A program made the translations under genes and the position numbers. DNA of 64,000 bases from Deltaproteobacteria bacterium HGW-Deltaproteobacteria-13 (GTDB taxonomy: Bacteria > Desulfobacterota > Syntrophia > Syntrophales > Smithellaceae), in the NCBI GenBank assembly GCA_002840555.1, contig PHBJ01000008.1, forward strand, positions 1 to 64,000, read 5' to 3'. Numbering within the stretch: position 1 is the stretch's first letter; each line of letters begins with the position of its first letter. Below, one piece after another: positions 1-64,000 of the stretch. The notes under the pieces are model-generated. The model was not told the DNA's origin and made no database searches. It saw only the letters and a list, made by a program, of their open reading frames with translations.

Positions 1-728
1 ATGGTCCTGGCATTTGCGTGTCCCTGCATGGCTGCCTTACGATACCATTTCGCAGCTTCGGCATTGTCCTGTGGAACATCTTTGCCTTCTTTGTACATCA
101 TACCCAGCATGATCTGAGCATCTATATCGCCCTGCTGAGCCAGCTTAAGATACCTCTTTAAGGTTTCAGCCTCGTCATGAGAAACGTCTGCATCGCTGAC
201 GGGCATCTCCTCCATCTCAACTTTAGCGCTTGCGTCTTCCTGCTCCGTCTTGCTGCGAACCTTTTCGACCGTATCAATCCCGACATCGTTCTGCGCAACG
301 AATTTGTCTTCCTTGCAGATTATATCCAGTATATTTCGGGCTTCGGCATGACCCTGCTCGGCCGCATTGCGATACCATTTTACGGCCTCAGCATCGCTCT
401 GTGGAACACCCTTACCTTCCCGATACATACAACCCAGATTGTACTGGGCATCCGCATTTCCCTGCCGGGCAGCCTTTAAATACCATCTCACCGCTTCAGC
501 ATCAATCTGCGGAATACCTCTGCCTTCCTGATACATACAACCCAGATGGAACTGAGCCTCTGCCTTTCCCTGTTCCGCCGCCTTACGAAACCACTTCGCA
601 GCATTTGCATCGTCCTGTGCAGCGCCTCTGCCTTCATTGTACATTATACCCAGATTGAACTGTGCATCAGCGTTTCCCCGTTCCGCCGCCTTACGAATAT
701 CTGTTAATGATGACACATTATCTTTCAT
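1..728 (-). CDS. Sel1-like repeat (TPR-like) protein, C-terminus outside window
   Basis: An open frame of 242 codons starts at the ATG ending at 728 and runs off the left edge without a stop. It consists of about 36-residue Sel1 repeats with the usual A-x-(W)-Y/F-x-K-A-A-x-Q-G-x-A-x-A-Q and L-G-x-M-Y-x-E-G-x-G-V/I-x-Q-(D) pattern. Four repeats are followed by an acidic, non-repeat linker of about 50 residues, then repeats resume. There is no signal peptide, so the visible part looks cytoplasmic. Sel1 proteins are protein-interaction scaffolds; the partner cannot be told from this context. An AGGA lies upstream of the start on the minus strand. Confidence 0.85.
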   Translation of the reverse strand, partial: MKDNVSSLTDIRKAAERGNADAQFNLGIMYNEGRGAAQDDANAAKWFRKAAEQGKAEAQFHLGCMYQEGRGIPQIDAEAVRWYLKAARQGNADAQYNLGCMYREGKGVPQSDAEAVKWYRNAAEQGHAEARNILDIICKEDKFVAQNDVGIDTVEKVRSKTEQEDASAKVEMEEMPVSDADVSHDEAETLKRYLKLAQQGDIDAQIMLGMMYKEGKDVPQDNAEAAKWYRKAAMQGHANART

Positions 729-1375
729 AGGATTTATTTTCCTGAAATATAAGCCGGCCGCTCCACCACTTCACAGACAGCAATCTTTATGAGTAAACAC
801 CCTTAACATTATTATCAAAGTTCACCCAATCACTATCAGTTGCCGCTGTTACCAGACTTTATGACAGGTAGTCTGGGTTCTTAGGACAGGGAACAATGAT
901 TTATAAGTGGGAAGTTGCCCTGCGTTAAGATTCATGCCGCAAACTGTTTCTGCGATAATGTATAAAATTAAATCATAGCCAGAGGCTTTTTGTCAAAGTT
1001 ATTATGCCATCTTTTCTCGTTGTAAAACTTGAAGCTGGCAGCGGCGCATGAATAACTGTTAATCGTTGATCTCTTAACATATTTCAAAGCGTTTGTTTGC
1101 AGGAGTAACATGCCGTAAGCAGAGGCCTGCGAAACTGCAATTCGAGTTTCTCTGCCGCCTCGGTATCCGGGCGAATGCGACGCGGCTTAAAACCAAACCA
1201 CAAATAAAAAAATTTTTGTTCTCACGAATTCTCCTTCTGCCTGTTCAAAAAATACTATTTTGTCCGATTAGAATTAATCCTTTTCCATAAATGTTGAAAA
1301 TTTCTTCTTCGGTTTTGAGTCCGAATTCGGAACAACCATTTAATATATCATATGCTTATATGAATTATATTTTTC
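729..1375. other. Long intergenic region, no supported gene
   Basis: About 650 bases separate the Sel1 gene from the nitrogen locus. I see one short hairpin (arms 852-858 and 870-876, 7 bp, no T-run) and AT-rich DNA. A 65-codon frame at 1093-1290 has no ribosome binding site and an unlikely composition, so it is not called. The region ends in the sigma-54 promoter at 1376. Confidence 0.5.
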
Positions 1376-1391
1376 TGGCATTGTCCTTGCC
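1376..1391 (+). promoter_or_regulatory. Sigma-54 (-24/-12) promoter upstream of the Amt/PII relic
   Basis: The sequence reads TGGCAT-N5-TTGCC, with the invariant GG at 1377-1378 and GC at 1389-1390 separated by exactly ten bases, as RpoN promoters require. It lies 45 bases before the ATG at 1436. RpoN promoters are typical of nitrogen-assimilation genes, and the downstream relic and the intact amt-glnK locus fit that. Confidence 0.75.
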
Positions 1392-1435
1392 CTGTTGAAT
1401 GATGAAAGAAATAAATTTTCAAGGAGGCCATCATC

Positions 1436-1606
1436 ATGAATTCGGACGATACAGCGGGGATTTTAATGTCTTCAGCGCGCATGCCGACGATTAAAGCAAT
1501 TATCAGAGGAGCTCCCGTTGGTCATGCTTCTGAGGGCAGGATATTTATCCGGGATCTTGCCGGATATGTTCGCGTCTGCCGTGCAGAGTGGGATGTAAAA
1601 CCATAG
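1436..1606 (+). pseudogene. 56-codon relic: Amt-like start fused to PII-like C-terminus
   Basis: A strong AAGGAGG precedes this short frame. Its first codons (MNSDDTAG) nearly repeat the start of the intact Amt at 5398 (MNSGDTAW), also at the DNA level. From about residue 18 the peptide instead follows the last third of a PII protein: T-I-K-A-I-I, then A, G, E-G-R-I-F-I and V-R-V, in the same spacing as the GlnK encoded at 6651. The simplest reading is an old amt-glnK copy that lost its middle by deletion, leaving a short in-frame chimera under its sigma-54 promoter. Whether it is still translated or functional is unknown. A coincidental small ORF is less likely because both ends match. Confidence 0.6.
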
Positions 1607-1620
1607 GGTGGGGCAAGCTT

Positions 1621-1818
1621 ATGGATGGGTATAAAGCCAATTGCAAAGAGAACTTATTGGAGCGTTGTTTGTGTGACTGTGAAAAAACAGTCATCATCCA
1701 TGCCCTGACAAGAACAAATGGCAATCAATCGGCCGCAGCCGAACTGTTGGGAACAACAAAGCGTATCCTGGCTTATAAGGTTCATAAATACGGAATTGAT
1801 TGTGAACAATTCAAGTGA
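1621..1818 (+). CDS. Fis-type helix-turn-helix protein
   Basis: This 65-residue protein is essentially a free-standing Fis/NtrC C-terminal DNA-binding domain. Residues about 38-62 carry the HTH pattern N-Q-S-A-A-A-E-L-L-G-x-x-x-R-x-L-x-Y-K-x-x-K-Y-G-I (HTH_8). The AAA+ and receiver domains of an NtrC regulator are absent. Start at 1621 is chosen for the G-rich stretch 8 bases upstream; an in-frame alternative is 1588. It follows the PII relic by 14 bases and precedes the porin by 23, so all three may share the sigma-54 transcript. It could be a remnant activator domain or a small nucleoid-type regulator. Cytoplasmic. Confidence 0.7.
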   Translation: MDGYKANCKENLLERCLCDCEKTVIIHALTRTNGNQSAAAELLGTTKRILAYKVHKYGIDCEQFK

Positions 1819-1841
1819 AAATAAATCGAAAGGGAAAAACT

Positions 1842-2717
1842 ATGCAAAAAAATATGAAAAAAATAATTACAACGATTTTACTGGCGGTGGTGATGGCATC
1901 ATTACCGATGCTTTCCTGGGCTGTGGATGAACCCAAAACTGTGGAGCAAAAGCAAGAGGAAGATAAGGTGACCGGCGAAGTTGCGGCAAGTGTTTTCAGC
2001 GCCTATATTTGGCGCGGTCAGGAGTTAACGCGTCACAGTGCGGTGATTCAGCCGTCCATTACGGCAAGCTATAAGGGATTTACGGCAAATGTATGGGGAA
2101 ATCTGGATACGCGGCCGTATGGCGCGGCAGATCAAAAATATTCATCCAACTTTACGGAGACGGACGTGACGCTTTCTTATTCGCGTAAATTCGGAATTGT
2201 GCAGGCGGGAGCAGGGTACATTTACTACAGTTTGGCGGCGCCGGCGCCGGGCGGAGCGGACTTGCCCGATTCTCAGGAAATATTCGTTTCTCTGGGTCTG
2301 GATACCATTCTGACGCCGACTCTGACCGTGTACAAGGAAATTGACCATTACCGCCAGTGGTATGCAACGTTCGGTATTTCGCACACTTTTGCCCTGCATG
2401 AAAAGGCCGGGTTAAAACTGGCGGCGACGGCAAGCTATCTTTTATCCACGGATGAAACCACCTATGCAAAATATGACAGTGATTCGCTGGCGACTGCCGA
2501 CAAGTTTAATAATTTTCATGATGGAACAGCTACGATTTCTTTACCTTTGACAGTTTACAAATCTCTGACTGTTACACCGGCAGTGTCTTATGTCTTCCCG
2601 CTTTCGGACGATGCCAGGTATGAAATGAAAGCGCGCGGTCTGCAGGGAACGGCCAACCCCTCTGACAGAGACAGCGCCTATCTTTACGGTGGTGTCACTT
2701 TAAGTTTTACTTTCTAA
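1842..2717 (+). CDS. TorF-like putative outer-membrane porin (TIGR02001-like)
   Basis: The protein has 291 residues. A signal peptide (Met, lysines, hydrophobic stretch, cleavage after SWA near residue 24) is followed by alternating beta strands, with Y-I-W-R-G-Q near residue 60, a signature of this porin family, and a final aromatic strand ending in F-T-F, as in barrel proteins inserted by BAM. The ATG at 1842 is preferred over an upstream in-frame start at 1815 because it puts the lysines right before the signal core and follows an AGGGA. Proteins of this family often sit beside amt/glnK genes, matching this position. A role in small-molecule entry under nitrogen limitation is inference. 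Confidence 0.75.
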   Translation: MQKNMKKIITTILLAVVMASLPMLSWAVDEPKTVEQKQEEDKVTGEVAASVFSAYIWRGQELTRHSAVIQPSITASYKGFTANVWGNLDTRPYGAADQKYSSNFTETDVTLSYSRKFGIVQAGAGYIYYSLAAPAPGGADLPDSQEIFVSLGLDTILTPTLTVYKEIDHYRQWYATFGISHTFALHEKAGLKLAATASYLLSTDETTYAKYDSDSLATADKFNNFHDGTATISLPLTVYKSLTVTPAVSYVFPLSDDARYEMKARGLQGTANPSDRDSAYLYGGVTLSFTF

Positions 2718-2754
2718 AAGGTAATGCGCCAGCTTCTATGGAATGAACTTTATG

Positions 2755-2794
2755 GGTGACGGTTCCAGCAGGTTCCCGAGTGTGAACCGTCACC
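2755..2794 (+). terminator. Hairpin terminator candidate after porin gene
   Basis: A perfect 11-bp inverted repeat (arms 2755-2765 and 2784-2794, starting GGTGACGG) with an 18-base loop lies 38 bases after the porin stop. No long T-run follows, so it could be a transcript-stabilising hairpin instead of a true intrinsic terminator. Confidence 0.5.
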
Positions 2795-2899
2795 TGATTT
2801 CCCCCGTCAAGACAGATGCTCATCTTTTGGCAATGGGCATTCGTCTATCAGTAAAACGCCCGGGGTCAATACCCCCCTGAAACAAAAAATGTTATTTGT

Positions 2900-2928
2900 T
2901 TGCATTGAGCGGCAGGAAACAATATAAT
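2900..2928 (+). promoter_or_regulatory. Sigma-70 promoter for ptsP
   Basis: TTGCAT at 2900-2905 and TATAAT at 2923-2928 are separated by 17 bases. The pair lies 33 bases before the ptsP ATG, so ptsP probably has its own housekeeping promoter independent of the upstream sigma-54 unit. Confidence 0.65.
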
Positions 2929-2961
2929 TAATTGTCGAAATAATTATCATCAGGAACTACG

Positions 2962-5208
2962 ATGGACCATTTAAATTTACTGCTGAACATCGGCCAACTG
3001 GATTGGGTATTTAAAGGCAGCTCCAGTATTGAAAACCTGCTCGGCAATATCGTTGTCATGGTTGCCAGGCATATGCACGCGGATGTCTGCTCTATTTATA
3101 TTTATGATCATGTCAAAGACGAGTTGGTCCTGCGGGCGAATACCGGTTTGAAACCGCAGGCCATCGGAAAAATAAAACTCAAGCCCGGTGAAGGGATAGC
3201 CGGCACGGTCTTTGAGAAAAACGAACCGGTCTGTATGTCCGATGGTTTTACGCATTCCAGTTTTCGCTATTTTAAGGGCACGGGGGAAGAACGATATAAA
3301 TCATTTCTATCTGTGCCCATCGTCAGCGGCGACAGTCCTGTTGGCGTCATTATGCTGCAACGCCAGGAAAACAACCGTTTTGAGAACAGCGATATCAAGA
3401 CGCTGCAGATTGTTGCCTCACAACTGGCGGCCGTGCTCGGAAATATTAAGATGATCATGTCTCTGCAGGACGCGACACCGGGAGAGATGACTCGCGGGAA
3501 AAAAGAGCAGCTGGCGGGCGTGTTCCTGAAAGGCAAGGCGGCGTCACGGGGCTATGCCTACGCGAAAGCAACGCTGGCGATTGGTGCTGAACGGTTCCAT
3601 GAGATCGCCGGACAGGCCTTCGGGGAAAAATACGGTCTGGACGATCTGCAAAGAGCGCTGAAGAAAACGGAAAAAGAGCTTATTACATTGCAAAAGGCGG
3701 TGGAGGACAAACTCAGTGACGCCGCCTCCATGATCTTCAACGCGCATCTGCTCATATTGAAAGACAAGAGCTTTCTTGCGGCGGTGACCGCGCCGGTGCA
3801 AAAGGGAAAAAACGCTCCTGATGCGGTGATCGCCGCGGGCCGGAAATACATTGCCCTGTTTTCGGCAAGTCCCGATCCCTACATGAGAGAGAAGGTGCAC
3901 GATATTGAAGACCTGGTAACACGGCTTATCAGGAATCTCGCCGGCAGGGAAGCAAAGTTGCCGCCGGTGCACCAGCGGATAGTGATCGCGGCTGACTTGT
4001 ATCCGTCCGATCTGTTAAAACTTTCTTCGGAAGGAGTGAAAGGCATCGTGCTTTTGAGCGGAGGCGTCACCTCGCATGTTTCCATTCTTGCCCGCTCCCT
4101 GCAGATACCGATGGTTATCGTTAATGATAAGGCTGTCGGTAACATTTCCGACGGGGATCGCATTCTTATCGATGGCGAAATCGGTAACATCTACGTCAAC
4201 CCGGCCAAAGATATCGTCAAGGAATTTAAAGATCGTATCGACGAACAAACAGTGCCGAGCGCTCCGCCCGTTATGAAGCCGTTCACCGAGACAAAAGACG
4301 GGGTGCGTATCAAGCTGATGGCGAACGTCAATCTGCTGAAAGACATGGAACTGCTCAGTCATCTGTCCTGTGACGGCGTCGGACTGTATCGCTCCGAGTT
4401 TCCGTTCATCATACGAAAGAATTTCCCCACCGAAGAAGAACAGTTATTTGTTTACCGGAAACTGGTCGAGGGCGCTCCGTCGAAAGATGTCACATTCCGC
4501 ACGCTCGATATCGGCGGTGATAAAATGCCCGCATACTGGGAACCGGCAAACAAAGAAAACGTTTTTCTGGGCCTGCGCTCCATCAGATTTTCGCTGAAGC
4601 ACCAAGACATCTTTATCCAGCAGGTCAGGGCTATTCTGCGCGCGGGTTATAACTGCGACCTGAAAATAATGTTTCCCATGATCTTTTCCCTGGAGGAGTT
4701 TCTGCAGGCAAGAGATATTGTGATGACGTGCATGGCAGCGCTGGAAAAATCGGGCGGCGTTTTCAACAACCACCCGAAAATCGGCATGATGGTTGAAGTT
4801 CCGGCGGTGATCGAAATTATCGAAGAATTCGCACGGATTGCTGATTTCTTTTCCATCGGAACGAACGACCTGGTCCAGTATATGCTGGCCGTAGACCGAA
4901 CCAACGATGAAGTGGCCGAGTACTACATTCCCCATCATCCGGCGGTTTTGCGGGCCATCAAACGAGTTGCCGATGCCGCGAAAGCCGCGGGTAAGGACGT
5001 GTCGATCTGCGGTGATATGGCTAATAAGGCCGGTTATCTGCAATTTCTGATCGGATGCGGCATCCGGACTCTGAGCATGAATCCCGTATACATGGCGGAA
5101 AACCAGAAAGTAATCGGTGAAATCGATGTGGCGCAGGCCGAGGCGCTGACCTTGCGGCTGCTGGCGACAGGCGATATCAACATGATCGAAAATGAATTAT
5201 TTTCTTGA
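2962..5208 (+). CDS. ptsP: Phosphoenolpyruvate-protein phosphotransferase PtsP (EI-Ntr)
   Basis: This 748-residue protein is the first enzyme of the nitrogen PTS: it autophosphorylates from PEP and passes phosphate to NPr. Domains in order are an N-terminal GAF domain (about 15-160; in known EI-Ntr it senses glutamine/2-oxoglutarate), the EI N-terminal helical domain (about 185-320), the swivelling phosphohistidine domain with G-G-x-T-S-H (His372), and the PEP-binding TIM barrel (about 445-735) with C-G-D-M at Cys683. Length matches full EI-Ntr. The start has AGGA upstream. No NPr or PtsN gene is nearby. Its place between the porin and amt-glnK supports a nitrogen-signalling role. Confidence 0.93.
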   Translation: MDHLNLLLNIGQLDWVFKGSSSIENLLGNIVVMVARHMHADVCSIYIYDHVKDELVLRANTGLKPQAIGKIKLKPGEGIAGTVFEKNEPVCMSDGFTHSSFRYFKGTGEERYKSFLSVPIVSGDSPVGVIMLQRQENNRFENSDIKTLQIVASQLAAVLGNIKMIMSLQDATPGEMTRGKKEQLAGVFLKGKAASRGYAYAKATLAIGAERFHEIAGQAFGEKYGLDDLQRALKKTEKELITLQKAVEDKLSDAASMIFNAHLLILKDKSFLAAVTAPVQKGKNAPDAVIAAGRKYIALFSASPDPYMREKVHDIEDLVTRLIRNLAGREAKLPPVHQRIVIAADLYPSDLLKLSSEGVKGIVLLSGGVTSHVSILARSLQIPMVIVNDKAVGNISDGDRILIDGEIGNIYVNPAKDIVKEFKDRIDEQTVPSAPPVMKPFTETKDGVRIKLMANVNLLKDMELLSHLSCDGVGLYRSEFPFIIRKNFPTEEEQLFVYRKLVEGAPSKDVTFRTLDIGGDKMPAYWEPANKENVFLGLRSIRFSLKHQDIFIQQVRAILRAGYNCDLKIMFPMIFSLEEFLQARDIVMTCMAALEKSGGVFNNHPKIGMMVEVPAVIEIIEEFARIADFFSIGTNDLVQYMLAVDRTNDEVAEYYIPHHPAVLRAIKRVADAAKAAGKDVSICGDMANKAGYLQFLIGCGIRTLSMNPVYMAENQKVIGEIDVAQAEALTLRLLATGDINMIENELFS

Positions 5209-5343
5209 TGGTTGTAAAAGTGCATTCTTGTTCCACTATGATCTAAAGTCGGACATATTTGTTTATTAATCTGTTTTTATCTCCATCCTTTTTTTAAAAC
5301 AAACGTCAACAATATTGATGATATGTCTTTTTATCCCCTTCTG

Positions 5344-5360
5344 TGGCACCTTAATTGCTT
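5344..5360 (+). promoter_or_regulatory. Consensus sigma-54 promoter of amt-glnK
   Basis: TGGCAC-N5-TTGCTT matches the RpoN consensus at every conserved base: GG at 5345-5346 and GC at 5357-5358, spaced by ten. It lies 38 bases before the amt ATG at 5398. This indicates nitrogen-limited induction by an NtrC-type activator, which is not encoded in the window. Confidence 0.88.
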
Positions 5361-5397
5361 TGATCCATATCAACAAATATGTACAGGAGGTCTTGAT

Positions 5398-6612
5398 ATG
5401 AATTCGGGCGATACGGCTTGGGTTCTCGTTTGTTGTTCTCTGGTTCTGCTGATGACGCCGGCCCTGGCGCTTTTTTACGGCGGAATGGTTCGCAAAAAAA
5501 ATCTTCTTTCCACTTTAACCCTGAGTTTCATCTTTATGGCCCTGATCAGCGTCCAGTGGGTGCTTTACGGATATTCACTCGCCTTCGGCGCCGACATCAA
5601 AGGGTTAATAGGCGGCCTTAATTATTTAGGCTTTATCGGCGTAGACGCGCAGCCCAATGGAGCCTACAGCCAGACCATCCCCCACGCGCTTTTTGCCGCC
5701 TTTCAAATGATGTTTGCCATCATTACCCCCGCGCTTATTACCGGCGCCTTTGTGGAGAGAATAAAATTCAAGGCTTTTCTCCTGTTCGGACTGCTTTGGG
5801 CAACCCTGGTCTATGATCCCCTGTGTCACTGGGTATGGGGCCAGGGTGGATGGCTCAGGGAACTGGGCGTTCTCGATTTTGCCGGCGGTACCGTGGTGCA
5901 TATCGCGGCCGGATTTTCCGCCCTGGCCTTTGCCATGGTTATCGGACCGCGAAAAGGATACGGCAAATCACCGATGGAGCCGAACAATATTCCCCTGACG
6001 GTGCTGGGGGCGGGACTATTATGGGTCGGCTGGTTCGGATTTAACGCCGGCAGCGCACTGGGCGCCAATGGTGTCGCGGTCAACGCCCTTTTAACCACCA
6101 ACACGTCCGCGGCAGCGGCAGGACTTGTCTGGATGCTTCTCTCCTCGCTGGATGGCCGTCCCAGCACGCTGGGTATCGCCACGGGAATGGTTGTCGGTTT
6201 GGCTGCCGTTACTCCCGCCGCAGGTTTTGTAACTCCCCTTACAGCCATGTTCATCGGAGCAGTGGCGGCGCCAATCTCTTACTATGCCATGCGCATGCGC
6301 GACAAACGAAATCTGGATGAGTCCCTGGATGTCTGGGCCTGTCATGGCATGGCCAGCACCTGGGGGATGATCGCCGCGGGCTTATTCGCGACCGTCTCCG
6401 TCAACAGCAGCGGCGCGAATGGTCTGTTTTTAGGCAACACCGGTCAACTCGGCATCCAGATTCTGGCCGTGGTGGTCACGATTGTTTTCAGCTTTTGTTC
6501 CACATATGTTATTGCCAAACTGCTGCACTGGAGCATCGGGCTGCGGGTAACCCCCATGGAAGAGGAAGTCGGTTTGGATATCAGTTCCCACGGAGAGAGG
6601 TCTTATTCATAA
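5398..6612 (+). CDS. amt: Ammonium transporter Amt
   Basis: This inner-membrane ammonium channel has 404 residues and about 11 membrane segments. Visible family features are the start region leading into L-A-L-F-Y-G-G-M-V, the A-A-G-F-S-A-L segment of the pore, and G-W-F-G-F-N-A-G-S, followed late by A-C-H-G-M-A-S-T-W-G, holding the conserved pore histidine. The start at 5398 is fixed by AGGAGG seven bases upstream and by the sigma-54 promoter; an in-frame upstream extension to 5323 would overlap that promoter. No cleavable signal sequence is obvious. glnK follows after 38 bases, the classic Amt-PII pair in which PII plugs the channel under nitrogen excess. Confidence 0.95.
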   Translation: MNSGDTAWVLVCCSLVLLMTPALALFYGGMVRKKNLLSTLTLSFIFMALISVQWVLYGYSLAFGADIKGLIGGLNYLGFIGVDAQPNGAYSQTIPHALFAAFQMMFAIITPALITGAFVERIKFKAFLLFGLLWATLVYDPLCHWVWGQGGWLRELGVLDFAGGTVVHIAAGFSALAFAMVIGPRKGYGKSPMEPNNIPLTVLGAGLLWVGWFGFNAGSALGANGVAVNALLTTNTSAAAAGLVWMLLSSLDGRPSTLGIATGMVVGLAAVTPAAGFVTPLTAMFIGAVAAPISYYAMRMRDKRNLDESLDVWACHGMASTWGMIAAGLFATVSVNSSGANGLFLGNTGQLGIQILAVVVTIVFSFCSTYVIAKLLHWSIGLRVTPMEEEVGLDISSHGERSYS

Positions 6613-6650
6613 GGCAAAGTGAAATAATTTTTACTGAGGAGAAACAAACG

Positions 6651-7037
6651 ATGCTGAAAAAAATCGAAGCCATCATTCGCGAAGATAAAGTCAACGATGT
6701 CAGAGAAGCTCTGAAAAAAATCGGTATTGTCGGGATGAATATGATTGAAATTCGGGGACACGGACGGCAAGGCGGTATCAAGCTGGTGGGCCGCGCGGGA
6801 ACCTATCAGATAGACATGCTGACAAAAATCCAGCTCAATATCGTTTTAAGCGAACAAAACCTTGAGGATACGATAGAAGCCATTCTCGATTCCGCGGGAA
6901 CCGGCGAACCGGGCGACGGAATCATCTTCGTCTATCCCGTTGATGAAGTTATTCGTGTCCGTACACGCGAGAGAGGTCAGGAGGCGGTGATGTATCCGGG
7001 CGATATCGATGAAAGGAAGAAAAAGGGGAGCGCCTGA
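6651..7037 (+). CDS. glnK: PII nitrogen regulatory protein (GlnK/GlnB family)
   Basis: This 128-residue PII protein probably blocks Amt and senses ATP/ADP and 2-oxoglutarate. Features: N-terminal K-K-I-E-A-I-I-R, the G-R-Q entry to the T-loop (38-40), and the C-terminal G-D-G-I-I-F-V-x-P-V plus V-I-R-V-R-T-R-E signature. The usual Y-R-G-A-E-Y of the T-loop tip is changed to G-R-A-G-T-Y; Tyr52 aligns with the uridylylated Tyr51 of E. coli GlnB, but its surroundings differ, so modification by GlnD is uncertain. The tail is about 12 residues longer than E. coli GlnB and rich in Lys/Asp. The start has a GAGGAGA ribosome site. Confidence 0.93.
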   Translation: MLKKIEAIIREDKVNDVREALKKIGIVGMNMIEIRGHGRQGGIKLVGRAGTYQIDMLTKIQLNIVLSEQNLEDTIEAILDSAGTGEPGDGIIFVYPVDEVIRVRTRERGQEAVMYPGDIDERKKKGSA

Positions 7038-7132
7038 GTTCGTCCCGGCTTTGAAATACATAAAGTTTTGCCAGTCTATAATTGTTGCGGGAACCGGACA
7101 AAAATGTTTAACAAAAAAATCTTGACAACTGT

Positions 7133-7138
7133 TATAAT
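7133..7138 (+). promoter_or_regulatory. -10 element (TATAAT) ahead of riboswitch
   Basis: A perfect TATAAT lies just before the riboswitch. The matching -35 is poor: a TTGACA at 7122-7127 is only five bases upstream, too close to pair with it. The -10 is the likely kdp promoter element, with transcription beginning near 7145. Confidence 0.5.
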
Positions 7139-7159
7139 AAGGCGTAGCGAACACGGCCA

Positions 7160-7285
7160 TGTCATAACGACGCCTAAATCTATTCAAAGATAGATGCGGG
7201 GGAACCGGTATTTTGGGGCGAGTTTCTTAAGAATAGGACACTTCCAAGTCCAAGCCCGTCAGCTAACCTCGTCGGCATGTGGGAG
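7160..7285 (+). ncRNA. c-di-AMP riboswitch (ydaO/yuaA class) controlling kdp
   Basis: The three conserved blocks of the ydaO aptamer occur in order: GCC-TAAATC then GGGGGAACC (to 7206), GGGGCGAGT (7215-7223), and CCGTCAGCTAACCTCGTCGG (7256-7275), the hallmark 3' block. The RNA class binds cyclic di-AMP and usually turns off potassium uptake or cell-wall genes when ligand is high. Here it precedes kdpABC, so potassium import is probably shut down by c-di-AMP. A weak 6-bp hairpin followed by T's (7292-7314) just downstream might be the expression platform. Exact 5' boundary is approximate. Confidence 0.9.
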
Positions 7286-7296
7286 GTACACAGAAG

Positions 7297-7485
7297 ATGT
7301 TTATTCTTCTTTTATCGGATGTATTGCTATGGCGATATGCATTTGCCGTTGATGCGCAATCCGGTTCATCGATTGCTGATTCTCCGGTTATCTGGCCCCA
7401 TCATTTTCATAAAAAAAATAAAACTGAAGATAACTGCCGGTCGTTATCCCGCGCGGATTGCGGCTTGTCGTACATGATCGTTTAG
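7297..7485 (+). CDS. Possible small leader/membrane peptide between riboswitch and kdpA
   Basis: A 62-codon frame starts with GGGAGG ten bases upstream and begins with a hydrophobic stretch (MFILLLSDVLLW). It occupies the place where kdpF sits in other operons, but its sequence does not resemble KdpF and the second half is polar. Its start codon lies inside the hairpin after the riboswitch. It may be a leader peptide, a diverged membrane peptide or non-coding. Confidence 0.25.
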   Translation: MFILLLSDVLLWRYAFAVDAQSGSSIADSPVIWPHHFHKKNKTEDNCRSLSRADCGLSYMIV

Positions 7486-7523
7486 CCGACAGTTGATGTG
7501 TTTCAAAGCCTAAGGAGGTTGAT

Positions 7524-9230
7524 ATGACATTAAACGATTGGTTGTGCATCCTATTGCTGCCGATCATTTTAATAATTCTGGCTTTTGGGCTGGGTGAGTT
7601 CATGGCTAAAGTATTCAGCGGAACACGAACCTTTCTCACCCCGGTCATTGCGCCGGTCGAGCAGCTGCTCTACCGTTTGTTCGGTGTGGATGAGAAGGAA
7701 GATATGTCCTGGAAAACTTATGCGTTATCCCTTGTCATCTTCAATATCGTAGGCATAGCGGCCCTATTCATTTTGCAGGCCATTCAGGGAATGCTTCCGT
7801 TTAATCCTCAGAAGTTCGGTGCCGTCCGCTGGGATACTGCCATCAATACGGCCATTTCCTTTGGCACCAACACGAACTGGCAGGCCTACAGCGGTGAACA
7901 GACGATGAGCTACCTTACACAGATGCTGGGGCTCTCCGTTCAAAACTTTTTGTCGGCAGCGATTGGCATGGCCGCTTTGGTTGCCGTGATCAGAGGTTTC
8001 ATTCGCAAAACATCGGCGGCGATCGGCAACTTCTGGGTGGATCTGACCCGTTCCATTTTATATGTTCTGCTCCCCCTGGTAATCATCTTATCGCTTCTGC
8101 TGGTTTCACAGGGCGTGGTGCAGACACTAAGCGGTTCCGTCACCGCGCAGACACTCGATGGCGGCAGGCAGATCATTGCGGTGGGTCCCGTGGCCTCTCA
8201 GGAAGCCATCAAAGAAATCGGCACAAACGGCGGCGGCTTTTTCAACGCCAATTCCGCTCATCCTTTCGAAAATCCCACACCGTTTACAAATTTTCTGGAA
8301 ATACTGGGATTGCTGCTGATTCCGGCCGCGCTTCCGTTTACCTTCGGAGCCATGCTGAAAAACCGACGCCAGGGGATAGCGATATTTGCCGCCATGCTAA
8401 TACTTTATCTTGGAGGGCTGAGTATCTTTGCTGCAAATGAAATGCATGGCAATCCCTTGCTGGAAAAAGCCGGGGTGACCAGTGGATTAAACATGGAAGG
8501 AAAAGAAGTCCGGCTGGGAATTGTGAATTCTGTTTTGTTTGCCCATTCCACCACCGTGACCTCCTGCGGGGCGGTTAACAGTATGCATGACAGCATGATG
8601 CCGCTGGGCGGACTCATCCTCATGTTTAATATGGCGATTGGTGAAGTCATCTTCGGCGGTGTCGGCGTCGGTCTGATCGGCATGCTGTGTTATGCCATAC
8701 TCACCATGTTTTTGGCCGGATTGATGATCGGCCGCACGCCGGAGCTCATGGGTAAAAAGCTGGAACTCTTTGAAATGGTGATGGCCCTGGTTATTATTCT
8801 AACCCCGGCAATTTTACTTTTGCTTTTATCCGGCATTGCCATTTCTACTAACACGGGTCTTTCCAGTCTCGGAAACAGCGGGCCGCACGGGCTGTCTGAA
8901 ATTATTTATGCCTTTGCCTCCACGGCCGGGAATAACGGGTCGGCTTTCGCGGGTCTCAATGCCAACACGATTTTCTACAATCTGACAACATCCCTGGCCA
9001 TGCTGGCCGGCAGGTTTTCAACAATCATACCGGCATTGGCGATTGCCGGATCGCTGGCCGGCAAAAAAATAGTTCCGGCGAGCACCGCGACATTTCCGAC
9101 AAACGGTTTGCTTTTTGTCATCATGCTGGTGAGTGTGATTATTGTTGTGGGCGCATTGACTTTCTTTCCGGTCTTTACGCTGGGACCGTTCCTGGAACAC
9201 CTGCTTCTGATGACCGGAAAAACATTCTGA
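7524..9230 (+). CDS. kdpA: Potassium-transporting ATPase, KdpA channel subunit
   Basis: This 568-residue, roughly ten-helix subunit forms the K+ selectivity filter of the high-affinity Kdp pump. All four filter-like segments are visible: S-F-G-T-N-T-N-W-Q near residue 112, [13 protein letters not shown] with H-P-F-E-N-P near 231-250, T-S-C-G-A-V-N-S near 348, and A-G-N-N-G-S-A-F-A near 468. AAGGAGG precedes the ATG. It is the first gene of kdpABC-D with gaps of 10-11 bases between A, B and C. Expression is probably under the c-di-AMP riboswitch just upstream. Confidence 0.96.
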
Positions 9231-9240
9231 GGCGACGCAC

Positions 9241-11277
9241 ATGAAATCAAAAAAAATAAATATCTGGCAATCCAAGTTCATCCTTCCCGCGGTCAGGGAT
9301 TCCGTTAAAAAGCTTCATCCTTTAGCAATGGCTCGAAATCCGGTGATGTTTGTCGTTGAGCTGGTCACCGTTATGACAACCTTGATCGTTGTCAGTGACA
9401 TCTTCACGGGGAGAAATTTTCTTTTTAATTTGCAGATCTCTTTATGGCTGTGGTTTACAATAATCTTTGCCAATTTCGCGGAAGCGCTGGCCGAAGGTCA
9501 GGGCAGGGCACAGGCGGAATCTCTCAAAAAGAACCGCAGTGAATCAACAGCAAAACGACTGGGACCCGGCGGACAAAGCGAAGTCATCTCCGCCCTGAAA
9601 TTAAAAAAAGAAGACACCATCATTCTGGAAGACGGCGACACCATTCCCGGAGACGGCGATGTTATCGAGGGAACAGCGTTGATAGATGAGTCCGCCATAA
9701 CCGGCGAATCGGCGCCTGTCATCAGGGAGTCCGGCGGTGACCGCAGCGGCGTCACCGGCGGGACGCGGGTTCTGTCGGGAAAGCTGAAAGTCCGCATCAC
9801 GGCCAACCCCGGCGAAAGTTTTCTCGATCAGATGATCCAAATGGTCGAAAGCGCCAAACGCCAGAAGACGCCCAATGAGAAGGCGCTCAATGTTTTATTG
9901 ATCGCCCTGACCATTGTGTTTGTCGTCGTTGTGGTGACTTTGAAATACTTTGCCGGTTACATGGGCGTCGGCGTCACGGTATCCGTGCTCATCGCCTTGC
10001 TCATCTGCCTGATGCCGACAACCATAGGCGGCCTGCTTCCGGCGATCGGAATTGCCGGAATGGACCGGTTGCTGCGCTATAATTTTATCGCCACAAGCGG
10101 CCGCGCGGTGGAGGCCTCCGGAGATGTTGATGTGGTGCTCATGGACAAAACGGGAACCATTACTCTGGGCAATCGCATGGCCACAGAATTTATTCCGCTT
10201 CATGAAGAAAACGAAAAGGAACTCATCGATGCCGCATTGTTATCTTCGCTGGCGGACGATACGCCGGAAGGAAGGAGCATCGTTGTGTTGGCGAAAGAAA
10301 AGCTGGGAATGCGCGGCGGCGATATTCGCGCGCCGGAAGGGGCCGTGTTTATTCCGTTCAGCGCGGAGGCGCGGATGAGCGGTATTGACTGGAATGGACG
10401 GAAAATAAGAAAGGGCTCACTGGAATCCATCAAAGAATTTGTTGCCGCGCATGGAACGCCGATAACGGACCGGGTCGAAAAAATTGTCGCAGGTATTGCC
10501 ACCGAAGGCTCAACGCCTCTTCTGGTGGCGGAAAATGAAAAAATTCTGGGAGCCATTCGCCTGAAGGATGTTCTCAAGGAAGGAATCAGCGGCCGCATTG
10601 CCAAGCTGCGTCAGATGGGCATTAAATCGATTATGATAACCGGAGACAATCCGCTGACTGCCGCAACCATTGCCGCCGAAGCCGGCGTAGACGACTTTGT
10701 GGCCGAAGCAAAACCATCCACGAAACTGGAACTGATCCGCCGTTATCAGGGCATGGGGCATCTTGTGGCCATGATCGGCGACGGCACGAACGACGCGCCC
10801 GCGCTCGCGCAGGCCGATGTGGCCGTGGCGATGAACGCCGGCACGCAGGCGGCGCGGGAAGCGGCCAATATCGTGGATCTCGATTCCAATCCTACAAAAC
10901 TTCTGGATATTGTGGAAATCGGCAAACAGATATTGATTACCCGGGGCGCACTGACCACTTTCAGTGTTGCCAACGATGTCGCCAAATATTTTGCTATTGT
11001 CCCGGCAATCTTTATTGCTCAGTATCCGCAATTGAAGGTGCTCGATATCATGAATCTCACAAGCCAGAAAAGTGCCGTGCTGGCAGCGGTCATATTTAAC
11101 GCCGTTATCATTCCTCTTTTGATTCCGCTGGCGCTGCGCGGTGTCCGTTACAGGCCGTCGAGTGCCACGGCATTGCTGCGGCGAAATCTTCTGATCTATG
11201 GGCTCGGCGGACTGGTATTGCCGTTTATCGGCATCAAGCTTATTGACATGATTATTTCTCTGTTGAAGATGGTATAA
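9241..11277 (+). CDS. kdpB: Potassium-transporting P-type ATPase, KdpB subunit
   Basis: This is the 678-residue catalytic P-type ATPase of the Kdp complex, which drives K+ uptake. Visible motifs are I-T-G-E-S-A-P-V (actuator domain), the phosphorylation site D-K-T-G-T-I-T with Asp302, the I-T-G-D-N-P-L-T nucleotide/hinge motif and [12 protein letters not shown]. Seven membrane helices are expected, with a break at L-M-P-T-T-I-G-G. Length and motif order match KdpB throughout, with no frameshift. It is separated from kdpA by 10 bases. Confidence 0.97.
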
Positions 11278-11288
11278 AGGAGGCATGC

Positions 11289-11870
11289 ATGTTACAATTA
11301 AAACGTTCATTGCTGGCATTTGCGGGTTTATCCGTTATCTGCGGATTGATTTATCCGCTGGCGGTGACGGTTATATCTCAGGCCGTATTTCTTGAGCAAT
11401 CCAACGGAAGTATGATTATAAACGGGAAACAGATAATGGGCTCGCGATTAATCGGGCAGCAATTTACAAGTCCCAAATATTTTCATGGAAGACCGTCGGC
11501 TTCTGATCCGCCTTATGATGCTTCCAATTCCGGCGGAAGCAATCTCGGACCGACCAGCGCAAAACTTCTTTCGCAGGTGCAATCCCGTGTCAGCCGGATT
11601 CGTGAAGAAAACGGTTTGCCTGCCGATGCCGCAATTCCCGCAGATCTCGTGCTGACATCAGCCAGCGGGCTTGATCCACACATTAGTCCTCTATCGGCGG
11701 CGCTTCAGGTAAAACGGATCGCCGGGGAAAGAAAAATGCCGGAATCTGATGTCGAAAGACTTATTCACCAAAACACGGAATACCCCCTGCTGGGAATGTG
11801 GGGCAAAGAACATGTAAATGTTTTGCAATTAAATCTTGCGTTGGATAACGCCTTCAACGGCAGGCGCTGA
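11289..11870 (+). CDS. kdpC: Potassium-transporting ATPase, KdpC subunit
   Basis: This 193-residue subunit stabilises the KdpA-KdpB complex. One N-terminal membrane helix (about 10-32, G-L-S-V-I-C-G-L-I-Y-P-L-A-V-T) is followed by a periplasmic domain with the family signatures L-I-G-Q-Q-F-x-x-P-K-Y-F-H-G-R-P-S and S-A-S-G-L-D-P-H-I-S-P. AGGAGG lies seven bases before the ATG. It is 11 bases after kdpB. Confidence 0.96.
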   Translation: MLQLKRSLLAFAGLSVICGLIYPLAVTVISQAVFLEQSNGSMIINGKQIMGSRLIGQQFTSPKYFHGRPSASDPPYDASNSGGSNLGPTSAKLLSQVQSRVSRIREENGLPADAAIPADLVLTSASGLDPHISPLSAALQVKRIAGERKMPESDVERLIHQNTEYPLLGMWGKEHVNVLQLNLALDNAFNGRR

Positions 11871-11981
11871 TTAACCCCGTTAGAGATAACGGGCTGTTTA
11901 TGAATCCTGATTTTGGTATAAACTGCTATCTGAAACGTAACCTTGTTAGACGCTGAGGCTTCCAATAGCGGGGTAAAGGCC

Positions 11982-14012
11982 ATGGACATGGAAAGACAAA
12001 ATTTAAGACCAGATCCCGATGCGCTCTTAAAAGAAGTGGAACGGGAGACTGTTAAAAAAGGAAGATTGAAGATCTTTCTCGGCTACGCTCCGGGGGTAGG
12101 GAAGACCTTTTCCATGCTCAACGATGCCCATGTGTTGAAGAAAAGAGGGCTCGATGTTGTCGTCGGCTTTGTCGAAACGCACAAGCGCGCGGAAACGGAA
12201 ACGTTACTGGCCGGTTTGGAAGTCATGCCCAGAAAGATGTTTGATTATAAAGGCATTACCCTGGGAGAAATGGATATCGACGGCATTCTTGCCCGCAGAC
12301 CGGATGTTGCACTGGTTGATGAACTTGCCCACACCAATGCCGAGGGCAGCCGTCATCCCAAGCGTTATCAGGATATAGAGGAATTGCTGGCAACCGGTAT
12401 GGATGTGCATACGACCGTCAACATCCAGCACTTTGAAAGCATGAACGACTCCGTCGCTAAAATTACGGGCGTGTGCATGCAGGAAACACTGCCGGACACT
12501 TTTTTTGATCGTGCGGATGAAGTGCAGGTCATTGATGTCCCGTGGGAGGAACTCAACCAGAGGTTAAAAGAAGGAAAGGTCTACCTTCCCCAGCAGGCCA
12601 TGCATGCCATCGATAACTTCTTTGCGCGCGGTAATCTCTTTGCCCTGCGTGAGCTTATGCTGACACTGGTTGCACGAAAAATGGACAGCGAACTTATCAG
12701 TTACATGCGGGCAAAGGCAATTCCCGGTCCCTGGCCCGCCAATGAAAAACTGGTTGTCGGCGTCGGGGCAAGTCCTTATGCAAAACAATTGATTCGCAAA
12801 GCGTACTCCATTGCTAAAGATACCCATGCCGAATGGTATGCCGTCTATGTATTGCCGACTGGCCTTACCGACCCTTCGGGCAAGGACAAAGTTTATTTAA
12901 CGGATGCCCTGAACCTCGCCGAAGAACTGGGGGCGAAAATCGTCACCCTTTCCGGCAACGACATTGCGAATGAAATCCTGCGTTTTGCTCGCGAGCAAAA
13001 CATTACCCGCATTGTTATCGGCAAACCGCTCCGTTCCATGCTGGTGGAGTATTTTAAAGGCTCGCCCGTTTCCCGTCTTCTTTACGCCCGCAGTGACTTT
13101 GAAATCCACCTGATTACCCCGACAATGGAAACGAAAGAAAAAGAAGAGAGCCCGCCGGCAAAACAGACATCATTTAAATATTCCAATTATTTAATAACAA
13201 TGGCCATGGTGGGTGTTGTGACACTGGCAGATGGTCTTCTTGCGCGGTTTATTGATCCTTCTTCACTGGTTTATCTTTATTTAATTGCTACAATTACCAG
13301 CGCTTTATTATTCGGCATCTGGCCGTCGATTTTTGCCTCGGTTTTAAGTCTGCTGGTTTTTGATTATTTCTTTATGTCGCCTCAATACAGTCTCTCCATG
13401 AATGATCCCAGGGAAATAATCAATATTTTTGTTTTCCTGTTTACGGCAATCATTGTCGGACAGTTGGTGAAGGTGGTCAGAAGACAGAACATCGCTCTTC
13501 AATTACGTTTGGAGCGCGTCTCGCTGATTGAAGAAATGAGTAAAGACTTTTTGCAGCTTCCCCCTTTGGAGCAATTAGTCGAAGGTCTCTCTAATTTTTC
13601 CGCTGAAACAATGAATACTTTGGCGTTTCTCCGCACGACGATTCTGAATGATATAAGCACTCTGACGATCAAGTATATTCAACGAATTATAGAGGTTCCC
13701 TGTTTTGTTTTCTTTAAGGAAAAAGGAGGAGAACTGCAGATTTGGGCAAAAAGCAGTCCTGCCGTGGAAATTAGCGCCAATGATATAGCTGTCGCTAAAT
13801 GGACATTGGTTCACGGAAAAGTTTCCGGAGCCGGTACGGAAACACTGCCCAGCATATCTTATTGTTTCTTCCCGATAAAATCACAGGAAGAAACTATCGG
13901 AATAATCGGCATCCAATATGATTACAAGAATCTTTTACCGGAACAGCGCCGGATTTTAGGAACCATATCCAATTTGACATCAATGACCGCATCCCATTGG
14001 GTTAAAATATGA
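11982..14012 (+). CDS. kdpD: KdpD-like sensor without histidine-kinase domain
   Basis: The 676-residue protein matches the sensory half of KdpD. It has an N-terminal KdpD ATP-binding domain (Walker A G-x-A-P-G-V-G-K-T, Lys41, then V-D-E-L-A-H-T-N), a universal-stress-protein domain (about 240-370), four short membrane helices of the DUF4118 type (about 395-500), then a GAF-like domain to the end. No H-box, N-box or G-box follows: the frame stops at 14012 and only about 90 bases remain before the next gene. No kdpE is present. Short KdpD proteins are known in other bacteria. In S. aureus the USP domain binds c-di-AMP; here W-Y-A-V-Y occupies the position of part of that motif. Start 11982 or 11988 fits the G-rich site upstream. 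Confidence 0.88.
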   Translation: MDMERQNLRPDPDALLKEVERETVKKGRLKIFLGYAPGVGKTFSMLNDAHVLKKRGLDVVVGFVETHKRAETETLLAGLEVMPRKMFDYKGITLGEMDIDGILARRPDVALVDELAHTNAEGSRHPKRYQDIEELLATGMDVHTTVNIQHFESMNDSVAKITGVCMQETLPDTFFDRADEVQVIDVPWEELNQRLKEGKVYLPQQAMHAIDNFFARGNLFALRELMLTLVARKMDSELISYMRAKAIPGPWPANEKLVVGVGASPYAKQLIRKAYSIAKDTHAEWYAVYVLPTGLTDPSGKDKVYLTDALNLAEELGAKIVTLSGNDIANEILRFAREQNITRIVIGKPLRSMLVEYFKGSPVSRLLYARSDFEIHLITPTMETKEKEESPPAKQTSFKYSNYLITMAMVGVVTLADGLLARFIDPSSLVYLYLIATITSALLFGIWPSIFASVLSLLVFDYFFMSPQYSLSMNDPREIINIFVFLFTAIIVGQLVKVVRRQNIALQLRLERVSLIEEMSKDFLQLPPLEQLVEGLSNFSAETMNTLAFLRTTILNDISTLTIKYIQRIIEVPCFVFFKEKGGELQIWAKSSPAVEISANDIAVAKWTLVHGKVSGAGTETLPSISYCFFPIKSQEETIGIIGIQYDYKNLLPEQRRILGTISNLTSMTASHWVKI

Positions 14013-14104
14013 TCGGGGAATTGATATGGTGTTAACATGCGGAAATTGTATTGATAAAAATAATTGTCAGAGAAACAGTGATCAACACATGCTTAAGGAG
14101 GCTT

Positions 14105-15097
14105 ATGAAGATATCAATTAAAGAACTGGAAGAGCTGACCTGCCGGGCGATAGAGCATTACGGTTACCGGGATAAAGAAGTTCACATCATCATGGATGTA
14201 CTGCTCTATGCCCAGATGCGGGATAACAATCAGGGCATCGTGAAGCTTATTGATAAGGGTATTCCCAAGGATCCGAAAGCCGGAGAGATGGTCATCGAAA
14301 AAGAGACTCCCATCTCCGCGCGGATCAACGGCAACAAGAATCACGCCATGATCGTTGTCAGCAGGGCTGTCGATATCGTGGCTCAAAAAGCGCGCGACCG
14401 CGGATTTGCCGTTGCCGGGACATTCAACACCAACACATCCTCCGGCGCCATCGGCTACTATGCGTCAAGGCTGGCCAAACAGGGGCTGATCGGTTTTACC
14501 TTCAGCCGTTCGCCCGAACGCGTTGCCGTTCATGGTTCTTACGAGCCGGTCTTTGGCACGAATCCTCTGGCTATTGCTATTCCTACGGCGTCTGATCCGG
14601 TTGTTCTGGATATGTCCACAGCGGCGACTTCCTACTTTGGCCTGGTAGAGGCCGTGACGGCAGGCAAAGATATTCCCGCTGATTTTGCCTATGATAACCA
14701 GGGCCTTCCGACGACAGATCCGAAAAAAGCGATTGCCGGCGCCATCCGTTCTTTTGACCGGAGCTACAAAGGATCAGGACTTGCCCTGATCGGCGAGATA
14801 CTGGCCGGGCCGCTGGTGGGCGCCGCTTTCTGCGGTCTTGGCGACAGCAAGGGAAATTGGGGGCACCTCATATTCGCCATTGATCCGGAACTCTTAACGG
14901 ATCGGCGCGAGCTCGCTGAAAATGTTTCCGCGATGGTTCGCAAGGTCAAGTCCACGAAGAAACTGCAAGGGGTGGAAGAAATATTCGTTCCGGGAGAAAA
15001 GGAAAACAGACTTGCCGGGGAGCGTCAGAAAACAGGTCTGATCGATGTGGAGGATAACCTTCTTGCTGCGCTGCGCAAGGTTGCCGGCGGTGTTTGA
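14105..15097 (+). CDS. Ldh2-family NAD(P)-dependent malate/lactate/sulfolactate-type dehydrogenase
   Basis: This 330-residue protein has the fold of the malate/L-sulfolactate/ureidoglycolate dehydrogenase family (PF02615), which oxidises 2-hydroxy acids with NAD(P). Typical segments are the early R-D-N-N-Q-G-I helix region, G[15 protein letters not shown] near 110, and [10 protein letters not shown] with V-L-D-M-S-T-A-A near 170-190. The exact substrate cannot be read from sequence. The start at 14105 is set by AAGGAGG seven bases upstream. It stands alone between kdpD and ppnP. Cytoplasmic. Confidence 0.85.
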
Positions 15098-15162
15098 GTC
15101 GGGGGACGCTTGTTGTAAGCCTGAATATATTTAATAACCAAACGGATAAAAGGAAATATTTT

Positions 15163-15477
15163 ATGTTGGAATTCAAAGATGTAACCATTATCAAAAAAGC
15201 GAATATTTATTTTGACGGCAAGGTCACCAGCCGCACGGTAATTTTTCCCGATGGATCAAAAAAGACATTAGGCATCATGTTTCCCGGGGATTATGAATTC
15301 GGAACGGCTGAGAAGGAAATCATGGAAATTATGAAAGGGGAACTCGATGTTCTTTTGCCTGATGCCGCAAGCTGGGTAACCATCAAGGAGGGAGAAGTTT
15401 TTGAAGTGCCGGCGGGGTCCAAATTCAGCCTGAAAGTCAAGAGCCTGGCTGACTATTGTTGCTCCTACGTCAAGTAA
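15163..15477 (+). CDS. ppnP: Pyrimidine/purine nucleoside phosphorylase PpnP (YaiE)
   Basis: This 104-residue cupin-fold protein matches the PpnP (DUF1255) family, which phosphorolyses a broad range of nucleosides. Characteristic segments are V[19 protein letters not shown] near the N-terminus, L-G-I-M-x-P-G-x-Y-x-F-x-T, and the late F-x-V-P-A-G-S-x-F-x-L-K-V. Full length for the family. AAAAGGAAA precedes the ATG. It ends before a convergent glycosyltransferase gene. Confidence 0.92.
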
Positions 15478-15530
15478 GACAAGGGGTGGAATGATTTTAT
15501 CTTATCTTAGGGCAGATACGTTTGCATCGC

Positions 15531-16793
15531 TCAGGTCGATAGCGCCTGCTTGTATGCGGTAATAGATTCGCGGGTCGTTTTCTCCCAGTTGAACATTTTT
15601 GCTCTTTCCAACGATAACGCTGAAAGCTTTTTCCGGAGAGGTTCACTTTTATAAACATCAAGCATTGCCTGGCATAACGCATCTTCATCTCTGGGATTGA
15701 TCGTTATTGCCGCATCACCGACGACTTCCGGAAGTGATGAATTATTGGAAGTGATCACGGGAGTGCCGCACTTCATGGCTTCCAGGGGCGGCAAACCAAA
15801 CCCTTCGTAAAGGGATGGAAAAAGAAACGCAAGAGCTCCGCTATATAATGGGGCCAGGTCTTCATCGGCAACATAGCCCGTCAGGATAATTCTTTTGGCA
15901 ATTTCTCCGGAATTTTCAGCTTCCTTAAATATTCTTTCCGAATTCCATCCGCTGGCGCCTACAAGAACAAGATGCAAATCTTTAAGAGGGTTCTCTTTAA
16001 CCATGCGGATAAAACTATTGATGATTCTTTCAAAGTTTTTGTTTGGATTCAGAGTGCTTAACGCCATGAAATAAGGGCTTCCAACGGGAATACGATACTT
16101 TCTTCCGGTTTGCGCGATAAGTTCTTGATCTTGGCAGCAATAGAAATTGCCGCCCGCGGCCAGGTATACAACGGAAGCTCTTGCCGGGGCGAACGAAGGC
16201 ATGTAAGCCAGAAAATCCTGTCTTGTCGACTCCGAAACACATGTAACAAAAGTATCCGGTTTAATGCTGCCCAGTATAATCTTCATAAATTCTACAGTAG
16301 AAGACGGGTAATATTCCGGGTGGATCAAAGCAGTAAGATCATGAATGGTAATAAATTTTTTTATTCTCTTGTTCTGAATGATTTGCCTGGGTATGGGTAA
16401 AAACGGTGAATGGAAAATATTTGCAGTTTGAATATCTTTTTCGTTAATCGGTTCTGCGAATTTTTTCCCCCAATGATAGATTCTTCTGAAAGGGGTTTTC
16501 CAATTATTTTGATTTGATTTTGATATCTGCAATCTGAGAGGTTCCATGTAATTGAAAAATGATGACAGCCCTTTATCCGGCTGGCTAAAGGCATATTCGC
16601 TGAAAACCGGATGAGAATCAAAGAAATCACGGCAGTTCTTATAATTGTAATGGCTTGCGCAGAAGGTTATATTACAATTGTCGGCCTCATATAAACCGAT
16701 GGCGAGATTTTCCACTACACGAAAAATTCCGGTTTTTAAAAACTCAAGAGAATGAGCTATCCCCAGTGTGGAAATATCAAAAAGGACATTCAT
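15531..16793 (-). CDS. GT4-family glycosyltransferase (group 1)
   Basis: The 420-residue protein is a GT-B fold retaining glycosyltransferase that moves sugars from nucleotide donors to a glycan or lipid acceptor. The C-terminal donor-binding half is clear: [18 protein letters not shown]-x-D-E-D-L, and the [17 protein letters not shown] motif with the donor-binding glutamates. The start at 16793 (MNVLFDIS) is preferred because GGGAGG lies about 12 bases upstream; an in-frame extension to 16922 adds unrelated residues. It is a single gene, transcribed away from the TPM pair. Acceptor unknown. Confidence 0.88.
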
Positions 16794-17105
16794 GAATTGA
16801 AATAACCTCCCGTTTCTCTTAAAAATAGTTCTTCCGCCGCAGAGTTTTATTCCGGGTGTGTAAATCGATAAGACTAAATTTTTTACGCGGAGAGCATAGA
16901 CTGAAAAATCATTGTCTGTCAACGGAATTCAGTATCCTTATGGCCCGCAGAGTATTGGACAGAGAGCAATGGCGATGTGGACAAATCATTTCTTTGCCGG
17001 GAATGAAAGACAAGGAATACATCTCGATAATCCTTACATCAACACGACGGGCCGAAAATTTAAAAATAACGCTCTTTATTTTGCGGCAGGCGTCTTTTTA
17101 TTTAA
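16794..17105. other. Intergenic region between divergent genes
   Basis: About 310 bases hold no supported gene. The long upstream extension of the following frame (from 16856) lacks a ribosome site and is cut by a strong promoter at 17106, so it is treated as non-coding. Confidence 0.5.
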
Positions 17106-17134
17106 TTGACATGGCAAGCCGCTTTTCTTATACT
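17106..17134 (+). promoter_or_regulatory. Sigma-70 promoter for TPM-domain gene pair
   Basis: TTGACA at 17106-17111 and TATACT at 17129-17134 are spaced by 17 bases, close to the full consensus. The first ATG suitable for the downstream gene lies at 17180. Confidence 0.75.
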
Positions 17135-17179
17135 TTTATTAACAAAACAGATTTTCTTTCCCATTATTCTTGGACAGCT

Positions 17180-17830
17180 ATGAAACACATTTTAAATGAC
17201 GAAGAGCGAAGCCGTTTGGATAAACAGATTGTAGAAGCGGAGAAACGAACGGGTGCGCAGATTGTTCTTGCGGTTATCGGACGCAGTGATGCCTATGCCG
17301 AAATTCCCTGGAAAGCCTTTGCATTGGGGGCATCTCTCGCCGGTCTTTGGGCCTTGCTGATGAATATCTCCTGGCCGTTAACATCACCCGGCGCAGCGGT
17401 ACTGCTCGCTGTTGTAACGGTTCTCACAGCGGGAGCGGGCTTAGCTCTTTTGTGTATTTTTAGTCCTGATTTTGCACGGCTCTTTCTTCATGCGCATCGC
17501 GCCGATGTGGAAACAAGACAATATGCCGAATCCCTTTTTCTGTCGCGGCAATTGTTTGCCACCCGCGAGCGCACATCTGTATTGCTGCTCATCAGTCTCT
17601 TTGAGCGGCGGGTGGTTGTGCTTCCCGACACGGGACTTACCAAAAACTTAAATCAGGAAACCATAGAAGACATTATCAAACACATGCGGCCATACCTGGC
17701 CACCGGTCGGACTGCCCATGCGCTGGAAGCCGGGTTGAAAAAACTGGAAGAGTTTATTTCCGCCAAGGTGCACTTGGAACCCCCTGTTAATGAGCTGCCG
17801 GACAGCATTATTGAGGAGAAGGGAGAATGA
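17180..17830 (+). CDS. Membrane-anchored TPM-domain protein
   Basis: This 216-residue protein starts with the helix L-D-K-Q-I-V-E-A-E-K-R-T-G-A-Q-I-V of a TPM (DUF477) domain, is interrupted by two hydrophobic helices (about 45-62 and 70-95), then continues the TPM fold with R-V-V-V-L-P-D-T-G and a final helical region. Such proteins commonly occur in pairs with secreted YgcG-type TPM proteins, as here, where its stop overlaps the next start by four bases (ATGA). The function is unknown; TPM domains have been linked to phosphatase activity and photosystem repair in other organisms. Start chosen downstream of the 17106 promoter. Confidence 0.78.
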   Translation: MKHILNDEERSRLDKQIVEAEKRTGAQIVLAVIGRSDAYAEIPWKAFALGASLAGLWALLMNISWPLTSPGAAVLLAVVTVLTAGAGLALLCIFSPDFARLFLHAHRADVETRQYAESLFLSRQLFATRERTSVLLLISLFERRVVVLPDTGLTKNLNQETIEDIIKHMRPYLATGRTAHALEAGLKKLEEFISAKVHLEPPVNELPDSIIEEKGE

Positions 17831-18783
17831 AGAAATTGCTTCGCCTCGCGCTTATCGTTGCCGTACTTTCAACCGCATTTTCTGTTTTCGCGGCTGATAT
17901 TCCCTACCTTACCGGGCGAGTGACAGACAATGCTCAAATCCTTTCTGACGAAACACGCAAATCCATCACCGAACGCCTCAAAGCGCACGAAGACAAGACA
18001 ACAAATCAGGTTGCCGTGCTGACGGTGCCGACGTTGGGCGGCCTGGGGATTGAGGAGTACGCGGTTTCCGTTTTCAAGGAATGGAAACTGGGACAAAAAG
18101 GCAATGACAACGGCATTCTGGTGGTCGTTTCCCCCGGGGAAAGACGAATGCGCATTGAAGTGGGATACGGCCTGGAAGGAACAATGCCGGATGCTGTGGC
18201 GGGAGATATTATCCGCAATGTCATGACGCCGTACTTTAAAAACGGCGACTACAACGGCGGCATTGACGCCGGAGTGCAGGCTATTATTTCCGTTTTGGAA
18301 GGCGGCAAGGCGCCGGCAGGAAAAGGAGTTGGAAACTTTACAAAAAAATCATCCGGCCTTAATTTACAAGCACCTGATATGTCAATCATTGAGAGAATAC
18401 TCATTGGAGCGTTTATTTTTGGAATCATCGGGCTCTTCACGTTTATGGGAATTGTGACCCCTGGAGGGGGCGGCTGGTTTCTCTATTTTTTCCTTATTCC
18501 TTTCTGGGCCATGTTTCCTGTTGTTGTTTTAGGGTCCACCGGCGCTCTCTATTTGTTGGTTACATATCTTATATGTTTTCCGACAGCCAAATTGGTGCTT
18601 AAAAATAGTGACTGGTATGAAAAAGCGGCCGAAGATCTAAAGACAAAGGGCAGTGCCAGCATCGGCGGTTTTACGATAACCTCCGGCCGTTCAGGAGGAT
18701 CATGGAGTTCGGGCAGTTCGGGCGGCGGCTTTTCGGGCGGCGGCGGTTGCTCCGGTGGCGGCGGCGCATCGGGCAGCTGGTGA
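17827..18783 (+). CDS. YgcG-type TPM-domain protein, secreted/membrane
   Basis: The 318-residue protein has a signal peptide (cleavage after VFA near residue 22), a TPM domain (about 30-155; L-T-G-R-V-T-D-N-A start, G-N-D-N-G-I-L and R-I-E-V-G-Y-G-L-E-G motifs), two membrane segments (about 190-250) and a glycine/serine-rich tail with G-G-G-x-S-G-G-G-G-C-S, ending in G-S-W. That tail is typical of the YgcG family. It overlaps the preceding TPM gene by four bases, so they are translationally coupled. The domain probably faces the periplasm. Biochemical role not established. Confidence 0.85.
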   Translation: MKKLLRLALIVAVLSTAFSVFAADIPYLTGRVTDNAQILSDETRKSITERLKAHEDKTTNQVAVLTVPTLGGLGIEEYAVSVFKEWKLGQKGNDNGILVVVSPGERRMRIEVGYGLEGTMPDAVAGDIIRNVMTPYFKNGDYNGGIDAGVQAIISVLEGGKAPAGKGVGNFTKKSSGLNLQAPDMSIIERILIGAFIFGIIGLFTFMGIVTPGGGGWFLYFFLIPFWAMFPVVVLGSTGALYLLVTYLICFPTAKLVLKNSDWYEKAAEDLKTKGSASIGGFTITSGRSGGSWSSGSSGGGFSGGGGCSGGGGASGSW

Positions 18784-18847
18784 CCAATATTATCAGAATG
18801 GTGAAAGGATTAATTTTATTCAAAAGTATTCCGTGTACCCTTTTGCC

Positions 18848-18876
18848 TTGACGCACAGCAATTTATTCCTTATATT
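18848..18876 (+). promoter_or_regulatory. Sigma-70 promoter for barrel/secreted pair
   Basis: TTGACG at 18848-18853 and TATATT at 18871-18876 are separated by 17 bases. The element lies 45 bases before the GTG at 18922. Confidence 0.65.
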
Positions 18877-18921
18877 TCGACAACAAGAAACTGAACTGAT
18901 GTCAAATCTGCAGGAGTGGAT

Positions 18922-21024
18922 GTGAGAATTGTTTATTTGATCATGGTCGTGTTTGTCTTTCTTTTTGCCGGTGCGGCATTTTCTCAGGAATCCCTGCCAT
19001 TACCGTCAACCACGCCCCAGGAGCAATCGCCGGCGCCGTCAACGCCGCCCCAGGCGCAATCGCCCCTCCCACCGGCTCCGGCCCCGGAGTGGGTCCGTAT
19101 GATTACTCCGCTGGATAATGCGGACGTCATCGGCAAGAAACCGGAAATCAAGGTCGAATTTATCGGGCCGTCTGTTCGTAATAATCTTTTGGTAACACTG
19201 GACGGAACAGATATCACACAGATATTAATTTTGTCGGATAAGGGCTTCGAATACAGACCGGTGATGCCCGTGCCCGTTGGGTCCCATACTCTTGTTCTGA
19301 CGGCTGTTGACGGAAGCGGCGCGCCGATGCAAAAAACAGTGACTTTCAAATCACGGCATTTAGAAACTTTTGAAGAGGCCTCTTCGAACAACGACGCATC
19401 GATCATTTATACTCAGGCTGTTGTCAAACCTAAATCAACCCCTCCGGCAGCCGTCACGCCTCCTCAGAATCAATCTGCTCAACCGACAACAACGGTCGCG
19501 GATTTCAACTCCAAGGTTGAGGGTAATCTCAAATCCGATAATAAGATTAAGAACGGCAACTGGGAAGTTACCCTAAACGGCAATATCCGGTATTTCGACC
19601 AGGATGCGCCGGCGCCGAGCCCGCTGACCAAGGGGATTGATGTTGCCAACTGGCTGATGACCGGAACATATCAAAAAGATTCTCTGAAATTACAGGCCAG
19701 TGTCGGGGATGTCCAGGTGACCGAAACGTCCAACACAATCAATCTGAATCGCAGGGGAGGACTGCTGCAGTTCGATTACGATATTTTTCAGTTCCGGATT
19801 TTTAACGTTAAGGGCCGGCAAACATACGGTATGGAGGGCGGACTGGGCATTGGAACCGGTGACAATATTCTCGGCGCGTCGACGGGTGTGAAATTATTCG
19901 AACGGAAGGTTGAGTTTAAAACAATATATCTGACCGGAGAGAGTTCGGACAGTAACGTATTTTTTGCTCCGGTGCCACCGGGAGGAACACCTTTAAACCC
20001 ATTCGGAACATCGAATCAGCCGGGTAATAAGAAAGGCGAAGTCGTGGGCTTTTTATTGACATCCGATTTTTTTCAAAACAAAATGAAGACGGAATTTGAA
20101 GTCGACCTTTCGAGGTTCGACCCGGATACATCCGATGAATTCGGCCCCCAGAACGACAGCGCCTACCTGGCAAGAGCTTATGGTGTTCTCGGTGAACATT
20201 ATAATTATGACGCGAAATATGAATATTTCGGAAAGAATTACGCCACCCTGGGAAATCTTGGCGCTTACAAGGACAGGGAAGGGGTTAGCTTATCCCAGGG
20301 ATTAAATATTAATAAGCATACTTTCCTTCTTGCTCTTTCCGGCGCCAATGATAATGTCACAAGCGATCCACTCTTCGCGAAGATCTATCAGTACGCGGGC
20401 GGTCTCAATTACACGTACAATGGAATCCAGAACCTGTCCGTCGGTTTAGGGTATCAAAAGTCCCTGCAGGAAAGCCGTAATGAACCGGGGGGATTAGAAA
20501 GCCTGAACACCATGACCGATACTGTTTCCGGAAATATCAATTATACTGCGGGGAAGATCATGTTGGGTCTGACCGCTCTCTATTCAATCCTTGATGACAG
20601 AACATTAAATAACGCCGATATGACGACCTCCACCATCACATTTTCCCCGACGTATTTTCAACCTGAACTGTCGGTGACGCCGATGTTTTCATGGAACAGC
20701 TCGAAGAATGAATTGATGAATGTGCGCACCGATTCCTACACGGGCGGTTTGAATGTTATGTCGAAGCTGGGAGACTTTACCTTTGATCTGGGGGGCACAT
20801 ACACCATCGTGAAGGCTGATGATAATTCCGTTGATACCAGACAAATCAATGCGACAGCAAACCTTTCCTATAGCCTTAAGGGGGATTATGTGAAGTACAT
20901 TAATCCCGTAGTCATCTTGAGAAATACTTATATAAAGACTACGGATGAAGTCAATCCGTCAGCTGACAGCGATAATTACGGATTGTCCCTTGTGATTACC
21001 GGAAATATGCCTTTTTTATTTTAG
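18922..21024 (+). CDS. Putative outer-membrane beta-barrel protein, unknown function
   Basis: I do not recognise the family. The 700-residue product has a signal peptide (cleavage after A-F-S near residue 22), then a Pro/Gln/Ser-rich stretch with repeated T-P-P-Q units (about 25-55), a small Ig-like domain (about 60-150: P-E-I-K-V-E-F, V-P-V-G-S-H-T-L-V-L-T-A-V-D-G-S-G), a second linker, and about 500 residues of alternating amphipathic strands ending in a strand with terminal L-F, as in outer-membrane barrels. The GTG start at 18922 has AGGAG five bases upstream. The next gene follows after 10 bases, so the two probably act together at the cell surface. Confidence 0.7.
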   Translation: MRIVYLIMVVFVFLFAGAAFSQESLPLPSTTPQEQSPAPSTPPQAQSPLPPAPAPEWVRMITPLDNADVIGKKPEIKVEFIGPSVRNNLLVTLDGTDITQILILSDKGFEYRPVMPVPVGSHTLVLTAVDGSGAPMQKTVTFKSRHLETFEEASSNNDASIIYTQAVVKPKSTPPAAVTPPQNQSAQPTTTVADFNSKVEGNLKSDNKIKNGNWEVTLNGNIRYFDQDAPAPSPLTKGIDVANWLMTGTYQKDSLKLQASVGDVQVTETSNTINLNRRGGLLQFDYDIFQFRIFNVKGRQTYGMEGGLGIGTGDNILGASTGVKLFERKVEFKTIYLTGESSDSNVFFAPVPPGGTPLNPFGTSNQPGNKKGEVVGFLLTSDFFQNKMKTEFEVDLSRFDPDTSDEFGPQNDSAYLARAYGVLGEHYNYDAKYEYFGKNYATLGNLGAYKDREGVSLSQGLNINKHTFLLALSGANDNVTSDPLFAKIYQYAGGLNYTYNGIQNLSVGLGYQKSLQESRNEPGGLESLNTMTDTVSGNINYTAGKIMLGLTALYSILDDRTLNNADMTTSTITFSPTYFQPELSVTPMFSWNSSKNELMNVRTDSYTGGLNVMSKLGDFTFDLGGTYTIVKADDNSVDTRQINATANLSYSLKGDYVKYINPVVILRNTYIKTTDEVNPSADSDNYGLSLVITGNMPFLF

Positions 21025-21034
21025 GAGGAATGAA

Positions 21035-22093
21035 ATGCTAAGAAAAGCAACTTGTGTATTACTCTTTTCCTTTTTAGTCATTTTTATCTGTGGACGGGGA
21101 TTCGCCGCCGTCAACGTCGCTCCATCTTCAATCAGTGTAGCCAGGGGACAGGCCAGCACGGTAACCCTGCAGTATCAGTTTGCAGATATTCATGAGTCAA
21201 GCGGTCCTCTGATGAATGGCGTGATCACTTCTACGCATGGGACTTTTATGGGCGGCGGCGGTACCAACCCTGTGCCGATGTCGGTCAGCATAACCAATGG
21301 CAGAGGCACGGCCTCCGAGATATTAATAATTCCGGTTGGCGTTATTGAACGGGCGCTGGCCAGTGTGACAAGCGGCCTCACCTACCAGAGGGTATTCGGA
21401 CTGCCGGCGCAAATTGCCAGTGTCCCGATCAGTATCACGTCATCAGACGCCGCCGCGAGTTTTAATGTGAAACGGATCGAACTCTATTTTGATAACAAGA
21501 GGGCGGAGGTGACTGTGCAGAAACATTTCCCGAATCTCAAAGCCTATGCCGACATTCGATACGCGGGGTCAGGCCTGCTCGAAGGATACTGGGAGGTTGA
21601 CGGACGGATCATTTCGAGGGTCCATCAGATGCTCACCTTCGGCGCCATGACTACTTTGAAAACTCCTGATCTGCCCGCTCTTCCGACATTTGATCCGGGC
21701 AGTCATATCGTAAGGTTTGTCATAACCAATCAGGGATCAGGACTGCCGACACCCGCGCTTATCTATTTTGTGACGACCGAGGAATTTCAGGCAAGAATGA
21801 TGGAGCTAAGCATCAAGGCGCCGCAAGAAGGCGCCGCTATTGATAGAAATGCGGCATCGTTTAAATGGGGATCCTTTAAAGGAGCTTCTTTATTCCTGAT
21901 TCAGTACTATGAAAATATCGAAGCCGGACCGGTATTTTCCGCGTACACTAAGAGATCATCTTATGTTCTGCCCAAGCAGGTCTTTACGAATATTTTTGTA
22001 AGCGGCAAGAAATATTACTGGAAGGTGACCGGTTACAACGAGAAAGATAATATGACCGGTGAGAGCGCGACAGGCAGTTTTGTTGTTAAATAG
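21035..22093 (+). CDS. Secreted protein of unknown function, paired with the barrel protein
   Basis: The 352-residue protein has a signal peptide ending near G-F-A-A (residue 25), then beta-rich segments resembling Ig-like or fibronectin-like modules (V-A-P-S-S-I-S-V-A-R-G-Q-A-S-T-V). A C-terminal module (about 265-352) has the pattern A-P-Q-E-G-A-x-I, F-x-W and Y-Y-W-K-V-T-G-Y, usual for fibronectin-III-like surface proteins. No enzyme motif is seen. AGGAGG precedes the ATG and the gene is 10 bases after the barrel gene. A strong terminator follows. Confidence 0.65.
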   Translation: MLRKATCVLLFSFLVIFICGRGFAAVNVAPSSISVARGQASTVTLQYQFADIHESSGPLMNGVITSTHGTFMGGGGTNPVPMSVSITNGRGTASEILIIPVGVIERALASVTSGLTYQRVFGLPAQIASVPISITSSDAAASFNVKRIELYFDNKRAEVTVQKHFPNLKAYADIRYAGSGLLEGYWEVDGRIISRVHQMLTFGAMTTLKTPDLPALPTFDPGSHIVRFVITNQGSGLPTPALIYFVTTEEFQARMMELSIKAPQEGAAIDRNAASFKWGSFKGASLFLIQYYENIEAGPVFSAYTKRSSYVLPKQVFTNIFVSGKKYYWKVTGYNEKDNMTGESATGSFVVK

Positions 22094-22134
22094 TAATGAT
22101 GGGCGGAAACGCGCCCTTGTTTCAATGATGTCAT

Positions 22135-22176
22135 AAAAAAGGTGACAGTCAAATTCCACGGCTGTCACCTTTTTTA
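22135..22176 (+). terminator. Intrinsic terminator, probably bidirectional
   Basis: An 8-bp perfect stem (GGTGACAG, 22141-22148, with CTGTCACC, 22162-22169) is flanked by six A's on the left and six T's on the right. It ends the barrel operon on the plus strand and could stop minus-strand transcription from the DUF2804 gene as well. Confidence 0.9.
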
Positions 22177-22284
22177 TAGTGCTTTCAGAAGAAAGTTCTT
22201 TCGGTTTACGATATTTTTACCATTTGATTTTTCGTTGCAGCCCGCAAAATATCCGGTTGGGGTTAAATGAAAAAATGATAATCA

Positions 22285-23337
22285 TCAATATCTCGTGACG
22301 TGATGTTCGGCAAGGCCGAAGAAATTGGTAATCGGATACAGACGGTTGTTCTCATCCTTGAACCTGCCGTTGTACATCCCAAAGGGCTGATGAAAATCGG
22401 ATTTGATGAATCCGATGCTGATTTTTTCGGCTCGTTCGCCCGACGGCGTAAATAAAAGATCCATGTACCCGTCATTTGTTTTCATTTCCCAGGGGCGCAT
22501 CATGTTTTTCGCATCGAAGTTAAAGCGTGCGGCTTTAAGGCAATAAATTTTCCCGTCAACCCACATGCAGTTTTCATTGAAATCTTCATCGTCGGTGATC
22601 ATATTCTGGCAGAGATTGAATGCCAGGAGCTCTCCATATTCGTTATAGCCCGCCGCTGTCGACCATTTCCAGAAACTGACGTAGGGATAATACGTTTTTT
22701 GTTCATCCAGTAAAGCGATATCCTGCTTCCGGTCAAGTATGATTTCTTTAGATCCGAGCCTGATTGTTCCTTCCGTGGGCGCGGCAACCTTGTGTGTGTA
22801 AAAAGGCCGCAGATGCGTCACCGGAGAAACCTGAACTAGCGGCTCAATAGTTTTTAAGTCCTCGAAAACCTTAACTTCGCCTTTAACGGCGGGCAGGTTC
22901 TTTTTGCCTTCGATATCGATGATGATTTTGTGGAAACCGTCTTTTAATCTGTTTTCAATGCGGAGCCGGTAGCCTTTTTGGGCGAATTCGCAATGATCAT
23001 CATAAACCTGTGCGGCGACGCGCGACGCTCTACCCGGCAATTGTGCGCTGTGTTCGAAACGTTTATTGGCAATCCTGTCATAGGCATAAAAAAAGGAGAC
23101 ACCCATAAATTTAGCATCAAAGATAACCATTCCGAAATAATGGGTGGGGGTGATAATGCCAAAATGCTGCCATTCCTTGAGGCGGAATTTCTTCCAGAAG
23201 GCGGAAACTTTCCGTGAAGAGGAAGAAAACGGCGCATCGAGAATGTTCGCGTCAGCAAAAGGCGTACGGAACGTCCCGAAGTTTATCGTCCCGTTCTTCT
23301 CCACCATTTTTTCAGGAGTTGTTTCAACTTTTCTCAT
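22285..23337 (-). CDS. DUF2804 domain protein
   Basis: The 350-residue protein matches the DUF2804 family along its length: G-x-I-T-P-T-H-Y-F-G near 60, a central Y-Y-P-Y-x-S-F-W-K-W-S-T-A-A-G region, and the late A-F-N-L-C-Q-N with N-E-N-C-M-W-V-D-G-K block and L-x-F-x-P-x-G-E-R. It has no signal peptide or membrane helix. The biochemical function is unknown; the beta-rich fold looks like a ligand-binding or lipocalin-like protein. Single gene facing the plus-strand operon across a shared terminator. Confidence 0.8.
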   Translation of the reverse strand: MRKVETTPEKMVEKNGTINFGTFRTPFADANILDAPFSSSSRKVSAFWKKFRLKEWQHFGIITPTHYFGMVIFDAKFMGVSFFYAYDRIANKRFEHSAQLPGRASRVAAQVYDDHCEFAQKGYRLRIENRLKDGFHKIIIDIEGKKNLPAVKGEVKVFEDLKTIEPLVQVSPVTHLRPFYTHKVAAPTEGTIRLGSKEIILDRKQDIALLDEQKTYYPYVSFWKWSTAAGYNEYGELLAFNLCQNMITDDEDFNENCMWVDGKIYCLKAARFNFDAKNMMRPWEMKTNDGYMDLLFTPSGERAEKISIGFIKSDFHQPFGMYNGRFKDENNRLYPITNFFGLAEHHVTRY

Positions 23338-23390
23338 ACTAACTTATCCTTAAATTGTTGATTGTCTCAGAAACGACATTTGCTTCGTAA

Positions 23391-23460
23391 AATCCCTCCT
23401 AACCTCCCTTTATCAAAGGGAGTGACTCCCCTCTTTCCTAAAGAGGGGGAGGGGGAGATT
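23391..23460. repeat. Palindromic REP-like intergenic element
   Basis: Two adjacent hairpins lie between two minus-strand genes: arms 23404-23411/23415-23422 (CTCCCTTT) and 23428-23436/23440-23448 (CCCCTCTTT). The outer ends, ATCCCTCC and GGGGGAGATT, also pair. Such C/G-rich double hairpins are typical dispersed intergenic repeats; only one copy is seen here. Confidence 0.6.
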
Positions 23461-23515
23461 CCTTTGCCTTTCTATTTTATTTTCGAGACTGTTAATTAGC
23501 CGCCTCTGATTTTAA

Positions 23516-24049
23516 TTAAGCTTTGGACAGTTTGGGGAAATTCGCATCCAATGCGGCATTCCATTTATCGACGGCCGGCTTGATGCTTTCCATCAATTCC
23601 GTCACATCACCTTCAATCGTTATAGACTTGATCTTATCGCCCTGAGCAATTTGATTGACAACTTTCTGGTCGGCTTCGCTGATCACTTCGCCGAATACCG
23701 TGTGTTTGCCGTCCAGCCATGGTGTCGCCACGTGCGTGATAAAAAACTGGCTGCCGTTGGTCTGCGGTCCGGCATTCGCCATGGAAAGAATGCCCGGCTT
23801 GCTGTGCCGCAGCTGCCGGACGAATTCATCCTGAAATTTGTAGCCGGGTCCGCCGCGGCCATCGCCTCCGGGGCAGCCGCCCTGAATCATAAAATCGGGG
23901 ATAACCCGGTGAAAGTTTAAATTATTGTAATAACCGCGCCGCGCCAAGTTGACAAAATTCCCCACGGTAATCGGCGTCTGCTCGGCAAAAAGCTTTAAAT
24001 TGATTGTTCCTTTATCAGTTTCAATAACTGCTTTTAAATCGTCTTTCAT
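23516..24049 (-). CDS. Cyclophilin-type peptidyl-prolyl cis-trans isomerase
   Basis: This 177-residue enzyme catalyses proline isomerisation during protein folding. Cyclophilin motifs are complete: [13 protein letters not shown] (catalytic Arg), G-P-G-Y-K-F-x-[11 protein letters not shown][10 protein letters not shown] and [12 protein letters not shown]. No signal peptide, so cytoplasmic. It has a short helical extension of about 30 residues at the C-terminus beyond the core. GGAGA precedes the start and a promoter is visible at 24081-24109. Confidence 0.95.
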
Positions 24050-24080
24050 TTTAATCTCCTTTCTCTTTAAACGTAAAGAA

Positions 24081-24109
24081 AGACTAAATATTACTGATTA
24101 ATAAGTCAA
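24081..24109 (-). promoter_or_regulatory. Sigma-70 promoter of the cyclophilin gene
   Basis: On the minus strand TTGACT (24109-24104) and TAGTCT (24086-24081) are spaced by 17 bases, upstream of the cyclophilin start at 24049. Confidence 0.5.
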
Positions 24110-24152
24110 GATAAAAAGGCGCTGTCGGGATGGAAACATGCTAATATTATGA

Positions 24153-25010
24153 TTAACATACGGCACCGCCTTCGATATTTTTATGATAATCGTCATTCAT
24201 TTTTTTTGTAATCAAACGATCGATAAAACGTGGAGGAGAGAATATCCATCTTCTCAATAAATACTTCTCAATTATTTTTTTATCGAGGCGAATATATCCA
24301 TTGCATGATTGAGGAAGAGAATTCGATCTTAAGCGAAGCACATCAAGAAGAACCCGGGGATGTTTCATGGCCTCCGCCAGAGCAAAACCAAAGCACTGAT
24401 TACCGATGAACAGCCTGCTTCCTTTTATTATCCGGGCAAGGTCAACAATATTTTTCACTTTAAAGAAATTTATTTCCAATCCCGTATATTTTTTAAACTC
24501 ATCATATTCGTTTTCAAACCCGAGGAAAATACATTTGTCCAGATAATCCTCAAGCGCTCTCCAATTGGATAAAACGGAATGGGTTGCATTGATGGCGCTG
24601 TATGTTACCACAATATCGTTGATGCGGTTCGGAGTCATATTAAAAAGCCACGGCTGGCAAAGATCGAATGGGACATGGAAAGTTCTCAGGTGCCAGTAGG
24701 CCAGATGAACTCTCCATAAAGCCGGATCATGAACAACATGTTCACGAAAACGATCAAGATCATAATCTATGGTTTCTCCTTGATACGGTCGGACATCCTG
24801 TAAATAAGGCTGGTTTTTCAGCAAAGCTACCATCTGATCAACAGCCTCCGAGGATACCGGATAAGGATGCGGCGCCTCGTCGCTAATCAGCGGCGGATAA
24901 GCGCCCGATGCAATATACAGGACTCCGCCGCCCAACGCCATAATGGTAGGCAATGCGTAAATTATGTCCCCAAGGTTGCCGCTATGTTTAAATGTCCTGA
25001 TGCTTTGCAT
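24153..25010 (-). CDS. Putative GT9/heptosyltransferase-like protein
   Basis: The 285-residue protein begins with T-F-K-H-S-G-N-L-G-D-I-I-Y-A-L-P, the N-terminal signature of ADP-heptose-type glycosyltransferases (GT-B fold), and contains S-R-L-F-I-G-N-Q-C-F-G-F-A-L-A-E-A near 200, which resembles the donor-site loop where GT9 enzymes carry G-N-D-T/S-G. The rest is diverged, so substrate and even activity are uncertain. The start at 25010 avoids overlap with the preceding gene (stop at 25015); an alternative in-frame start at 25043 overlaps it by 29 bases. Co-transcribed with the fusion protein upstream. Confidence 0.55.
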   Translation of the reverse strand: MQSIRTFKHSGNLGDIIYALPTIMALGGGVLYIASGAYPPLISDEAPHPYPVSSEAVDQMVALLKNQPYLQDVRPYQGETIDYDLDRFREHVVHDPALWRVHLAYWHLRTFHVPFDLCQPWLFNMTPNRINDIVVTYSAINATHSVLSNWRALEDYLDKCIFLGFENEYDEFKKYTGLEINFFKVKNIVDLARIIKGSRLFIGNQCFGFALAEAMKHPRVLLDVLRLRSNSLPQSCNGYIRLDKKIIEKYLLRRWIFSPPRFIDRLITKKMNDDYHKNIEGGAVC

Positions 25011-25014
25011 CTTT

Positions 25015-27087
25015 CTAATCCATTCCGAAACGAACCGCTTCAAGAGCCTTCTCTTTTGTGTCCATTAAAATATTTCGCGACACAACGCACGCTTCTTTTT
25101 GCATCGTCTCCAGTTTTTGTCTTGTCAGCGGGGGATAGCAGACGGGAATCCGTAATGCTTCTGCCAGCGGCGGAATTTTCGAGGACCGGGCGATTGCCGC
25201 AACTTTGCATCCCATCCATGCAGCGATTAAAAGTCCGTGGTATCTGCTGCTGATTATCGTGGAACAATCGTCAATCGGAGACAATAGAGCGCGGATATCT
25301 CCATTCATATAATCGGGAACGCTAAGAACCAGTTTTTTTCTGGCCCACCAACCAAGATCCGCAATCATCTGTCTATAGATAAAGCATTCATGTCGTTCGA
25401 TCTCGCGCATATCGCCCGCAATAAACGACGTTGGCCGCCATCTTGTCACGAGAAAATCCTTCACACCGGCGATATCCCCATCGGAAAGCGTATCTGCCGC
25501 AATAATAACGCCAAGGTTGAACTTCTTCTTAATGCTTCTATGCTTATCAATGTAATCAGCAAGAATAATATTCGCCAGATCTGCCCCTGCATATATCTTT
25601 GAACCCGAAAGGCCAAGCATCTTCGTCAAAATATCGGCGCTGTGCTGATCTCTGGTTGAAATTTTATCAAAGACATTGGCAACGATTGAAAATCTTTCCT
25701 TTTCGGGTTCGATTTCCTGTTCCGCTCCGACATTTACCAGACATTTCCGGTCAAAAGTTTTAATAAACGGCAATTGTTCAAGCCAGTACTTAAGGACATA
25801 ATCTCCGCAGGTGAGCTGAAAAGGAGTAGCTCCCGGCCCCACCCATGTTGTGTGAATTGCTGCCGCCTTGTCCTGCGCATTATCGGGCAACTCACGATGC
25901 CACAAAATATCCGGAAATCTTTTTTGCTGCGACTCAATAAAATATCCTGTTGCGACATGAGCTTTAAACTGAACACCCCGATAAGAAGAAAGTGCTTTTT
26001 GAAATCCCGCGATCATCAGGTCGTCGCCGATATTTCCATGCCCCCAGAAATCGAATCCTACATACACGGCGCGATGTGTATTTTTTATAACCGCAACACG
26101 ACTGTAATCCCGAATATTCGGACCGTCTATTGGGGAAAGCGCCGCATCAATTTTGCTTTGGGGGATTTCGGTTATCAGCGAATATTCATCATTTACTCCG
26201 TAACTGACTATCCACTTTTCGTCTTCAAAAACCGCCCCGCAGGGATAAAGGACCTGCTTGACTGCGGGATTGAGCCTGTCCGGAGAATCATTAAAGCCGA
26301 ATGGATTTGCCAAATCAAGCGGCTGAGGAGAGACATCTTTCGGTCTAAAAGGGTAGTCGGCTTCAAAACGATATACAGCAGGCGCGTACATAAAGCTTCC
26401 CACCACTCCGTAAACGGAATGACAGAAATTATAATAGTAATTCCCCACTCGCTGAGGGATGGCTCCCCCCCGTAAATCGCCGTACGAATCAGACCGGCCG
26501 TTGTTGTTCCAATTGATTGTAGCAAGCGGGTGAAACTTTATTTCGTCTTCTCCCCCCAACGAAAATTCCATTACACAATGCGGCTCAATAGAATAAACTG
26601 CGTAAAAAGGTCCATCGCCGAAAAACGTCCAATTCTTTTCAATCGGACGCCTTTCTCCTTCCATGATAAGCTCCCGCGCCCGACCGATCGGTTGTAAGGT
26701 TGACTCATCCAGTTCAGCAAAAAACTGATGATTAAACGGTTCATGCATACCGGAATTCCAGTAAACAAAAAGACGTCCCGCTAACCGGAACAGACGCGGG
26801 TCGGCGAACCAGATTCTTGCCCTTTCGGAAAAGTAATGATTATCCGGAAATTTGATGATATCGCTGAAGGGAACAATAGTTTCCTTTTTAATCTGATAAC
26901 TTGAATCGAGACGACAGAGAGCAATCCGTCTTAAACCGTCCGGGCCGATCATTCGATAGGCAAATATCCAATCCCCATCGCCTTTGATAATACCCGGATT
27001 AAACATATAAACCCTGCCCGGCCCAAAGCGCTCTTTCCAGCTCCCGGGAACAAAATCCGGATTATTAAGAACAATGTGTTTGTTCAT
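25015..27087 (-). CDS. GH130-like beta-propeller fused to polysaccharide pyruvyltransferase
   Basis: The 690-residue protein joins two domains. Residues 1-320 resemble the five-bladed propeller of GH130/GH43-type enzymes acting on mannosides: F-N-P-G-I near 29, W-F-A-D-P-R-L-F near 93-100, E-K-N-W near 150 and Y-P-C-G-A-V-F with W-I-V-S-Y-G-x-N-D near 281-300. Residues about 338-690 match the polysaccharide pyruvyltransferase family (CsaB/WcaK): G-F-D-F-W-G-H-G-N-I-G-D-D near 344-356 and S-S-R-Y-H-G-L-L-I-A-A-W-M-G near the end. One enzyme may bind or trim a glycan and the other adds a pyruvate ketal or, in some family members, transfers another group. The partner gene downstream is GT9-like. 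No signal peptide. Confidence 0.75.
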   Translation of the reverse strand: MNKHIVLNNPDFVPGSWKERFGPGRVYMFNPGIIKGDGDWIFAYRMIGPDGLRRIALCRLDSSYQIKKETIVPFSDIIKFPDNHYFSERARIWFADPRLFRLAGRLFVYWNSGMHEPFNHQFFAELDESTLQPIGRARELIMEGERRPIEKNWTFFGDGPFYAVYSIEPHCVMEFSLGGEDEIKFHPLATINWNNNGRSDSYGDLRGGAIPQRVGNYYYNFCHSVYGVVGSFMYAPAVYRFEADYPFRPKDVSPQPLDLANPFGFNDSPDRLNPAVKQVLYPCGAVFEDEKWIVSYGVNDEYSLITEIPQSKIDAALSPIDGPNIRDYSRVAVIKNTHRAVYVGFDFWGHGNIGDDLMIAGFQKALSSYRGVQFKAHVATGYFIESQQKRFPDILWHRELPDNAQDKAAAIHTTWVGPGATPFQLTCGDYVLKYWLEQLPFIKTFDRKCLVNVGAEQEIEPEKERFSIVANVFDKISTRDQHSADILTKMLGLSGSKIYAGADLANIILADYIDKHRSIKKKFNLGVIIAADTLSDGDIAGVKDFLVTRWRPTSFIAGDMREIERHECFIYRQMIADLGWWARKKLVLSVPDYMNGDIRALLSPIDDCSTIISSRYHGLLIAAWMGCKVAAIARSSKIPPLAEALRIPVCYPPLTRQKLETMQKEACVVSRNILMDTKEKALEAVRFGMD

Positions 27088-27262
27088 TCAAATGCCTCTG
27101 AAATTATCCTGCCCAAAATACTTTTGGAAATACGAATAACTATTTGCCATTCGTTGCAGATAAGAGTCTATAAAATTATCGGACAGCAATTTCAATATCA
27201 AAAATTAAACTTCCTTATTTTTCTCGGTTTTGTTGATGAAATGGAGTATACAAACCACTATA

Positions 27263-28336
27263 ATGAGTGATGCAGATAAAATCAAACGTCTTCTGAACCG
27301 CCAACTATTGACCTGGTACAGGCGCAATCAACGCTCCCTTCCCTGGCGGGAAACGAGCGATCCTTACCGAATCTGGATTTCGGAGATCATGCTCCAGCAA
27401 ACGCAGGTTGATACGGTCATCCCTTACTATCATCGTTTCCTGAAAGCTTTTCCCACGGTTTCGTCGCTGGCCCGCGCCCCCTTGCAGGATGTTCTCAAAG
27501 TTTGGGAAAATCTGGGTTACTATTCGCGGGCCAGAAATATTCACGCTGCCGCCAGGGTGATCGTTGAGAAGTTTAGTGGCCGGATCCCCGATAATTTGGA
27601 AGCGATTAAAACACTGCCCGGTATAGGCCAATACAGCGCCGGTGCAATCTTGAGCATTGCCTATGGACAGGCACATCCTGCCGTGGACGGCAACGTCCGC
27701 CGGATTTTATGCCGTCTTTTTGCCATCCGCAAACCAATTGACGACGCACAGGAGAAAAAGCAATTATTCGAACTTGCCGCGTCGCTGATACCTGCCAGAC
27801 ATCCCGGCGATTTCAACCAGGCCCTGATGGATCTGGGAGCAACGATCTGTAAACCAAAGAATCCGGATTGTTCCCGTTGTCCCGTAGCCAATCTCTGTCA
27901 GGCACAGCTCAACAATTTACAAAACGTTCTTCCGATAATCAGAAAGGCCCCCGCAATTCCTTATCGACAGGCGGTTGCGGCCGTCATCAGAAATTTAGAT
28001 GGTCTGCTGCTGGTTGTTCAGCGGCCCGCGTCAGGATTGCTGGCCTCTTTATGGAAACTACCCGGCGGTTTTATCAAAGCAGGTGAAGACACGGAAAAAA
28101 GTTTGAGGCGTAGCGTGAAAGAAGAATTGGGGATTTCCATCCGGACGGGAAAACATCTGACCTCGGTCAACCATACCTACACGCACTTCCGCATAACCCT
28201 TCACGCATACGAATGCCGCTTGCTGAAAGGCACGCCCAAACCGCTTGAGTGCCAGAATTGGCGCTGGGCATCGCTTACTGATTTAAAGAAATTGCCTTTG
28301 TCGAAGATTGACAGAATGATTCTGGCGGAAATTTAA
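27263..28336 (+). CDS. mutY: A/G-specific adenine DNA glycosylase MutY
   Basis: This 357-residue enzyme removes adenine mispaired with 8-oxoguanine. Visible are the catalytic glutamate in E-I-M-L-Q-Q-T-Q-V (Glu41), the helix-hairpin-helix L-P-G-I-G-Q-Y-S-A-G-A-I, the catalytic aspartate in V-D-G-N-V-R-R (Asp142), a 4Fe-4S site C-x6-C-x2-C-x5-C (Cys196, 203, 206, 212) and a C-terminal NUDIX-like MutY domain that recognises 8-oxoG (L-P-G-G-F near 270). The ATG at 27263 is preferred over in-frame TTG/ATG codons from 27230 because it begins at the usual length. Convergent with the next gene. Confidence 0.94.
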   Translation: MSDADKIKRLLNRQLLTWYRRNQRSLPWRETSDPYRIWISEIMLQQTQVDTVIPYYHRFLKAFPTVSSLARAPLQDVLKVWENLGYYSRARNIHAAARVIVEKFSGRIPDNLEAIKTLPGIGQYSAGAILSIAYGQAHPAVDGNVRRILCRLFAIRKPIDDAQEKKQLFELAASLIPARHPGDFNQALMDLGATICKPKNPDCSRCPVANLCQAQLNNLQNVLPIIRKAPAIPYRQAVAAVIRNLDGLLLVVQRPASGLLASLWKLPGGFIKAGEDTEKSLRRSVKEELGISIRTGKHLTSVNHTYTHFRITLHAYECRLLKGTPKPLECQNWRWASLTDLKKLPLSKIDRMILAEI

Positions 28337-28337
28337 T

Positions 28338-28778
28338 TTATGATACTTTTTCAAAGTACGCGTCCGTGATCCCGTCCAGCAGCTGAACCGCGCTGATTTT
28401 CACGACAATGATTTCCGTATCGGGATCATTAAAAATATTTTTCAATTCGGGATGCTTCTCAAACAATCGTGCCCGAACAGACAGCAGTGTAGTTTTATCA
28501 ATGTTTCTTTGAAACGTCCCCGCGACAGTCAGGGCTTTCGTTTGCCGCTCCGGGCCTGTACCTCCTGCCGCTTGCCTGGAATCAATAAGCAGGCTGACTG
28601 AAGGATTGGTGATTAAATTCCGGTATTTCTTCGTTTCCTTATGCGTCGCCATGTAAATTTCCCGACAGTCGTCATCCGCGGCATAAGACATTAATGAACA
28701 ATGCGGCTTACCTTCAGACACGGTGGCCAGAACGCATATCTTGTTTGCTTCAATCAGTTCCCGAATATCTTTGCGCAT
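28338..28778 (-). CDS. Pyridoxamine 5'-phosphate oxidase-fold protein
   Basis: The 146-residue protein fits the PPOX-class split-barrel FMN-binding family: I-C-V-L-A-T-V-x-x-G-x-P-H-C-S-L-M near 15-30, I-Y-M-A-T-H-x-E-T-K-K-Y-x-N-L-x-x-N-P-x-V-S-L-L-I-D near 42-68. True PNP oxidases carry additional substrate residues not seen here, so it is more likely a flavin- or heme-binding reductase of unknown substrate. GGAG upstream of the start. Its stop lies one base from the stop of mutY. Confidence 0.8.
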   Translation of the reverse strand: MRKDIRELIEANKICVLATVSEGKPHCSLMSYAADDDCREIYMATHKETKKYRNLITNPSVSLLIDSRQAAGGTGPERQTKALTVAGTFQRNIDKTTLLSVRARLFEKHPELKNIFNDPDTEIIVVKISAVQLLDGITDAYFEKVS

Positions 28779-28930
28779 CGCGTTGCTCCTTCATCAGGGT
28801 GTAATTTTATGGGCGATTTTACCATAAACACGTTTAAATATTAAATAAGTATTTCGGCTTAAATATGCACGTTGGATTATTTAATAAACCGTGGTAGTTG
28901 ATTTATATTAATTTATTGAGGACAGATTAC

Positions 28931-29122
28931 ATGTTTGGAAATAACCGCACCGATATTAAAGTGGGCGCACGCGTCAAGGTTGTGCAGAAGCAGGACCAAC
29001 GAATAGGCACACTCACCGAAGGCGTTGTGCGAGACATTCTCACGAAGTCAGCCACCCATCCGCACGGCATCAAGGTGCGCCTGGAAGGCGGGATTGTGGG
29101 CAGAGTTAAAGAGATTCTCTGA
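28931..29122 (+). CDS. YwbE-family protein (DUF2196)
   Basis: The 63-residue protein reads I-K-V-G-A-R-V-K-V-V-Q-K-x-D-Q-R-T/I-G-x-L-T-E-G-V-V-x-D-I-L-T-K-S-x-x-H-P-H-G-I-K-V-R-L, which is the whole YwbE family pattern. It is a small SH3-like protein of unknown function. The start at 28931 has GAGGA seven bases upstream; an extension to 28898 is not supported. Confidence 0.9.
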   Translation: MFGNNRTDIKVGARVKVVQKQDQRIGTLTEGVVRDILTKSATHPHGIKVRLEGGIVGRVKEIL

Positions 29123-29169
29123 TTGCACATTTGAGGCGGGTACTAACAATTAGCAATAGTGATCGGCAG

Positions 29170-29511
29170 TCACTTTTTCAGATCATTTATCATGTAATCA
29201 ATCAAGGCTTTGGTCTCTTCATCAGTTAGGGGAACCGGCCGCATCACGCCCTGTCCTTTCTTCAGAACAGACTTGATCTTTTTTTCACTAACTCCCTTCC
29301 ATGCATCTGAGTTTGAGAAATCCTTTGGTCTGAATTGTTTGTAATAGGCGGATTCATAATCTCCATCACTCTTAATGATGTGGCAAACCTGGCAATTAGC
29401 CTTAAAGATCATCTTGCCTGCTGTGTAATCTACGCTTAGAGCCTTTCCGGGAAAAAGAGTGACTAATAAAGTCAATACCACCATCGAAAGCACATATTGA
29501 TTTGCTGTCAT
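29170..29511 (-). CDS. Small secreted monoheme c-type cytochrome
   Basis: The 113-residue protein has a signal peptide (cleavage near A-L-S-V, residue 25) and one heme-binding motif C-Q-V-C-H at about 40-44. A methionine in G-V-M-R-P-V-P-L-T-D-E-E near 90 is the likely distal ligand, followed by the closing helix E-T-K-A-L-I-D-Y-M. This is a class I periplasmic electron carrier. The redox partner is not encoded nearby. AAAGGGTG lies upstream of the start. Confidence 0.88.
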   Translation of the reverse strand: MTANQYVLSMVVLTLLVTLFPGKALSVDYTAGKMIFKANCQVCHIIKSDGDYESAYYKQFRPKDFSNSDAWKGVSEKKIKSVLKKGQGVMRPVPLTDEETKALIDYMINDLKK

Positions 29512-29535
29512 ATGATCACACCCTTTAATTATTAT

Positions 29536-29608
29536 TGCTGGTTCAATCTTGTAGATTGAATCAGTGGTTAATCAAATCAACGGTTCAATCAGAATGATTG
29601 AACCAGCA
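29536..29608. repeat. Palindromic element (nested inverted repeats, MITE-like)
   Basis: A 13-base perfect inverted repeat (TGCTGGTTCAATC at 29536-29548, its complement at 29596-29608) encloses inner copies of the same GATTGAA/GGTTCAATC words. The 73-base element lies right upstream of the cytochrome gene. It has no coding capacity. It could be a small mobile palindrome or a regulatory hairpin. Confidence 0.55.
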
Positions 29609-29654
29609 TCAAGTTTTAATATCAGCGGAAGAGTATTTGAAAACAAAAATTTTT

Positions 29655-29685
29655 CTGGATTCCGGTCTTCGCCGGAATGACAACC
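29655..29685. repeat. Dispersed hairpin repeat, copy 1
   Basis: CTGGATTCCGG-TCTTC-GCCGGAATGACAA is a hairpin-forming element. A second copy is at 38639 with compensating changes in the stem, indicating a dispersed family conserved for structure. Confidence 0.55.
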
Positions 29686-29692
29686 TTGCGAC

Positions 29693-29735
29693 AATGCCGG
29701 ATATGCAGGTGATTGGCACCTGCATATCCGGCATT
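29693..29735 (-). terminator. 19-bp hairpin downstream of the aminotransferase gene
   Basis: A perfect 19-bp stem (arms 29693-29711 and 29717-29735) with a 5-base loop ATTGG lies 11 bases beyond the stop of the minus-strand aminotransferase. No T-run follows in either direction, so it may be a stabilising hairpin or a repeat instead of a classical terminator. Confidence 0.5.
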
Positions 29736-29746
29736 AATCTTCATAA

Positions 29747-31000
29747 TTATTTTGCTGCGCTGTCAAATTCCGCTGACGCCAGTTTGATGCACACAGCCAG
29801 AATCTCAATCGCTTTTTCCAGTTCGACAATTGGCGGCCGGGTCGGTGAAATCCGGATATTGGCATCCTTGGGGTCCTTGCCGAAAGGAAACGTCGCGCCC
29901 GCCGGTGTGATGGCCACGCCTGCCTCTTTGCAGAGCGCCACGGCTCGTTTGGCGACCGGCTTTGTCGTGTCCAGACTGATGAAATAACCGCCCTCCGGGT
30001 TGCTCCAGGCGGCCAAACCTGTTGCGCCAAGTTCTCTGGAGAGCACTTTTTGAGTAATATCAAATTTGGGTTTGAGCAGTTTGGCATGATCTTTCATGAT
30101 ACCGGCAACCCCGCCCGGATAAGCGTTCAGAAATTTCACATGGCGCAACTGCTCCGCCTTGTTGGGTCCGATGAACATGGTCCCGAAGAGTTTGGAAATA
30201 TACGCCAAGTTGGCTGTGCTTGTCGCCATAAAACCCAGCCCCGCGCCGGAAAACGTGATTTTGGATGTGGAACCGAAAAGATAAACCCTGTTGGGGTTTC
30301 CCGCTTCCTCGCAGGCGCGCAGAAGATTTTTCGGCTTTGGGGGATTATCCACCAGATGGTGAACGACATAGGCATCATCGGCAAAGATAGTAAAATCAGG
30401 CGCGGCTGTTTTCATGGAAGCCAGTCTTTTTACGGTGTCGTCGGAGACCGTGTCTCCGGTGGGATTGGAATAGGTGGGAACAAAAAGAATTCCCTTGACG
30501 GCAGGATCAGCCGCCGCGGCTTTTTCGACCTCATTCATATCCGGCCCGTCTTTCGTCATTTTGACCTGAATCAGATCGAATCCCAATTCGGAAAGAAGCA
30601 GAAAGTGCCGGTCATAGCCGGGCACGGTGACGATCATCTTCGGCTTACCGGTTTTACACCAGGGCGCGGAGCTTCCGTTAAGCCCCCGCAGGAGCGCCCA
30701 CATCAGAACCTTGGAGAGGATGAGCAGGCTGGCATTGTTGCCGACCATTGTTTCTTCCGCTTTCGCGCCTAAGATTCCGGAAAATAACTCACGGGCTTCC
30801 GGCAGGCCCAAAACGCCGCCTGGATAATTACGGATATCGAAGCCGCTTTGAGTCTTGGTGTCCTTCTCCGTGACAATGCCGAGCAGGGCATTCGACAGAT
30901 CCAAATTATCATCCCCCGGCTGGCCGCGTTCAATATTCAATTTCAAGCCAAGCCCTTTGAGGGATTCATAACGCAACTGCAAGTCTTTCAAGCTTTCCAT
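29747..31000 (-). CDS. PLP-dependent aminotransferase (aspartate aminotransferase-like, PF12897)
   Basis: This 417-residue fold-type I aminotransferase has G-N-N-A-S-L near residue 85, P-G-Y-D-R-H near 130, P-x-Y-x-N-P-T-G-D near 175, F-A-D-D-A-Y near 206 and the PLP lysine in S-T-S-K-I-T-F-S-G-A-G near 245. The set matches the subgroup often annotated as aspartate or alanine aminotransferase; the precise amino donor is not clear. The start at 31000 is preferred over the upstream ATGs because GGAG lies six bases before it. It is 27 bases downstream of the AICAR transformylase gene and probably co-transcribed. Confidence 0.85.
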   Translation of the reverse strand: MESLKDLQLRYESLKGLGLKLNIERGQPGDDNLDLSNALLGIVTEKDTKTQSGFDIRNYPGGVLGLPEARELFSGILGAKAEETMVGNNASLLILSKVLMWALLRGLNGSSAPWCKTGKPKMIVTVPGYDRHFLLLSELGFDLIQVKMTKDGPDMNEVEKAAAADPAVKGILFVPTYSNPTGDTVSDDTVKRLASMKTAAPDFTIFADDAYVVHHLVDNPPKPKNLLRACEEAGNPNRVYLFGSTSKITFSGAGLGFMATSTANLAYISKLFGTMFIGPNKAEQLRHVKFLNAYPGGVAGIMKDHAKLLKPKFDITQKVLSRELGATGLAAWSNPEGGYFISLDTTKPVAKRAVALCKEAGVAITPAGATFPFGKDPKDANIRISPTRPPIVELEKAIEILAVCIKLASAEFDSAAK

Positions 31001-31027
31001 ATTTAACTCCATCATTTTTTATCAGTT

Positions 31028-32206
31028 TTAATGGTGGAACAACCTCAGGCCGCAAAAGGCCATGGCAATACCGTATTTGTTGCAGGTGTCAATGACCTGC
31101 TGGTCACGGATGGAACCGCCGGCCTCGACAATGGCGGTCACGCCGCTGCGCTGCGCGCGTTCAATGTTGTCGCCGAAGGGGAAGAACGCGTCACTGCCCA
31201 GGCAAACGCCTGTTACTTTGCTCAGCCATTTTTGCTTCTGAGCCTTGGTTAAGGGTTTGGGCTGCTTTGTAAATGTTTGGGCCCAAACGTTGTCGCCTAT
31301 AACGTCTTCAGGTGTATCGCCCAGATAAACGTCAGTGGCATTGTCGCGATTGGGTTTGGCAACATCGTCACGGAAAGGCAGATTCAGCACCTTGGGCATA
31401 TGGCGCAGTTGCCAGTTGTCGGCCTTTTGGCCGGCCAGGCGGGTGCAGTGAATGCGGCTCTGTTGTCCCGCGCCTACGCCGATGACCTGTCCGTCCTGCA
31501 CGTAGCAAACGCTGTTGGACTGCGTGTATTTCAGAGTAATCAGGCTCACGACCAAGTCGCGTTTCTGCGCGTCGGTTAGAGTTTTGTTTTCGGTCACCAT
31601 GTTTTCCAGCATACGGCTGTCGATTTTTAAATCGTTTCGGCCCTGCTCGAAAGTAATGCCATACACCTGCTTGTGCTCCAGGGAGACGGGCACGTAGTTG
31701 GCATCGATTTTAACCACGTTGTAGTTGCCGCCCTTCTTGGATTTTAGAATCTCCAGTGCTTCCGGCTCATAGCCCGGAGCAATAATACCGTCAGTGACTT
31801 CAGACTTGATGATCTTCGCCGTGGGCACGTCGCACACGTCACTCAGCGCGATCCAGTCGCCGAAACTGCTCATGCGGTCGGCACCGCGGGCGCGCGCGTA
31901 GGCACAGGCCAGCTTGGAGAGCTTCATTTTGGGATCGATGTGATACATTTTGCGCAGAACTCTGTCCAGCGGATAGCCCAGCGCCGCTCCGGCGGGAGAG
32001 ACATGTTTAAAGGAGGCCGCCGCAACCATGCCGGTATTTTCCTTCAGCTCTTTCACCAGCTGCCAGCTGTTGAACGCGTCCAAAAAGTTGATATATCCGG
32101 GCTTGCCGTTCAGGACCTCAACAGGCAGATTGCCGCCGTCCGCCATAAAGATTCTGGCGGGTTTCTGGTTGGGGTTGCAGCCGTATTTTAGTTGTATTTC
32201 GTTCAT
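31028..32206 (-). CDS. Stand-alone AICAR formyltransferase (purine step 9)
   Basis: The 392-residue protein corresponds to the C-terminal formyltransferase half of PurH: L-K-Y-G-C-N-P-N-Q-K-P-A near the start, A-A-S-F-K-H-V-S-P-A-G-A-A near 65, K-Y-T-Q-S-N-S-V-C-Y near 228, G-Q-Q-S-R-I-H-C-T-R near 250 and S-D-A-F-F-P-F-x-D near 340. It transfers the formyl group from 10-formyl-THF to AICAR. The N-terminal IMP cyclohydrolase domain is absent and is supplied by the separate gene three bases upstream. A split layout like this is known in some bacteria. Confidence 0.92.
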   Translation of the reverse strand: MNEIQLKYGCNPNQKPARIFMADGGNLPVEVLNGKPGYINFLDAFNSWQLVKELKENTGMVAAASFKHVSPAGAALGYPLDRVLRKMYHIDPKMKLSKLACAYARARGADRMSSFGDWIALSDVCDVPTAKIIKSEVTDGIIAPGYEPEALEILKSKKGGNYNVVKIDANYVPVSLEHKQVYGITFEQGRNDLKIDSRMLENMVTENKTLTDAQKRDLVVSLITLKYTQSNSVCYVQDGQVIGVGAGQQSRIHCTRLAGQKADNWQLRHMPKVLNLPFRDDVAKPNRDNATDVYLGDTPEDVIGDNVWAQTFTKQPKPLTKAQKQKWLSKVTGVCLGSDAFFPFGDNIERAQRSGVTAIVEAGGSIRDQQVIDTCNKYGIAMAFCGLRLFHH

Positions 32207-32209
32207 TGA

Positions 32210-32938
32210 TTATCCCTCCACTACTTTATATTTGTTGATGATAACGTCTTTGCAGGTTTGTGTCGCGAGATCGATGGCGCGCACAAACAGGCTCACCTTG
32301 TTGTCCTCGTTTAATGCTTTCCAAAGTTTGGCGGCGTATTTATCGGGATCATCCTCGTCTACGATGACATGTAAAGGCTCTCCGACGAAACTGGGAATCG
32401 GCGTACCGTTGCACTTGTAGGTGCTGATGAAGTGCCCCTCACCGGCGACGGGCTCCGAATAATCAAAAGTAAAACGTTGCACGCTCTTTTCGTTTCCGTC
32501 GCAGCTCTTCAAAATACTAAGTTTATAATCGCCCGTGCACATATCCACCACGCCGGAAATGCGGGGCGTCCAGTTGGGGCCGTCGTCTTCAAAGGTGCGG
32601 GTGTCCAGCGCGGCTTCAAAGCCAAAGCCGGGAAAATCGTCGCCGGCCAGAAAATCATAGATGGTATTGGTCTGATCACCGTTGGTCACAATCGACGTTT
32701 TGTCGAAAGTCAGCACCGGGTTGTAAATAATCAGGTGCGGGTCCGTCATTTTGGAAGGGTCGGCGGCCATGGTGCGAATGCCGCCGTCAATGGGGTCAAA
32801 AACGCGGTTGCGGCTGTTTGTGCTGCGGCCCATGATAAAGTAGGCAATCATAGCTTTTCCGCCGGGCGTAATCCCTAAGCAGATGCCGCGTCCCGGATAA
32901 TCGTTTGCGGCCAGAAATTCGTATAAGTTCGCTGTCAT
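32210..32938 (-). CDS. IMP cyclohydrolase, PurO-like
   Basis: The 242-residue protein resembles archaeal-type PurO (PF07826), which closes FAICAR to IMP: P-G-R-G-I-C-L-G near 15, I-M-G-R-S-x-x-S-R-N-R-V near 35, D-P-H-L-I-I-Y-N-P near 65, V-T-N-G-D-Q-T-N-T-I near 85 and W-T-P-R-I-S-G near 120. It replaces the missing N-terminal half of PurH and directly precedes the AICAR transformylase gene, so the two complete the last purine steps. GGAGA lies before the ATG and a consensus promoter is at 32988. Confidence 0.9.
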   Translation of the reverse strand: MTANLYEFLAANDYPGRGICLGITPGGKAMIAYFIMGRSTNSRNRVFDPIDGGIRTMAADPSKMTDPHLIIYNPVLTFDKTSIVTNGDQTNTIYDFLAGDDFPGFGFEAALDTRTFEDDGPNWTPRISGVVDMCTGDYKLSILKSCDGNEKSVQRFTFDYSEPVAGEGHFISTYKCNGTPIPSFVGEPLHVIVDEDDPDKYAAKLWKALNEDNKVSLFVRAIDLATQTCKDVIINKYKVVEG

Positions 32939-32987
32939 TTTTTACTTTTCTCCTTGATTATGAATGAGAAATTATTTTCGTGGCGGG

Positions 32988-33016
32988 AGTATATGAAGAG
33001 ACGATTCGTATGTCAA
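32988..33016 (-). promoter_or_regulatory. Sigma-70 promoter of the PurO/AICAR transformylase/aminotransferase operon
   Basis: On the minus strand TTGACA (33016-33011) and TATACT (32993-32988) are separated by 17 bases, nearly perfect consensus, 50 bases before the PurO-like start. Confidence 0.8.
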
Positions 33017-33153
33017 CTAGATTTGGATTAAATATTATAATGGTCTAAATAGAATTTGACCTAACAGTGAGTGTCAATATAATCAATAACTTCAGGTAAG
33101 TCTCAATTTCCAATTTTATAATTTTATTTTAGATTATAACCTGTGATAGACAA

Positions 33154-33372
33154 CGAATATTTTTAAAGCCTTATTTGTCGCAAGTCGCGGAAGCAAGAAA
33201 CGGCGGGCAAATTGAAATTTTGGGGGGACGGTTTACAAACCAGATCGTTTTGTATATAGATGAGTGCCTCGAAGGAGTAAGAAGGTTTATGGATTCCGAT
33301 TTTTCAGACCCGCTGAATATTGGTTCCGAAGAAATGGTTGCTATAAATAAATTGGCGGAGACGGACTGAAAA
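33154..33372 (+). pseudogene. C-terminal remnant of a GDP-mannose 3,5-epimerase-like gene
   Basis: The frame ending at 33369 reads V-A-E-A-R-N-G-G-Q-I-E-I, then Y-I-D-E-C-L-E-G-V-R-R-F-M-D-S-D-F and N-I-G-S-E-E-M-V-A-I-N-K-L-A, the C-terminal part of extended SDR epimerases of the GDP-mannose 3,5-epimerase type. Between them, the expected W-G-D-G-x-Q-T-R-S-F appears in the +1 frame (33219-33250), so there are two compensating frameshifts. The normal last ~40 residues and all the N-terminal NAD-binding part are missing. It is a decayed leftover directly upstream of a fucosyltransferase gene, whose donor is also a GDP-sugar. Confidence 0.75.
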
Positions 33373-33379
33373 AATACCA

Positions 33380-34330
33380 ATGGATAGAAGAGCAGGTCAA
33401 CAAAAACAAAACGGCGCAATTATCATGCGTATACAAGAAGGCCTGGGCAACCAGTTATTTCAGTATGCTCTGGGGAAACAGCTTTCTATCATCCATAAAA
33501 GACCTCTTAAGCTGGATTTGAGTCATTTCACACAGACCGATCCGGATCCGCGAAAAGGGATACGAATATATTGCCTGAAGCATTTTAACATCCATGCTCA
33601 AATTGCCGAACCGGAGGATACGGCATCTTTCCAAAAGTGTTTTAAAAATAATTTGTACGGCAAAGTCTGGCGTCGTACCGGTCGTTTGGTTAAATACTAT
33701 AAACGTTCCTGCATTATAGAACCGCCGAAACAATCCTGGGTTTTTGACCCCAATCTTTTAAACGGGTCGCTTAAGGCGAATGTCTATTTCGTCGGTTACT
33801 GGCAAACCGAAAAATATTTTACTTCTATCGAGAATATAATCCGCAATGACTTCATTCTTAAAGATGTACCGGATGAGGTAAATAGAAAAATGCTGGCAGA
33901 AATAGATTTTGATTCTTCGAGTTCCGTTTGTATTCATGTCAGGCACGGTGATAACGCTACCCCAAAAGTATTAGAACATGGTATTTTACCATTAAGTTAT
34001 TACTACAAAGCCATAGAAGATTTAATTAAAACCGTTAAAAGTCCGCATTTTTACGTTTTTTCCGATGATCCGGAATGGGCAAAAGAAAATCTGCGTTTGG
34101 ATTACCCCTCAACTTTTGTCAGCCACAATGGCGATAAAAAAAATTATGAAGATTTGAGGTTGATGAGTTATTGCAAGCATCATATTATAGGCAACAGTAC
34201 TTTTAGCTGGTGGGGGGCGTGGCTCGGAAAAAAGCCGGGGCAATTAGTTTATGCGCCAAAACGTTACTTTTTACACATAGATCCACCTTTAGATCTTTAT
34301 CCGGCGTCTTGGAAACTAATCGAAATATAA
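33380..34330 (+). CDS. GT11-family alpha-1,2-fucosyltransferase-like protein
   Basis: The 316-residue protein has the family start G-L-G-N-Q-L-F-Q-Y-A-L-G, the donor-site H-V-R-H-G-D near 190 (H-V-R-R-G-D in most members), Y-Y-Y-K-A near 215, F-S-D-D-P-E-W near 238 and the closing I-G-N-S-T-F-S-W-W-G-A-W-L. These enzymes transfer fucose (sometimes another sugar) from GDP-fucose to galactose in surface glycans. The start at 33380 gives a 15-residue polar leader; an internal ATG at 33425 would begin at the conserved motif. AT-richer than its neighbours, and beside an epimerase remnant, which suggests horizontal exchange. Confidence 0.88.
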   Translation: MDRRAGQQKQNGAIIMRIQEGLGNQLFQYALGKQLSIIHKRPLKLDLSHFTQTDPDPRKGIRIYCLKHFNIHAQIAEPEDTASFQKCFKNNLYGKVWRRTGRLVKYYKRSCIIEPPKQSWVFDPNLLNGSLKANVYFVGYWQTEKYFTSIENIIRNDFILKDVPDEVNRKMLAEIDFDSSSSVCIHVRHGDNATPKVLEHGILPLSYYYKAIEDLIKTVKSPHFYVFSDDPEWAKENLRLDYPSTFVSHNGDKKNYEDLRLMSYCKHHIIGNSTFSWWGAWLGKKPGQLVYAPKRYFLHIDPPLDLYPASWKLIEI

Positions 34331-34725
34331 TTACGGATAGGTCAAATCTTTGCTTGGCTCATTGATGATCGGGGATTACAATCTCCTGAAGACTTTTTAG
34401 CATTCTCCGCAGACTTTCGGATCGATTGAATAAAAAAATCCCGTGATCACCCATCATGCTGATCAAGATATTCTTAAGATATTGGAAAATACACGGCCTG
34501 CTTTTTACTTTGCGAAAAGTAAAAAAAGGCTTAATCAAATTTATTCAATTCCTTTTTGATGCAGAGTGCGTGGGCTATGGCAGTTTCTCCGTGAGCGCGC
34601 CGATAATTGCGGGCTGTTCGGGGAACAGGCCCTAAATATAGAATTGGACCTTGCAAATACTGACCCAATACGCTAAAGATACACAAATTTAAGCAGTAAT
34701 CCTATCTACATACAAAGGAGCTTGC
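34331..34725. other. Intergenic region before purE, no supported gene
   Basis: Nearly 400 AT-rich bases contain an imperfect A/T-rich inverted repeat near 34500-34530 and a bulged GGGC-TGTTC/GAACAGGCCC hairpin at 34611-34632, but no frame with a ribosome site. A weak promoter (TTGCAA near 34650, TAAAGA 17 bases on) may serve purE. Confidence 0.4.
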
Positions 34726-35241
34726 ATGAAAGCAAACAGCGCCAAAAAAAATGTCCTGGTCAGCGTGGTGATGGGCAGTGATTCGGATTTGCCCATTATG
34801 ACCGAAGCAACAAAAGTACTGGAAGATTTCGGCATTGATCATGAGCTGATTTTAACTTCGGCGCATCGCACACCGCTGCGGACAACAAAGTTCGCCGCTT
34901 CAGCGGCCGGACGCGGCGTTAAGGTGATTATTGTCGGAGCAGGCGCAGCCGCTCATCTTGCGGGTGTAATTGCTTCGCAGACAACCCTGCCGGTCATCGG
35001 AATACCTATCAATGCCACAGCTCTGAACGGGCTTGACGCCCTGCTTTCCACCGTGCAAATGCCCGGTGGAATTCCGGTAGCCACAATGGCTATAGGCAAA
35101 GCCGGAGCTAAAAACGCCGCTTTATTTGCAGCGCGCATCCTTGCCCTCGAAGATAAAGAACTCAGCGCGAAGCTTTCCGCGTATGTAAAAAAAATGGCGA
35201 AGGATGTCGAAAAAAAGCATAAAAATCTAACTACCTCGTAA
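34726..35241 (+). CDS. purE: N5-carboxyaminoimidazole ribonucleotide mutase PurE
   Basis: The 171-residue protein converts N5-CAIR to CAIR in purine synthesis. The family motif [12 protein letters not shown] opens the protein, followed by S-A-H-R-T-P (catalytic His), [11 protein letters not shown] and [15 protein letters not shown]. This is the bacterial class I type. AAAGGAG precedes the ATG. No purK follows; it may lie elsewhere. Confidence 0.96.
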
Positions 35242-35395
35242 ATCGTCCGGATGCTGCGTTGCGCTGCATCCCTCCCCGTGTCGGAGCACGGGGCAGGTTT
35301 GTTGCGATGTACACGAAAAGTACACCTCACTCCTCGTGCTTTGCGCGCCTTGCCTGCGGTCTATTTACAAGGTAGTCTAACATAAGGAAATTTGA

Positions 35396-36031
35396 ATGCC
35401 CGAAATCCTGAAACCAGACAAGAATAATTCTGAAGAAATAATTCTGGCCAGAGCGGTGGAAATTCTGGCGGGCGGCGGCATTATTGCCTATCCCACGGAA
35501 ACTTTCTACGGGCTGGGCGCGGACGCGACAAATCCGAAAGCAATCGAGAAAATTTTTATCGTCAAAGGAAGAGATTTCAAAAATCCCATCTCCCTGATTA
35601 TCGGCCATCCTGATGATATTTACCCTCTTGTTAAAGATATTCCTGAATCGGCGAAAAAACTGATGGCCGCGTTCTGGCCGGGAGCGCTGACAATAATATT
35701 TGCGGCTTCGGATAAAATTTCTCCATTACTGACCGCTGGAACCGGTAAAATTGGTCTCAGAGTCTCCAGCCATCCGATTGCTTTAAGAATAGTTCAAAAA
35801 CTGAAAAGTCCTCTCACCGCGACAAGCGCGAATTTATCCGGAGCACCGGAATGCGCTGAAGCCTCCGAAGTCATCGATCAAATTGGAGATAAAATTGACG
35901 CGATTGTTGATTTCGGACAAACACCCGGTGACAAGGCTTCCACCATCATTGATGTTACCTGCACTCCACCGGTTATTTTGCGCGAAGGAACAATCAGCAA
36001 AGAAGTAATCGTGAAAAATATTGGATCTTAA
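35396..36031 (+). CDS. Threonylcarbamoyl-AMP synthase (Sua5/YrdC/TsaC family)
   Basis: The 211-residue protein matches the YrdC domain that makes threonylcarbamoyl-AMP for tRNA t6A37: G-G-I-I-A-Y-P-T-E-T-F-Y-G-L-G near 28-42, K-x-R-D-x-x-N-P-I-S-L near 57-66, F-W-P-G-A-L-T-I-I near 93, and T-S-A-N-L-S-G near 142. The Sua5 C-terminal domain is absent, so it is the short TsaC-like form. AAGGAA upstream. Ends 62 bases from the convergent sugE. Confidence 0.93.
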   Translation: MPEILKPDKNNSEEIILARAVEILAGGGIIAYPTETFYGLGADATNPKAIEKIFIVKGRDFKNPISLIIGHPDDIYPLVKDIPESAKKLMAAFWPGALTIIFAASDKISPLLTAGTGKIGLRVSSHPIALRIVQKLKSPLTATSANLSGAPECAEASEVIDQIGDKIDAIVDFGQTPGDKASTIIDVTCTPPVILREGTISKEVIVKNIGS

Positions 36032-36092
36032 AGTGAGAGATCATCGGCGCGGCTCCGATGCGACCGACGGCATATCCTTGTTGTAAGGTTCA

Positions 36093-36413
36093 TTATGACG
36101 GTGAAACTAATTTAAGCCCCACTATTCCGGATATGATGAGAAACAGGCAGATAACCCTCATGATGTCCCGTGATTCACCGAATAAAATCATACCCAAGAT
36201 TGCTACGGCAACCGCCCCAACGCCCGTCCATACGGCGTATGCCGTGCCTATGGGGATAGTCTTCATGGCCGTTGATAACAACCAGAAGCTAAGGGCCATA
36301 GCCAAAACAGTAAAGAGTGACGGGATAAGTTTGGTAAACCCATCAGTATATTTCAACCCGATAGCCCACGCGCATTCAAACAAACCAGCTAATACCAAAT
36401 AAAACCAAGCCAT
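36093..36413 (-). CDS. sugE: SMR-family guanidinium exporter (Gdx/SugE)
   Basis: The 106-residue protein has four membrane helices and follows the Gdx/SugE subfamily throughout: the helix-1 glutamate in [16 protein letters not shown] (Glu13), [13 protein letters not shown] near 58-70 and L-F-G-E-S-R near 82. Gdx proteins export guanidinium in antiport with protons; W-A-x-G-L-K-Y separates them from multidrug EmrE. The start at 36413 is at the conserved M-A-W; the longer frame to 36458 overlaps the upstream gene. I see no guanidine riboswitch in the 41-base gap. Confidence 0.9.
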
Positions 36414-36454
36414 ACGTCTACTCCCTTTGGAGGATTGTCCTCTTTCTTTGCATT

Positions 36455-37621
36455 TCACTCAAGCAGGCGCAGAACACGCGCTCCTTTTTGACCGATTTCA
36501 AAAGTAAAGTCGCTGCGGGACGGGTCGCCGCCTGTGGCATCCGTTATGGTGAAATATTCTATTGATATTTTTCTGCCTTTTATTCCATGCGCTTTAGTAT
36601 ATTCCATTTGATTGCCGCCGGCATCAAATACTTTTGAGTCAGATCGTACGAAAAAAATATTTTTGAATCCGTTATCGTCTGTAACCTCGAGCTTAATGTT
36701 TATATTGGAGAAGCCAAAGCCTTTCGCGAAATTGCCGCCTGTGACCGTTCCAATAAAGGTGTCGGCTTTTGCGGATTGAGCCACGCTCATCGGGGTATGG
36801 GAGAGCTTTGTCGGGATGACGCAACTGACCTCGCGGATCGTTTTTAAATCAAGGAGTAATTTGACAGTCATGCCCGGTTGTAACTTCGAAACCTCCTCTT
36901 GAAAATTACTCATATTTACCTTTGAACCGGCTTGACCAACAGGAGTCACAGCAAAGATCGTATCGCCCGGCTCCAACACTTCCGCGCATGGACTGCCCGG
37001 CACGACCGTTTTAACGATAACTCCTCTTACACCGCTGGTAGGTCCCACGCTGATTCCAAGGATGTCCTGATTCGCCGAAGGAATCGCTGAAGCTGTTGAG
37101 GTTGAGGAAGGAACAACAGGTGTCTTCGATATATTGGTCTGATTGCTACTGATGGTTCTCCCCTGAGATATTATTTTTACATAATATTTGCCCTCGTAAT
37201 CCTGAAGATTTAAGAGCTTATTTCTTACTTCCCTGAGTATCGGCATTGAAGTCTCCTGCTGGACAAATATGATGTCCCCTGCTTTTGCCGACACATTGGT
37301 TTCCGCCCAGTTTTCTCCTTTTGATAGTATCATATGCGCGCCAGGCGTAATATTAAAGCATATATACTGTCCCCCCATCGTGGAACCGACTTCCGATTTC
37401 GGTTCCTTATTGTCAATATACACATGCAGGCTGACTGATTGGGCGTAAGTTGATGGACGTACAACATAAACAATAGCCTTTCCCTCTTCCGGAAGTTTAG
37501 GCAGCTGGTAGTTAGCTGTCTGCGCTTTCATTTCTTCGGGATGCGGCATACTGGCGCATCCCCAAAACATTGCTAAAACTAAAAAAATGATAACCGATTT
37601 TAATATAGAATTCTTTATCAT
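36455..37621 (-). CDS. Putative lipoprotein with DUF2846-like and PDZ domains
   Basis: The 388-residue protein starts with a lipoprotein-type signal (hydrophobic helix, then F-W-G-C-A-S with Cys22; the lipobox is unusual at -2/-3). Residues about 45-125 look like DUF2846 (A-I-V-Y-V-V-R-P, a central P-G-x-H, and A-G-D-I-I-F-V-Q). Residues about 185-265 form a PDZ-like module (G-I-S-V-G-P-x-S-G-V-R-G-V-I-V, [15 protein letters not shown]). A C-terminal beta-rich region follows. No protease residues are seen. Probably an envelope scaffold. Its relation to sugE downstream is unclear. Confidence 0.7.
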
Positions 37622-37676
37622 TTAATTTTCTCCTCAAGTATTTTCTAAACAGTCGGCCGGAGACCGATGTTGGGCA

Positions 37677-38555
37677 TTACAGGCCGCGCATATAATCCGG
37701 ACGCAGCAGGCTCTCATCCCGGTTTTTCAAAACATCATCGACTGCTTTTATCATTTTCTGTTTATCGCGCTGCAGTGTGCCGGTAACGGACATGTAATTG
37801 GAGGCGTGAGTGCCGACAAATTTCATATTATCAGCGGTAATATTTTCAAATATCTGTTTCATTTCTTCGAGGGTTTCAAAAGGGTCCAGCAATTCAAACT
37901 CGCCCCGCTGTATCTGACGGTATAAAACAGTTCCGGGCACAGGCGTCACGGTGAGCGCCGCCAGATATTGCGGTTTCATTTCATTGCAGATTTTTGCCGT
38001 GGCCAGGGCGTGCCGCTTGGAGGCTTCGCCTTTTCCTGCAATCCCCAGTAAAACCATGGCGGAGAGATTAATCCCTGCCTCGACCAGATTTTGTCCGGCC
38101 TTGAGCATTTCTTCGTAACCCACACCTTTCTTAATTTTTTTCAGAAGTTCGTCATCACCGGTTTCCACGCCGATATAGGCTTTGGTGAAGCCGGCAGCCC
38201 GCAGTGTTTTGAGTTCTTCCATGGATTTGGACAAGGTGCTTTGCGGCCCGACATAACTTCCCACGTGACGCAGGGAAGGGAAGGTTTGATAAAGTTTTTT
38301 GATGATCGCCAGAAGCATGTCCGTTTCCAGAGCAATCGCGTCGCCGTCACAAAGGAAAACTTTTTCGAGATCGCCATATTGATCTTTGGCCATGGAAATG
38401 TCTTCCATAATTTCCTGGAGTGAGCGCTCTCTGTACTTTTTGTCTTTGTACATGCCACAGAAGGTGCATTGATTGTGGGAACAGCCGATGGTGCACTGCA
38501 GGAGATAGCTGTTGGCCTCGCTGAACGGTCTGAATATATTTCCTTCGTATCTCAA
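37677..38555 (-). CDS. Radical SAM protein of unknown substrate
   Basis: The 292-residue protein carries a radical SAM cluster motif C-S-H-N-Q-C-T-F-C (C-x4-C-x2-C, Cys25, 30, 33; one residue longer than the classical CxxxCxxC first gap), L-C-D-G-D-A-I-A-L near 68-76, G-V-E-T-G-D-D near 130 and L-L-G-I-A-G-K-G near 170, all in Elp3/HemN-type barrel order. No B12 or extra Fe-S domain is present. It generates a 5'-deoxyadenosyl radical for an unidentified reaction. Single gene. Confidence 0.82.
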   Translation of the reverse strand: MRYEGNIFRPFSEANSYLLQCTIGCSHNQCTFCGMYKDKKYRERSLQEIMEDISMAKDQYGDLEKVFLCDGDAIALETDMLLAIIKKLYQTFPSLRHVGSYVGPQSTLSKSMEELKTLRAAGFTKAYIGVETGDDELLKKIKKGVGYEEMLKAGQNLVEAGINLSAMVLLGIAGKGEASKRHALATAKICNEMKPQYLAALTVTPVPGTVLYRQIQRGEFELLDPFETLEEMKQIFENITADNMKFVGTHASNYMSVTGTLQRDKQKMIKAVDDVLKNRDESLLRPDYMRGL

Positions 38556-38638
38556 TGTTTTTTCCTTAAAAAAATGATAACCCGATAGTCAACGGCAAGA
38601 AATTTAAATATCAATCTCATGCAAACAGAAGTCCGATA

Positions 38639-38671
38639 CTGGATTCCCGCCTTCGCGGGAATGACAATCAT
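38639..38671. repeat. Dispersed hairpin repeat, copy 2
   Basis: CTGGATTCCCGC-CTTC-GCGGGAATGACAA; compare the copy at 29655. The stem sequence differs but remains paired, while flanking CTGGATT and AATGACAA are identical. Confidence 0.6.
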
Positions 38672-38723
38672 GTAATAGGTTGCAACGTCATAAAGCTATT
38701 GAAAGATCAATGATGGCCTTTGT

Positions 38724-39716
38724 TTAGAGGAGGCGTTCCACTCCTATAGTTACAACGGTTGTTTTTATTACGCCTGCCGGTTCATTGGGAAAAACAATCA
38801 TGAAAGGTATCTGTCCGTTGGGCATAATCTTGTCGTTGGAATTATTGAGTCCCTGCGGCTGGAGGAGTTTTGTTAAAATTTCTTCTTCAGATAAATTCGT
38901 CAGTTCGTCATCGGTAAGAATATTTCCCGCATAGGCGGTACGCTCATTTAAAACCACTGAATAGGCATCAATAATTTCACTTTTTATGAATATTCGCGAA
39001 ACGGGATAATCCGCGCGGTTAACAGCCGTGCCTTCCACAATACCTATCTGTCCTAAAATATAATTATTTATTCTCCGGTAACGCACGTCCTGAAGTTTAA
39101 CCATCTGGTTGATGGACATTCCGGAGGTCGCCGGTTTTGCGTTTCCCGTATATTCATTAAATGTATTAATAAGATCTTCACCAATTTGCGGGAAAACAAA
39201 ATAATAAATGACACAAGGTATGATCACGATCACTAAAACAGACCAGAGGGCAATCTTCCATATTTTGCCGGAACCTTTTTTGACCGGTAATTCTATCTTC
39301 TCCGTTTTTCCCGGTTTTTCGGGTTTTTCTATTGTCTCGGGTTTTTCGGGTTTTGCATCTGTGCTTTTTACGCTTATGCTTTCTTCCTGCGTTTTCTCTA
39401 TCCCTAAATCAATTTCTTCATCAATACGCTTTTTTGACGCCATAACTTTATTAGCGGAATAAGAACCATTTTCATCTCTATATAAAACAGAAGGCGTCGC
39501 CGCGGACAATTTCACGGTTTCTTCAACCGGCATAACTTCCTGTGTCGGCGCAGGCTCGGATACCGGCGCGGAATCCGCCGCAGGTTTTTTTGCTAACGAA
39601 TTTTCCTGAAAATAAACATGCCCGCAACGGCTGCAACGCAGCCATACGCCGCTGCCCTGCATAAAAGAATCGTCAAAGCGGAATTTTGTACGGCATTGCT
39701 TGCATTGAATGATCAT
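38724..39716 (-). CDS. MJ0042 zinc-ribbon / DUF3426 membrane protein
   Basis: The 330-residue protein begins with an MJ0042-type zinc ribbon (I-Q-C-K-Q-C at 4-8 and L-R-C-S-R-C-G-H-V-Y at 27-36), followed by a long Pro/Glu/Lys-rich linker with repeated K-P-E-x-P-E/G-K units, one membrane helix (about 155-178) and a C-terminal DUF3426 beta domain (about 200-330). The family is common in Deltaproteobacteria and is of unknown function; the architecture suggests a cytoplasmic zinc sensor tied to a periplasmic domain. The gene is 16 bases downstream of hpt. Confidence 0.85.
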   Translation of the reverse strand: MIIQCKQCRTKFRFDDSFMQGSGVWLRCSRCGHVYFQENSLAKKPAADSAPVSEPAPTQEVMPVEETVKLSAATPSVLYRDENGSYSANKVMASKKRIDEEIDLGIEKTQEESISVKSTDAKPEKPETIEKPEKPGKTEKIELPVKKGSGKIWKIALWSVLVIVIIPCVIYYFVFPQIGEDLINTFNEYTGNAKPATSGMSINQMVKLQDVRYRRINNYILGQIGIVEGTAVNRADYPVSRIFIKSEIIDAYSVVLNERTAYAGNILTDDELTNLSEEEILTKLLQPQGLNNSNDKIMPNGQIPFMIVFPNEPAGVIKTTVVTIGVERLL

Positions 39717-39732
39717 TTCCTCGCCTCTTTCA

Positions 39733-40257
39733 TTACTGCTTAATCACATATATATCAGGAGAAAAGCGGTACTTTTCATTGAAATCCAGCCCGTAACCGA
39801 CCACAAAGCCGTCATCAATGGTAAAGCCCACATAATCAGCTTCAAAAGACACTTTCCGTCTTTTACGCTTATCCAGAAAAACACAAATCTTGAGTGAATT
39901 AGGATTTCTCTCCTTCAGCCAGTTCACAACATATTGCAAGGTCAGGCCGGTGTCAAGTATGTCTTCCACAATCAGGATATCTTTGCCTTTTATAGAAGTT
40001 TCAATATCTTTGGTCATGACGACTTTGCCCGAACTGTCGGAGCCTGCGCCATAACTTGCCAGCCGGGTAAAATCCACCCTGCAGGGAACGCTGATCTCGC
40101 GAACCAAGTCAGCCATAAAAATAAACGCGCCCTTCAGAACGCCGATAATAACTAATTCACGACCGGCGTAATCTTTAGATATTTGATCCGCCAGTTCCCG
40201 CACCCGCTTTTGAATCGCAGCACGGGGGAAAAGGATTTCTTTTACTATTTCATCCAT
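39733..40257 (-). CDS. hpt: Hypoxanthine phosphoribosyltransferase
   Basis: The 174-residue protein salvages hypoxanthine (and guanine) with PRPP. Motifs: V-L-K-G-A-F-I-F-M-A-D-L near 40, the PRPP loop V-E-D-I-L-D-T-G-L-T-L near 95-106 (two acidic residues), and the late Y-V-G-F-T-I-D-D-G-F-V-V-G-Y-G-L-D that binds the base. Typical length. Confidence 0.95.
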   Translation of the reverse strand: MDEIVKEILFPRAAIQKRVRELADQISKDYAGRELVIIGVLKGAFIFMADLVREISVPCRVDFTRLASYGAGSDSSGKVVMTKDIETSIKGKDILIVEDILDTGLTLQYVVNWLKERNPNSLKICVFLDKRKRRKVSFEADYVGFTIDDGFVVGYGLDFNEKYRFSPDIYVIKQ

Positions 40258-40338
40258 TTAAAGCCCCTAAACTTAAGTGCTATGTGTTTGCCTGTTTGCA
40301 CACACTAGCCAAAATGGCCGTATTATGTCAATAAAAAA

Positions 40339-41154
40339 TTAAAAGTAACGTTGATAAGTGGAAATGAAATTCCCGATATTTGACCAAATCAATCCCTCCG
40401 CCGCTTCCAGTTCCGCGGCATTTTTAAAGGAGGAAGACAGGCTCAATAAAATTGCGTTGAGCGGCGATATCTCCCGGCCAAACTTCTCATAGTCGATATG
40501 ACTGATCATGTATTGCGATCCGTCAAAGTAATATTTGCCCAGCCTGTTAGTCTCCAGTGAACGAAACGGCCAGGTCGTTTTCCAGTTAAAATATTCCAGA
40601 GCGATATTCTTTAAATGTTCATTGCCGAATATTTCCGGTTTGAGTTCACAGCCGACTCTGTCGGCTATGAGCCGGAAATAAGTTGTGACCAGATCGATAT
40701 CTGTCAGGACCAGACCGTAAAGATACCAATCGTCAATTATTTTTATCAGGATCTGAGACTGGGAATGCGGAATAAAATAATGGCTGGGACAAAGATGACC
40801 GGCGCAGAGTTCCTGCCCGTAAAATGAAACGTCCCGCATATCGACACCGTCATTTTGCATCGGATGAAGCAGGCAGCCGACCTTCTTTTCCTCTTTGTCC
40901 AGAAAGCCCAGATATTCGCAGCAGTAAATGACCTCATACCTCCTGGCGAAATCCTCGGAAGCGATCGTTTCTTTCGCATAAAGCTTAACATCGTCCGGAT
41001 TTTTTACCATCTGATGGAAACGTTTTGTGCGCGAACGCAGGCGGAGCTCAAGAGAAGAGCGGGAGCTGTCCACATAATTATAAAGGCCGCAACAGGCGCC
41101 GCAGGATTTTCCTTCACCCGGCTGGCAAAGGACGATTAAATTTGAATTCGACAT
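40339..41154 (-). CDS. Cysteine-rich protein of unknown function
   Basis: This 271-residue cytoplasmic protein is not firmly recognised. Three Cys clusters are visible: C-G-A-C-C-G-L-Y-N near 18-26, Y-C-C-E-Y-L with V-G-C-L-L-H-P near 77-97 and C-A-G-H-L-C-P-S-H-Y near 116-125. The order resembles YkgJ-type metal-binding cysteine-cluster proteins, so an iron-sulfur or zinc site is likely. The rest is helical. It lies between purU and hpt on the same strand. Confidence 0.55.
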   Translation of the reverse strand: MSNSNLIVLCQPGEGKSCGACCGLYNYVDSSRSSLELRLRSRTKRFHQMVKNPDDVKLYAKETIASEDFARRYEVIYCCEYLGFLDKEEKKVGCLLHPMQNDGVDMRDVSFYGQELCAGHLCPSHYFIPHSQSQILIKIIDDWYLYGLVLTDIDLVTTYFRLIADRVGCELKPEIFGNEHLKNIALEYFNWKTTWPFRSLETNRLGKYYFDGSQYMISHIDYEKFGREISPLNAILLSLSSSFKNAAELEAAEGLIWSNIGNFISTYQRYF

Positions 41155-41194
41155 AAATCAGTTACCTGGTATTTTTAATGAAGGGAAATGGACA

Positions 41195-42052
41195 TCAATC
41201 GAATACGATGGTTTTTGATCCATAAACAAGTATTTTGTTCTCCAGATGCAGGCGCAACGCGCGCGCCAGCACAACTCTTTCCAGATCTTTGCTCTTTGTC
41301 TGAATATCGGCAATCGCGTCACGGTGACTGATTTTGATCACATCCTGCGCGATGATCGGGCCTTCGTCCAGTTGCTCCGTCACGTAATGGCCGGTCGCTC
41401 CGATAATTTTCACGCCGCGGTCATAGGCCTGCTGATAAGGGTTTCCTCCGGCAAACGCCGGCAAAAATGAATGATGGATATTGATGATCTTATTGGGATA
41501 ATATTCAAGAAAGTGGCCGCTGAGAATCTGCATGTAACGCGCCAGAACAACCAGATCAATATTCATATCCCTCAACAGCTTCAACGAATCAGCTTCCTGC
41601 TGTTTCTTGTTTTTTTCCGTGACCGGAAAATGAAAGAACTTCAGTCCGAATTGTTCCACCAGATCGCGGGCGTCATCATGGTTACTGATGACCGCTGCAA
41701 CATCCGCCCCCAATTCTCCCATATGCCGGCGCAAAATTAGATCGTGCAGGCAATGCAGGTGGCGTGAAACAAAAATGGCGATGCGCGGCACATAATCGGT
41801 AAAATGCAAATCCCATTTCATGTTGAATTGTTTAGCCAGCGGCGCAAAGGCGATGGAGATTTCTTCGCGATTCAGAGCAAAACCGTTGAGTTCCCATTCG
41901 ATCCGCATAAAAAAAAGCTTGTCCGTCTTGGAAGTATGCTGATCGGCATGCACGATGTTGCCGTCGTGACGGAAAATAAAATCGGAAATTTTAGCGACAA
42001 GTCCCTTGCTGTCGGCGCAGGATAAAAGCAAAATGGCGTTGACATCACTCAT
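41195..42052 (-). CDS. purU: Formyltetrahydrofolate deformylase PurU
   Basis: The 285-residue protein hydrolyses 10-formyl-THF to formate and THF. An N-terminal ACT domain (about 6-80; L-L-S-C-A-D-S-K-G-L-V-A-K-I) is followed by the formyltransferase fold with Y-M-Q-I-L-S near 178, N-I-H-H-S-F-L-P-A-F near 198-207 (catalytic Asn/His) and the catalytic Asp in Q-L-D-E-G-P-I-I near 237. Typical length. It supplies formate for formate-dependent steps or balances one-carbon pools. A promoter is visible at 42091. Confidence 0.94.
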   Translation of the reverse strand: MSDVNAILLLSCADSKGLVAKISDFIFRHDGNIVHADQHTSKTDKLFFMRIEWELNGFALNREEISIAFAPLAKQFNMKWDLHFTDYVPRIAIFVSRHLHCLHDLILRRHMGELGADVAAVISNHDDARDLVEQFGLKFFHFPVTEKNKKQQEADSLKLLRDMNIDLVVLARYMQILSGHFLEYYPNKIINIHHSFLPAFAGGNPYQQAYDRGVKIIGATGHYVTEQLDEGPIIAQDVIKISHRDAIADIQTKSKDLERVVLARALRLHLENKILVYGSKTIVFD

Positions 42053-42090
42053 AAAAACGCTTTACCTTCGTTAATTTTTACAACCTGTTA

Positions 42091-42119
42091 TGTATAAAAG
42101 GATTAGAGTTGCAGGTCAA
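42091..42119 (-). promoter_or_regulatory. Sigma-70 promoter of purU
   Basis: On the minus strand TTGACC (42119-42114) and TATACA (42096-42091) have a 17-base spacer, 39 bases before the purU start. Confidence 0.6.
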
Positions 42120-42176
42120 GTATAAAAATGTTAAAGATTATCTGTTAAACAAAATAACTTTAGAAACTGGACACCA

Positions 42177-42575
42177 ATGAACTTAATTGAAGAAATAAAA
42201 TTGGATAATGGATTAACTTTAAAGATTTTTGATTTATCCCGTTCCATAGCCGCCGACACGGTCAAAGTGGAAGTTTCTTTTCAAACGAAAATTTCTTTGA
42301 AAGAATCTTATTTTGCGGACATTCAGGATTACAATCAGGTAAAAGATGCCATGGGCGATGAGCTTGCCTATGAGCGTAATCTGGAACGGTCCTTTGTGCA
42401 TAAGCAAAATGAAGATTCCGTCCGCGATGACTTGATCAACACATTCAAAAGCAATTCTCTGGATTATCTTGCCTCTGCTAATTTTCCCCAAAAGATGGCA
42501 CTGTCGTTGCTCAGAGATATCAAAAAAAATCCTTACAAATATAACCCTCATATCTACACCGACTCAGAAGAATAG
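42177..42575 (+). CDS. Small conserved-looking protein upstream of the radical SAM gene
   Basis: The 132-residue protein is not recognised. It is acidic and probably soluble, opening with beta strands (D-N-G-L-T-L-K-I-F-D-L-S-R) and ending in helices. It has no signal peptide or Cys motif. It lies 34 bases before the TIGR03960-type radical SAM gene on the same strand, so they likely share an operon; a role tied to that enzyme is a guess. Confidence 0.6.
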   Translation: MNLIEEIKLDNGLTLKIFDLSRSIAADTVKVEVSFQTKISLKESYFADIQDYNQVKDAMGDELAYERNLERSFVHKQNEDSVRDDLINTFKSNSLDYLASANFPQKMALSLLRDIKKNPYKYNPHIYTDSEE

Positions 42576-42609
42576 CGTTGTGGCCTTGTTGCATGCAGGA
42601 AAATAAATC

Positions 42610-45087
42610 ATGAACGATAGTAATTTCGATGAACTTTTGCTTGGCGCTGAAAAACCCAGCCGTTACATCGGCGCGGAAGTAAACGCTGTCCGCAAAGATA
42701 ACGCGGAAGTCCGCTTTCTGCTGGCCTTTCCCGATACGTACGAAGTCGGTATGTCCCATCTCGGGTTGCAGATTTTATACTCTATTTTAAATGAAATCTC
42801 CTATGTGTCGGCGGAACGTTGTTTCGCTCCCTGGCCGGACAGAGAAAAGCAGCTGCGCGCCGGGAACATCCCTTTAACCTCTCTGGAATCGCAAATGCGG
42901 ACGGCGGATTTTGATATTGTCGGTTTTTCCCTGCAGTACGAACTCTCCTACACCAACGTATTAAACATGCTGGATTTGGGAGGTATTCCGCTTGCCGGCA
43001 AAGAGCGCAAGGACGGACATCCCCTGATCATCGCGGGCGGTCCCTGTTGCTTTAATCCGGCGCCGCTGGTTGATTTTATTGATGCCTTTGTTATCGGCGA
43101 GGGAGAAGAAGTCGTGGGAGAAATTACCGCGGCGGTTCGCGCGGGCAAGAAGAATTCTCTTTCCCGAAATAATTTGATTGACGAACTGGCGAAAATTCCC
43201 GGTGTTTATGTTCCCGCTGTGCATGGAAAAAATCAGGTCATTAAAAAAAGAACGATTCCTGACCTGAACTCATGGACGCATCCGTTAAGCCCGGTTGTTC
43301 CGCTGATGCAAACCATTCACGACCGCATCACACTGGAAATAGCGCGCGGCTGTACACGCGGCTGCCGGTTCTGCCAGGCGGGAATGCTCTGGCGGCCTTA
43401 CCGTGAAAGAAATACGTCTCTGCTCATGGAAATGGCCGAGAAGATGATTCAGGCAACCGGTCATGAAGAAATATCGCTTCTATCACTCAGTTCCGGCGAT
43501 TACAGTTGTCTGGAGCCTTTAGTCATAGATCTTATGAACCGGTATCATTCCCAGCGTGTGGCGCTGGCGCTTCCTTCGCTGCGCGTGGAATCTCTCACCG
43601 GAAAATTAATGGAAGAAATCAAACGAACGCGTAAAACCAGTTTTACGCTCGCGCCGGAAGCGGGAACGGACAAAATGCGTCTGGTGATCAATAAGGGCAA
43701 TACCTCCGAAGATTTACTTTCCGTGGCGGATAAAATATTCGCCGCCGGCTGGAAATCCATCAAACTTTATTTCATGCTGGGTCTGCCTGATGAAACGCAG
43801 GAAGATTGGGAAGGAATTGTTAATCTGGGCTATGAGGTTCTGCGGGCGGCAAAAAACCGCGGCCAGGTTACCATCAGTCTTTCCACCTTTGTTCCCAAGC
43901 CCCATACGCCTTTTCAATGGCAAAGACAAATTTCCATGGAAGAAACTTATGCCCGGCAGGAATTTATCCGTCAGCGAGTCAGAAACCGCAACATCAATGT
44001 GAAATGGCATGACGCGAAAATGAGCTTCCTCGAGGGAATCTTCTCGCGCGGGGATGAAAGCGTGGGAGCGCTATTGGAGGCGGCCTTCCGCAAGGGATGC
44101 CGTTTCGACGGCTGGAGTGATATTCTGCGTTTCGATCTCTGGCAGGAAGCGATTGCCGGGACGGGAATCAACCCGGAAGATTTCATGCGGGAACGCGATA
44201 TCCACGAAAAATTACCGTGGGATAATATTGACTGCGGTGTGAGCCGTGATTTTCTGCTGCGGGAACGGCAAAAATCGAAAGACCTTACGGTAACAGAGGA
44301 TTGCCGGTTTTCCAGTTGTCAGGATTGCGGCGTATGCGATTTTGCGACAACAAAAAATATCTTTTCCGAGACAGAAGAAAACAAAACGGTTTTGTCCCCG
44401 CCGCCCGTTCCCGATAACGCTTCCGCCAAAGAAACAAAATATCGTTTAACCTTCAGCAAGCTCGGGCGATCCCGATTTTTATCTCATCTGGAACTCTCCG
44501 GAGCGGTGGTCCGCGCCCTGCGGCGCAGCAGCATTGCGCTTGCTTATTCTATCGGTTATCACCCGCATCCCAAAATATCATTTGCTACCGCTACCGCCGT
44601 GGGCATGGCCAGCCGGCAGGAATATATCGATATTGCCGCGGGTGAATATTTATCAGACGTGGATTCCTTGAAAAAAGAAATCAATCTGAATCTGCCGGAG
44701 GGTGTTGAAATTCTGGAAATCAGAAAACTTTCTGATGGAGAAAAAGCGATCGCTCAAATGACGCAGGGATTTGAATATGAACTGCAACTGCCTGCCGCAA
44801 TTGATTCTTCCCGCCTGGTGGCCATGGAAGAAAACATTAAGGATTTTATGGCGGCTCCGGTCTTTAACATCCAGAAATTATCCAAGGGGAAAACCGTCAC
44901 CAGAGACATCCGCCCCTGCGTGCAGAATCTGGTTCTGGATAGCGCCGGCAAAAAAGTTAAATTCACTGCATCGCACATTCAGGCAGGATCAGCCAGGCCG
45001 GCTGATATTATCTCGTATATCCTGAAATCAAACGCCGGCGAATCCCAGCAAATCAAAGTAGTCAAAACAAAAACCATCCTTGGTTAA
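42610..45087 (+). CDS. TIGR03960-type radical SAM protein fused to TIGR03936/DUF2344 domain
   Basis: The 825-residue protein has an N-terminal B12-binding-like domain (about 10-180; L-A-F-P-D-T-Y-E-V-G-M-S-H-L-G, then I-A-G-G-P), a radical SAM domain with C-T-R-G-C-R-F-C (Cys254, 258, 261) and F-M-L-G-L-P near 395, and a C-terminal DUF2344 domain (about 615-825; R-L-T-F-S-K-L-G-R-S-R-F-L-S-H-L-E-L). In Firmicutes the two parts are separate neighbouring genes; in this protein they are joined. A further C-R-F-S-S-C-Q-D-C-G-V-C-D cluster (about 563-575) may bind another Fe-S cluster. The reaction is unknown; a role in RNA or protein modification has been suggested for the family. Confidence 0.9.
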   Translation: MNDSNFDELLLGAEKPSRYIGAEVNAVRKDNAEVRFLLAFPDTYEVGMSHLGLQILYSILNEISYVSAERCFAPWPDREKQLRAGNIPLTSLESQMRTADFDIVGFSLQYELSYTNVLNMLDLGGIPLAGKERKDGHPLIIAGGPCCFNPAPLVDFIDAFVIGEGEEVVGEITAAVRAGKKNSLSRNNLIDELAKIPGVYVPAVHGKNQVIKKRTIPDLNSWTHPLSPVVPLMQTIHDRITLEIARGCTRGCRFCQAGMLWRPYRERNTSLLMEMAEKMIQATGHEEISLLSLSSGDYSCLEPLVIDLMNRYHSQRVALALPSLRVESLTGKLMEEIKRTRKTSFTLAPEAGTDKMRLVINKGNTSEDLLSVADKIFAAGWKSIKLYFMLGLPDETQEDWEGIVNLGYEVLRAAKNRGQVTISLSTFVPKPHTPFQWQRQISMEETYARQEFIRQRVRNRNINVKWHDAKMSFLEGIFSRGDESVGALLEAAFRKGCRFDGWSDILRFDLWQEAIAGTGINPEDFMRERDIHEKLPWDNIDCGVSRDFLLRERQKSKDLTVTEDCRFSSCQDCGVCDFATTKNIFSETEENKTVLSPPPVPDNASAKETKYRLTFSKLGRSRFLSHLELSGAVVRALRRSSIALAYSIGYHPHPKISFATATAVGMASRQEYIDIAAGEYLSDVDSLKKEINLNLPEGVEILEIRKLSDGEKAIAQMTQGFEYELQLPAAIDSSRLVAMEENIKDFMAAPVFNIQKLSKGKTVTRDIRPCVQNLVLDSAGKKVKFTASHIQAGSARPADIISYILKSNAGESQQIKVVKTKTILG

Positions 45088-45109
45088 TTTTCATTTATAA
45101 GGTGGATAT

Positions 45110-45820
45110 GTGAGAATATGGGATGTCAATCCAGGGTACCTGAACCGGCAAAGCCTGCTGGGTGAACACCGCGAACTGCACGCGATTGTTTCCATTTTTA
45201 TCAATAACAAAAAAGGTTATTCCCGGCATCCCGAAACGCTGCGCTGGCAGGGCTTCGGCTGGGCTCTGAACCAGCGTCACAGATTACTTGTCGCGGAAAT
45301 GAAACTAAGAGGCTACATTGACCGATCTCCCGTATTCCTGAAGACTCAAAGCCAAAGATGGCCCGAAGTATTTGTTGATTCGCCTGCTGTTCAGTTCTCA
45401 ATCCTGTCGGGAAAATATACAAAAACGGAGCAGGGGAGAATACCGCTTCCTCAAAACGCGCAGCAGTTATGGGCACAGCATAAATATTCAGTGATGGCAC
45501 GGGATGTCGCCGAGTATAAGCGCATTGGACGATGGGTTGCTTCCGGAAAAACCGGCAACGCAATAAGTGATATTTATCCGGAATTGGTTTCATTGTTGCG
45601 CCGTCCTCCCGGTGAGGGAAATCTGCGCAATGCGATCCAGCATATGTGGGGGTATGTTTCTCCCTGCACAACATTTCCCGGAAAGGTAATTGAAAGAAAG
45701 TCCATGCAAGGCCTTTTAAAGGAAATACAACGTTTGACATTTTTGCATAATATCGTTTATCTGAAGGAATCGACGGCACTGGGCGAACTTTCGGCATGGG
45801 CGCGCACGACAAAATGCTGA
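45110..45820 (+). CDS. T4 endonuclease V-like (Pyr_excise) domain fused to DUF1722/YbgA domain
   Basis: Residues 1-80 follow the pyrimidine-dimer DNA glycosylase family: M-R-I-W-D-V-N-P, G-E-H-R-E-L near 18-23 (Glu22 aligns with the catalytic Glu23 of T4 endonuclease V), R-H-P-E-T-L and a final L-V-A-E-M-K-x-R-G. The N-terminal Thr nucleophile of the phage enzyme is not present (Met-Arg). Residues about 105-236 match DUF1722: L-W-A-Q-H-K-Y-S-V-M-A-R-D-V-A-E-Y and the late Y-L-K-E-S-T-A-L-G-E-L region. In E. coli the DUF1722 gene ybgA sits with the photolyase gene phr. A UV-damage role is therefore suggested by both halves. GTG start with AAGGTGG upstream, 22 bases after the radical SAM gene. 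Confidence 0.72.
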   Translation: MRIWDVNPGYLNRQSLLGEHRELHAIVSIFINNKKGYSRHPETLRWQGFGWALNQRHRLLVAEMKLRGYIDRSPVFLKTQSQRWPEVFVDSPAVQFSILSGKYTKTEQGRIPLPQNAQQLWAQHKYSVMARDVAEYKRIGRWVASGKTGNAISDIYPELVSLLRRPPGEGNLRNAIQHMWGYVSPCTTFPGKVIERKSMQGLLKEIQRLTFLHNIVYLKESTALGELSAWARTTKC

Positions 45821-45853
45821 TAAATGGTTATATAATTCAAAGGAAACATTTTC

Positions 45854-47176
45854 ATGATCGGAAAGTGGACAAGATTTTTACCGCGCAAGAGAAAAGCGGA
45901 TGTGGACAGAGCCGTCCGGTATATCGTTTCCAGCGCTTATAAAAATGTGCCGTTTTACCGGCGGATTTATGACCTGGCAAGCGTTGATCCTGCAAGCATC
46001 CGCGGCGCGGAGGATCTTCCGCGTCTGCCCATTGTCAGCCGTTTGGATTTGATGGTTGGCGGGCCCGCCGCATATCTGCATCGCAACATTTCTCCCGGCA
46101 AGCTCACGATCAAACACACCACAGGGACCACAGGGACGCCGGTGATTGTTCATATGAACAAAAGGGAGGAAGCCTTTCGCAAGATAACAATCCTTGATGC
46201 GTTTCAGCGTAATGGCCGCCTGACCTGCCCGTTGACCATTATCGATGTGGGAGGGGAGGTAAAGGATTCTGCCACGCAAATTGAACAGCGGATCGGACCG
46301 GTCAGGATTATCCGGCTTTTCCGCACAATGCCCATGGAGCAGCAGATAGATGTTTTAACCCATTCAAGGCCTGCGTTGATCAATGGACGTCCTTCGGCTT
46401 TGTGGCAGCTGGCCAATGCTCTTCTTGAAAAACGAATCGATCCGCCCACGCCCAGCGTAATTAACACGGGCGCGGAAATGCTTTTTGACAATGTCCGCGA
46501 GTTGCTTCAAAATGTTTTCGGCTGCCGGGTTGCCGATAACTACAACTGCGAAGAGGTTGGAAACACGGCCTGGCAGTGTCCGTCCCATACCGGCAGGATG
46601 CACCCGAATATGGCAACTGTCTGGATCGAAACAGTTGATCAGCAGGGAAATCCCGTTCCTGCGGGCAGCGAAGGACGTCTTCTTGTCACCAATATATACA
46701 ATTCCTCCATGCCGTTCATCCGCTATGAAACGGGAGATAGAGGAACGCTTATGCAATCGGGGCATTGCCAGTGCGGATTTAATGGTCCGGTTATGCGTCT
46801 GATGGAGGGGCGCAATGAAAACTTTATCGTATTGCCTGACGGAAGGGAGATTACACCAAGGCTCATGTATGAGGTCATAAATTCCGCGTTTCCTCATGAT
46901 GATCCTCGCTGGAACATGATCGACGCCATACGCATGTTTCAGATCATTCAGGAAGCGAAGGACCTGATTGTGGTCAAGGTTGTCCCGGGGCCGGCCTATT
47001 CAGAATCTCTGTGGCGCGCTGTTGAAGAGAACCTTAAGCGTCTGCACCCCGCAATGTTCCTGAAAGTAGAAATAGTCAACGACCTCAGGCCTGAACCAGG
47101 TAAAAAGTTCCATCAGGTGCTCGGCAAACTCAACAGCCGCTGGAGGCGGGAGCGGGAAAATCAGTCAGATAAATAA
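45854..47176 (+). CDS. CapK/PaaK-type adenylate-forming enzyme (copy 1)
   Basis: The 440-residue protein belongs to the phenylacetate-CoA-ligase-like branch of adenylating enzymes (CapK/PaaK): A-Y-K-N-V-P-F-Y-R near 30-38, the ATP loop T-T-G-T-T-G-T-P-V near 88-96, N-C-E-E-V-G-N near 228-234 and Y-E-T-G-D-R-G near 284-290. Such proteins activate a carboxylic acid as acyl-AMP (then CoA or another acceptor) and are common in surface-polysaccharide loci. It is 33 bases downstream of the DNA-repair-like gene and converges on the DegT gene with 12 bases between stops, so it borders the assembly cluster. Confidence 0.85.
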   Translation: MIGKWTRFLPRKRKADVDRAVRYIVSSAYKNVPFYRRIYDLASVDPASIRGAEDLPRLPIVSRLDLMVGGPAAYLHRNISPGKLTIKHTTGTTGTPVIVHMNKREEAFRKITILDAFQRNGRLTCPLTIIDVGGEVKDSATQIEQRIGPVRIIRLFRTMPMEQQIDVLTHSRPALINGRPSALWQLANALLEKRIDPPTPSVINTGAEMLFDNVRELLQNVFGCRVADNYNCEEVGNTAWQCPSHTGRMHPNMATVWIETVDQQGNPVPAGSEGRLLVTNIYNSSMPFIRYETGDRGTLMQSGHCQCGFNGPVMRLMEGRNENFIVLPDGREITPRLMYEVINSAFPHDDPRWNMIDAIRMFQIIQEAKDLIVVKVVPGPAYSESLWRAVEENLKRLHPAMFLKVEIVNDLRPEPGKKFHQVLGKLNSRWRRERENQSDK

Positions 47177-47188
47177 ATGAACTGTCTG

Positions 47189-48403
47189 CTATTCAGCGGC
47201 AGCCGTCATAACCTTCTCCACCGCCTTAGCCATATCGTTCATATCCTCATCAGATAAAGTCGGATGTATAAAAAACATCAGGGCGGTTTCTCCCAGTTCT
47301 TTGGCAACGGGCAGCCGGTTCTGCGGTTGAAGGCCTTGAGTGGTAAAAGCTTTTTCCAGGTATATTTCGCTGCAGCTTCCGGTAAAGCAGGGAATGCCTT
47401 CAGCGTTAATCGCGGCAATGACGCGTTCCCGATCCCAGCCGGATTTAAGTTTTTCAAGTTTTACGAAAACGTAATATTTGTAGTAGGAATGGAAAATGTA
47501 GTCAGGCGGCGTGGTCACGCGCAATGCCGGAATTTTCTGGAAAGCTTTTGTCAAAATATCGGCATTGCGTCTGCGTATTTCAATCCATCCGGGCATTTTA
47601 CGCAGTTGAACCCTCCCGATAGCCGCCTGTATCTCAGTCATTCTTAAGTTCGTTCCGAATGATTCGTGCAGCCATTTAAATGACGGGCCGGGTTTGATGC
47701 CATTATTACAAACGGCGTCGTAACTTTTACCGTTATCTTTGTATGACCAGAGCTTCGACCAAATGTCCTTGTCTTTCGTCACCACCATTCCCCCTTCACC
47801 GCCGGTGGTCATGATTTTATCATGACAAAAAGAAAAGGCTGCGGCATCGCCAAAAGACCCTAAGGGACGGCCTTTATAAAAAGCGCCTGAAGCCTGCGCG
47901 CAGTCTTCGATTACCGCAAGCCCGTGTTTTTTTGCCAGAGCCATGATCTCATCCATTTCACAGGGCCATCCCGCCAGATGAACCGCGATGATGGCGCGCG
48001 TATGTTCAGTAATGACTTTTTTAATAGTGTCAGCCGTTATGGTCTGGCTGTTGCGATCCACATCGGCAAAAACAGGTCTTGCTCCGCGCATGACGACACA
48101 ACTTGCCGAAGCGAAATAACTGCGGGGTGTTACGACGACCTCATCACCGCGTCCAATATTCACCGCGGCCAGCGCGGCCTCCAGAGCCACCGAGCAGTTC
48201 ATGACGGCCACCGCAAAGTTCACACCGACGCTTGCCGCAAATTCCGTCTCCAGCAAACGGCCTTCCTCGCCCGTCCAGTAATTCACCTTGCCCGATTGAA
48301 GCACTCCGTTTGCAGCCGCCATTTCATCATCACCAAAAAACGGCCAACCGGGAAAAGGGTTAGTCCGTATCGGCAAACCGCCACTAATTGCCAGGTCTTT
48401 CAT
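47189..48403 (-). CDS. DegT/DnrJ/EryC1-family sugar aminotransferase
   Basis: The 404-residue PLP enzyme of the DegT family adds an amino group to keto-sugars bound to nucleotides. Visible motifs are W-x-G-x-E-G-x-x-L-E-x-E-F near 43-55, I-E-D-C-A-Q-A near 165 and the lysine in S-F-C-H-D-K-I-M-T-T-G-E/G (Lys196; most members have S-F-x-x-x-K). Full length. It is the last gene of the minus-strand assembly cluster, 26 bases after a NeuD-type acyltransferase, the same pairing as in acetamido-sugar synthesis (PglE-PglD). No nucleotide-sugar dehydratase is present here. Confidence 0.92.
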   Translation of the reverse strand: MKDLAISGGLPIRTNPFPGWPFFGDDEMAAANGVLQSGKVNYWTGEEGRLLETEFAASVGVNFAVAVMNCSVALEAALAAVNIGRGDEVVVTPRSYFASASCVVMRGARPVFADVDRNSQTITADTIKKVITEHTRAIIAVHLAGWPCEMDEIMALAKKHGLAVIEDCAQASGAFYKGRPLGSFGDAAAFSFCHDKIMTTGGEGGMVVTKDKDIWSKLWSYKDNGKSYDAVCNNGIKPGPSFKWLHESFGTNLRMTEIQAAIGRVQLRKMPGWIEIRRRNADILTKAFQKIPALRVTTPPDYIFHSYYKYYVFVKLEKLKSGWDRERVIAAINAEGIPCFTGSCSEIYLEKAFTTQGLQPQNRLPVAKELGETALMFFIHPTLSDEDMNDMAKAVEKVMTAAAE

Positions 48404-48429
48404 TTGTTTTTCCTTTTGCTCAATCTTTT

Positions 48430-49089
48430 CTAATATTTCTTCTCGTCCATTTCATAAAATTTCGCCGGCATTCCTTTGGCCATCATATTGGGCGGAACAT
48501 CTTTTGTTATTAAAGCGCAAGCGCCGATCACCGCGCCGTCACCGATCCTGCAAGTCAGGACGGTCGCTCTTAACCCGATAAAAACATCGTTCCCAATCTC
48601 CGTCCCGCCTGAAATAACGACATGCGGATTCATATGAACATAATCGCCGATCACTGCATCATGACCGATGCCGACGAAACCATTACTGATGAAGAAATCG
48701 CCGATCACCGCATCAGGCATCACGATGCAAAACCTTTGCATAATGGCCCCTTCGCCCATTTTGGCCCATTTACTGAGCGTGACTGTCGGATGGATGACAC
48801 TCATGAATTTCCCGCCCATCTTTTTCGCTTCTTCGACCATTTTACGCCGCCACACCGGACGGCCAATGGCGGCGACCAGGCGCACTTCATTAAAATCCAC
48901 GTTTTGCAGATATGACAAATCTCCCAGCACCGGAATGCCATGGATCAAATTTCCAGCATCTTTGCTTCCACCATCATAGACAAAACCAATCGGTGCAATG
49001 CTGTCTTCCGTGTGCGTGTTAATGACATCAATTGTGTCGAGTACTTCCCGTGCAAATCCACCGCCGCCCAGCATAATTATTTTTTTCAT
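48430..49089 (-). CDS. NeuD/PglD-family sugar O/N-acyltransferase (copy 1)
   Basis: The 219-residue protein has an N-terminal Rossmann-like PglD_N domain (K-I-I-M-L-G-G-G-G-F-A-R-E-V) and a C-terminal left-handed beta-helix made of hexapeptide repeats (from about 95: V-H/T-L-S-K-W-A-K-M-G-E-G-A-I-M, then N-G-F-V-G-I-G-H-D-A-V-I-G). These enzymes acetylate (or acylate) amino or hydroxy groups of nucleotide sugars. Next to the DegT aminotransferase, the product of that enzyme is the natural substrate. Confidence 0.9.
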   Translation of the reverse strand: MKKIIMLGGGGFAREVLDTIDVINTHTEDSIAPIGFVYDGGSKDAGNLIHGIPVLGDLSYLQNVDFNEVRLVAAIGRPVWRRKMVEEAKKMGGKFMSVIHPTVTLSKWAKMGEGAIMQRFCIVMPDAVIGDFFISNGFVGIGHDAVIGDYVHMNPHVVISGGTEIGNDVFIGLRATVLTCRIGDGAVIGACALITKDVPPNMMAKGMPAKFYEMDEKKY

Positions 49090-49373
49090 AAGTTAATGAC
49101 TCTTTAAGAAATATTGTAAAATAATTTCAAAGGATTGCTTCTTGTTTTTCGAGTATGGAACCGGGGATCAATTCCGTTGATTTATTATTTTGACGACAGC
49201 AATTAATATATAAAAATTTCCTCGGTAACAGGATGTCCGGGGCATGATTTACTTAATGATCTATTCCACCACACGTTCATCCCCTCCTAAAGACGGGATA
49301 TACATTTTTGCGTTTTATGTTGCAAGAGCAAAAAAAAACGTAAAAAACGTCACTATTTCCTTCATGATTTGAT

Positions 49374-50033
49374 TCACCAGGATTTCTTTTCTTTTTGTTT
49401 CTCCCGATATTCCGATAAGTAAATACTGACTGTTCCCGGCAAGACGGCAACATCTTTTGCTTTCAGGACCTGAAAGAAAGTTCGAAATATTATTTTTACA
49501 TCCTGTTGGAAAGAAATATTTTCGACATATTTCACGTCCATTTCCAAACGCTCGTCCCACTGCAAATAGTTTCTGCCGTTAATTTGAGATAATCCGGTAA
49601 TTCCCGGGCGGACCGTGTGACGCAAGTGTTCCCTCTTGGTATAGTATGGCAAATAACCCATGAACAGCGGACGGGGGCCTACAAGACCCATGTCACCCCT
49701 GAGGACATTGATCAGTTCGGGCAATTCATCAATGCTGGTCTTGCGCAGGAAAGCGCCAAGCCGCGTCAATCTTTGCGCATCGGGAAGCAGGTTGCCGTCA
49801 TCGCCCTTCCGGTCGGTCATGGTGCGGAATTTGAAAAGGGTAAATGGCTTTTCTTTCCATCCCGGACGTGTTTGCCGGAATAAAACCGGTGCGCCTAACC
49901 GAATTCGTACAAGACACGCAACGATGGCCAATAAAGGCAATAACACGATGAGGGCCAAAACAGTCAAGACAAGATCAAAGAGGCGCTTGCCGCGGGCAGG
50001 ATAAAAATTGTTCTTATTATCGTCAGTTGACAT
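49374..50033 (-). CDS. Polyprenyl-phosphate sugar-1-phosphate transferase (PglC/WcaJ-type)
   Basis: The 219-residue membrane protein initiates glycan assembly by moving a sugar-1-phosphate to undecaprenyl phosphate. It shows a re-entrant N-terminal helix (K-R-L-F-D-L-V-L-T-V-L-A-L-I-V-L), P-V-L-F-R-Q-x-R-P-G near 50, F-K-F-R-T-M near 66 and the catalytic region R-K-T-S-I-D-E-L-P-E-L-I-N-V-L-R-G-D-M-x-L-V-G-P-R-P near 97-122. This is the minimal single-helix class. Its start overlaps the end of the NeuD copy 2 gene by 11 bases. It implies that the cluster product is lipid-linked. Confidence 0.93.
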   Translation of the reverse strand: MSTDDNKNNFYPARGKRLFDLVLTVLALIVLLPLLAIVACLVRIRLGAPVLFRQTRPGWKEKPFTLFKFRTMTDRKGDDGNLLPDAQRLTRLGAFLRKTSIDELPELINVLRGDMGLVGPRPLFMGYLPYYTKREHLRHTVRPGITGLSQINGRNYLQWDERLEMDVKYVENISFQQDVKIIFRTFFQVLKAKDVAVLPGTVSIYLSEYREKQKEKKSW

Positions 50034-50673
50034 GAGATGAATCATTTTTTCTGATAAATTTAGCCGGGACGCCGGCCATCACGGATTCTTGATCAATATC
50101 CTTAATCACAACACTTCCGGCGCCGATAATTGTATCGCGCCCGATATTTTTAACACCTGTCATAATGGTAGATCCCATTCCAATAAATACTCTTTCGGCG
50201 ATATGAATTCCGGCGCCGACTCTGCATCCATTGGCGATAAAGCAACCTTCACCTATTTTAGTATGATGAGCGACGATGACTTCGGGACTGATGATCGAAA
50301 AATCACCGACTTCCGCTTCCGTCCAAATGTAGGTAAGAGCGTGGATAATGCAGGCCTTACCAATCCGCGCATATTTACTGATTTCCGCCCGGGGATGAAT
50401 CAAACAAGGTATGACGCCGCCTTTTTTTATGATTTCTTTGGACTTTGCCACGTGAATTTCGTTATTCCCTATGGCAACGACATAATTTGCGTTAGCCCGG
50501 ATATCCTTTTCATAATCCAGTTTGCCTAAAACCGGCTTTCCCAGAACTGATTTTCCGGTCTTGCTTAAATCATCATCATAAAAACCGGTTACAGAATATC
50601 CGCAGACTTCAGCTAAATCCGCGATAACTGCGCCGTAAGTTCCCGCCCCGACAATAAATATATCTTCCGCCAC
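50023..50673 (-). CDS. NeuD/PglD-family acyltransferase (copy 2)
   Basis: The 216-residue protein has the PglD_N fold (I-F-I-V-G-A-G-T-Y-G-A-V-I-A) followed by hexapeptide-repeat beta-helix (I-S-P-E-V-I-V-A-H-H-T-K-I-G-E-G, then V-F-I-G-M-G-S-T-I-M-T-G and I-I-G-A-G-S-V-V-I-K-D-I). About 219 vs 216 residues, it is clearly a paralog type of the protein at 48430, but the sequences are only distantly similar, suggesting different substrates. It lies directly upstream of the sugar transferase gene and overlaps it. Confidence 0.9.
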   Translation of the reverse strand: MAEDIFIVGAGTYGAVIADLAEVCGYSVTGFYDDDLSKTGKSVLGKPVLGKLDYEKDIRANANYVVAIGNNEIHVAKSKEIIKKGGVIPCLIHPRAEISKYARIGKACIIHALTYIWTEAEVGDFSIISPEVIVAHHTKIGEGCFIANGCRVGAGIHIAERVFIGMGSTIMTGVKNIGRDTIIGAGSVVIKDIDQESVMAGVPAKFIRKNDSSHVN

Positions 50674-50716
50674 GCTGTTTGAACTCCTTCAAATGGTTCT
50701 ATTTTAAGTAAAGCAA

Positions 50717-51754
50717 TTAATTTTCATTGTATAATGCCAGTACTTTTTCCTTCATTCCGCTGTTTTCACAACACTCCCAATGTGTTTTGTCCCAGTTATC
50801 ATTCCCTTCAAGCAATGCCGGTCCATTATTGGTGATGACAACATCCCATCCAACCGTTCTGACGGAGGGAACCACCATGGCGGCTGATTTGATCATGTCT
50901 AATATATCCTGCCAATAGGGGATTTGTAAACCTGGAATTGGAGAGTTTGTAACCGGATGATTTTCAAGATCTCTGCTTTTAAATGGATTTTTAAAAACAC
51001 CTTTCCCGATAACCACACCCGTATTAAGATCAATCAATGCGGAAATGCCGCCGGCGTCAAAATTGTCAACGGGTTTATCAAATCCTATTCTTAGAATCGC
51101 GTAGAGCAGTTCAACATCGCCATTGGCGTGTAAAAATGATGTTATTCTAACAGTATTTAACGAACCGGGATAAAGGTTCATCAAAATATGATGCTGCGGC
51201 ACATAGGCTTCAGCCAAGGTGTAACCTTCTTTAATTTTCCGGGAAATCATTTTTTTTAACGGCACATTTGAAATCGACGGATCGATTCCGGAATAATCAA
51301 CATCAAAAATAAGAACGGCACTGCCGACCTGACCCAGGGGATCTTTTAGCACGATTTTGTCCGGTTTTTTTTCAGAAATCCATTTCAGAAAATCATTGAA
51401 CGAGTCGGTTTGTGAAATATTCCAATTTTCATGCAGGACAAATGATTTGAAATTAATATAAAAAAGATTTTTGTTTTTGAAAATTTTCCGGTCATTTTTA
51501 TGATTAAATTTATTTTGAAATCTGTACATCAGCAACCGGCTTGTGTATCGGCTCCTTTCCTTCGCCGTCATTTCAATAAATTTATAATAAAAATAATCGA
51601 GCGGCATGGTTTCATGCCTGAAGATGCAAACAAAGATATCAACCAATATTTCAAGTTTCGTTTTTTTATAATAAACGGCTGATTGGGAAAGAAAGAAAAG
51701 AAATCTGTTTCTATCTGTTTTTAATATGCAATAAAAAAAATAAAGCAGTTTCAT
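50717..51754 (-). CDS. Sugar-transfer-associated ATP-grasp enzyme
   Basis: The 345-residue protein matches the ATPgrasp_ST family: K-D-P-L-G-Q-V-G-S-A-V near 138, N-L-Y-P-G-S-L-N-T-V-R-I near 193, V-D-N-F-D-A-G-G-I near 230, V-G-W-D-V-V-I-T near 305 and L-L-E-G-N-D-N near 317-323. ATP-grasp enzymes couple a carboxylate, through acyl phosphate, to an amine or thiol. The family is found in polysaccharide loci and is thought to attach amino acids to sugars. It overlaps the preceding CapK gene by four bases (translational coupling). AT-rich N-terminus with many Phe/Tyr/Lys. Confidence 0.85.
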   Translation of the reverse strand: MKLLYFFYCILKTDRNRFLFFLSQSAVYYKKTKLEILVDIFVCIFRHETMPLDYFYYKFIEMTAKERSRYTSRLLMYRFQNKFNHKNDRKIFKNKNLFYINFKSFVLHENWNISQTDSFNDFLKWISEKKPDKIVLKDPLGQVGSAVLIFDVDYSGIDPSISNVPLKKMISRKIKEGYTLAEAYVPQHHILMNLYPGSLNTVRITSFLHANGDVELLYAILRIGFDKPVDNFDAGGISALIDLNTGVVIGKGVFKNPFKSRDLENHPVTNSPIPGLQIPYWQDILDMIKSAAMVVPSVRTVGWDVVITNNGPALLEGNDNWDKTHWECCENSGMKEKVLALYNEN

Positions 51755-53076
51755 GTCCGGTCATCCCCGGGATCAGGTTGATAGTTACAAATGATTGTTC
51801 TGAATTTTCCGGATGAATGATGCTGTATTTTATCCACATGATCGATCTTTACAACGGCATCCCGGCCGACGAGTTGCCTGATTGTATCATGGAAATCATT
51901 ATCATCATAAAGGCCGCGGACACCTTCCAGCTTTAAAGTAAAATCTTTGAGACTTTCCTGAATAAACTGAAATCGGGGCAAACGATCATAGGGACGGAAT
52001 TTCAATGCGACGAAGTGAGGGCTGATCTTCTTGCCCCGCGTGTCGTAAATAATATCCGCCTTTCTACCGGATATTTCCGTCAGGACCTTTTTACCCGAAT
52101 ACTTCCCTTGCTCTTGGGGCATCCCCGCTATGACAATATCTTCCGTGTCATAACGAATCAGCGGCATGGCGTAATTATAAAAATCGGTCAAAACCAGCCT
52201 GGCCGGTTCTCCGTCATCGGCCGGCTCATCGGCATCCAGTCGAAGTGTTTCAAAATAATAATGGGCGGTGTTTAATATGAAATGATCGCCGTCGTTGGGC
52301 TGTTGTGCCAGAAAACCGTTTTCATTATTGGCATATCGGGACACGACGGTGCAACCGAATACTTTCTTAAGCAGGGTTTTGGCATTTGCGTCCAGGCGTT
52401 CAGCGCCGCTTATAACAACGTCAATGCTGAACATGTCCGGCGTATAATCTTGCTGGTCGAAATAATAAGCGATGGCCGCAAGCGATGTCGCGTAACCGGT
52501 CAGACATTTTATGGAATGTTCCTTCCTCAGAATTTGATAGAGTTGCTGCAAAGAGCCGTCGGATAACGAAGAACAGTCGAACATGATCGTGTTATGCGTC
52601 ATTTGCTCCAGTTTTGTCTTTTGATTATCCTTGAACCAGACTCTGGCATACACATGCCTGTATCCCAGCTGAAAGCCGCATTGCTCAAGAAAGTATATGA
52701 GCTCGGCAATAACTCTCTTTCTTTTGGGGTTGTCCTGCAGCATGACAAAACGCTCGCCGGTAGACCCGCTGGTCAGCACTTTATGCAATCGTTTGTTTTT
52801 ATACGCCGATGAAATAAACTGATCATATTTTTCCTTGACCAGACTTTTTTTGATGACCGGAAAGTCCGCGAGGCTTGAATAGTTCTTGAATTTTCCGTAA
52901 AATTCGGTTGTATGAACAGCATGCTTAAGAAGCTTTCGCAAATCATCCGGCGAGGTATCTATTTTCCCTTGAAGCTTTTTTTCTAAATCCAAAAGATTCT
53001 TTCTGACCTGTCCGCCGCGCAACGCATCGAACAGCCAAAACCCGTATCGTCTGATGGCTTCACTAAACATTTTCAT
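51751..53076 (-). CDS. CapK/PaaK-type adenylate-forming enzyme (copy 2)
   Basis: The 441-residue protein has the same fold as the one at 45854 but low direct similarity: V-H-T-T-E-F-Y-G-K-F near 50, the ATP loop T-S-G-S-T-G-E-R-F near 100-108, S-R-Y-A-N-N-E-N-G near 248 and I-R-Y-D-T-E-D near 310. The active-site pattern S-G-S-T-G is typical for acyl-AMP formation. Its stop overlaps the start of the sugar-transfer ATP-grasp gene, which suggests that an activated acid may be handed on. Substrate unknown. Confidence 0.82.
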   Translation of the reverse strand: MKMFSEAIRRYGFWLFDALRGGQVRKNLLDLEKKLQGKIDTSPDDLRKLLKHAVHTTEFYGKFKNYSSLADFPVIKKSLVKEKYDQFISSAYKNKRLHKVLTSGSTGERFVMLQDNPKRKRVIAELIYFLEQCGFQLGYRHVYARVWFKDNQKTKLEQMTHNTIMFDCSSLSDGSLQQLYQILRKEHSIKCLTGYATSLAAIAYYFDQQDYTPDMFSIDVVISGAERLDANAKTLLKKVFGCTVVSRYANNENGFLAQQPNDGDHFILNTAHYYFETLRLDADEPADDGEPARLVLTDFYNYAMPLIRYDTEDIVIAGMPQEQGKYSGKKVLTEISGRKADIIYDTRGKKISPHFVALKFRPYDRLPRFQFIQESLKDFTLKLEGVRGLYDDNDFHDTIRQLVGRDAVVKIDHVDKIQHHSSGKFRTIICNYQPDPGDDRT

Positions 53077-53109
53077 TTATTTTTACACTTTCGCGCAATT
53101 CTTTTTATA

Positions 53110-54303
53110 TTAAATATCAAGTCCCAGAAAAGCCAACTTGCGTTCATTTTCCAGAACGTTCCGGCGCGTCTCGCCCAGAATCATTCCCGTCAAAAGAGGG
53201 CGTTCCCGGAAATTCGGTCCCGCTTCCGGGTCGCAACTGCCCAGCGGCAGCAAAATGCCCTGAGCCATTGCCCGATATGCGGCATTCAGCATATCCCGGT
53301 AGTTGCCTTTGCCTGTCAGGCGGCGCAAACGAATCACCGGCTTTCGATAGTGTTGATAAACGCTTTTTGAGTAGAGCCGCGCCGGTGAGGAACCGTTACC
53401 GCGAAAGTTCAAATCAAAAACTTTGCAAGGTCCGTCTTCCGGCACAGCCACGTCCATACCCAGGATACCGTAGAATCCCCGTTCATAAGCGGCACGAACG
53501 ATCGATGTGCCGGCCTCAACAGCATCGGTTGGACAAACAGCTTCAGCCTCAAGCCAATTGCCGTGGTAAATGCCCTGCTCATCGCTGACCTGTTCGGTGA
53601 ATCCCAGAAAGTCGATGCCGCCATTCGCTGTCACACAGTAATGGAGACACAGATTTCTTAGAATATTCATATATTCCTCGACCACTACATACCTGCAATC
53701 TTTGAAATATTCAGCGGCTTTTTGGATGTCGCTGTTGTTGCGGCAGATACGAACGTCAATACCGCCGCCCGTGGTTTCATCCGTGACCGCCTTGATGACG
53801 ACCGGTGTACTCCATGACCGGCTGCGGCCGGCAATCTGATCAACGGATACAATTTTGCGGATGGGAAGGTTGCTTTTCGGAACGAGGTTTTCCAGATTCG
53901 CCTTGTTATTGATATAGGAAAGCACCGAAGGCGCGATCCAGCATCTTTGAGGCGGCATCTCAGACGGTGGATGAACATGCTGCACCACCATCTTGGGTCC
54001 GTCCTGGCAAAGATTTTGAAGCAGTCTTATATAGTCGGCCACATCGAAATAACGATGTATTTCAGACGGCACTTGAAAGCCGGTGTCGCGCAATAGATTT
54101 AAAGCGTCAGGTGTGGATACTGACGCGGCGCATACAATCGGCATATCACCGAGAATAGTCAGCATGGTCGCTGTCATCATGTCCAGCACCATTTCGCCGG
54201 GTGGCTGCCAGCGCGTGGCATGGGGCGAGGTACGCGCCATAAAAACAAAAGAAGGTCCGTAAATGGAGCTAAATGTCCTTGCAGGGTGAAGCGCCGGATT
54301 CAT
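53110..54303 (-). CDS. ATP-grasp domain protein
   Basis: The 397-residue protein has an N-terminal pre-ATP-grasp-like part, then an ATP-grasp fold: V-V-I-K-A-V-T-D-E-T-T-G-G-G near 167-180 (ATP-binding lysine and Gly loop), Y-V-V-V-E-E-Y near 205 and the metal site V-F-D-L-N-F-R-G-N near 310. These mark a carboxylate-amine or carboxylate-thiol ligase working through acyl phosphate. The substrate is not deducible; such enzymes often add single amino acids. It is the second of two ATP-grasp genes in the cluster. Confidence 0.8.
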   Translation of the reverse strand: MNPALHPARTFSSIYGPSFVFMARTSPHATRWQPPGEMVLDMMTATMLTILGDMPIVCAASVSTPDALNLLRDTGFQVPSEIHRYFDVADYIRLLQNLCQDGPKMVVQHVHPPSEMPPQRCWIAPSVLSYINNKANLENLVPKSNLPIRKIVSVDQIAGRSRSWSTPVVIKAVTDETTGGGIDVRICRNNSDIQKAAEYFKDCRYVVVEEYMNILRNLCLHYCVTANGGIDFLGFTEQVSDEQGIYHGNWLEAEAVCPTDAVEAGTSIVRAAYERGFYGILGMDVAVPEDGPCKVFDLNFRGNGSSPARLYSKSVYQHYRKPVIRLRRLTGKGNYRDMLNAAYRAMAQGILLPLGSCDPEAGPNFRERPLLTGMILGETRRNVLENERKLAFLGLDI

Positions 54304-54384
54304 GATAAAACTCCGATTAAAAATATTTCCGTGAGCAAAGTATTATGTTCGATAACCTGTTGTGACTGTTTGAGGGGATGAATT

Positions 54385-55704
54385 TCAGGTCCCCGTTCCT
54401 TGCCGTCTTATTTTCCATTGCCGTATGGCCACAAAAAGAGGAAACGGCACCCATCGCTTCAATAATCTTTTTATCTCTTCACGCCACGACCAGGCGGGTC
54501 TTGGAAAATATTCATCCACAACAACCCCGGACAACCAATCGAAAAACTGCCGCCATTCCGGCAACATCATATCCCTGTATTGCGGCACTCTTTCCTGCGT
54601 TTCCCGCCAGAATTTTATGCTCGATAGTTGCCACGCGAATGCTTGCTGCCACTCTTTTTTCTCTAAGGCCTCACGGATTCTTCCGGGTGTATCCGCAGCC
54701 ACAACGAAGCCGTGCCGCGAGGGGTCAATTCCCATCAATGCCAATCCGGCTATGGTTCGGGAACATCTTTCGCACAGGTTACAGTTGCCCTCATCCTTTC
54801 CCAGTGTACAAACATTGAGTTTCAGTCCGGGAAAAGAACTTCGGATTTCAGCAATTATTCTTTCCAGTTTTACTTGCCGCTCTTCATCACCGCCGTCATA
54901 AACGGCGTGCGTGCCCTCCCATGCGGTTTTTTCAATCAGCATCGGGTAAGACCCGTCAGGCGGTTCACTTTCCGCGGTGTAGCTTGACGCAATATAAACG
55001 GTGCCGACACCTTCCCGCCAGGTCAGTGGCGCAGATAATCCGAGGAAAATGGCCCCATAGGCTACTTCCACATACCATGAGCGTTGCAGACGGCCCGGAA
55101 AATATGCGTCAAGCGCCCATTGCTGGAGGATATCCAAATAATTTGAAGCGATGACCGAACGCCGCAAACCCATATCTTTTGCCGCTTCAATTTGTGCCGC
55201 GCTTATGGTTTGCCACGCCTTTTCCTGATGCGGCCTTTGTTCGGAACCCCAGATCGAAATCAGCAAGGGGTTTTCCTGCCGATGCCGCAGCGCTGTCGCC
55301 ATCGAATCGACACCCCCCGTAAAAAATGACGCTTTCCGGGAGGAATCACGCGGCAGGTCAGACACTTTCTTTCCAATGTTCACTTGTCCCGCCAAATGAA
55401 TTTGCGGATACAGCGATTGGTAAACGGCTTTGACGCTGTTCATGCTTTCGGCATACGCTACATCCAGAACAGGAATATCCAGCGTACCGTCATAGAACCA
55501 AATAATGGGAGAAATAATTCCGAGGAAAGGGATCGCGGCAATGCCGGGCGGTATATCTTTTACCGGCCCTTCATATCTTACCCAGAGCGGTTCCTCCGCC
55601 AGGAAGCGACGCATAAACGATCCCGCTTCGTAATGATAAACGAAGGTATTATCATTTTTAATTTCCACCGAAGACAACCGGATTTGCTTTGCATCCAATC
55701 CCAT
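54385..55704 (-). CDS. PP-loop ATP pyrophosphatase-type protein
   Basis: The 439-residue protein has a PP-loop S-F-F-T-G-G-V-D-S-M-A-T (TGGVDS at 129-134), the signature of enzymes that adenylate a carbonyl or carboxylate, releasing pyrophosphate. A later N-C-N-L-C-E-R-C motif (near residue 321) is a possible metal or Fe-S site, as in QueC-type proteins. The N-terminal 120 residues are beta-rich and unplaced. Architectural resemblance to MurL (an ATP-dependent UDP-MurNAc-peptide epimerase that pairs with a Mur ligase) is possible but unproven. It lies 66 bases downstream of the Mur/Pth fusion gene. Confidence 0.7.
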   Translation of the reverse strand: MGLDAKQIRLSSVEIKNDNTFVYHYEAGSFMRRFLAEEPLWVRYEGPVKDIPPGIAAIPFLGIISPIIWFYDGTLDIPVLDVAYAESMNSVKAVYQSLYPQIHLAGQVNIGKKVSDLPRDSSRKASFFTGGVDSMATALRHRQENPLLISIWGSEQRPHQEKAWQTISAAQIEAAKDMGLRRSVIASNYLDILQQWALDAYFPGRLQRSWYVEVAYGAIFLGLSAPLTWREGVGTVYIASSYTAESEPPDGSYPMLIEKTAWEGTHAVYDGGDEERQVKLERIIAEIRSSFPGLKLNVCTLGKDEGNCNLCERCSRTIAGLALMGIDPSRHGFVVAADTPGRIREALEKKEWQQAFAWQLSSIKFWRETQERVPQYRDMMLPEWRQFFDWLSGVVVDEYFPRPAWSWREEIKRLLKRWVPFPLFVAIRQWKIRRQGTGT

Positions 55705-55770
55705 ATGATGACCTTTTAATAAGAACTTACTTTTTTACTCCCGGATCACTGCGCCCGCGGAATAATCTCC

Positions 55771-57630
55771 TTAACGCTCTTGTATACACTTTCTTACAAT
55801 ATCCGCCGCTTGTTCGATGACCGGCGCCAGGCGCTCTTCTTCTTTTTTTGAAAATTTCGTGAGCACGATCTGCTTCGGTTTACGCGCGTCTTTGCGTATT
55901 CCGAAATCAAACCATTTCGCTTCACGAGAGTTGTCAAGCCCCTCTACACCCAGGCGAATCCGGGTTATGTCTTCTGTGTCAAAGGCGGAGAGGATTGAAC
56001 GCATTCCCTTATGGCCGGCATCCCCGCCGTTGGGTTTCAGCCTCACATCACCAAAGGAAAGTTTTATGTCTTCGTGGATAATGATACAATTTTTAAAGTT
56101 ACCTCCCATACGCGCCAGGAAACGCTGAACCATGATGCCGCTATTGTTCATAGCCGCTCCCGGTTTAAACAATTGGACGGCTTTGCCATGCAAATTAAGG
56201 GCACAGACCCACCCCTCGGGATGTTTCTTCCACTTGCCGCCTTCGGATTCGGCCAGTTTGTCGAGCACGTGGTAACCCACATTATGGGGTGTGTGATAAA
56301 AACGGAACCCGGGATTTCCCAGCCCCACAACCATGGGGATTCCGGAACTATTCTGCGGACTATCGGGTACAGCCAAAGGTGAGTATCGGGGTGGTTTGTA
56401 CAGTTTGGGACACTGGTCGCAAAACAATTGTGAAGAACACTGCTGAGCCCAGCACTTGACGGGTTTGCTCCTGTCAAGAACCAGCCTGACCAGGTGATCC
56501 TGCTCATTCGTGCCTTTGACCAAAACGAGATCGCCCGGTTTTAATTCATTTCGCAGAAAAGCGGCCGCGTTTTGAATATTGAGAAATCCTCTTATCGAGT
56601 CATTATTTTTATCCCGGCTTCCTCTTAGAGCCCGAAGCGCGTGAGGACCGATAAAAATGACAAGGTCGGCAAATTCATGACATGATTTGGCGAGACTTTT
56701 ATATTTTGGGCCATAATCGCCTTGAGCATCGGAAATCATGCCGATGATAACTATTTTTCTTTCGGCTCGAGCGTCTTTAAGAAAGGCCAGCGGTTCGTTG
56801 ATGGACCAGTAAGGAGCTTTCCAATCGTCCCTGATAAATACCACTCCGTCGTCACCGGCGATCAACTGCATGCGTCCCTCAACGGGTTGAAACTGTTCAA
56901 CGGCCATCATGGCCTTTTCCAAAGGCATATCAGCTGCCAGAGCAATGCCCAGTGAGGCCAGCACCGGAATGGCCATGTGTGTGCCGTGCAATTGTGTCCG
57001 GACTTCGTAGGTCCTGCCTTGATACTCAAAAAGCAATATCAAAGGTTCGGGCCATCGGGAATGAGCTTTGATCAGTCTTAAGGTGGCCCCATCATCTTTT
57101 CCGAACCAGATGATACGCCGGCCGCAGCGTTCTCCTATCGACCTGACAAACGGGTCGTCAATGTTCAATATAGCCGTTCCGCGAGGTGAAAGTCCCGAAA
57201 CAATTCTTTCCTTTTCCGCGGTGAGCGTTTCCATACTCTTATAGGCGGCGAAGTGATCTCTTCCAATCCGGGTAATAACGGCAATATCCGGCCTGAACAG
57301 CCGGACGGTTCTGTCCAGTGTGCCGGGGCCGTACGCGGCCAATTCCGCGACGCAGTATCGATGAGCTTTGCGTATGTGCCAAACTGTAGCCGGAATGGCT
57401 TCCAGGGTGTTACAAGATAAATTTGTTTTCTGGCAAAGACCCAAACCGGCAAGGATAAAGGCGGTCAAGTCCTTCGTTGTCGTCTTACCGGCGCTTCCGG
57501 TGATTCCGATAAAAGTGACATGATGAATTCTTTTGCGGTAAATATTGGCAACGAAACATCTAAGTTCCTGCGGAACTAATTTCTTAAGTTTCGTTGTAAC
57601 CGGTTTAACAAGATTATTCATATTCATCAT
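55771..57630 (-). CDS. Mur ligase-like enzyme fused to a peptidyl-tRNA hydrolase-like domain
   Basis: The 619-residue protein joins two enzymes that are normally separate. Residues about 35-385 are a Mur-ligase core without the UDP-binding domain: G-I-T-G-S-A-G-K-T-T (42-51), L-N-I-D-D-P near 155, V-E-G-R-M-Q near 250 and L-V-K-G-T-N near 371. A four-cysteine stretch follows (Cys393, 398, 404, 407). Residues about 431-619 follow Pth: G-L-G-N-P-G (Asn439), H-N-V-G (His449) and M-N-N-S-G (Asn495). But the positions of E. coli Asp93 and Asn114 are Glu520 and Lys541, so normal tRNA hydrolysis is doubtful. Continuous frame, no frameshift sign. Probably a dedicated amide ligase with a coupled hydrolase or transfer step. 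Confidence 0.8.
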   Translation of the reverse strand: MMNMNNLVKPVTTKLKKLVPQELRCFVANIYRKRIHHVTFIGITGSAGKTTTKDLTAFILAGLGLCQKTNLSCNTLEAIPATVWHIRKAHRYCVAELAAYGPGTLDRTVRLFRPDIAVITRIGRDHFAAYKSMETLTAEKERIVSGLSPRGTAILNIDDPFVRSIGERCGRRIIWFGKDDGATLRLIKAHSRWPEPLILLFEYQGRTYEVRTQLHGTHMAIPVLASLGIALAADMPLEKAMMAVEQFQPVEGRMQLIAGDDGVVFIRDDWKAPYWSINEPLAFLKDARAERKIVIIGMISDAQGDYGPKYKSLAKSCHEFADLVIFIGPHALRALRGSRDKNNDSIRGFLNIQNAAAFLRNELKPGDLVLVKGTNEQDHLVRLVLDRSKPVKCWAQQCSSQLFCDQCPKLYKPPRYSPLAVPDSPQNSSGIPMVVGLGNPGFRFYHTPHNVGYHVLDKLAESEGGKWKKHPEGWVCALNLHGKAVQLFKPGAAMNNSGIMVQRFLARMGGNFKNCIIIHEDIKLSFGDVRLKPNGGDAGHKGMRSILSAFDTEDITRIRLGVEGLDNSREAKWFDFGIRKDARKPKQIVLTKFSKKEEERLAPVIEQAADIVRKCIQER

Positions 57631-57729
57631 AGGTTATTACTCCTGCGGCTTCATTCAACGCTCCGCAGGATCGTATGGAGTCAAATCAGACAGGGCATCA
57701 TTAAATATTCGCTGCCTTTTGACACCCCA

Positions 57730-58782
57730 TTAAGAAATCACAGCCATTGCTTCAATTTCGCACAATAAATTGTCTCTGCATATATCGACGCCGGGTTGGA
57801 AGAGCGTCCTTTCCCGGGGGAATCCCGCCTGATCCAGTATTTGAAAACAAGAGCTCATGTCTTTACTTCTCTTGAGATAAACGATGGCCTGAACCACATT
57901 GGAAAAGCTGCAATTTTCCTGTTTCAAAATCGCGGATATCACTTCCAGCGTAAATTCCATCTGGCTTTTAAAGTTTCCAATATAAACCGATGCGCCTGCC
58001 TTATCTATTGCGGCTGTGCCGCTGACGAATAATAATTTGGATCGGGGAAACCCGGCAACCACGGCACGGCTGAACAATTTTCCATAAGCAGTCGGTTCAT
58101 TCTGCAATGGTGACGATATTTGCTTGACGGTCACATGCTCTCCGGAAAAAGCGCAGAATTCAAAAGCCAGTATTTCGTTGCCGATGATATGGTTTTGAAT
58201 TCCGGTGCTTGCCGGGAGTATTTGATTCGCGGCAGGATTCCATTTCTCAAAGAATTGTTCTCTGGCCTTATTTAATTCCTCATAATCATTTAAAATATCT
58301 CTTATAAAAAGCCAGGTGCGGGCAATCGCCGACTCGCTCATTTGGAAGCCCCGAAGAACTTCGCTGATTTTGTTGAACGCCGTCATGAACGGCCGGCCGC
58401 TGCCATGGCTATCAAATACAGGGGCGCTATACAAAAGATTTATTCCATCAGCCGTAATTTTTATTCCCGTATCACTTCTTGCGACGCTCACTTTTTCTTT
58501 TTCCACTTTTGCCGCAATTGCCGCATATTGAACGGGGAGATCCGGGTGACCGGTAAATATTAAGGGCTTGTTACATCTCAGCGGTGCGAAAGTTCCTGCT
58601 GAAAAATTATTTGCCTGGCTCATCATATCCGGCGGCACAATGATTATTTCCTGTAAAATATACATGTTTTCATTCAATAACAACTCTTTGTGCTCTGAAG
58701 AGTCGTTCTGAAAAACATCGCCCTGGCCGGAAAAAAATTCCAGACAAAACCCATCTTCCTGCAATTTTAAATCTGATTTCAT
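57730..58782 (-). CDS. Chorismatase-like two-domain RidA-fold protein (FkbO/Hyg5/XanB2-like)
   Basis: The 350-residue protein has two RidA-type domains like chorismatases, which turn chorismate into hydroxybenzoate or dihydroxy-cyclohexadiene acids. Shared features are A-R-T-W-L-F-I-R-D-I near 148-157, P-A-S-T-G-I near 185, L-F-S-R-A near 232 and L-L-F-V-S-G-T-A-A-I near 245-254, then C-E-I-E-A at the end. The G-H-E-S motif that follows SGTA-I in FkbO-type enzymes is changed, so activity is uncertain. It could supply an aromatic acid for the activating enzymes downstream. Its start lies 1 base after the previous stop; 99 bases separate it from the Mur/Pth gene. Confidence 0.65.
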   Translation of the reverse strand: MKSDLKLQEDGFCLEFFSGQGDVFQNDSSEHKELLLNENMYILQEIIIVPPDMMSQANNFSAGTFAPLRCNKPLIFTGHPDLPVQYAAIAAKVEKEKVSVARSDTGIKITADGINLLYSAPVFDSHGSGRPFMTAFNKISEVLRGFQMSESAIARTWLFIRDILNDYEELNKAREQFFEKWNPAANQILPASTGIQNHIIGNEILAFEFCAFSGEHVTVKQISSPLQNEPTAYGKLFSRAVVAGFPRSKLLFVSGTAAIDKAGASVYIGNFKSQMEFTLEVISAILKQENCSFSNVVQAIVYLKRSKDMSSCFQILDQAGFPRERTLFQPGVDICRDNLLCEIEAMAVIS

Positions 58783-58783
58783 T

Positions 58784-60112
58784 TTACGCCTTTAAATAAT
58801 CGAAAAAACCAAGATGACCGGTAAAGCAGCAATTGGAGCCATAACCGGCAATCCTTGTTTTGAGAGAGAATCTTCCTTCTTCAATTAAAGCAGCATGGAT
58901 GAAACCGGTACCCGCGGCCAGAAGAGCCTCCCCGTCTTTTGAAGCTGCGATTCCATAGCTGTCCTGCTGACAAATGTGAGGGGATGTTGAAACATCAACC
59001 TTTTCTCCCGGCTCCATTTCAATCATCTTATAAAGCTCCATGGTGGTAGCGTCAATCAGAAATACTTTATCAGGATAACCGCTGACACCGATAAGAGTTT
59101 TCCCCCGATGACGAAAGACGATGTGTGTGGTAATTCGATGGAAATCGGGATGTGAAAATTCTCCCGCCAATTCCGGACCGGTTTTTGTCAGTCGGATTTT
59201 CTTTATCAAGCCGGCGCCGAATATGCCCACCTTAACCCCGATCAGGCCGATATTGTGACAGGAAACATAACAGACGTTCTGCTCCTTGGGATCAAACTCC
59301 ACATGTCCCGCGGTCAGGACCGGTAATTGCCATTCCTCGCCTGTTTTCAGATTTAAAATGAGTATTTTTGACGGGATTAATTTTTTACTTACCTTCCGTT
59401 TTTCAAGCGAAATCGGTTGATTCTGCAATTCGGCAGAAACAATTTCATCAGAATGCAACCCCAGTTCAGTCAAAACAAGAAAGCGGCGATCAGGGCTTAA
59501 CGATATCTGATGCAGAGCATCACTCATATCTCCCTGCCAGATCCGCGTGAGATTTTTTTTCTGAATGGAAAACTTCCATATGGTTACGCGCGTATTTTCC
59601 CGCGGATTGATTAACCGCCGAATGGTATCTTCCATAGGCCAGGAGGCAAACCATATTTCGCCGGCCTTTTGATCAAACCAGTTCGTGGTTGACAGCATTT
59701 CATCGCCGGTTCCCGGATCTACTAATTGAGCGGATCGTGAACTGAAATCTATATGCAGGAAGCGATTAAAGAAGTTGAGTCCCACTTGAATTTGATTATT
59801 GCCAAGAGGAAGATAGCTATGCGGCGCCAGACAATATTGCCACCACTGATTCTCTGTCTGCTCATAAGGGAATTTATTGTAATCTATCGAATGTTTTTTT
59901 CGGGCCGCTGCCCAATGAGAGCTGCATTGATTTTCAGCGTCTTTCAGATTGACCGGCAAAGAAATGACCGATTCTTTTGATGTCGAAAAAAAATAATGAG
60001 TATGAGCCTCTTCTCCCCTGTGCAGGGAGGGACTGATAAAATCAGGAAAATCGAAACCGCTCAAAGAAAACGGTTGTTTAATTTCCGGCACGGTCACATT
60101 GGAATGGTTCAT
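58784..60112 (-). CDS. Unknown protein, likely beta-propeller
   Basis: I do not recognise the family. The 442-residue product has repeated strand units typical of WD/NHL-like propellers: I-S-L-S-P-D-R-R-F-L-V-L-T near 208-220, G-H-V-E-F-D-P-K-E-Q-N-V-C-Y-V-S near 270-285, L-I-G-V-S-G-Y-P-D-K-V-F-L-I-D near 345-359 and G-I-A-A-S-K-D-G-E-A-L-L-A near 392-404. No signal peptide, so probably cytoplasmic; many conserved-looking Trp and His residues. It is the first gene of the cluster transcript and is followed one base later by the chorismatase-like gene, so the two are likely translated together. Confidence 0.6.
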   Translation of the reverse strand: MNHSNVTVPEIKQPFSLSGFDFPDFISPSLHRGEEAHTHYFFSTSKESVISLPVNLKDAENQCSSHWAAARKKHSIDYNKFPYEQTENQWWQYCLAPHSYLPLGNNQIQVGLNFFNRFLHIDFSSRSAQLVDPGTGDEMLSTTNWFDQKAGEIWFASWPMEDTIRRLINPRENTRVTIWKFSIQKKNLTRIWQGDMSDALHQISLSPDRRFLVLTELGLHSDEIVSAELQNQPISLEKRKVSKKLIPSKILILNLKTGEEWQLPVLTAGHVEFDPKEQNVCYVSCHNIGLIGVKVGIFGAGLIKKIRLTKTGPELAGEFSHPDFHRITTHIVFRHRGKTLIGVSGYPDKVFLIDATTMELYKMIEMEPGEKVDVSTSPHICQQDSYGIAASKDGEALLAAGTGFIHAALIEEGRFSLKTRIAGYGSNCCFTGHLGFFDYLKA

Positions 60113-60161
60113 GAATATTTCCTGCGCTGTTAATTTGTAAACGGTTTTGATGATAAACTTC

Positions 60162-61031
60162 CTAGAAAATCAGTTTAAGTTCTTTGGGTAAGACTTTGAA
60201 AGAGAAATGCGACCGTTTTTCTTTCTCCGGATCTCCATTGCGCTGTAATAATTGTTCCGTTGAAGAAGTAATGTTAATTTCCCTTGCTTTATAATATTCC
60301 CCGATCCTGTTTCCTCCTGCAAGAGACGTAGCCAGGGCATAGAGCGTGCCGATGGGGCCCGCTTTAAGTATCAGCAGATGCAGATATCCGTCATCGCATT
60401 GAGCCTGCGGCACAACCTTAAAACCGTATCCGTAATAGGGTAGTTTGGTAATTACGGCGGTTAGGGAGTTGGATGTTGCCACTTCCCGGCTGTCCATTGA
60501 AACACGCAAATCAGCCTTGATGTAACCGTCAAAGAGGATCTTGAATGTTGCCAGACCATAGGCCGTAAACCCGAGCAAATTATTTTCCAGGCATTTATCG
60601 CGTTCCAGCAGGATACTTCCTTCAATGCCAATGCTCGCAAACAAGGCTTTTGTTTTTCCGTCACAGCTGATGGCGTCTATTAAATGTTCTTTCCCCCTTT
60701 GAATTAAAAGAGCGTTTTCTTTCGGACAGCGGGGAAGATTAAATGTGTGACGTAAAACATCTCCCGAACCAAAAGGAAGATAGCCCAGCGGAACTTCTTT
60801 GGAAACATTATTCATGACCAGGGAGAAGGTTCCGTCACCCCCGGCGACAAGCAGGATGTTAACGGTTTTGGAAAGTTCACGGGCACAGCGGGCAAATTCG
60901 TCCGGAGACTTTGTATCAAGCCCTGCTACGGTTGTGTCCTTTAAGATGCGGGCCACCTCGTTTAAAATTTTATGTTTATTGTCGCAGGAACATTTTCCGG
61001 AAACAGGATTCGCTATAATTCCGTATTTCAT
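60162..61031 (-). CDS. Diacylglycerol kinase-family lipid kinase
   Basis: The 289-residue protein has the DAGK catalytic core: N-P-V-S-G-K near 8-13, L-L-V-A-G-G-D-G-T-F near 60-69 (ATP loop) and L-P-F-G-S-G-D-V-L-R near 85-94, where most members have G-T-x-N-D. The C-terminal beta domain includes D-G-Y-L-H-L-L near 216. It phosphorylates a lipid hydroxyl; the DAG/YegS/LCB subgroup cannot be settled. It lies 49 bases upstream of the propeller gene on the same strand and could lead the cluster transcript or be independent. Confidence 0.87.
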   Translation of the reverse strand: MKYGIIANPVSGKCSCDNKHKILNEVARILKDTTVAGLDTKSPDEFARCARELSKTVNILLVAGGDGTFSLVMNNVSKEVPLGYLPFGSGDVLRHTFNLPRCPKENALLIQRGKEHLIDAISCDGKTKALFASIGIEGSILLERDKCLENNLLGFTAYGLATFKILFDGYIKADLRVSMDSREVATSNSLTAVITKLPYYGYGFKVVPQAQCDDGYLHLLILKAGPIGTLYALATSLAGGNRIGEYYKAREINITSSTEQLLQRNGDPEKEKRSHFSFKVLPKELKLIF

Positions 61032-61230
61032 TTAGTCTCACTGCCGCATCGTATTTTTGGCGAATAATCCATTTTTAACTGCGAAACTATAAGGAGCATG
61101 GTTTTTTATGTCAAGGGAATAATGGCCGCCTGTTTATCCTTTTGCTTTGGAATCACCAGTTGCTTTTCGACACCATGGAAAGCATCATTTCCCTGAAAGA
61201 ATCTCTCCGGAACAAAGCGCATTGGGCTTA

Positions 61231-62061
61231 TTACCTGAGCCGGTCGAGTCCGAATTTTTTACTGAGCAGGGCGTCAACAAAAGCGCGGGGAAACCGGGCG
61301 ATAACAGGGAGCAGGGTTGAATCTTTTCCCAGACGGATGAACTTCGGTGTTTTTTCCTTCATAAGTTTATCAACAAGCTTTTTGGCAAAATCTTCTGCCG
61401 GGGTTGCATTTTCCTGAGAAGCATTCGCCCGCGCGATAATAAAATCCTGTATCGGACCAAAGGGTGTTTTCCTGAAACGTTCGAGTCCTTTATCTGCATT
61501 ATCGGACAGGTTTGATTTGATGCCGCCCGGCTGCACAATGACAACCGTAATACCAAAAGGCGCCAGTTCCATGCGCAGAGAGTCGGAAAAAGCCGTAAAG
61601 GCCGCTTTCGTTGAACAGTAGGCTCCTGCAAAGGGTGTAGGCAGTACCCCCGAAACACTACTCATATTTACAATTTTCCCCGATCTTTTTCCAATCATGT
61701 GCGGAGCGACCGCACGAATAAGAGCAGCCTGCCCGATAACGTTGGTTTCAAATTGACGTCGCAACTCGTTTGTTTCAAGTTCGACGAGCGGGCCAATCAA
61801 TAGCAGTCCCGCGTTGTTGACCAGCATGTCAATCCGGCCGGCTTTCGCGATGACTGAATCCACGCAGGCGGCAATTGATTTTTCATCCGTCACATCAAGG
61901 GCGGAAATTTCCACGTTCTGAGCTTTCAGATCATTGATAGTCGACAGTTTCCGGGCAGTGGCAAATACCCGGCAGTTGCGCGCGGCAAATTCCAGTGTGA
62001 GCGCGCGGCCAATACCGCTTGAGCATCCGCTTATGAGCACTACAGGAGCATTGATGTCCAT
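61231..62061 (-). CDS. Short-chain dehydrogenase/reductase (SDR)
   Basis: The 276-residue enzyme is a classical SDR: nucleotide loop G-C-S-S-G-I-G near 12-18, N-N-A-G near 82-85, catalytic S-S-V-S-G and Y-C-S-T-K (Ser near 134, Tyr and Lys near 147-151), then Q-P-G-G-I near 179. NADP use is suggested by A-R-K in the first beta-alpha unit. Substrate unknown. The start at 62061 has GGAGG six bases upstream; a longer frame to 62076 is less well supported. Confidence 0.9.
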   Translation of the reverse strand: MDINAPVVLISGCSSGIGRALTLEFAARNCRVFATARKLSTINDLKAQNVEISALDVTDEKSIAACVDSVIAKAGRIDMLVNNAGLLLIGPLVELETNELRRQFETNVIGQAALIRAVAPHMIGKRSGKIVNMSSVSGVLPTPFAGAYCSTKAAFTAFSDSLRMELAPFGITVVIVQPGGIKSNLSDNADKGLERFRKTPFGPIQDFIIARANASQENATPAEDFAKKLVDKLMKEKTPKFIRLGKDSTLLPVIARFPRAFVDALLSKKFGLDRLR

Positions 62062-62339
62062 GGCAAACCTCCACATTTTTAAAAGAATAACTGCAATTTA
62101 TAGAAACGATCTTATATCGAAAGCAAAACTGAACGTTGCAATGTGTTAATTATTTCACATATTAGCAGCAAAATAAATCATCTTTTCATGATCAGCCCTT
62201 CTTTTTTATTAATTTGTCTTGCTTCTTTAATGCGTTATAGAGCACAAGCCCCAAACGCTGCTATTTATAATATCATTTCAATAACTTGTCCGTTGCTTTG
62301 CACCTGAGAAAAATATTTGTCTTCAAGGCTTAAATTTGA

Positions 62340-62368
62340 TTGACAAAAAGAAACATTTTATCTATAAG
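62340..62368 (+). promoter_or_regulatory. Sigma-70 promoter of rplU-rpmA
   Basis: TTGACA at 62340-62345 and TATAAG at 62363-62368 are separated by 17 bases, 37 bases before the rplU start. Confidence 0.8.
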
Positions 62369-62404
62369 AACCGTCTTAATTCTAATTCAAGTAAGGATAT
62401 ACTT

Positions 62405-62716
62405 ATGTACGCAGTAATAAAAACAGGAGCAAAGCAGCACAAAGTAAGCGAAGGTGATGTTTTATCCGTAGAAAAGCTGGTCGGTAACAAAGGCGATGAA
62501 GTTGTTTTTAATGAGGTTCTTATGCTTTCCGACGATAAAGAAGTAAAAATAGGAAAACCTTTTGTGGACGGAGCCAAGGTTGTCGGTCAAATCATTGCCC
62601 AAAAGAGAGGGCCGAAGCTTATCGTTTACCATATGAAAAGACGCAAGGGTTTTCATAAAAAGACCGGGCATCGTCAAAGCTTAACCAGTATGAAAATAAC
62701 AAAAATTTCGATGTAA
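62405..62716 (+). CDS. rplU: 50S ribosomal protein L21
   Basis: The 103-residue protein is full-length L21: [14 protein letters not shown] near the start, [14 protein letters not shown] near 21-35, and the signature [14 protein letters not shown] near 80-93 that contacts 23S rRNA. The ATG at 62405 has AAGGA upstream and lies after the promoter; the longer frame from 62336 would start inside it. The order rplU-rpmA-obgE is the standard bacterial arrangement. Confidence 0.97.
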
Positions 62717-62728
62717 GAGGAAGAAGTC

Positions 62729-62983
62729 ATGGCACATAAAAAAGGTCAGGGAAGTTCCCGCAACGGCAGAGACAGTAATTCTCAACGGCGTGGAATAAAA
62801 GTATACGGCGGAGAAAAGATTAACGCCGGTTCTATCATTGTCCGGCAGGTAGGAACAAAAATTCATCCGGGTAATAACGTGGGATTGGGCAAAGATTACA
62901 CCATTTTCTCCCTGATTAACGGCGTTGTTAAATATGAACGACTGGATAAAACGAGAAAAAAAGTGAGTGTCTACGCATCATAA
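62729..62983 (+). CDS. rpmA: 50S ribosomal protein L27
   Basis: The 84-residue protein is full-length L27: [18 protein letters not shown] at the N-terminus, which reaches the peptidyl-transferase centre, then [10 protein letters not shown] and H-P-G-x-N-V-G-L-G-K-D. It begins 12 bases after rplU with GAGGAAG upstream. There is no Firmicutes-type N-terminal extension. Confidence 0.97.
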
Positions 62984-63010
62984 AAAATGATGATCAGATA
63001 TTTTTGATTT

Positions 63011-63040
63011 AAAAGGCGCTTACACCAAGCGCCTTTTTAT
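63011..63040 (+). terminator. Intrinsic terminator after rpmA
   Basis: AAAGGCGCTT (63012-63021) pairs with AAGCGCCTTT (63027-63036) around a 5-base loop, followed by T's. It separates rplU-rpmA from obgE. Confidence 0.9.
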
Positions 63041-63261
63041 TTGATGAGGCTCCAATACCGTAAGCGAAGCGCAGCGGAGTTGGCAAGCCGAATTATCCCG
63101 CGCACGCGGGATCACTTTCTCAGTTCCGTATGCATTCGTTTTTTTCGTGCTTCAGCGGAAGATGTTTACAATCCCGGTGAATTCTTAGATATCAAATTTA
63201 CAAAAAGTATCTTATACTAAAATAATAAAAAAATAGAAGAAGATATAAACAGGCAATCGTT

Positions 63262-64000
63262 ATGAAATTTGTTGATGAAGCAAAAATATATATCAAGGCC
63301 GGCCATGGCGGTCCGGGGTGTGTAAGTTTCCGGCGGGAAAAATTTATACCGAGAGGCGGACCCGACGGCGGCGACGGCGGCAAGGGGGGCGATGTTATTT
63401 TTCACGCGACGGAAAGCCATCACACCCTGCTGGATTTAAAATATAAACAGCATCAGATTGCCAAAAACGGCGGGCATGGTTCGGGCAATCATCGCACCGG
63501 TAAAAGCGCGGAAGATCTTGAAGTTGCCGTCCCGGTGGGAACAATCATCAAAAATTATGAAACCGGAGAGGTGATGGCGGATTTGTCGGAAAAGGGACAA
63601 ACTTTTATCGCCGCGCACGGCGGTATCGGAGGCAAGGGCAATGCTCATTTTACCACCTCAACCCATCAGACCCCCCGTTTTGCCCAGGACGGCATGGAGG
63701 GTGAAGAATTTACCCTTAAGCTTGAGCTGAAATTGCTGGCTGATGTCGGAATTCTGGGGTTTCCCAACGCCGGAAAATCAACGTTTATTTCCCGCGTGTC
63801 CGCGGCCAAACCCAAAATTGCCGATTATCCTTTCACCACGCTGACGCCGCATCTGGGAGTTGTTAAGTTTTCAGACAGCAAAAGTTTTGTGATTGCCGAT
63901 ATACCCGGCCTTATCTGCGGCGCGCATGACGGCCTGGGCATGGGTATAAAATTTTTAAAACATATCGAGAGAACTTCTGTGTTGCTCCACATTCTGGACA
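63262..64000 (+). CDS. obgE: GTPase Obg (ObgE/CgtA), 3' end outside window
   Basis: An open frame of 246 codons runs off the right edge. The Obg N-terminal domain is complete: [21 protein letters not shown] and [11 protein letters not shown]. The GTPase domain starts with [10 protein letters not shown] (G1 near 172) and D-I-P-G-L (G3 near 213). Obg binds the 50S subunit and ppGpp and is essential in most bacteria. The start is at the usual position, with AGG ten bases upstream. Confidence 0.96.

Follow-up and report, generated by a model that had tools for sequence, protein, structure and literature searches.

Twelve genes of a Smithella-group genome, at positions 45854-60112 of the window (the whole analyzed stretch of 64,000 nucleotides), form an island that is gained and lost as a block, and related strains exchange different bond-making enzymes within the same slots of it. 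On balance, we read the block as a genomic island whose genes probably make a deoxyamino sugar that is lipid-linked and carries amide decorations; this sugar would most likely be the first of a surface glycan. The empty insertion sites, a decayed remnant, the pattern of core and slots, a scar in genome G008, the structure matches, a dehydratase gene elsewhere in the genome, a related gene set in genome G033, and the co-occurrence of LdmS orthologs with the propeller-chorismatase pair were counted for this reading. The inserted block and its genes, in transcription order, were as follows.

45821..60161, no strand: inserted block, bounded by the stop codons of the two convergent flanking genes
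58784..60112, minus: prop442, predicted beta-propeller, first island gene, core (low-confidence model)
57730..58782, minus: chorismatase-like protein (FkbO/Hyg5/XanB2 superfamily), predicted hydroxybenzoate former, core (TIGR04444, 58 bits)
55771..57630, minus: Mur ligase (MurF-like) fused to peptidyl-tRNA hydrolase (Pth), slot A (PF08245, PF02875, PF01195)
54385..55704, minus: candidate PP-loop-type ATPase, slot A (SGGVDS-like motif)
53110..54303, minus: LdmS-like ATP-grasp amino-acid ligase, core (NF047900, 210 bits)
51751..53076, minus: CapK1, PaaK/CapK-like adenylate-forming enzyme, core (profile 65 bits, cut-off 300)
50717..51754, minus: sugar-transfer-associated ATP-grasp (ATPgrasp_ST), slot B (PF14397, 153 bits)
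50023..50673, minus: NeuD1, sugar N-acyltransferase, slot B (TIGR03570, 175 bits)
49374..50045, minus: membrane sugar-1-phosphate (polyprenyl-phosphate) transferase, Bac_transf, core (PF02397, 207 bits)
48430..49089, minus: NeuD2, sugar N-acyltransferase, slot C (TIGR03570, 174 bits)
47189..48403, minus: DegT sugar aminotransferase, core (PF01041, 316 bits)
45854..47176, plus: CapK2, second PaaK/CapK-like adenylase, convergent, last island gene, core (NF045666, 103 bits)

Extent and insertion site

The island lies exactly between convergent genes for a lipid kinase and a DNA glycosylase. This site is empty in G013, G015, and G016, where the flanking genes meet directly and their stop codons overlap by 4 bp; one unrelated gene lies between them in G004 and G005. 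The first two island genes were found in six of the 17 genomes of the genus and a decayed remnant in one, and ten had neither. The GC content was no marker of the island (46.9%, vs. 47.4% in the left flank), and scans for promoters (36 vs. 26.1 ± 6.3) and terminators (23 vs. 21.2 ± 3.9) were near chance.

The preliminary description had drawn a unit of eleven minus-strand open reading frames from 60112 to 47189, with overlaps or short gaps and a second CapK-like gene converging on its end. All eleven frames are present with these ends and the unit holds, but it was drawn too small, since the island also includes the convergent CapK gene, which is likewise real. The gaps in transcription order were 1, 99, 66, 81, 33, -4, 43, -23, 284, and 26 bp, so that nine of the ten junctions were tight (<100 bp) and the one of 284 bp was not. 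Rather than being scattered, the core genes stay linked in related genomes, which upholds their membership of one cluster, and their order is the same in G006, G007, G008, and G012. The island contigs of G008, G006, and G012, met again in the contig profile scan (three loci), were each counted once.

Sugar genes, ligases and variable slots

The nearest structure to the DegT protein was 7l7x (E 1e-137, 462.7 bits; next best structure, 180.5), the UDP-4-keto-6-deoxy-GlcNAc aminotransferase Pcryo_0638, an enzyme of an O-antigen diacetamido sugar. NeuD1 (175.1 bits) and NeuD2 (174.2 bits) both exceeded the cut-off of 160.8 for TIGR03570 (NeuD/PglB/VioB); the former matched the perosamine N-acetyltransferase 4ea7 (E 1.5e-26) and the latter the pilin-glycan acetyltransferase 4m98 (E 1.7e-22). 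A hydrophobic segment was found in Bac_transf at 18-57. Homology thus supports an amido sugar on a lipid carrier, in line with the acetamido-sugar start that had been suggested for these genes.

Against the main reading, the island copy of Bac_transf is not the sole one, as two more are present in the genome, and profile scans recognized no dehydratase in the island. A PglF/CapD-type 4,6-dehydratase (384.8 bits) is encoded outside it, at G000:C18:126230-127075, with neighbors resembling chain-length, export, and PHP-type genes (labels read from the sequences); since every one of the 14 control genomes also has a match to this family, finding it is in itself little evidence. No Wzx/Wzy-type parts (flippase, polymerase, further glycosyltransferases) were recognized by the profile scans in the window's island, and an unnamed multi-segment membrane gene occurred only in G012. 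In G033, a set of LdmS, CapK, CapK, ATP-grasp, and DegT genes lies beside genes for WecB (scoring above its family cut-off), a WcaI-like protein (scoring below), and another glycosyltransferase. A Wzx flippase considered there is not claimed, the NCBIfam scan of that gene having given nothing.

In the order of steps that we infer, the membrane 4,6-dehydratase encoded outside the island would supply UDP-4-keto-6-deoxy-GlcNAc, DegT would place an amine onto its carbon 4, a NeuD enzyme would acylate the 4-amine, and Bac_transf would transfer the sugar phosphate to a polyprenyl carrier. The CapK adenylases, together with the ATP-grasp, Mur or PP-loop ligases, may make unusual acyl or aminoacyl groups and attach them as amides, and a hydroxybenzoate that one CapK could activate may come from the chorismatase-like enzyme and the propeller that always accompanies it. 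Slot swaps between strains would then change the decoration and leave the sugar core constant.

The LdmS-like ligase scored below the equivalog cut-off of NF047900 (210 vs. 475 bits) and matched PDB 7r8p at E 5e-47. Its orthologs (50-73%) were found in six other genomes of the 155 searched, one of which, at the end of a contig, covers just 85 aa; the 27% relatives in G028 and G078 were left out of this count, and a match in G533 (another family, phylum sample) is not among the resulting seven. The CapK1 gene directly follows the LdmS-like gene in all seven loci, and its TSGSTG, RYxT, and SGK motifs are invariant in 9/9 rows. CapK2 (103 bits, cut-off 300) is convergent with DegT in each of the four further loci of the genus that extend to that side, with one gene between them in G012. 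Orthologs of the sugar-transfer ATP-grasp occur in G008 (74%) and G012 (78%).

The Mur-Pth fusion combines both enzymes in one frame by profile, as had been described. Its Mur part contains the middle and C-terminal Mur domains, with the P-loop GITGSAGKTT at about residue 43, and lacks the N-terminal UDP-substrate domain; the genome's own MurF has some 80 further N-terminal residues. The Pth part scored 129.6 bits against TIGR00447 (above the cut-off of 100), and a separate Pth gene is also present. A lost active site in this domain was considered and dropped, since the apparent Asn-to-Lys change is shared by the genome's own Pth; the difference that remains is HED instead of HDD. Two of 59 relatives have orthologs, in neither case on a contig with further island genes: G041 has the fusion, and G033 has the Mur part alone and carries the remaining set elsewhere, on different contigs. 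No report of such a fusion was found in the open-licence PMC literature.

The candidate ATPase has an SGGVDS-like motif, which we take to be a PP-loop signature; the Gly-Val-Asp of this motif and Cys 308, 311, and 314 are kept in two relatives (27-28%). The earlier PP-loop label agrees with the motif, but neither Pfam nor NCBIfam named a family, and the model (pLDDT 47) was too poor for a fold assignment, its weak best matches including argininosuccinate synthetase and TrmU, with none at E 0.001 or below. Across the class sample, none of the other 154 genomes has a gene closely related to it (best matches, 31% and 27%). The ATP-grasp, CapK-type, sugar-transfer ATP-grasp, NeuD (two), sugar-1-phosphate transferase, and DegT labels were confirmed by profile, the LdmS-like and CapK proteins scoring below cut-offs.

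The core comprises the propeller, the chorismatase-like protein, the LdmS-like ATP-grasp, CapK, the sugar-1-phosphate transferase, DegT, and the second CapK. Three variable slots in the window hold Mur-Pth plus the PP-loop candidate (A), the sugar ATP-grasp plus NeuD1 (B), and NeuD2 (C), and in relatives they are filled by other ligases, namely AsnB, a carbamoyl-phosphate-synthase-like ATP-grasp, and another CapK. A second CapK replaces the sugar ATP-grasp of slot B in G006, G007, and G033; slot C contains the carbamoyl-phosphate-synthase-like ATP-grasp plus AsnB in G006 and G007, and an AsnB in G012. A scar ORF in G008 reads as AsnB for 134 residues and then as NeuD2, beside an intact NeuD2. 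The idea of a fixed machine with five ligases was therefore abandoned: none of the other island copies read contains Mur-Pth or the PP-loop candidate, and the sugar ATP-grasp, NeuD1, and NeuD2 are exchangeable. An AsnB identity for the slot-A protein of G012 and G011 (493-505 aa) found no support in Pfam, NCBIfam or PDB sequences, and the protein is left unnamed. Likewise, an AsnB remnant in the window's 284-bp gap (49090-49373) is not claimed, as there was no protein-level trace (E 1e-5) and only short DNA matches to AsnB, the longest of 40 bp.

The propeller and chorismatase-like pair

No family was named for prop442 by Pfam or NCBIfam; its best Pfam match was a 7-bladed lactonase (E 0.25), and nothing among the PDB sequences was better than E 0.46. 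The low-confidence model (pLDDT 52) matched many beta-propellers (Z 16-17; about 250-280 residues aligned at rmsd 3.4-4.4), and the earlier propeller label agrees with this model. The protein is predicted to have no membrane segment, and His 98, 201, 270, 286, 321, and 330 are invariant in 10/10 aligned sequences, one of them only 23% identical. The propeller and chorismatase-like genes are adjacent in all nine genomes having both; the propeller count leaves out G001 (fragments).

The chorismatase label of the preliminary description fits a near full-length but weak match to TIGR04444 (57.6 bits, E 1e-15); since the score is below the cut-off of 325, the protein is called chorismatase-like and not filed as a member. 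It matched structure 5ag3 (aligned as Hyg5 by residue numbers) at E 3e-10. The catalytic Glu342 (Hyg5 Glu334), together with G194, G255, and C335, is kept in 8/8 aligned orthologs, the broken ninth copy (G006) being left out, and Glu342 is present in 12/12 rows of a wider set. The Gly/Gly/Cys residues were rejected as proof of the 3-HBA (CH-II) subfamily: they are common to all seven wider relatives aligned (5/11 plasmid matches and both non-Smithella matches), two of which lie beside ubiquinone-type genes, and so cannot tell 3-HBA from 4-HBA. The group forms its own branch in a small tree that carries a long-branch warning. The pair, always adjacent, suggests a possible hydroxybenzoate component. 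It is possible, and we propose it tentatively, that the island sugar, with a polyprenyl link and a 4-amino group, bears a hydroxybenzoyl or hydroxybenzoyl-aminoacyl cap from chorismate, that the His-rich propeller is an enzyme (perhaps metal-dependent), and that the three slots exchange ligase families and make the amide surface chemistry strain-specific. Counting against the main reading, the chorismatase-like gene of Smithella D17 (G006) is in two pieces with the middle missing, the other core genes being open.

An alternative product is a soluble, secreted small molecule, a hydroxybenzoyl-amino-acid conjugate made by CapK and ATP-grasp and glycosylated with an amino sugar, which we regard as unlikely. 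Chorismatases supply 3-HBA to natural products (PMC7170507, in excerpt), a pigment cluster combines one with an AMP-ligase (PMC3949708, in excerpt), and LdmS-type ligases couple two amino acids according to the name of NF047900. However, Bac_transf has a membrane-like segment and, by its family names, loads polyprenyl phosphate; profile scans of the island found no family of transporters, carrier proteins, PKS or NRPS, and the related set in G033 adjoins polysaccharide genes.

The low probability we give to two neighboring modules is similar; here the pair would make an aromatic (e.g., a quinone precursor or signal) and the genes from LdmS to CapK2 would decorate a glycan. The two halves can part: an LdmS match at E 1e-10 is absent from G021, which is 100% complete and has the pair, and in G033 the pair is located away from the glycan genes (neighbors read from sequence), on a different contig from the LdmS set. 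Both cases also weigh against the main reading. On plasmids of Acidiphilium and Acidithiobacillus, relatives of the chorismatase-like protein have ubiquinone-type genes as neighbors. Opposed to this, both halves were inserted together at one site in Smithella, the pair adjoins CapK2 in G069, and all seven genomes with an LdmS ortholog fall among the nine of 155 with the pair (hypergeometric P 1e-10; all nine belong to one family, and kinship is uncorrected).

Comparison with known systems

Smithella are syntrophic bacteria living in close contact with methanogens. If the glycan-island reading is true, surface sugars can vary through the exchange of complete families of amide-forming enzymes at fixed positions, the island would yield a concrete hypothesis of aromatic decoration, and attention would be drawn to an uncharacterized propeller whose gene accompanies that of a chorismatase-like protein. 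The open-licence PMC literature gave no title or abstract naming chorismatase together with polysaccharide, and "hydroxybenzoyl" was absent among the matches listed.

The O-antigen diacetamido-sugar pathway of Psychrobacter cryohalolentis (Pcryo_0612/0638/0637) resembles the island in its DegT, very close to Pcryo_0638, in the NeuD-type N-acyltransferase beside it, and in the PglF-type dehydratase in the genome. NeuD2 matched the acetyltransferase of the Psychrobacter pair (7l7y) at only E 5e-14, other structures matching better. The island differs in lacking the dehydratase and in adding CapK, ATP-grasp, Mur, and PP-loop ligases, the chorismatase-like enzyme, and the propeller. ATP-grasp amidoligases of sugar-transfer operons (PF14397) were reportedly described by Iyer et al. 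2009; the island similarly has ATPgrasp_ST beside sugar transferase and acyltransferase genes, but several ligase families swap in its defined slots. With the FkbO/Hyg5/XanB2 chorismatases, the island protein shares the superfamily, the catalytic Glu, and the characteristic Gly, Gly, and Cys, whereas its score (58 vs. 325 bits), own branch, propeller partner, and setting, in which no PKS family was found, set it apart. The L-aspartate-L-methionine ligase LdmS is similar over the full ATP-grasp length (27-28% to staphylococcal proteins), but the island enzyme reaches less than half of the equivalog cut-off and has CapK next to it in 7/7 loci.

Less likely again is a cassette initiating protein glycosylation (e.g., of pilin or flagellin) instead of a polysaccharide. 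The best structure for NeuD2 is a pilin glycosylation acetyltransferase, the chemistry is PglD-like, and in G494 a distant relative of the propeller has flagellin-like genes next to it (read from sequence), but no oligosaccharyltransferase or target gene was found among the window genes scanned (part of the window). Shewanella sfmABCDE, a flagellin-modification operon according to an excerpt of PMC3765264, is likewise a small operon with an ATP-grasp gene and a role in surface-structure decoration (predicted in the island); in the same excerpt it has PseI-like and ACP-reductase genes, of which none was recognized in the island. Finally, a chance neighborhood of unrelated genes on the same strand, to which the 284-bp gap might point, is extremely improbable and is contradicted by the empty sites of a precise insertion and by the core order conserved in four relatives.

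Extent and gene content of the island

All eleven minus-strand genes named in the preliminary description were present at their places, and nine of the ten gaps between them were shorter than 100 bp, the other being 284 bp. The cluster was bigger than described. The whole block, including a second CapK-like gene (CapK2) that converged on the cluster end, sat between the stop codons of a convergent lipid kinase and DNA glycosylase, and these stops meet directly in three genomes of the same genus (G013, G015, and G016, with a 4-bp overlap). The extent of the block was therefore set at 45821–60161, within a window that covers 64 kb of a 151-kb contig.

Features of the island and its flanks
45110–45820, convergent with the lipid kinase: DNA glycosylase
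45854–47176, plus strand: CapK2
47189–60112, minus strand: eleven genes, beginning with the propeller gene at 60112 and ending with the DegT sugar aminotransferase
60162–61031, convergent with the DNA glycosylase: lipid kinase

The chorismatase-like gene scored 58 bits against a family cut-off of 325, and the LdmS-like ATP-grasp amino-acid ligase scored 210 bits against a cut-off of 475. A Mur ligase and a peptidyl-tRNA hydrolase shared one reading frame (Mur-Pth). The other families identified were a PaaK/CapK-like adenylase (CapK1), a sugar-transfer ATP-grasp (ATPgrasp_ST), two NeuD proteins, a sugar-1-phosphate transferase (Bac_transf), and DegT. Neither the first gene nor the PP-loop gene matched any family in Pfam or NCBIfam (E 0.001 for the first gene); the propeller resemblance of the former came from a low-confidence model (pLDDT 52).

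The lipid kinase and a short-chain dehydrogenase (60162–62076) lay upstream of the island; such flanking genes were common to island-free strains. They were accompanied by a promoter-like site (61114–61086, 11/12 match) and could be co-transcribed with the island.

Gain, loss and exchange of island genes

The lipid kinase was found in 11 of the 17 genomes of the genus (E 1e-30). Nine kinase neighbourhoods were read besides the window, including those of G007 and SDB_sulfate1 (G008); G002, broken by contig ends, was left out, and D17 (G006), UBA2180 (G012), and G001 were read via other matches. A single unrelated gene separated kinase and glycosylase in G004 and G005. Both the propeller and chorismatase-like genes occurred in six genomes (the window's genome, D17, G007, SDB_sulfate1, G011, and UBA2180), the latter gene being broken in D17. 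The three named contigs with a chorismatase-like gene (UBA2180, SDB_sulfate1, and D17) were all deposited as Smithella sp., and on this basis the window's genus is taken to be Smithella. Ten genomes had neither gene; five of these showed an empty or near-empty site, and the site was unread in G002, G003, G009, G010, and G014. Only propeller fragments existed in G001, where a decayed island (contig C214, 2138–3330) comprised a partial DUF362-type protein, a lipid kinase tail, and propeller pieces, and no chorismatase-like gene was found in it. In D17 the lipid kinase was reduced to its first 30 residues.

Every locus of the genus that reached them contained the propeller, chorismatase-like, LdmS-like, CapK1, Bac_transf, DegT, and CapK2 genes. 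Three positions between them were variable.

Variable gene positions in the island
Slot A (chorismatase-like to LdmS-like), window: Mur-Pth and PP-loop
Slot A, G007: ATPgrasp_ST-family gene (162 bits)
Slot A, D17 and SDB_sulfate1: empty
Slot A, UBA2180: unnamed protein after the chorismatase-like gene, truncated after 493 aa where the contig stops
Slot A, G011: 505-aa relative of that unnamed protein and the beginning of an ATP-grasp gene
Slot B (CapK1 to Bac_transf), window, SDB_sulfate1, UBA2180: ATPgrasp_ST and NeuD1
Slot B, D17, G007, and G033 (another genus): another CapK
Slot C (Bac_transf to DegT), window: NeuD2
Slot C, D17 and G007: carbamoyl-phosphate-synthase-like ATP-grasp and AsnB
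Slot C, UBA2180: AsnB (83% to the G007 copy) with a frame break close to its end
Slot C, SDB_sulfate1: ORF whose first 134 residues are AsnB and whose remainder is NeuD2; an intact NeuD2 adjoins

The AsnB-NeuD2 chimera of SDB_sulfate1 is a direct trace of replacement. Between DegT and CapK2 of UBA2180 (contig C141, 1202–2416) there was an unnamed protein with six hydrophobic segments and no Pfam match, possibly a polymerase or membrane glycosyltransferase. In G007 (contig C9, 2209–4723) and SDB_sulfate1, the other loci read that far, CapK2 was separated from the flanking genes by a radical-SAM pair, one protein with ferredoxin domains and one B12-binding; the window had no such pair.

Two genes first listed as cluster members appeared in none of the other island copies read. 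For PP-loop, the remaining 154 genomes of the class sample yielded just two relatives, both distant (27–31%), and Mur-Pth orthologues were detected in only 2 of 59 relatives, on contigs without other island genes. The orthologue in G041 was a fusion; that in G033 was Mur-only and adjoined an LpxL-like gene. G033 carried its propeller-chorismatase pair and its LdmS set on two other contigs, and its Mur gene may play a role alongside them.

The propeller and chorismatase-like genes were neighbours in all nine genomes that had both among the 155 searched. This held in G033, where the pair was apart from other island genes, and in G021 (contig C50, 11566–18749), where it lay beside TupA-like ATP-grasp, radical-SAM/SPASM, ATPgrasp_ST, and GT2 transferase genes, which form another ligase set in another genus. 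An LdmS orthologue existed in seven of the 155 genomes, all among the nine with the pair (P 1e-10, kinship ignored, with all nine from one family). Against a linkage of the pair with the LdmS set stood G021, in which LdmS was not found at E 1e-10, and the broken gene of D17. In the phylum-wide sample of 395 genomes, the propeller was found in four (E 1e-6), the chorismatase-like gene in five (E 1e-15), and LdmS in four (E 1e-20), three of this genus in each case.

Proposed product of the island

The island probably makes a lipid-linked 4-amido-4,6-dideoxy sugar, and its amide decoration would probably be altered by exchange of ligases. Homologues, close only for DegT, point to the sugar steps as probable; gene content suggests that the sugar is probably decorated, and the propeller-chorismatase pair alone suggests that an aromatic group may be involved.

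The nearest solved structure to DegT was 7l7x (E 1e-137, 463 bits; second-best structure 181 bits), the Pcryo_0638 aminotransferase, whose substrate in an O-antigen pathway is UDP-4-keto-6-deoxy-GlcNAc (PMC8040287). For NeuD1 and NeuD2, the closest matches were acetyltransferases of the perosamine, VioB, and pilin-glycan kinds. A dehydratase of the type needed, from a common family, was located in the genome but outside the island, and its neighbours resembled chain-length and export genes as read from their sequences. Bac_transf had a single hydrophobic stretch, and the genome contained two further genes of its family. The corresponding set in G033 (LdmS, two CapK, an ATP-grasp at 45%, and DegT) was accompanied by WecB (above cut-off), a WcaI-like gene (below cut-off), and another glycosyltransferase; its place among polysaccharide genes gives the strongest external argument that the product is a surface glycan.

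All eight aligned orthologues of the chorismatase-like protein kept the catalytic Glu of Hyg5 (PMC7170507). Residues reported as diagnostic of the 3-HBA subfamily do not discriminate between 3-HBA and 4-HBA, because seven wider relatives had them too: an annotated chorismatase, four plasmid proteins named Rid family or hypothetical, and two proteins encoded elsewhere in the phylum. Two of the four plasmid genes (on Acidiphilium pACMV3 and an Acidithiobacillus plasmid) were flanked by ubiquinone-type genes (SCP2 and two U32) on one side and by pdxS/pdxT on the other; transposase genes lay nearby, and the arrangement resembles a mobile oxygen-independent ubiquinone set. On a Parabacteroides distasonis plasmid (1510–10024), a chorismatase-superfamily gene annotated as a Rid family hydrolase was arrayed with genes for a porin, an imelysin, a di-haem oxidoreductase, and a haemerythrin.

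Six His of the propeller were invariant in all 10 aligned sequences. In the low-confidence model, His 201, 270, and 330 each occupied position two of a predicted strand, 60–69 residues apart, which suggests a putative metal site. A 23–25% relative of the propeller was found close to a contig end in G494 (contig C15, 6724–10210), followed by two proteins that read as flagellin-like.

Cassettes for deoxyamino sugars are already a known kind, as are ATP-grasp ligases linked to sugars. Among the open-licence papers listed by the searches, none was seen to describe a conserved island in which ligase slots can be exchanged and a propeller is coupled to a chorismatase-like enzyme. Elsewhere in the window (31028–32938), an IMP cyclohydrolase gene of the archaeal type (PF07826) adjoined a separate AICAR transformylase gene (PF01808), the two replacing one fused purH.
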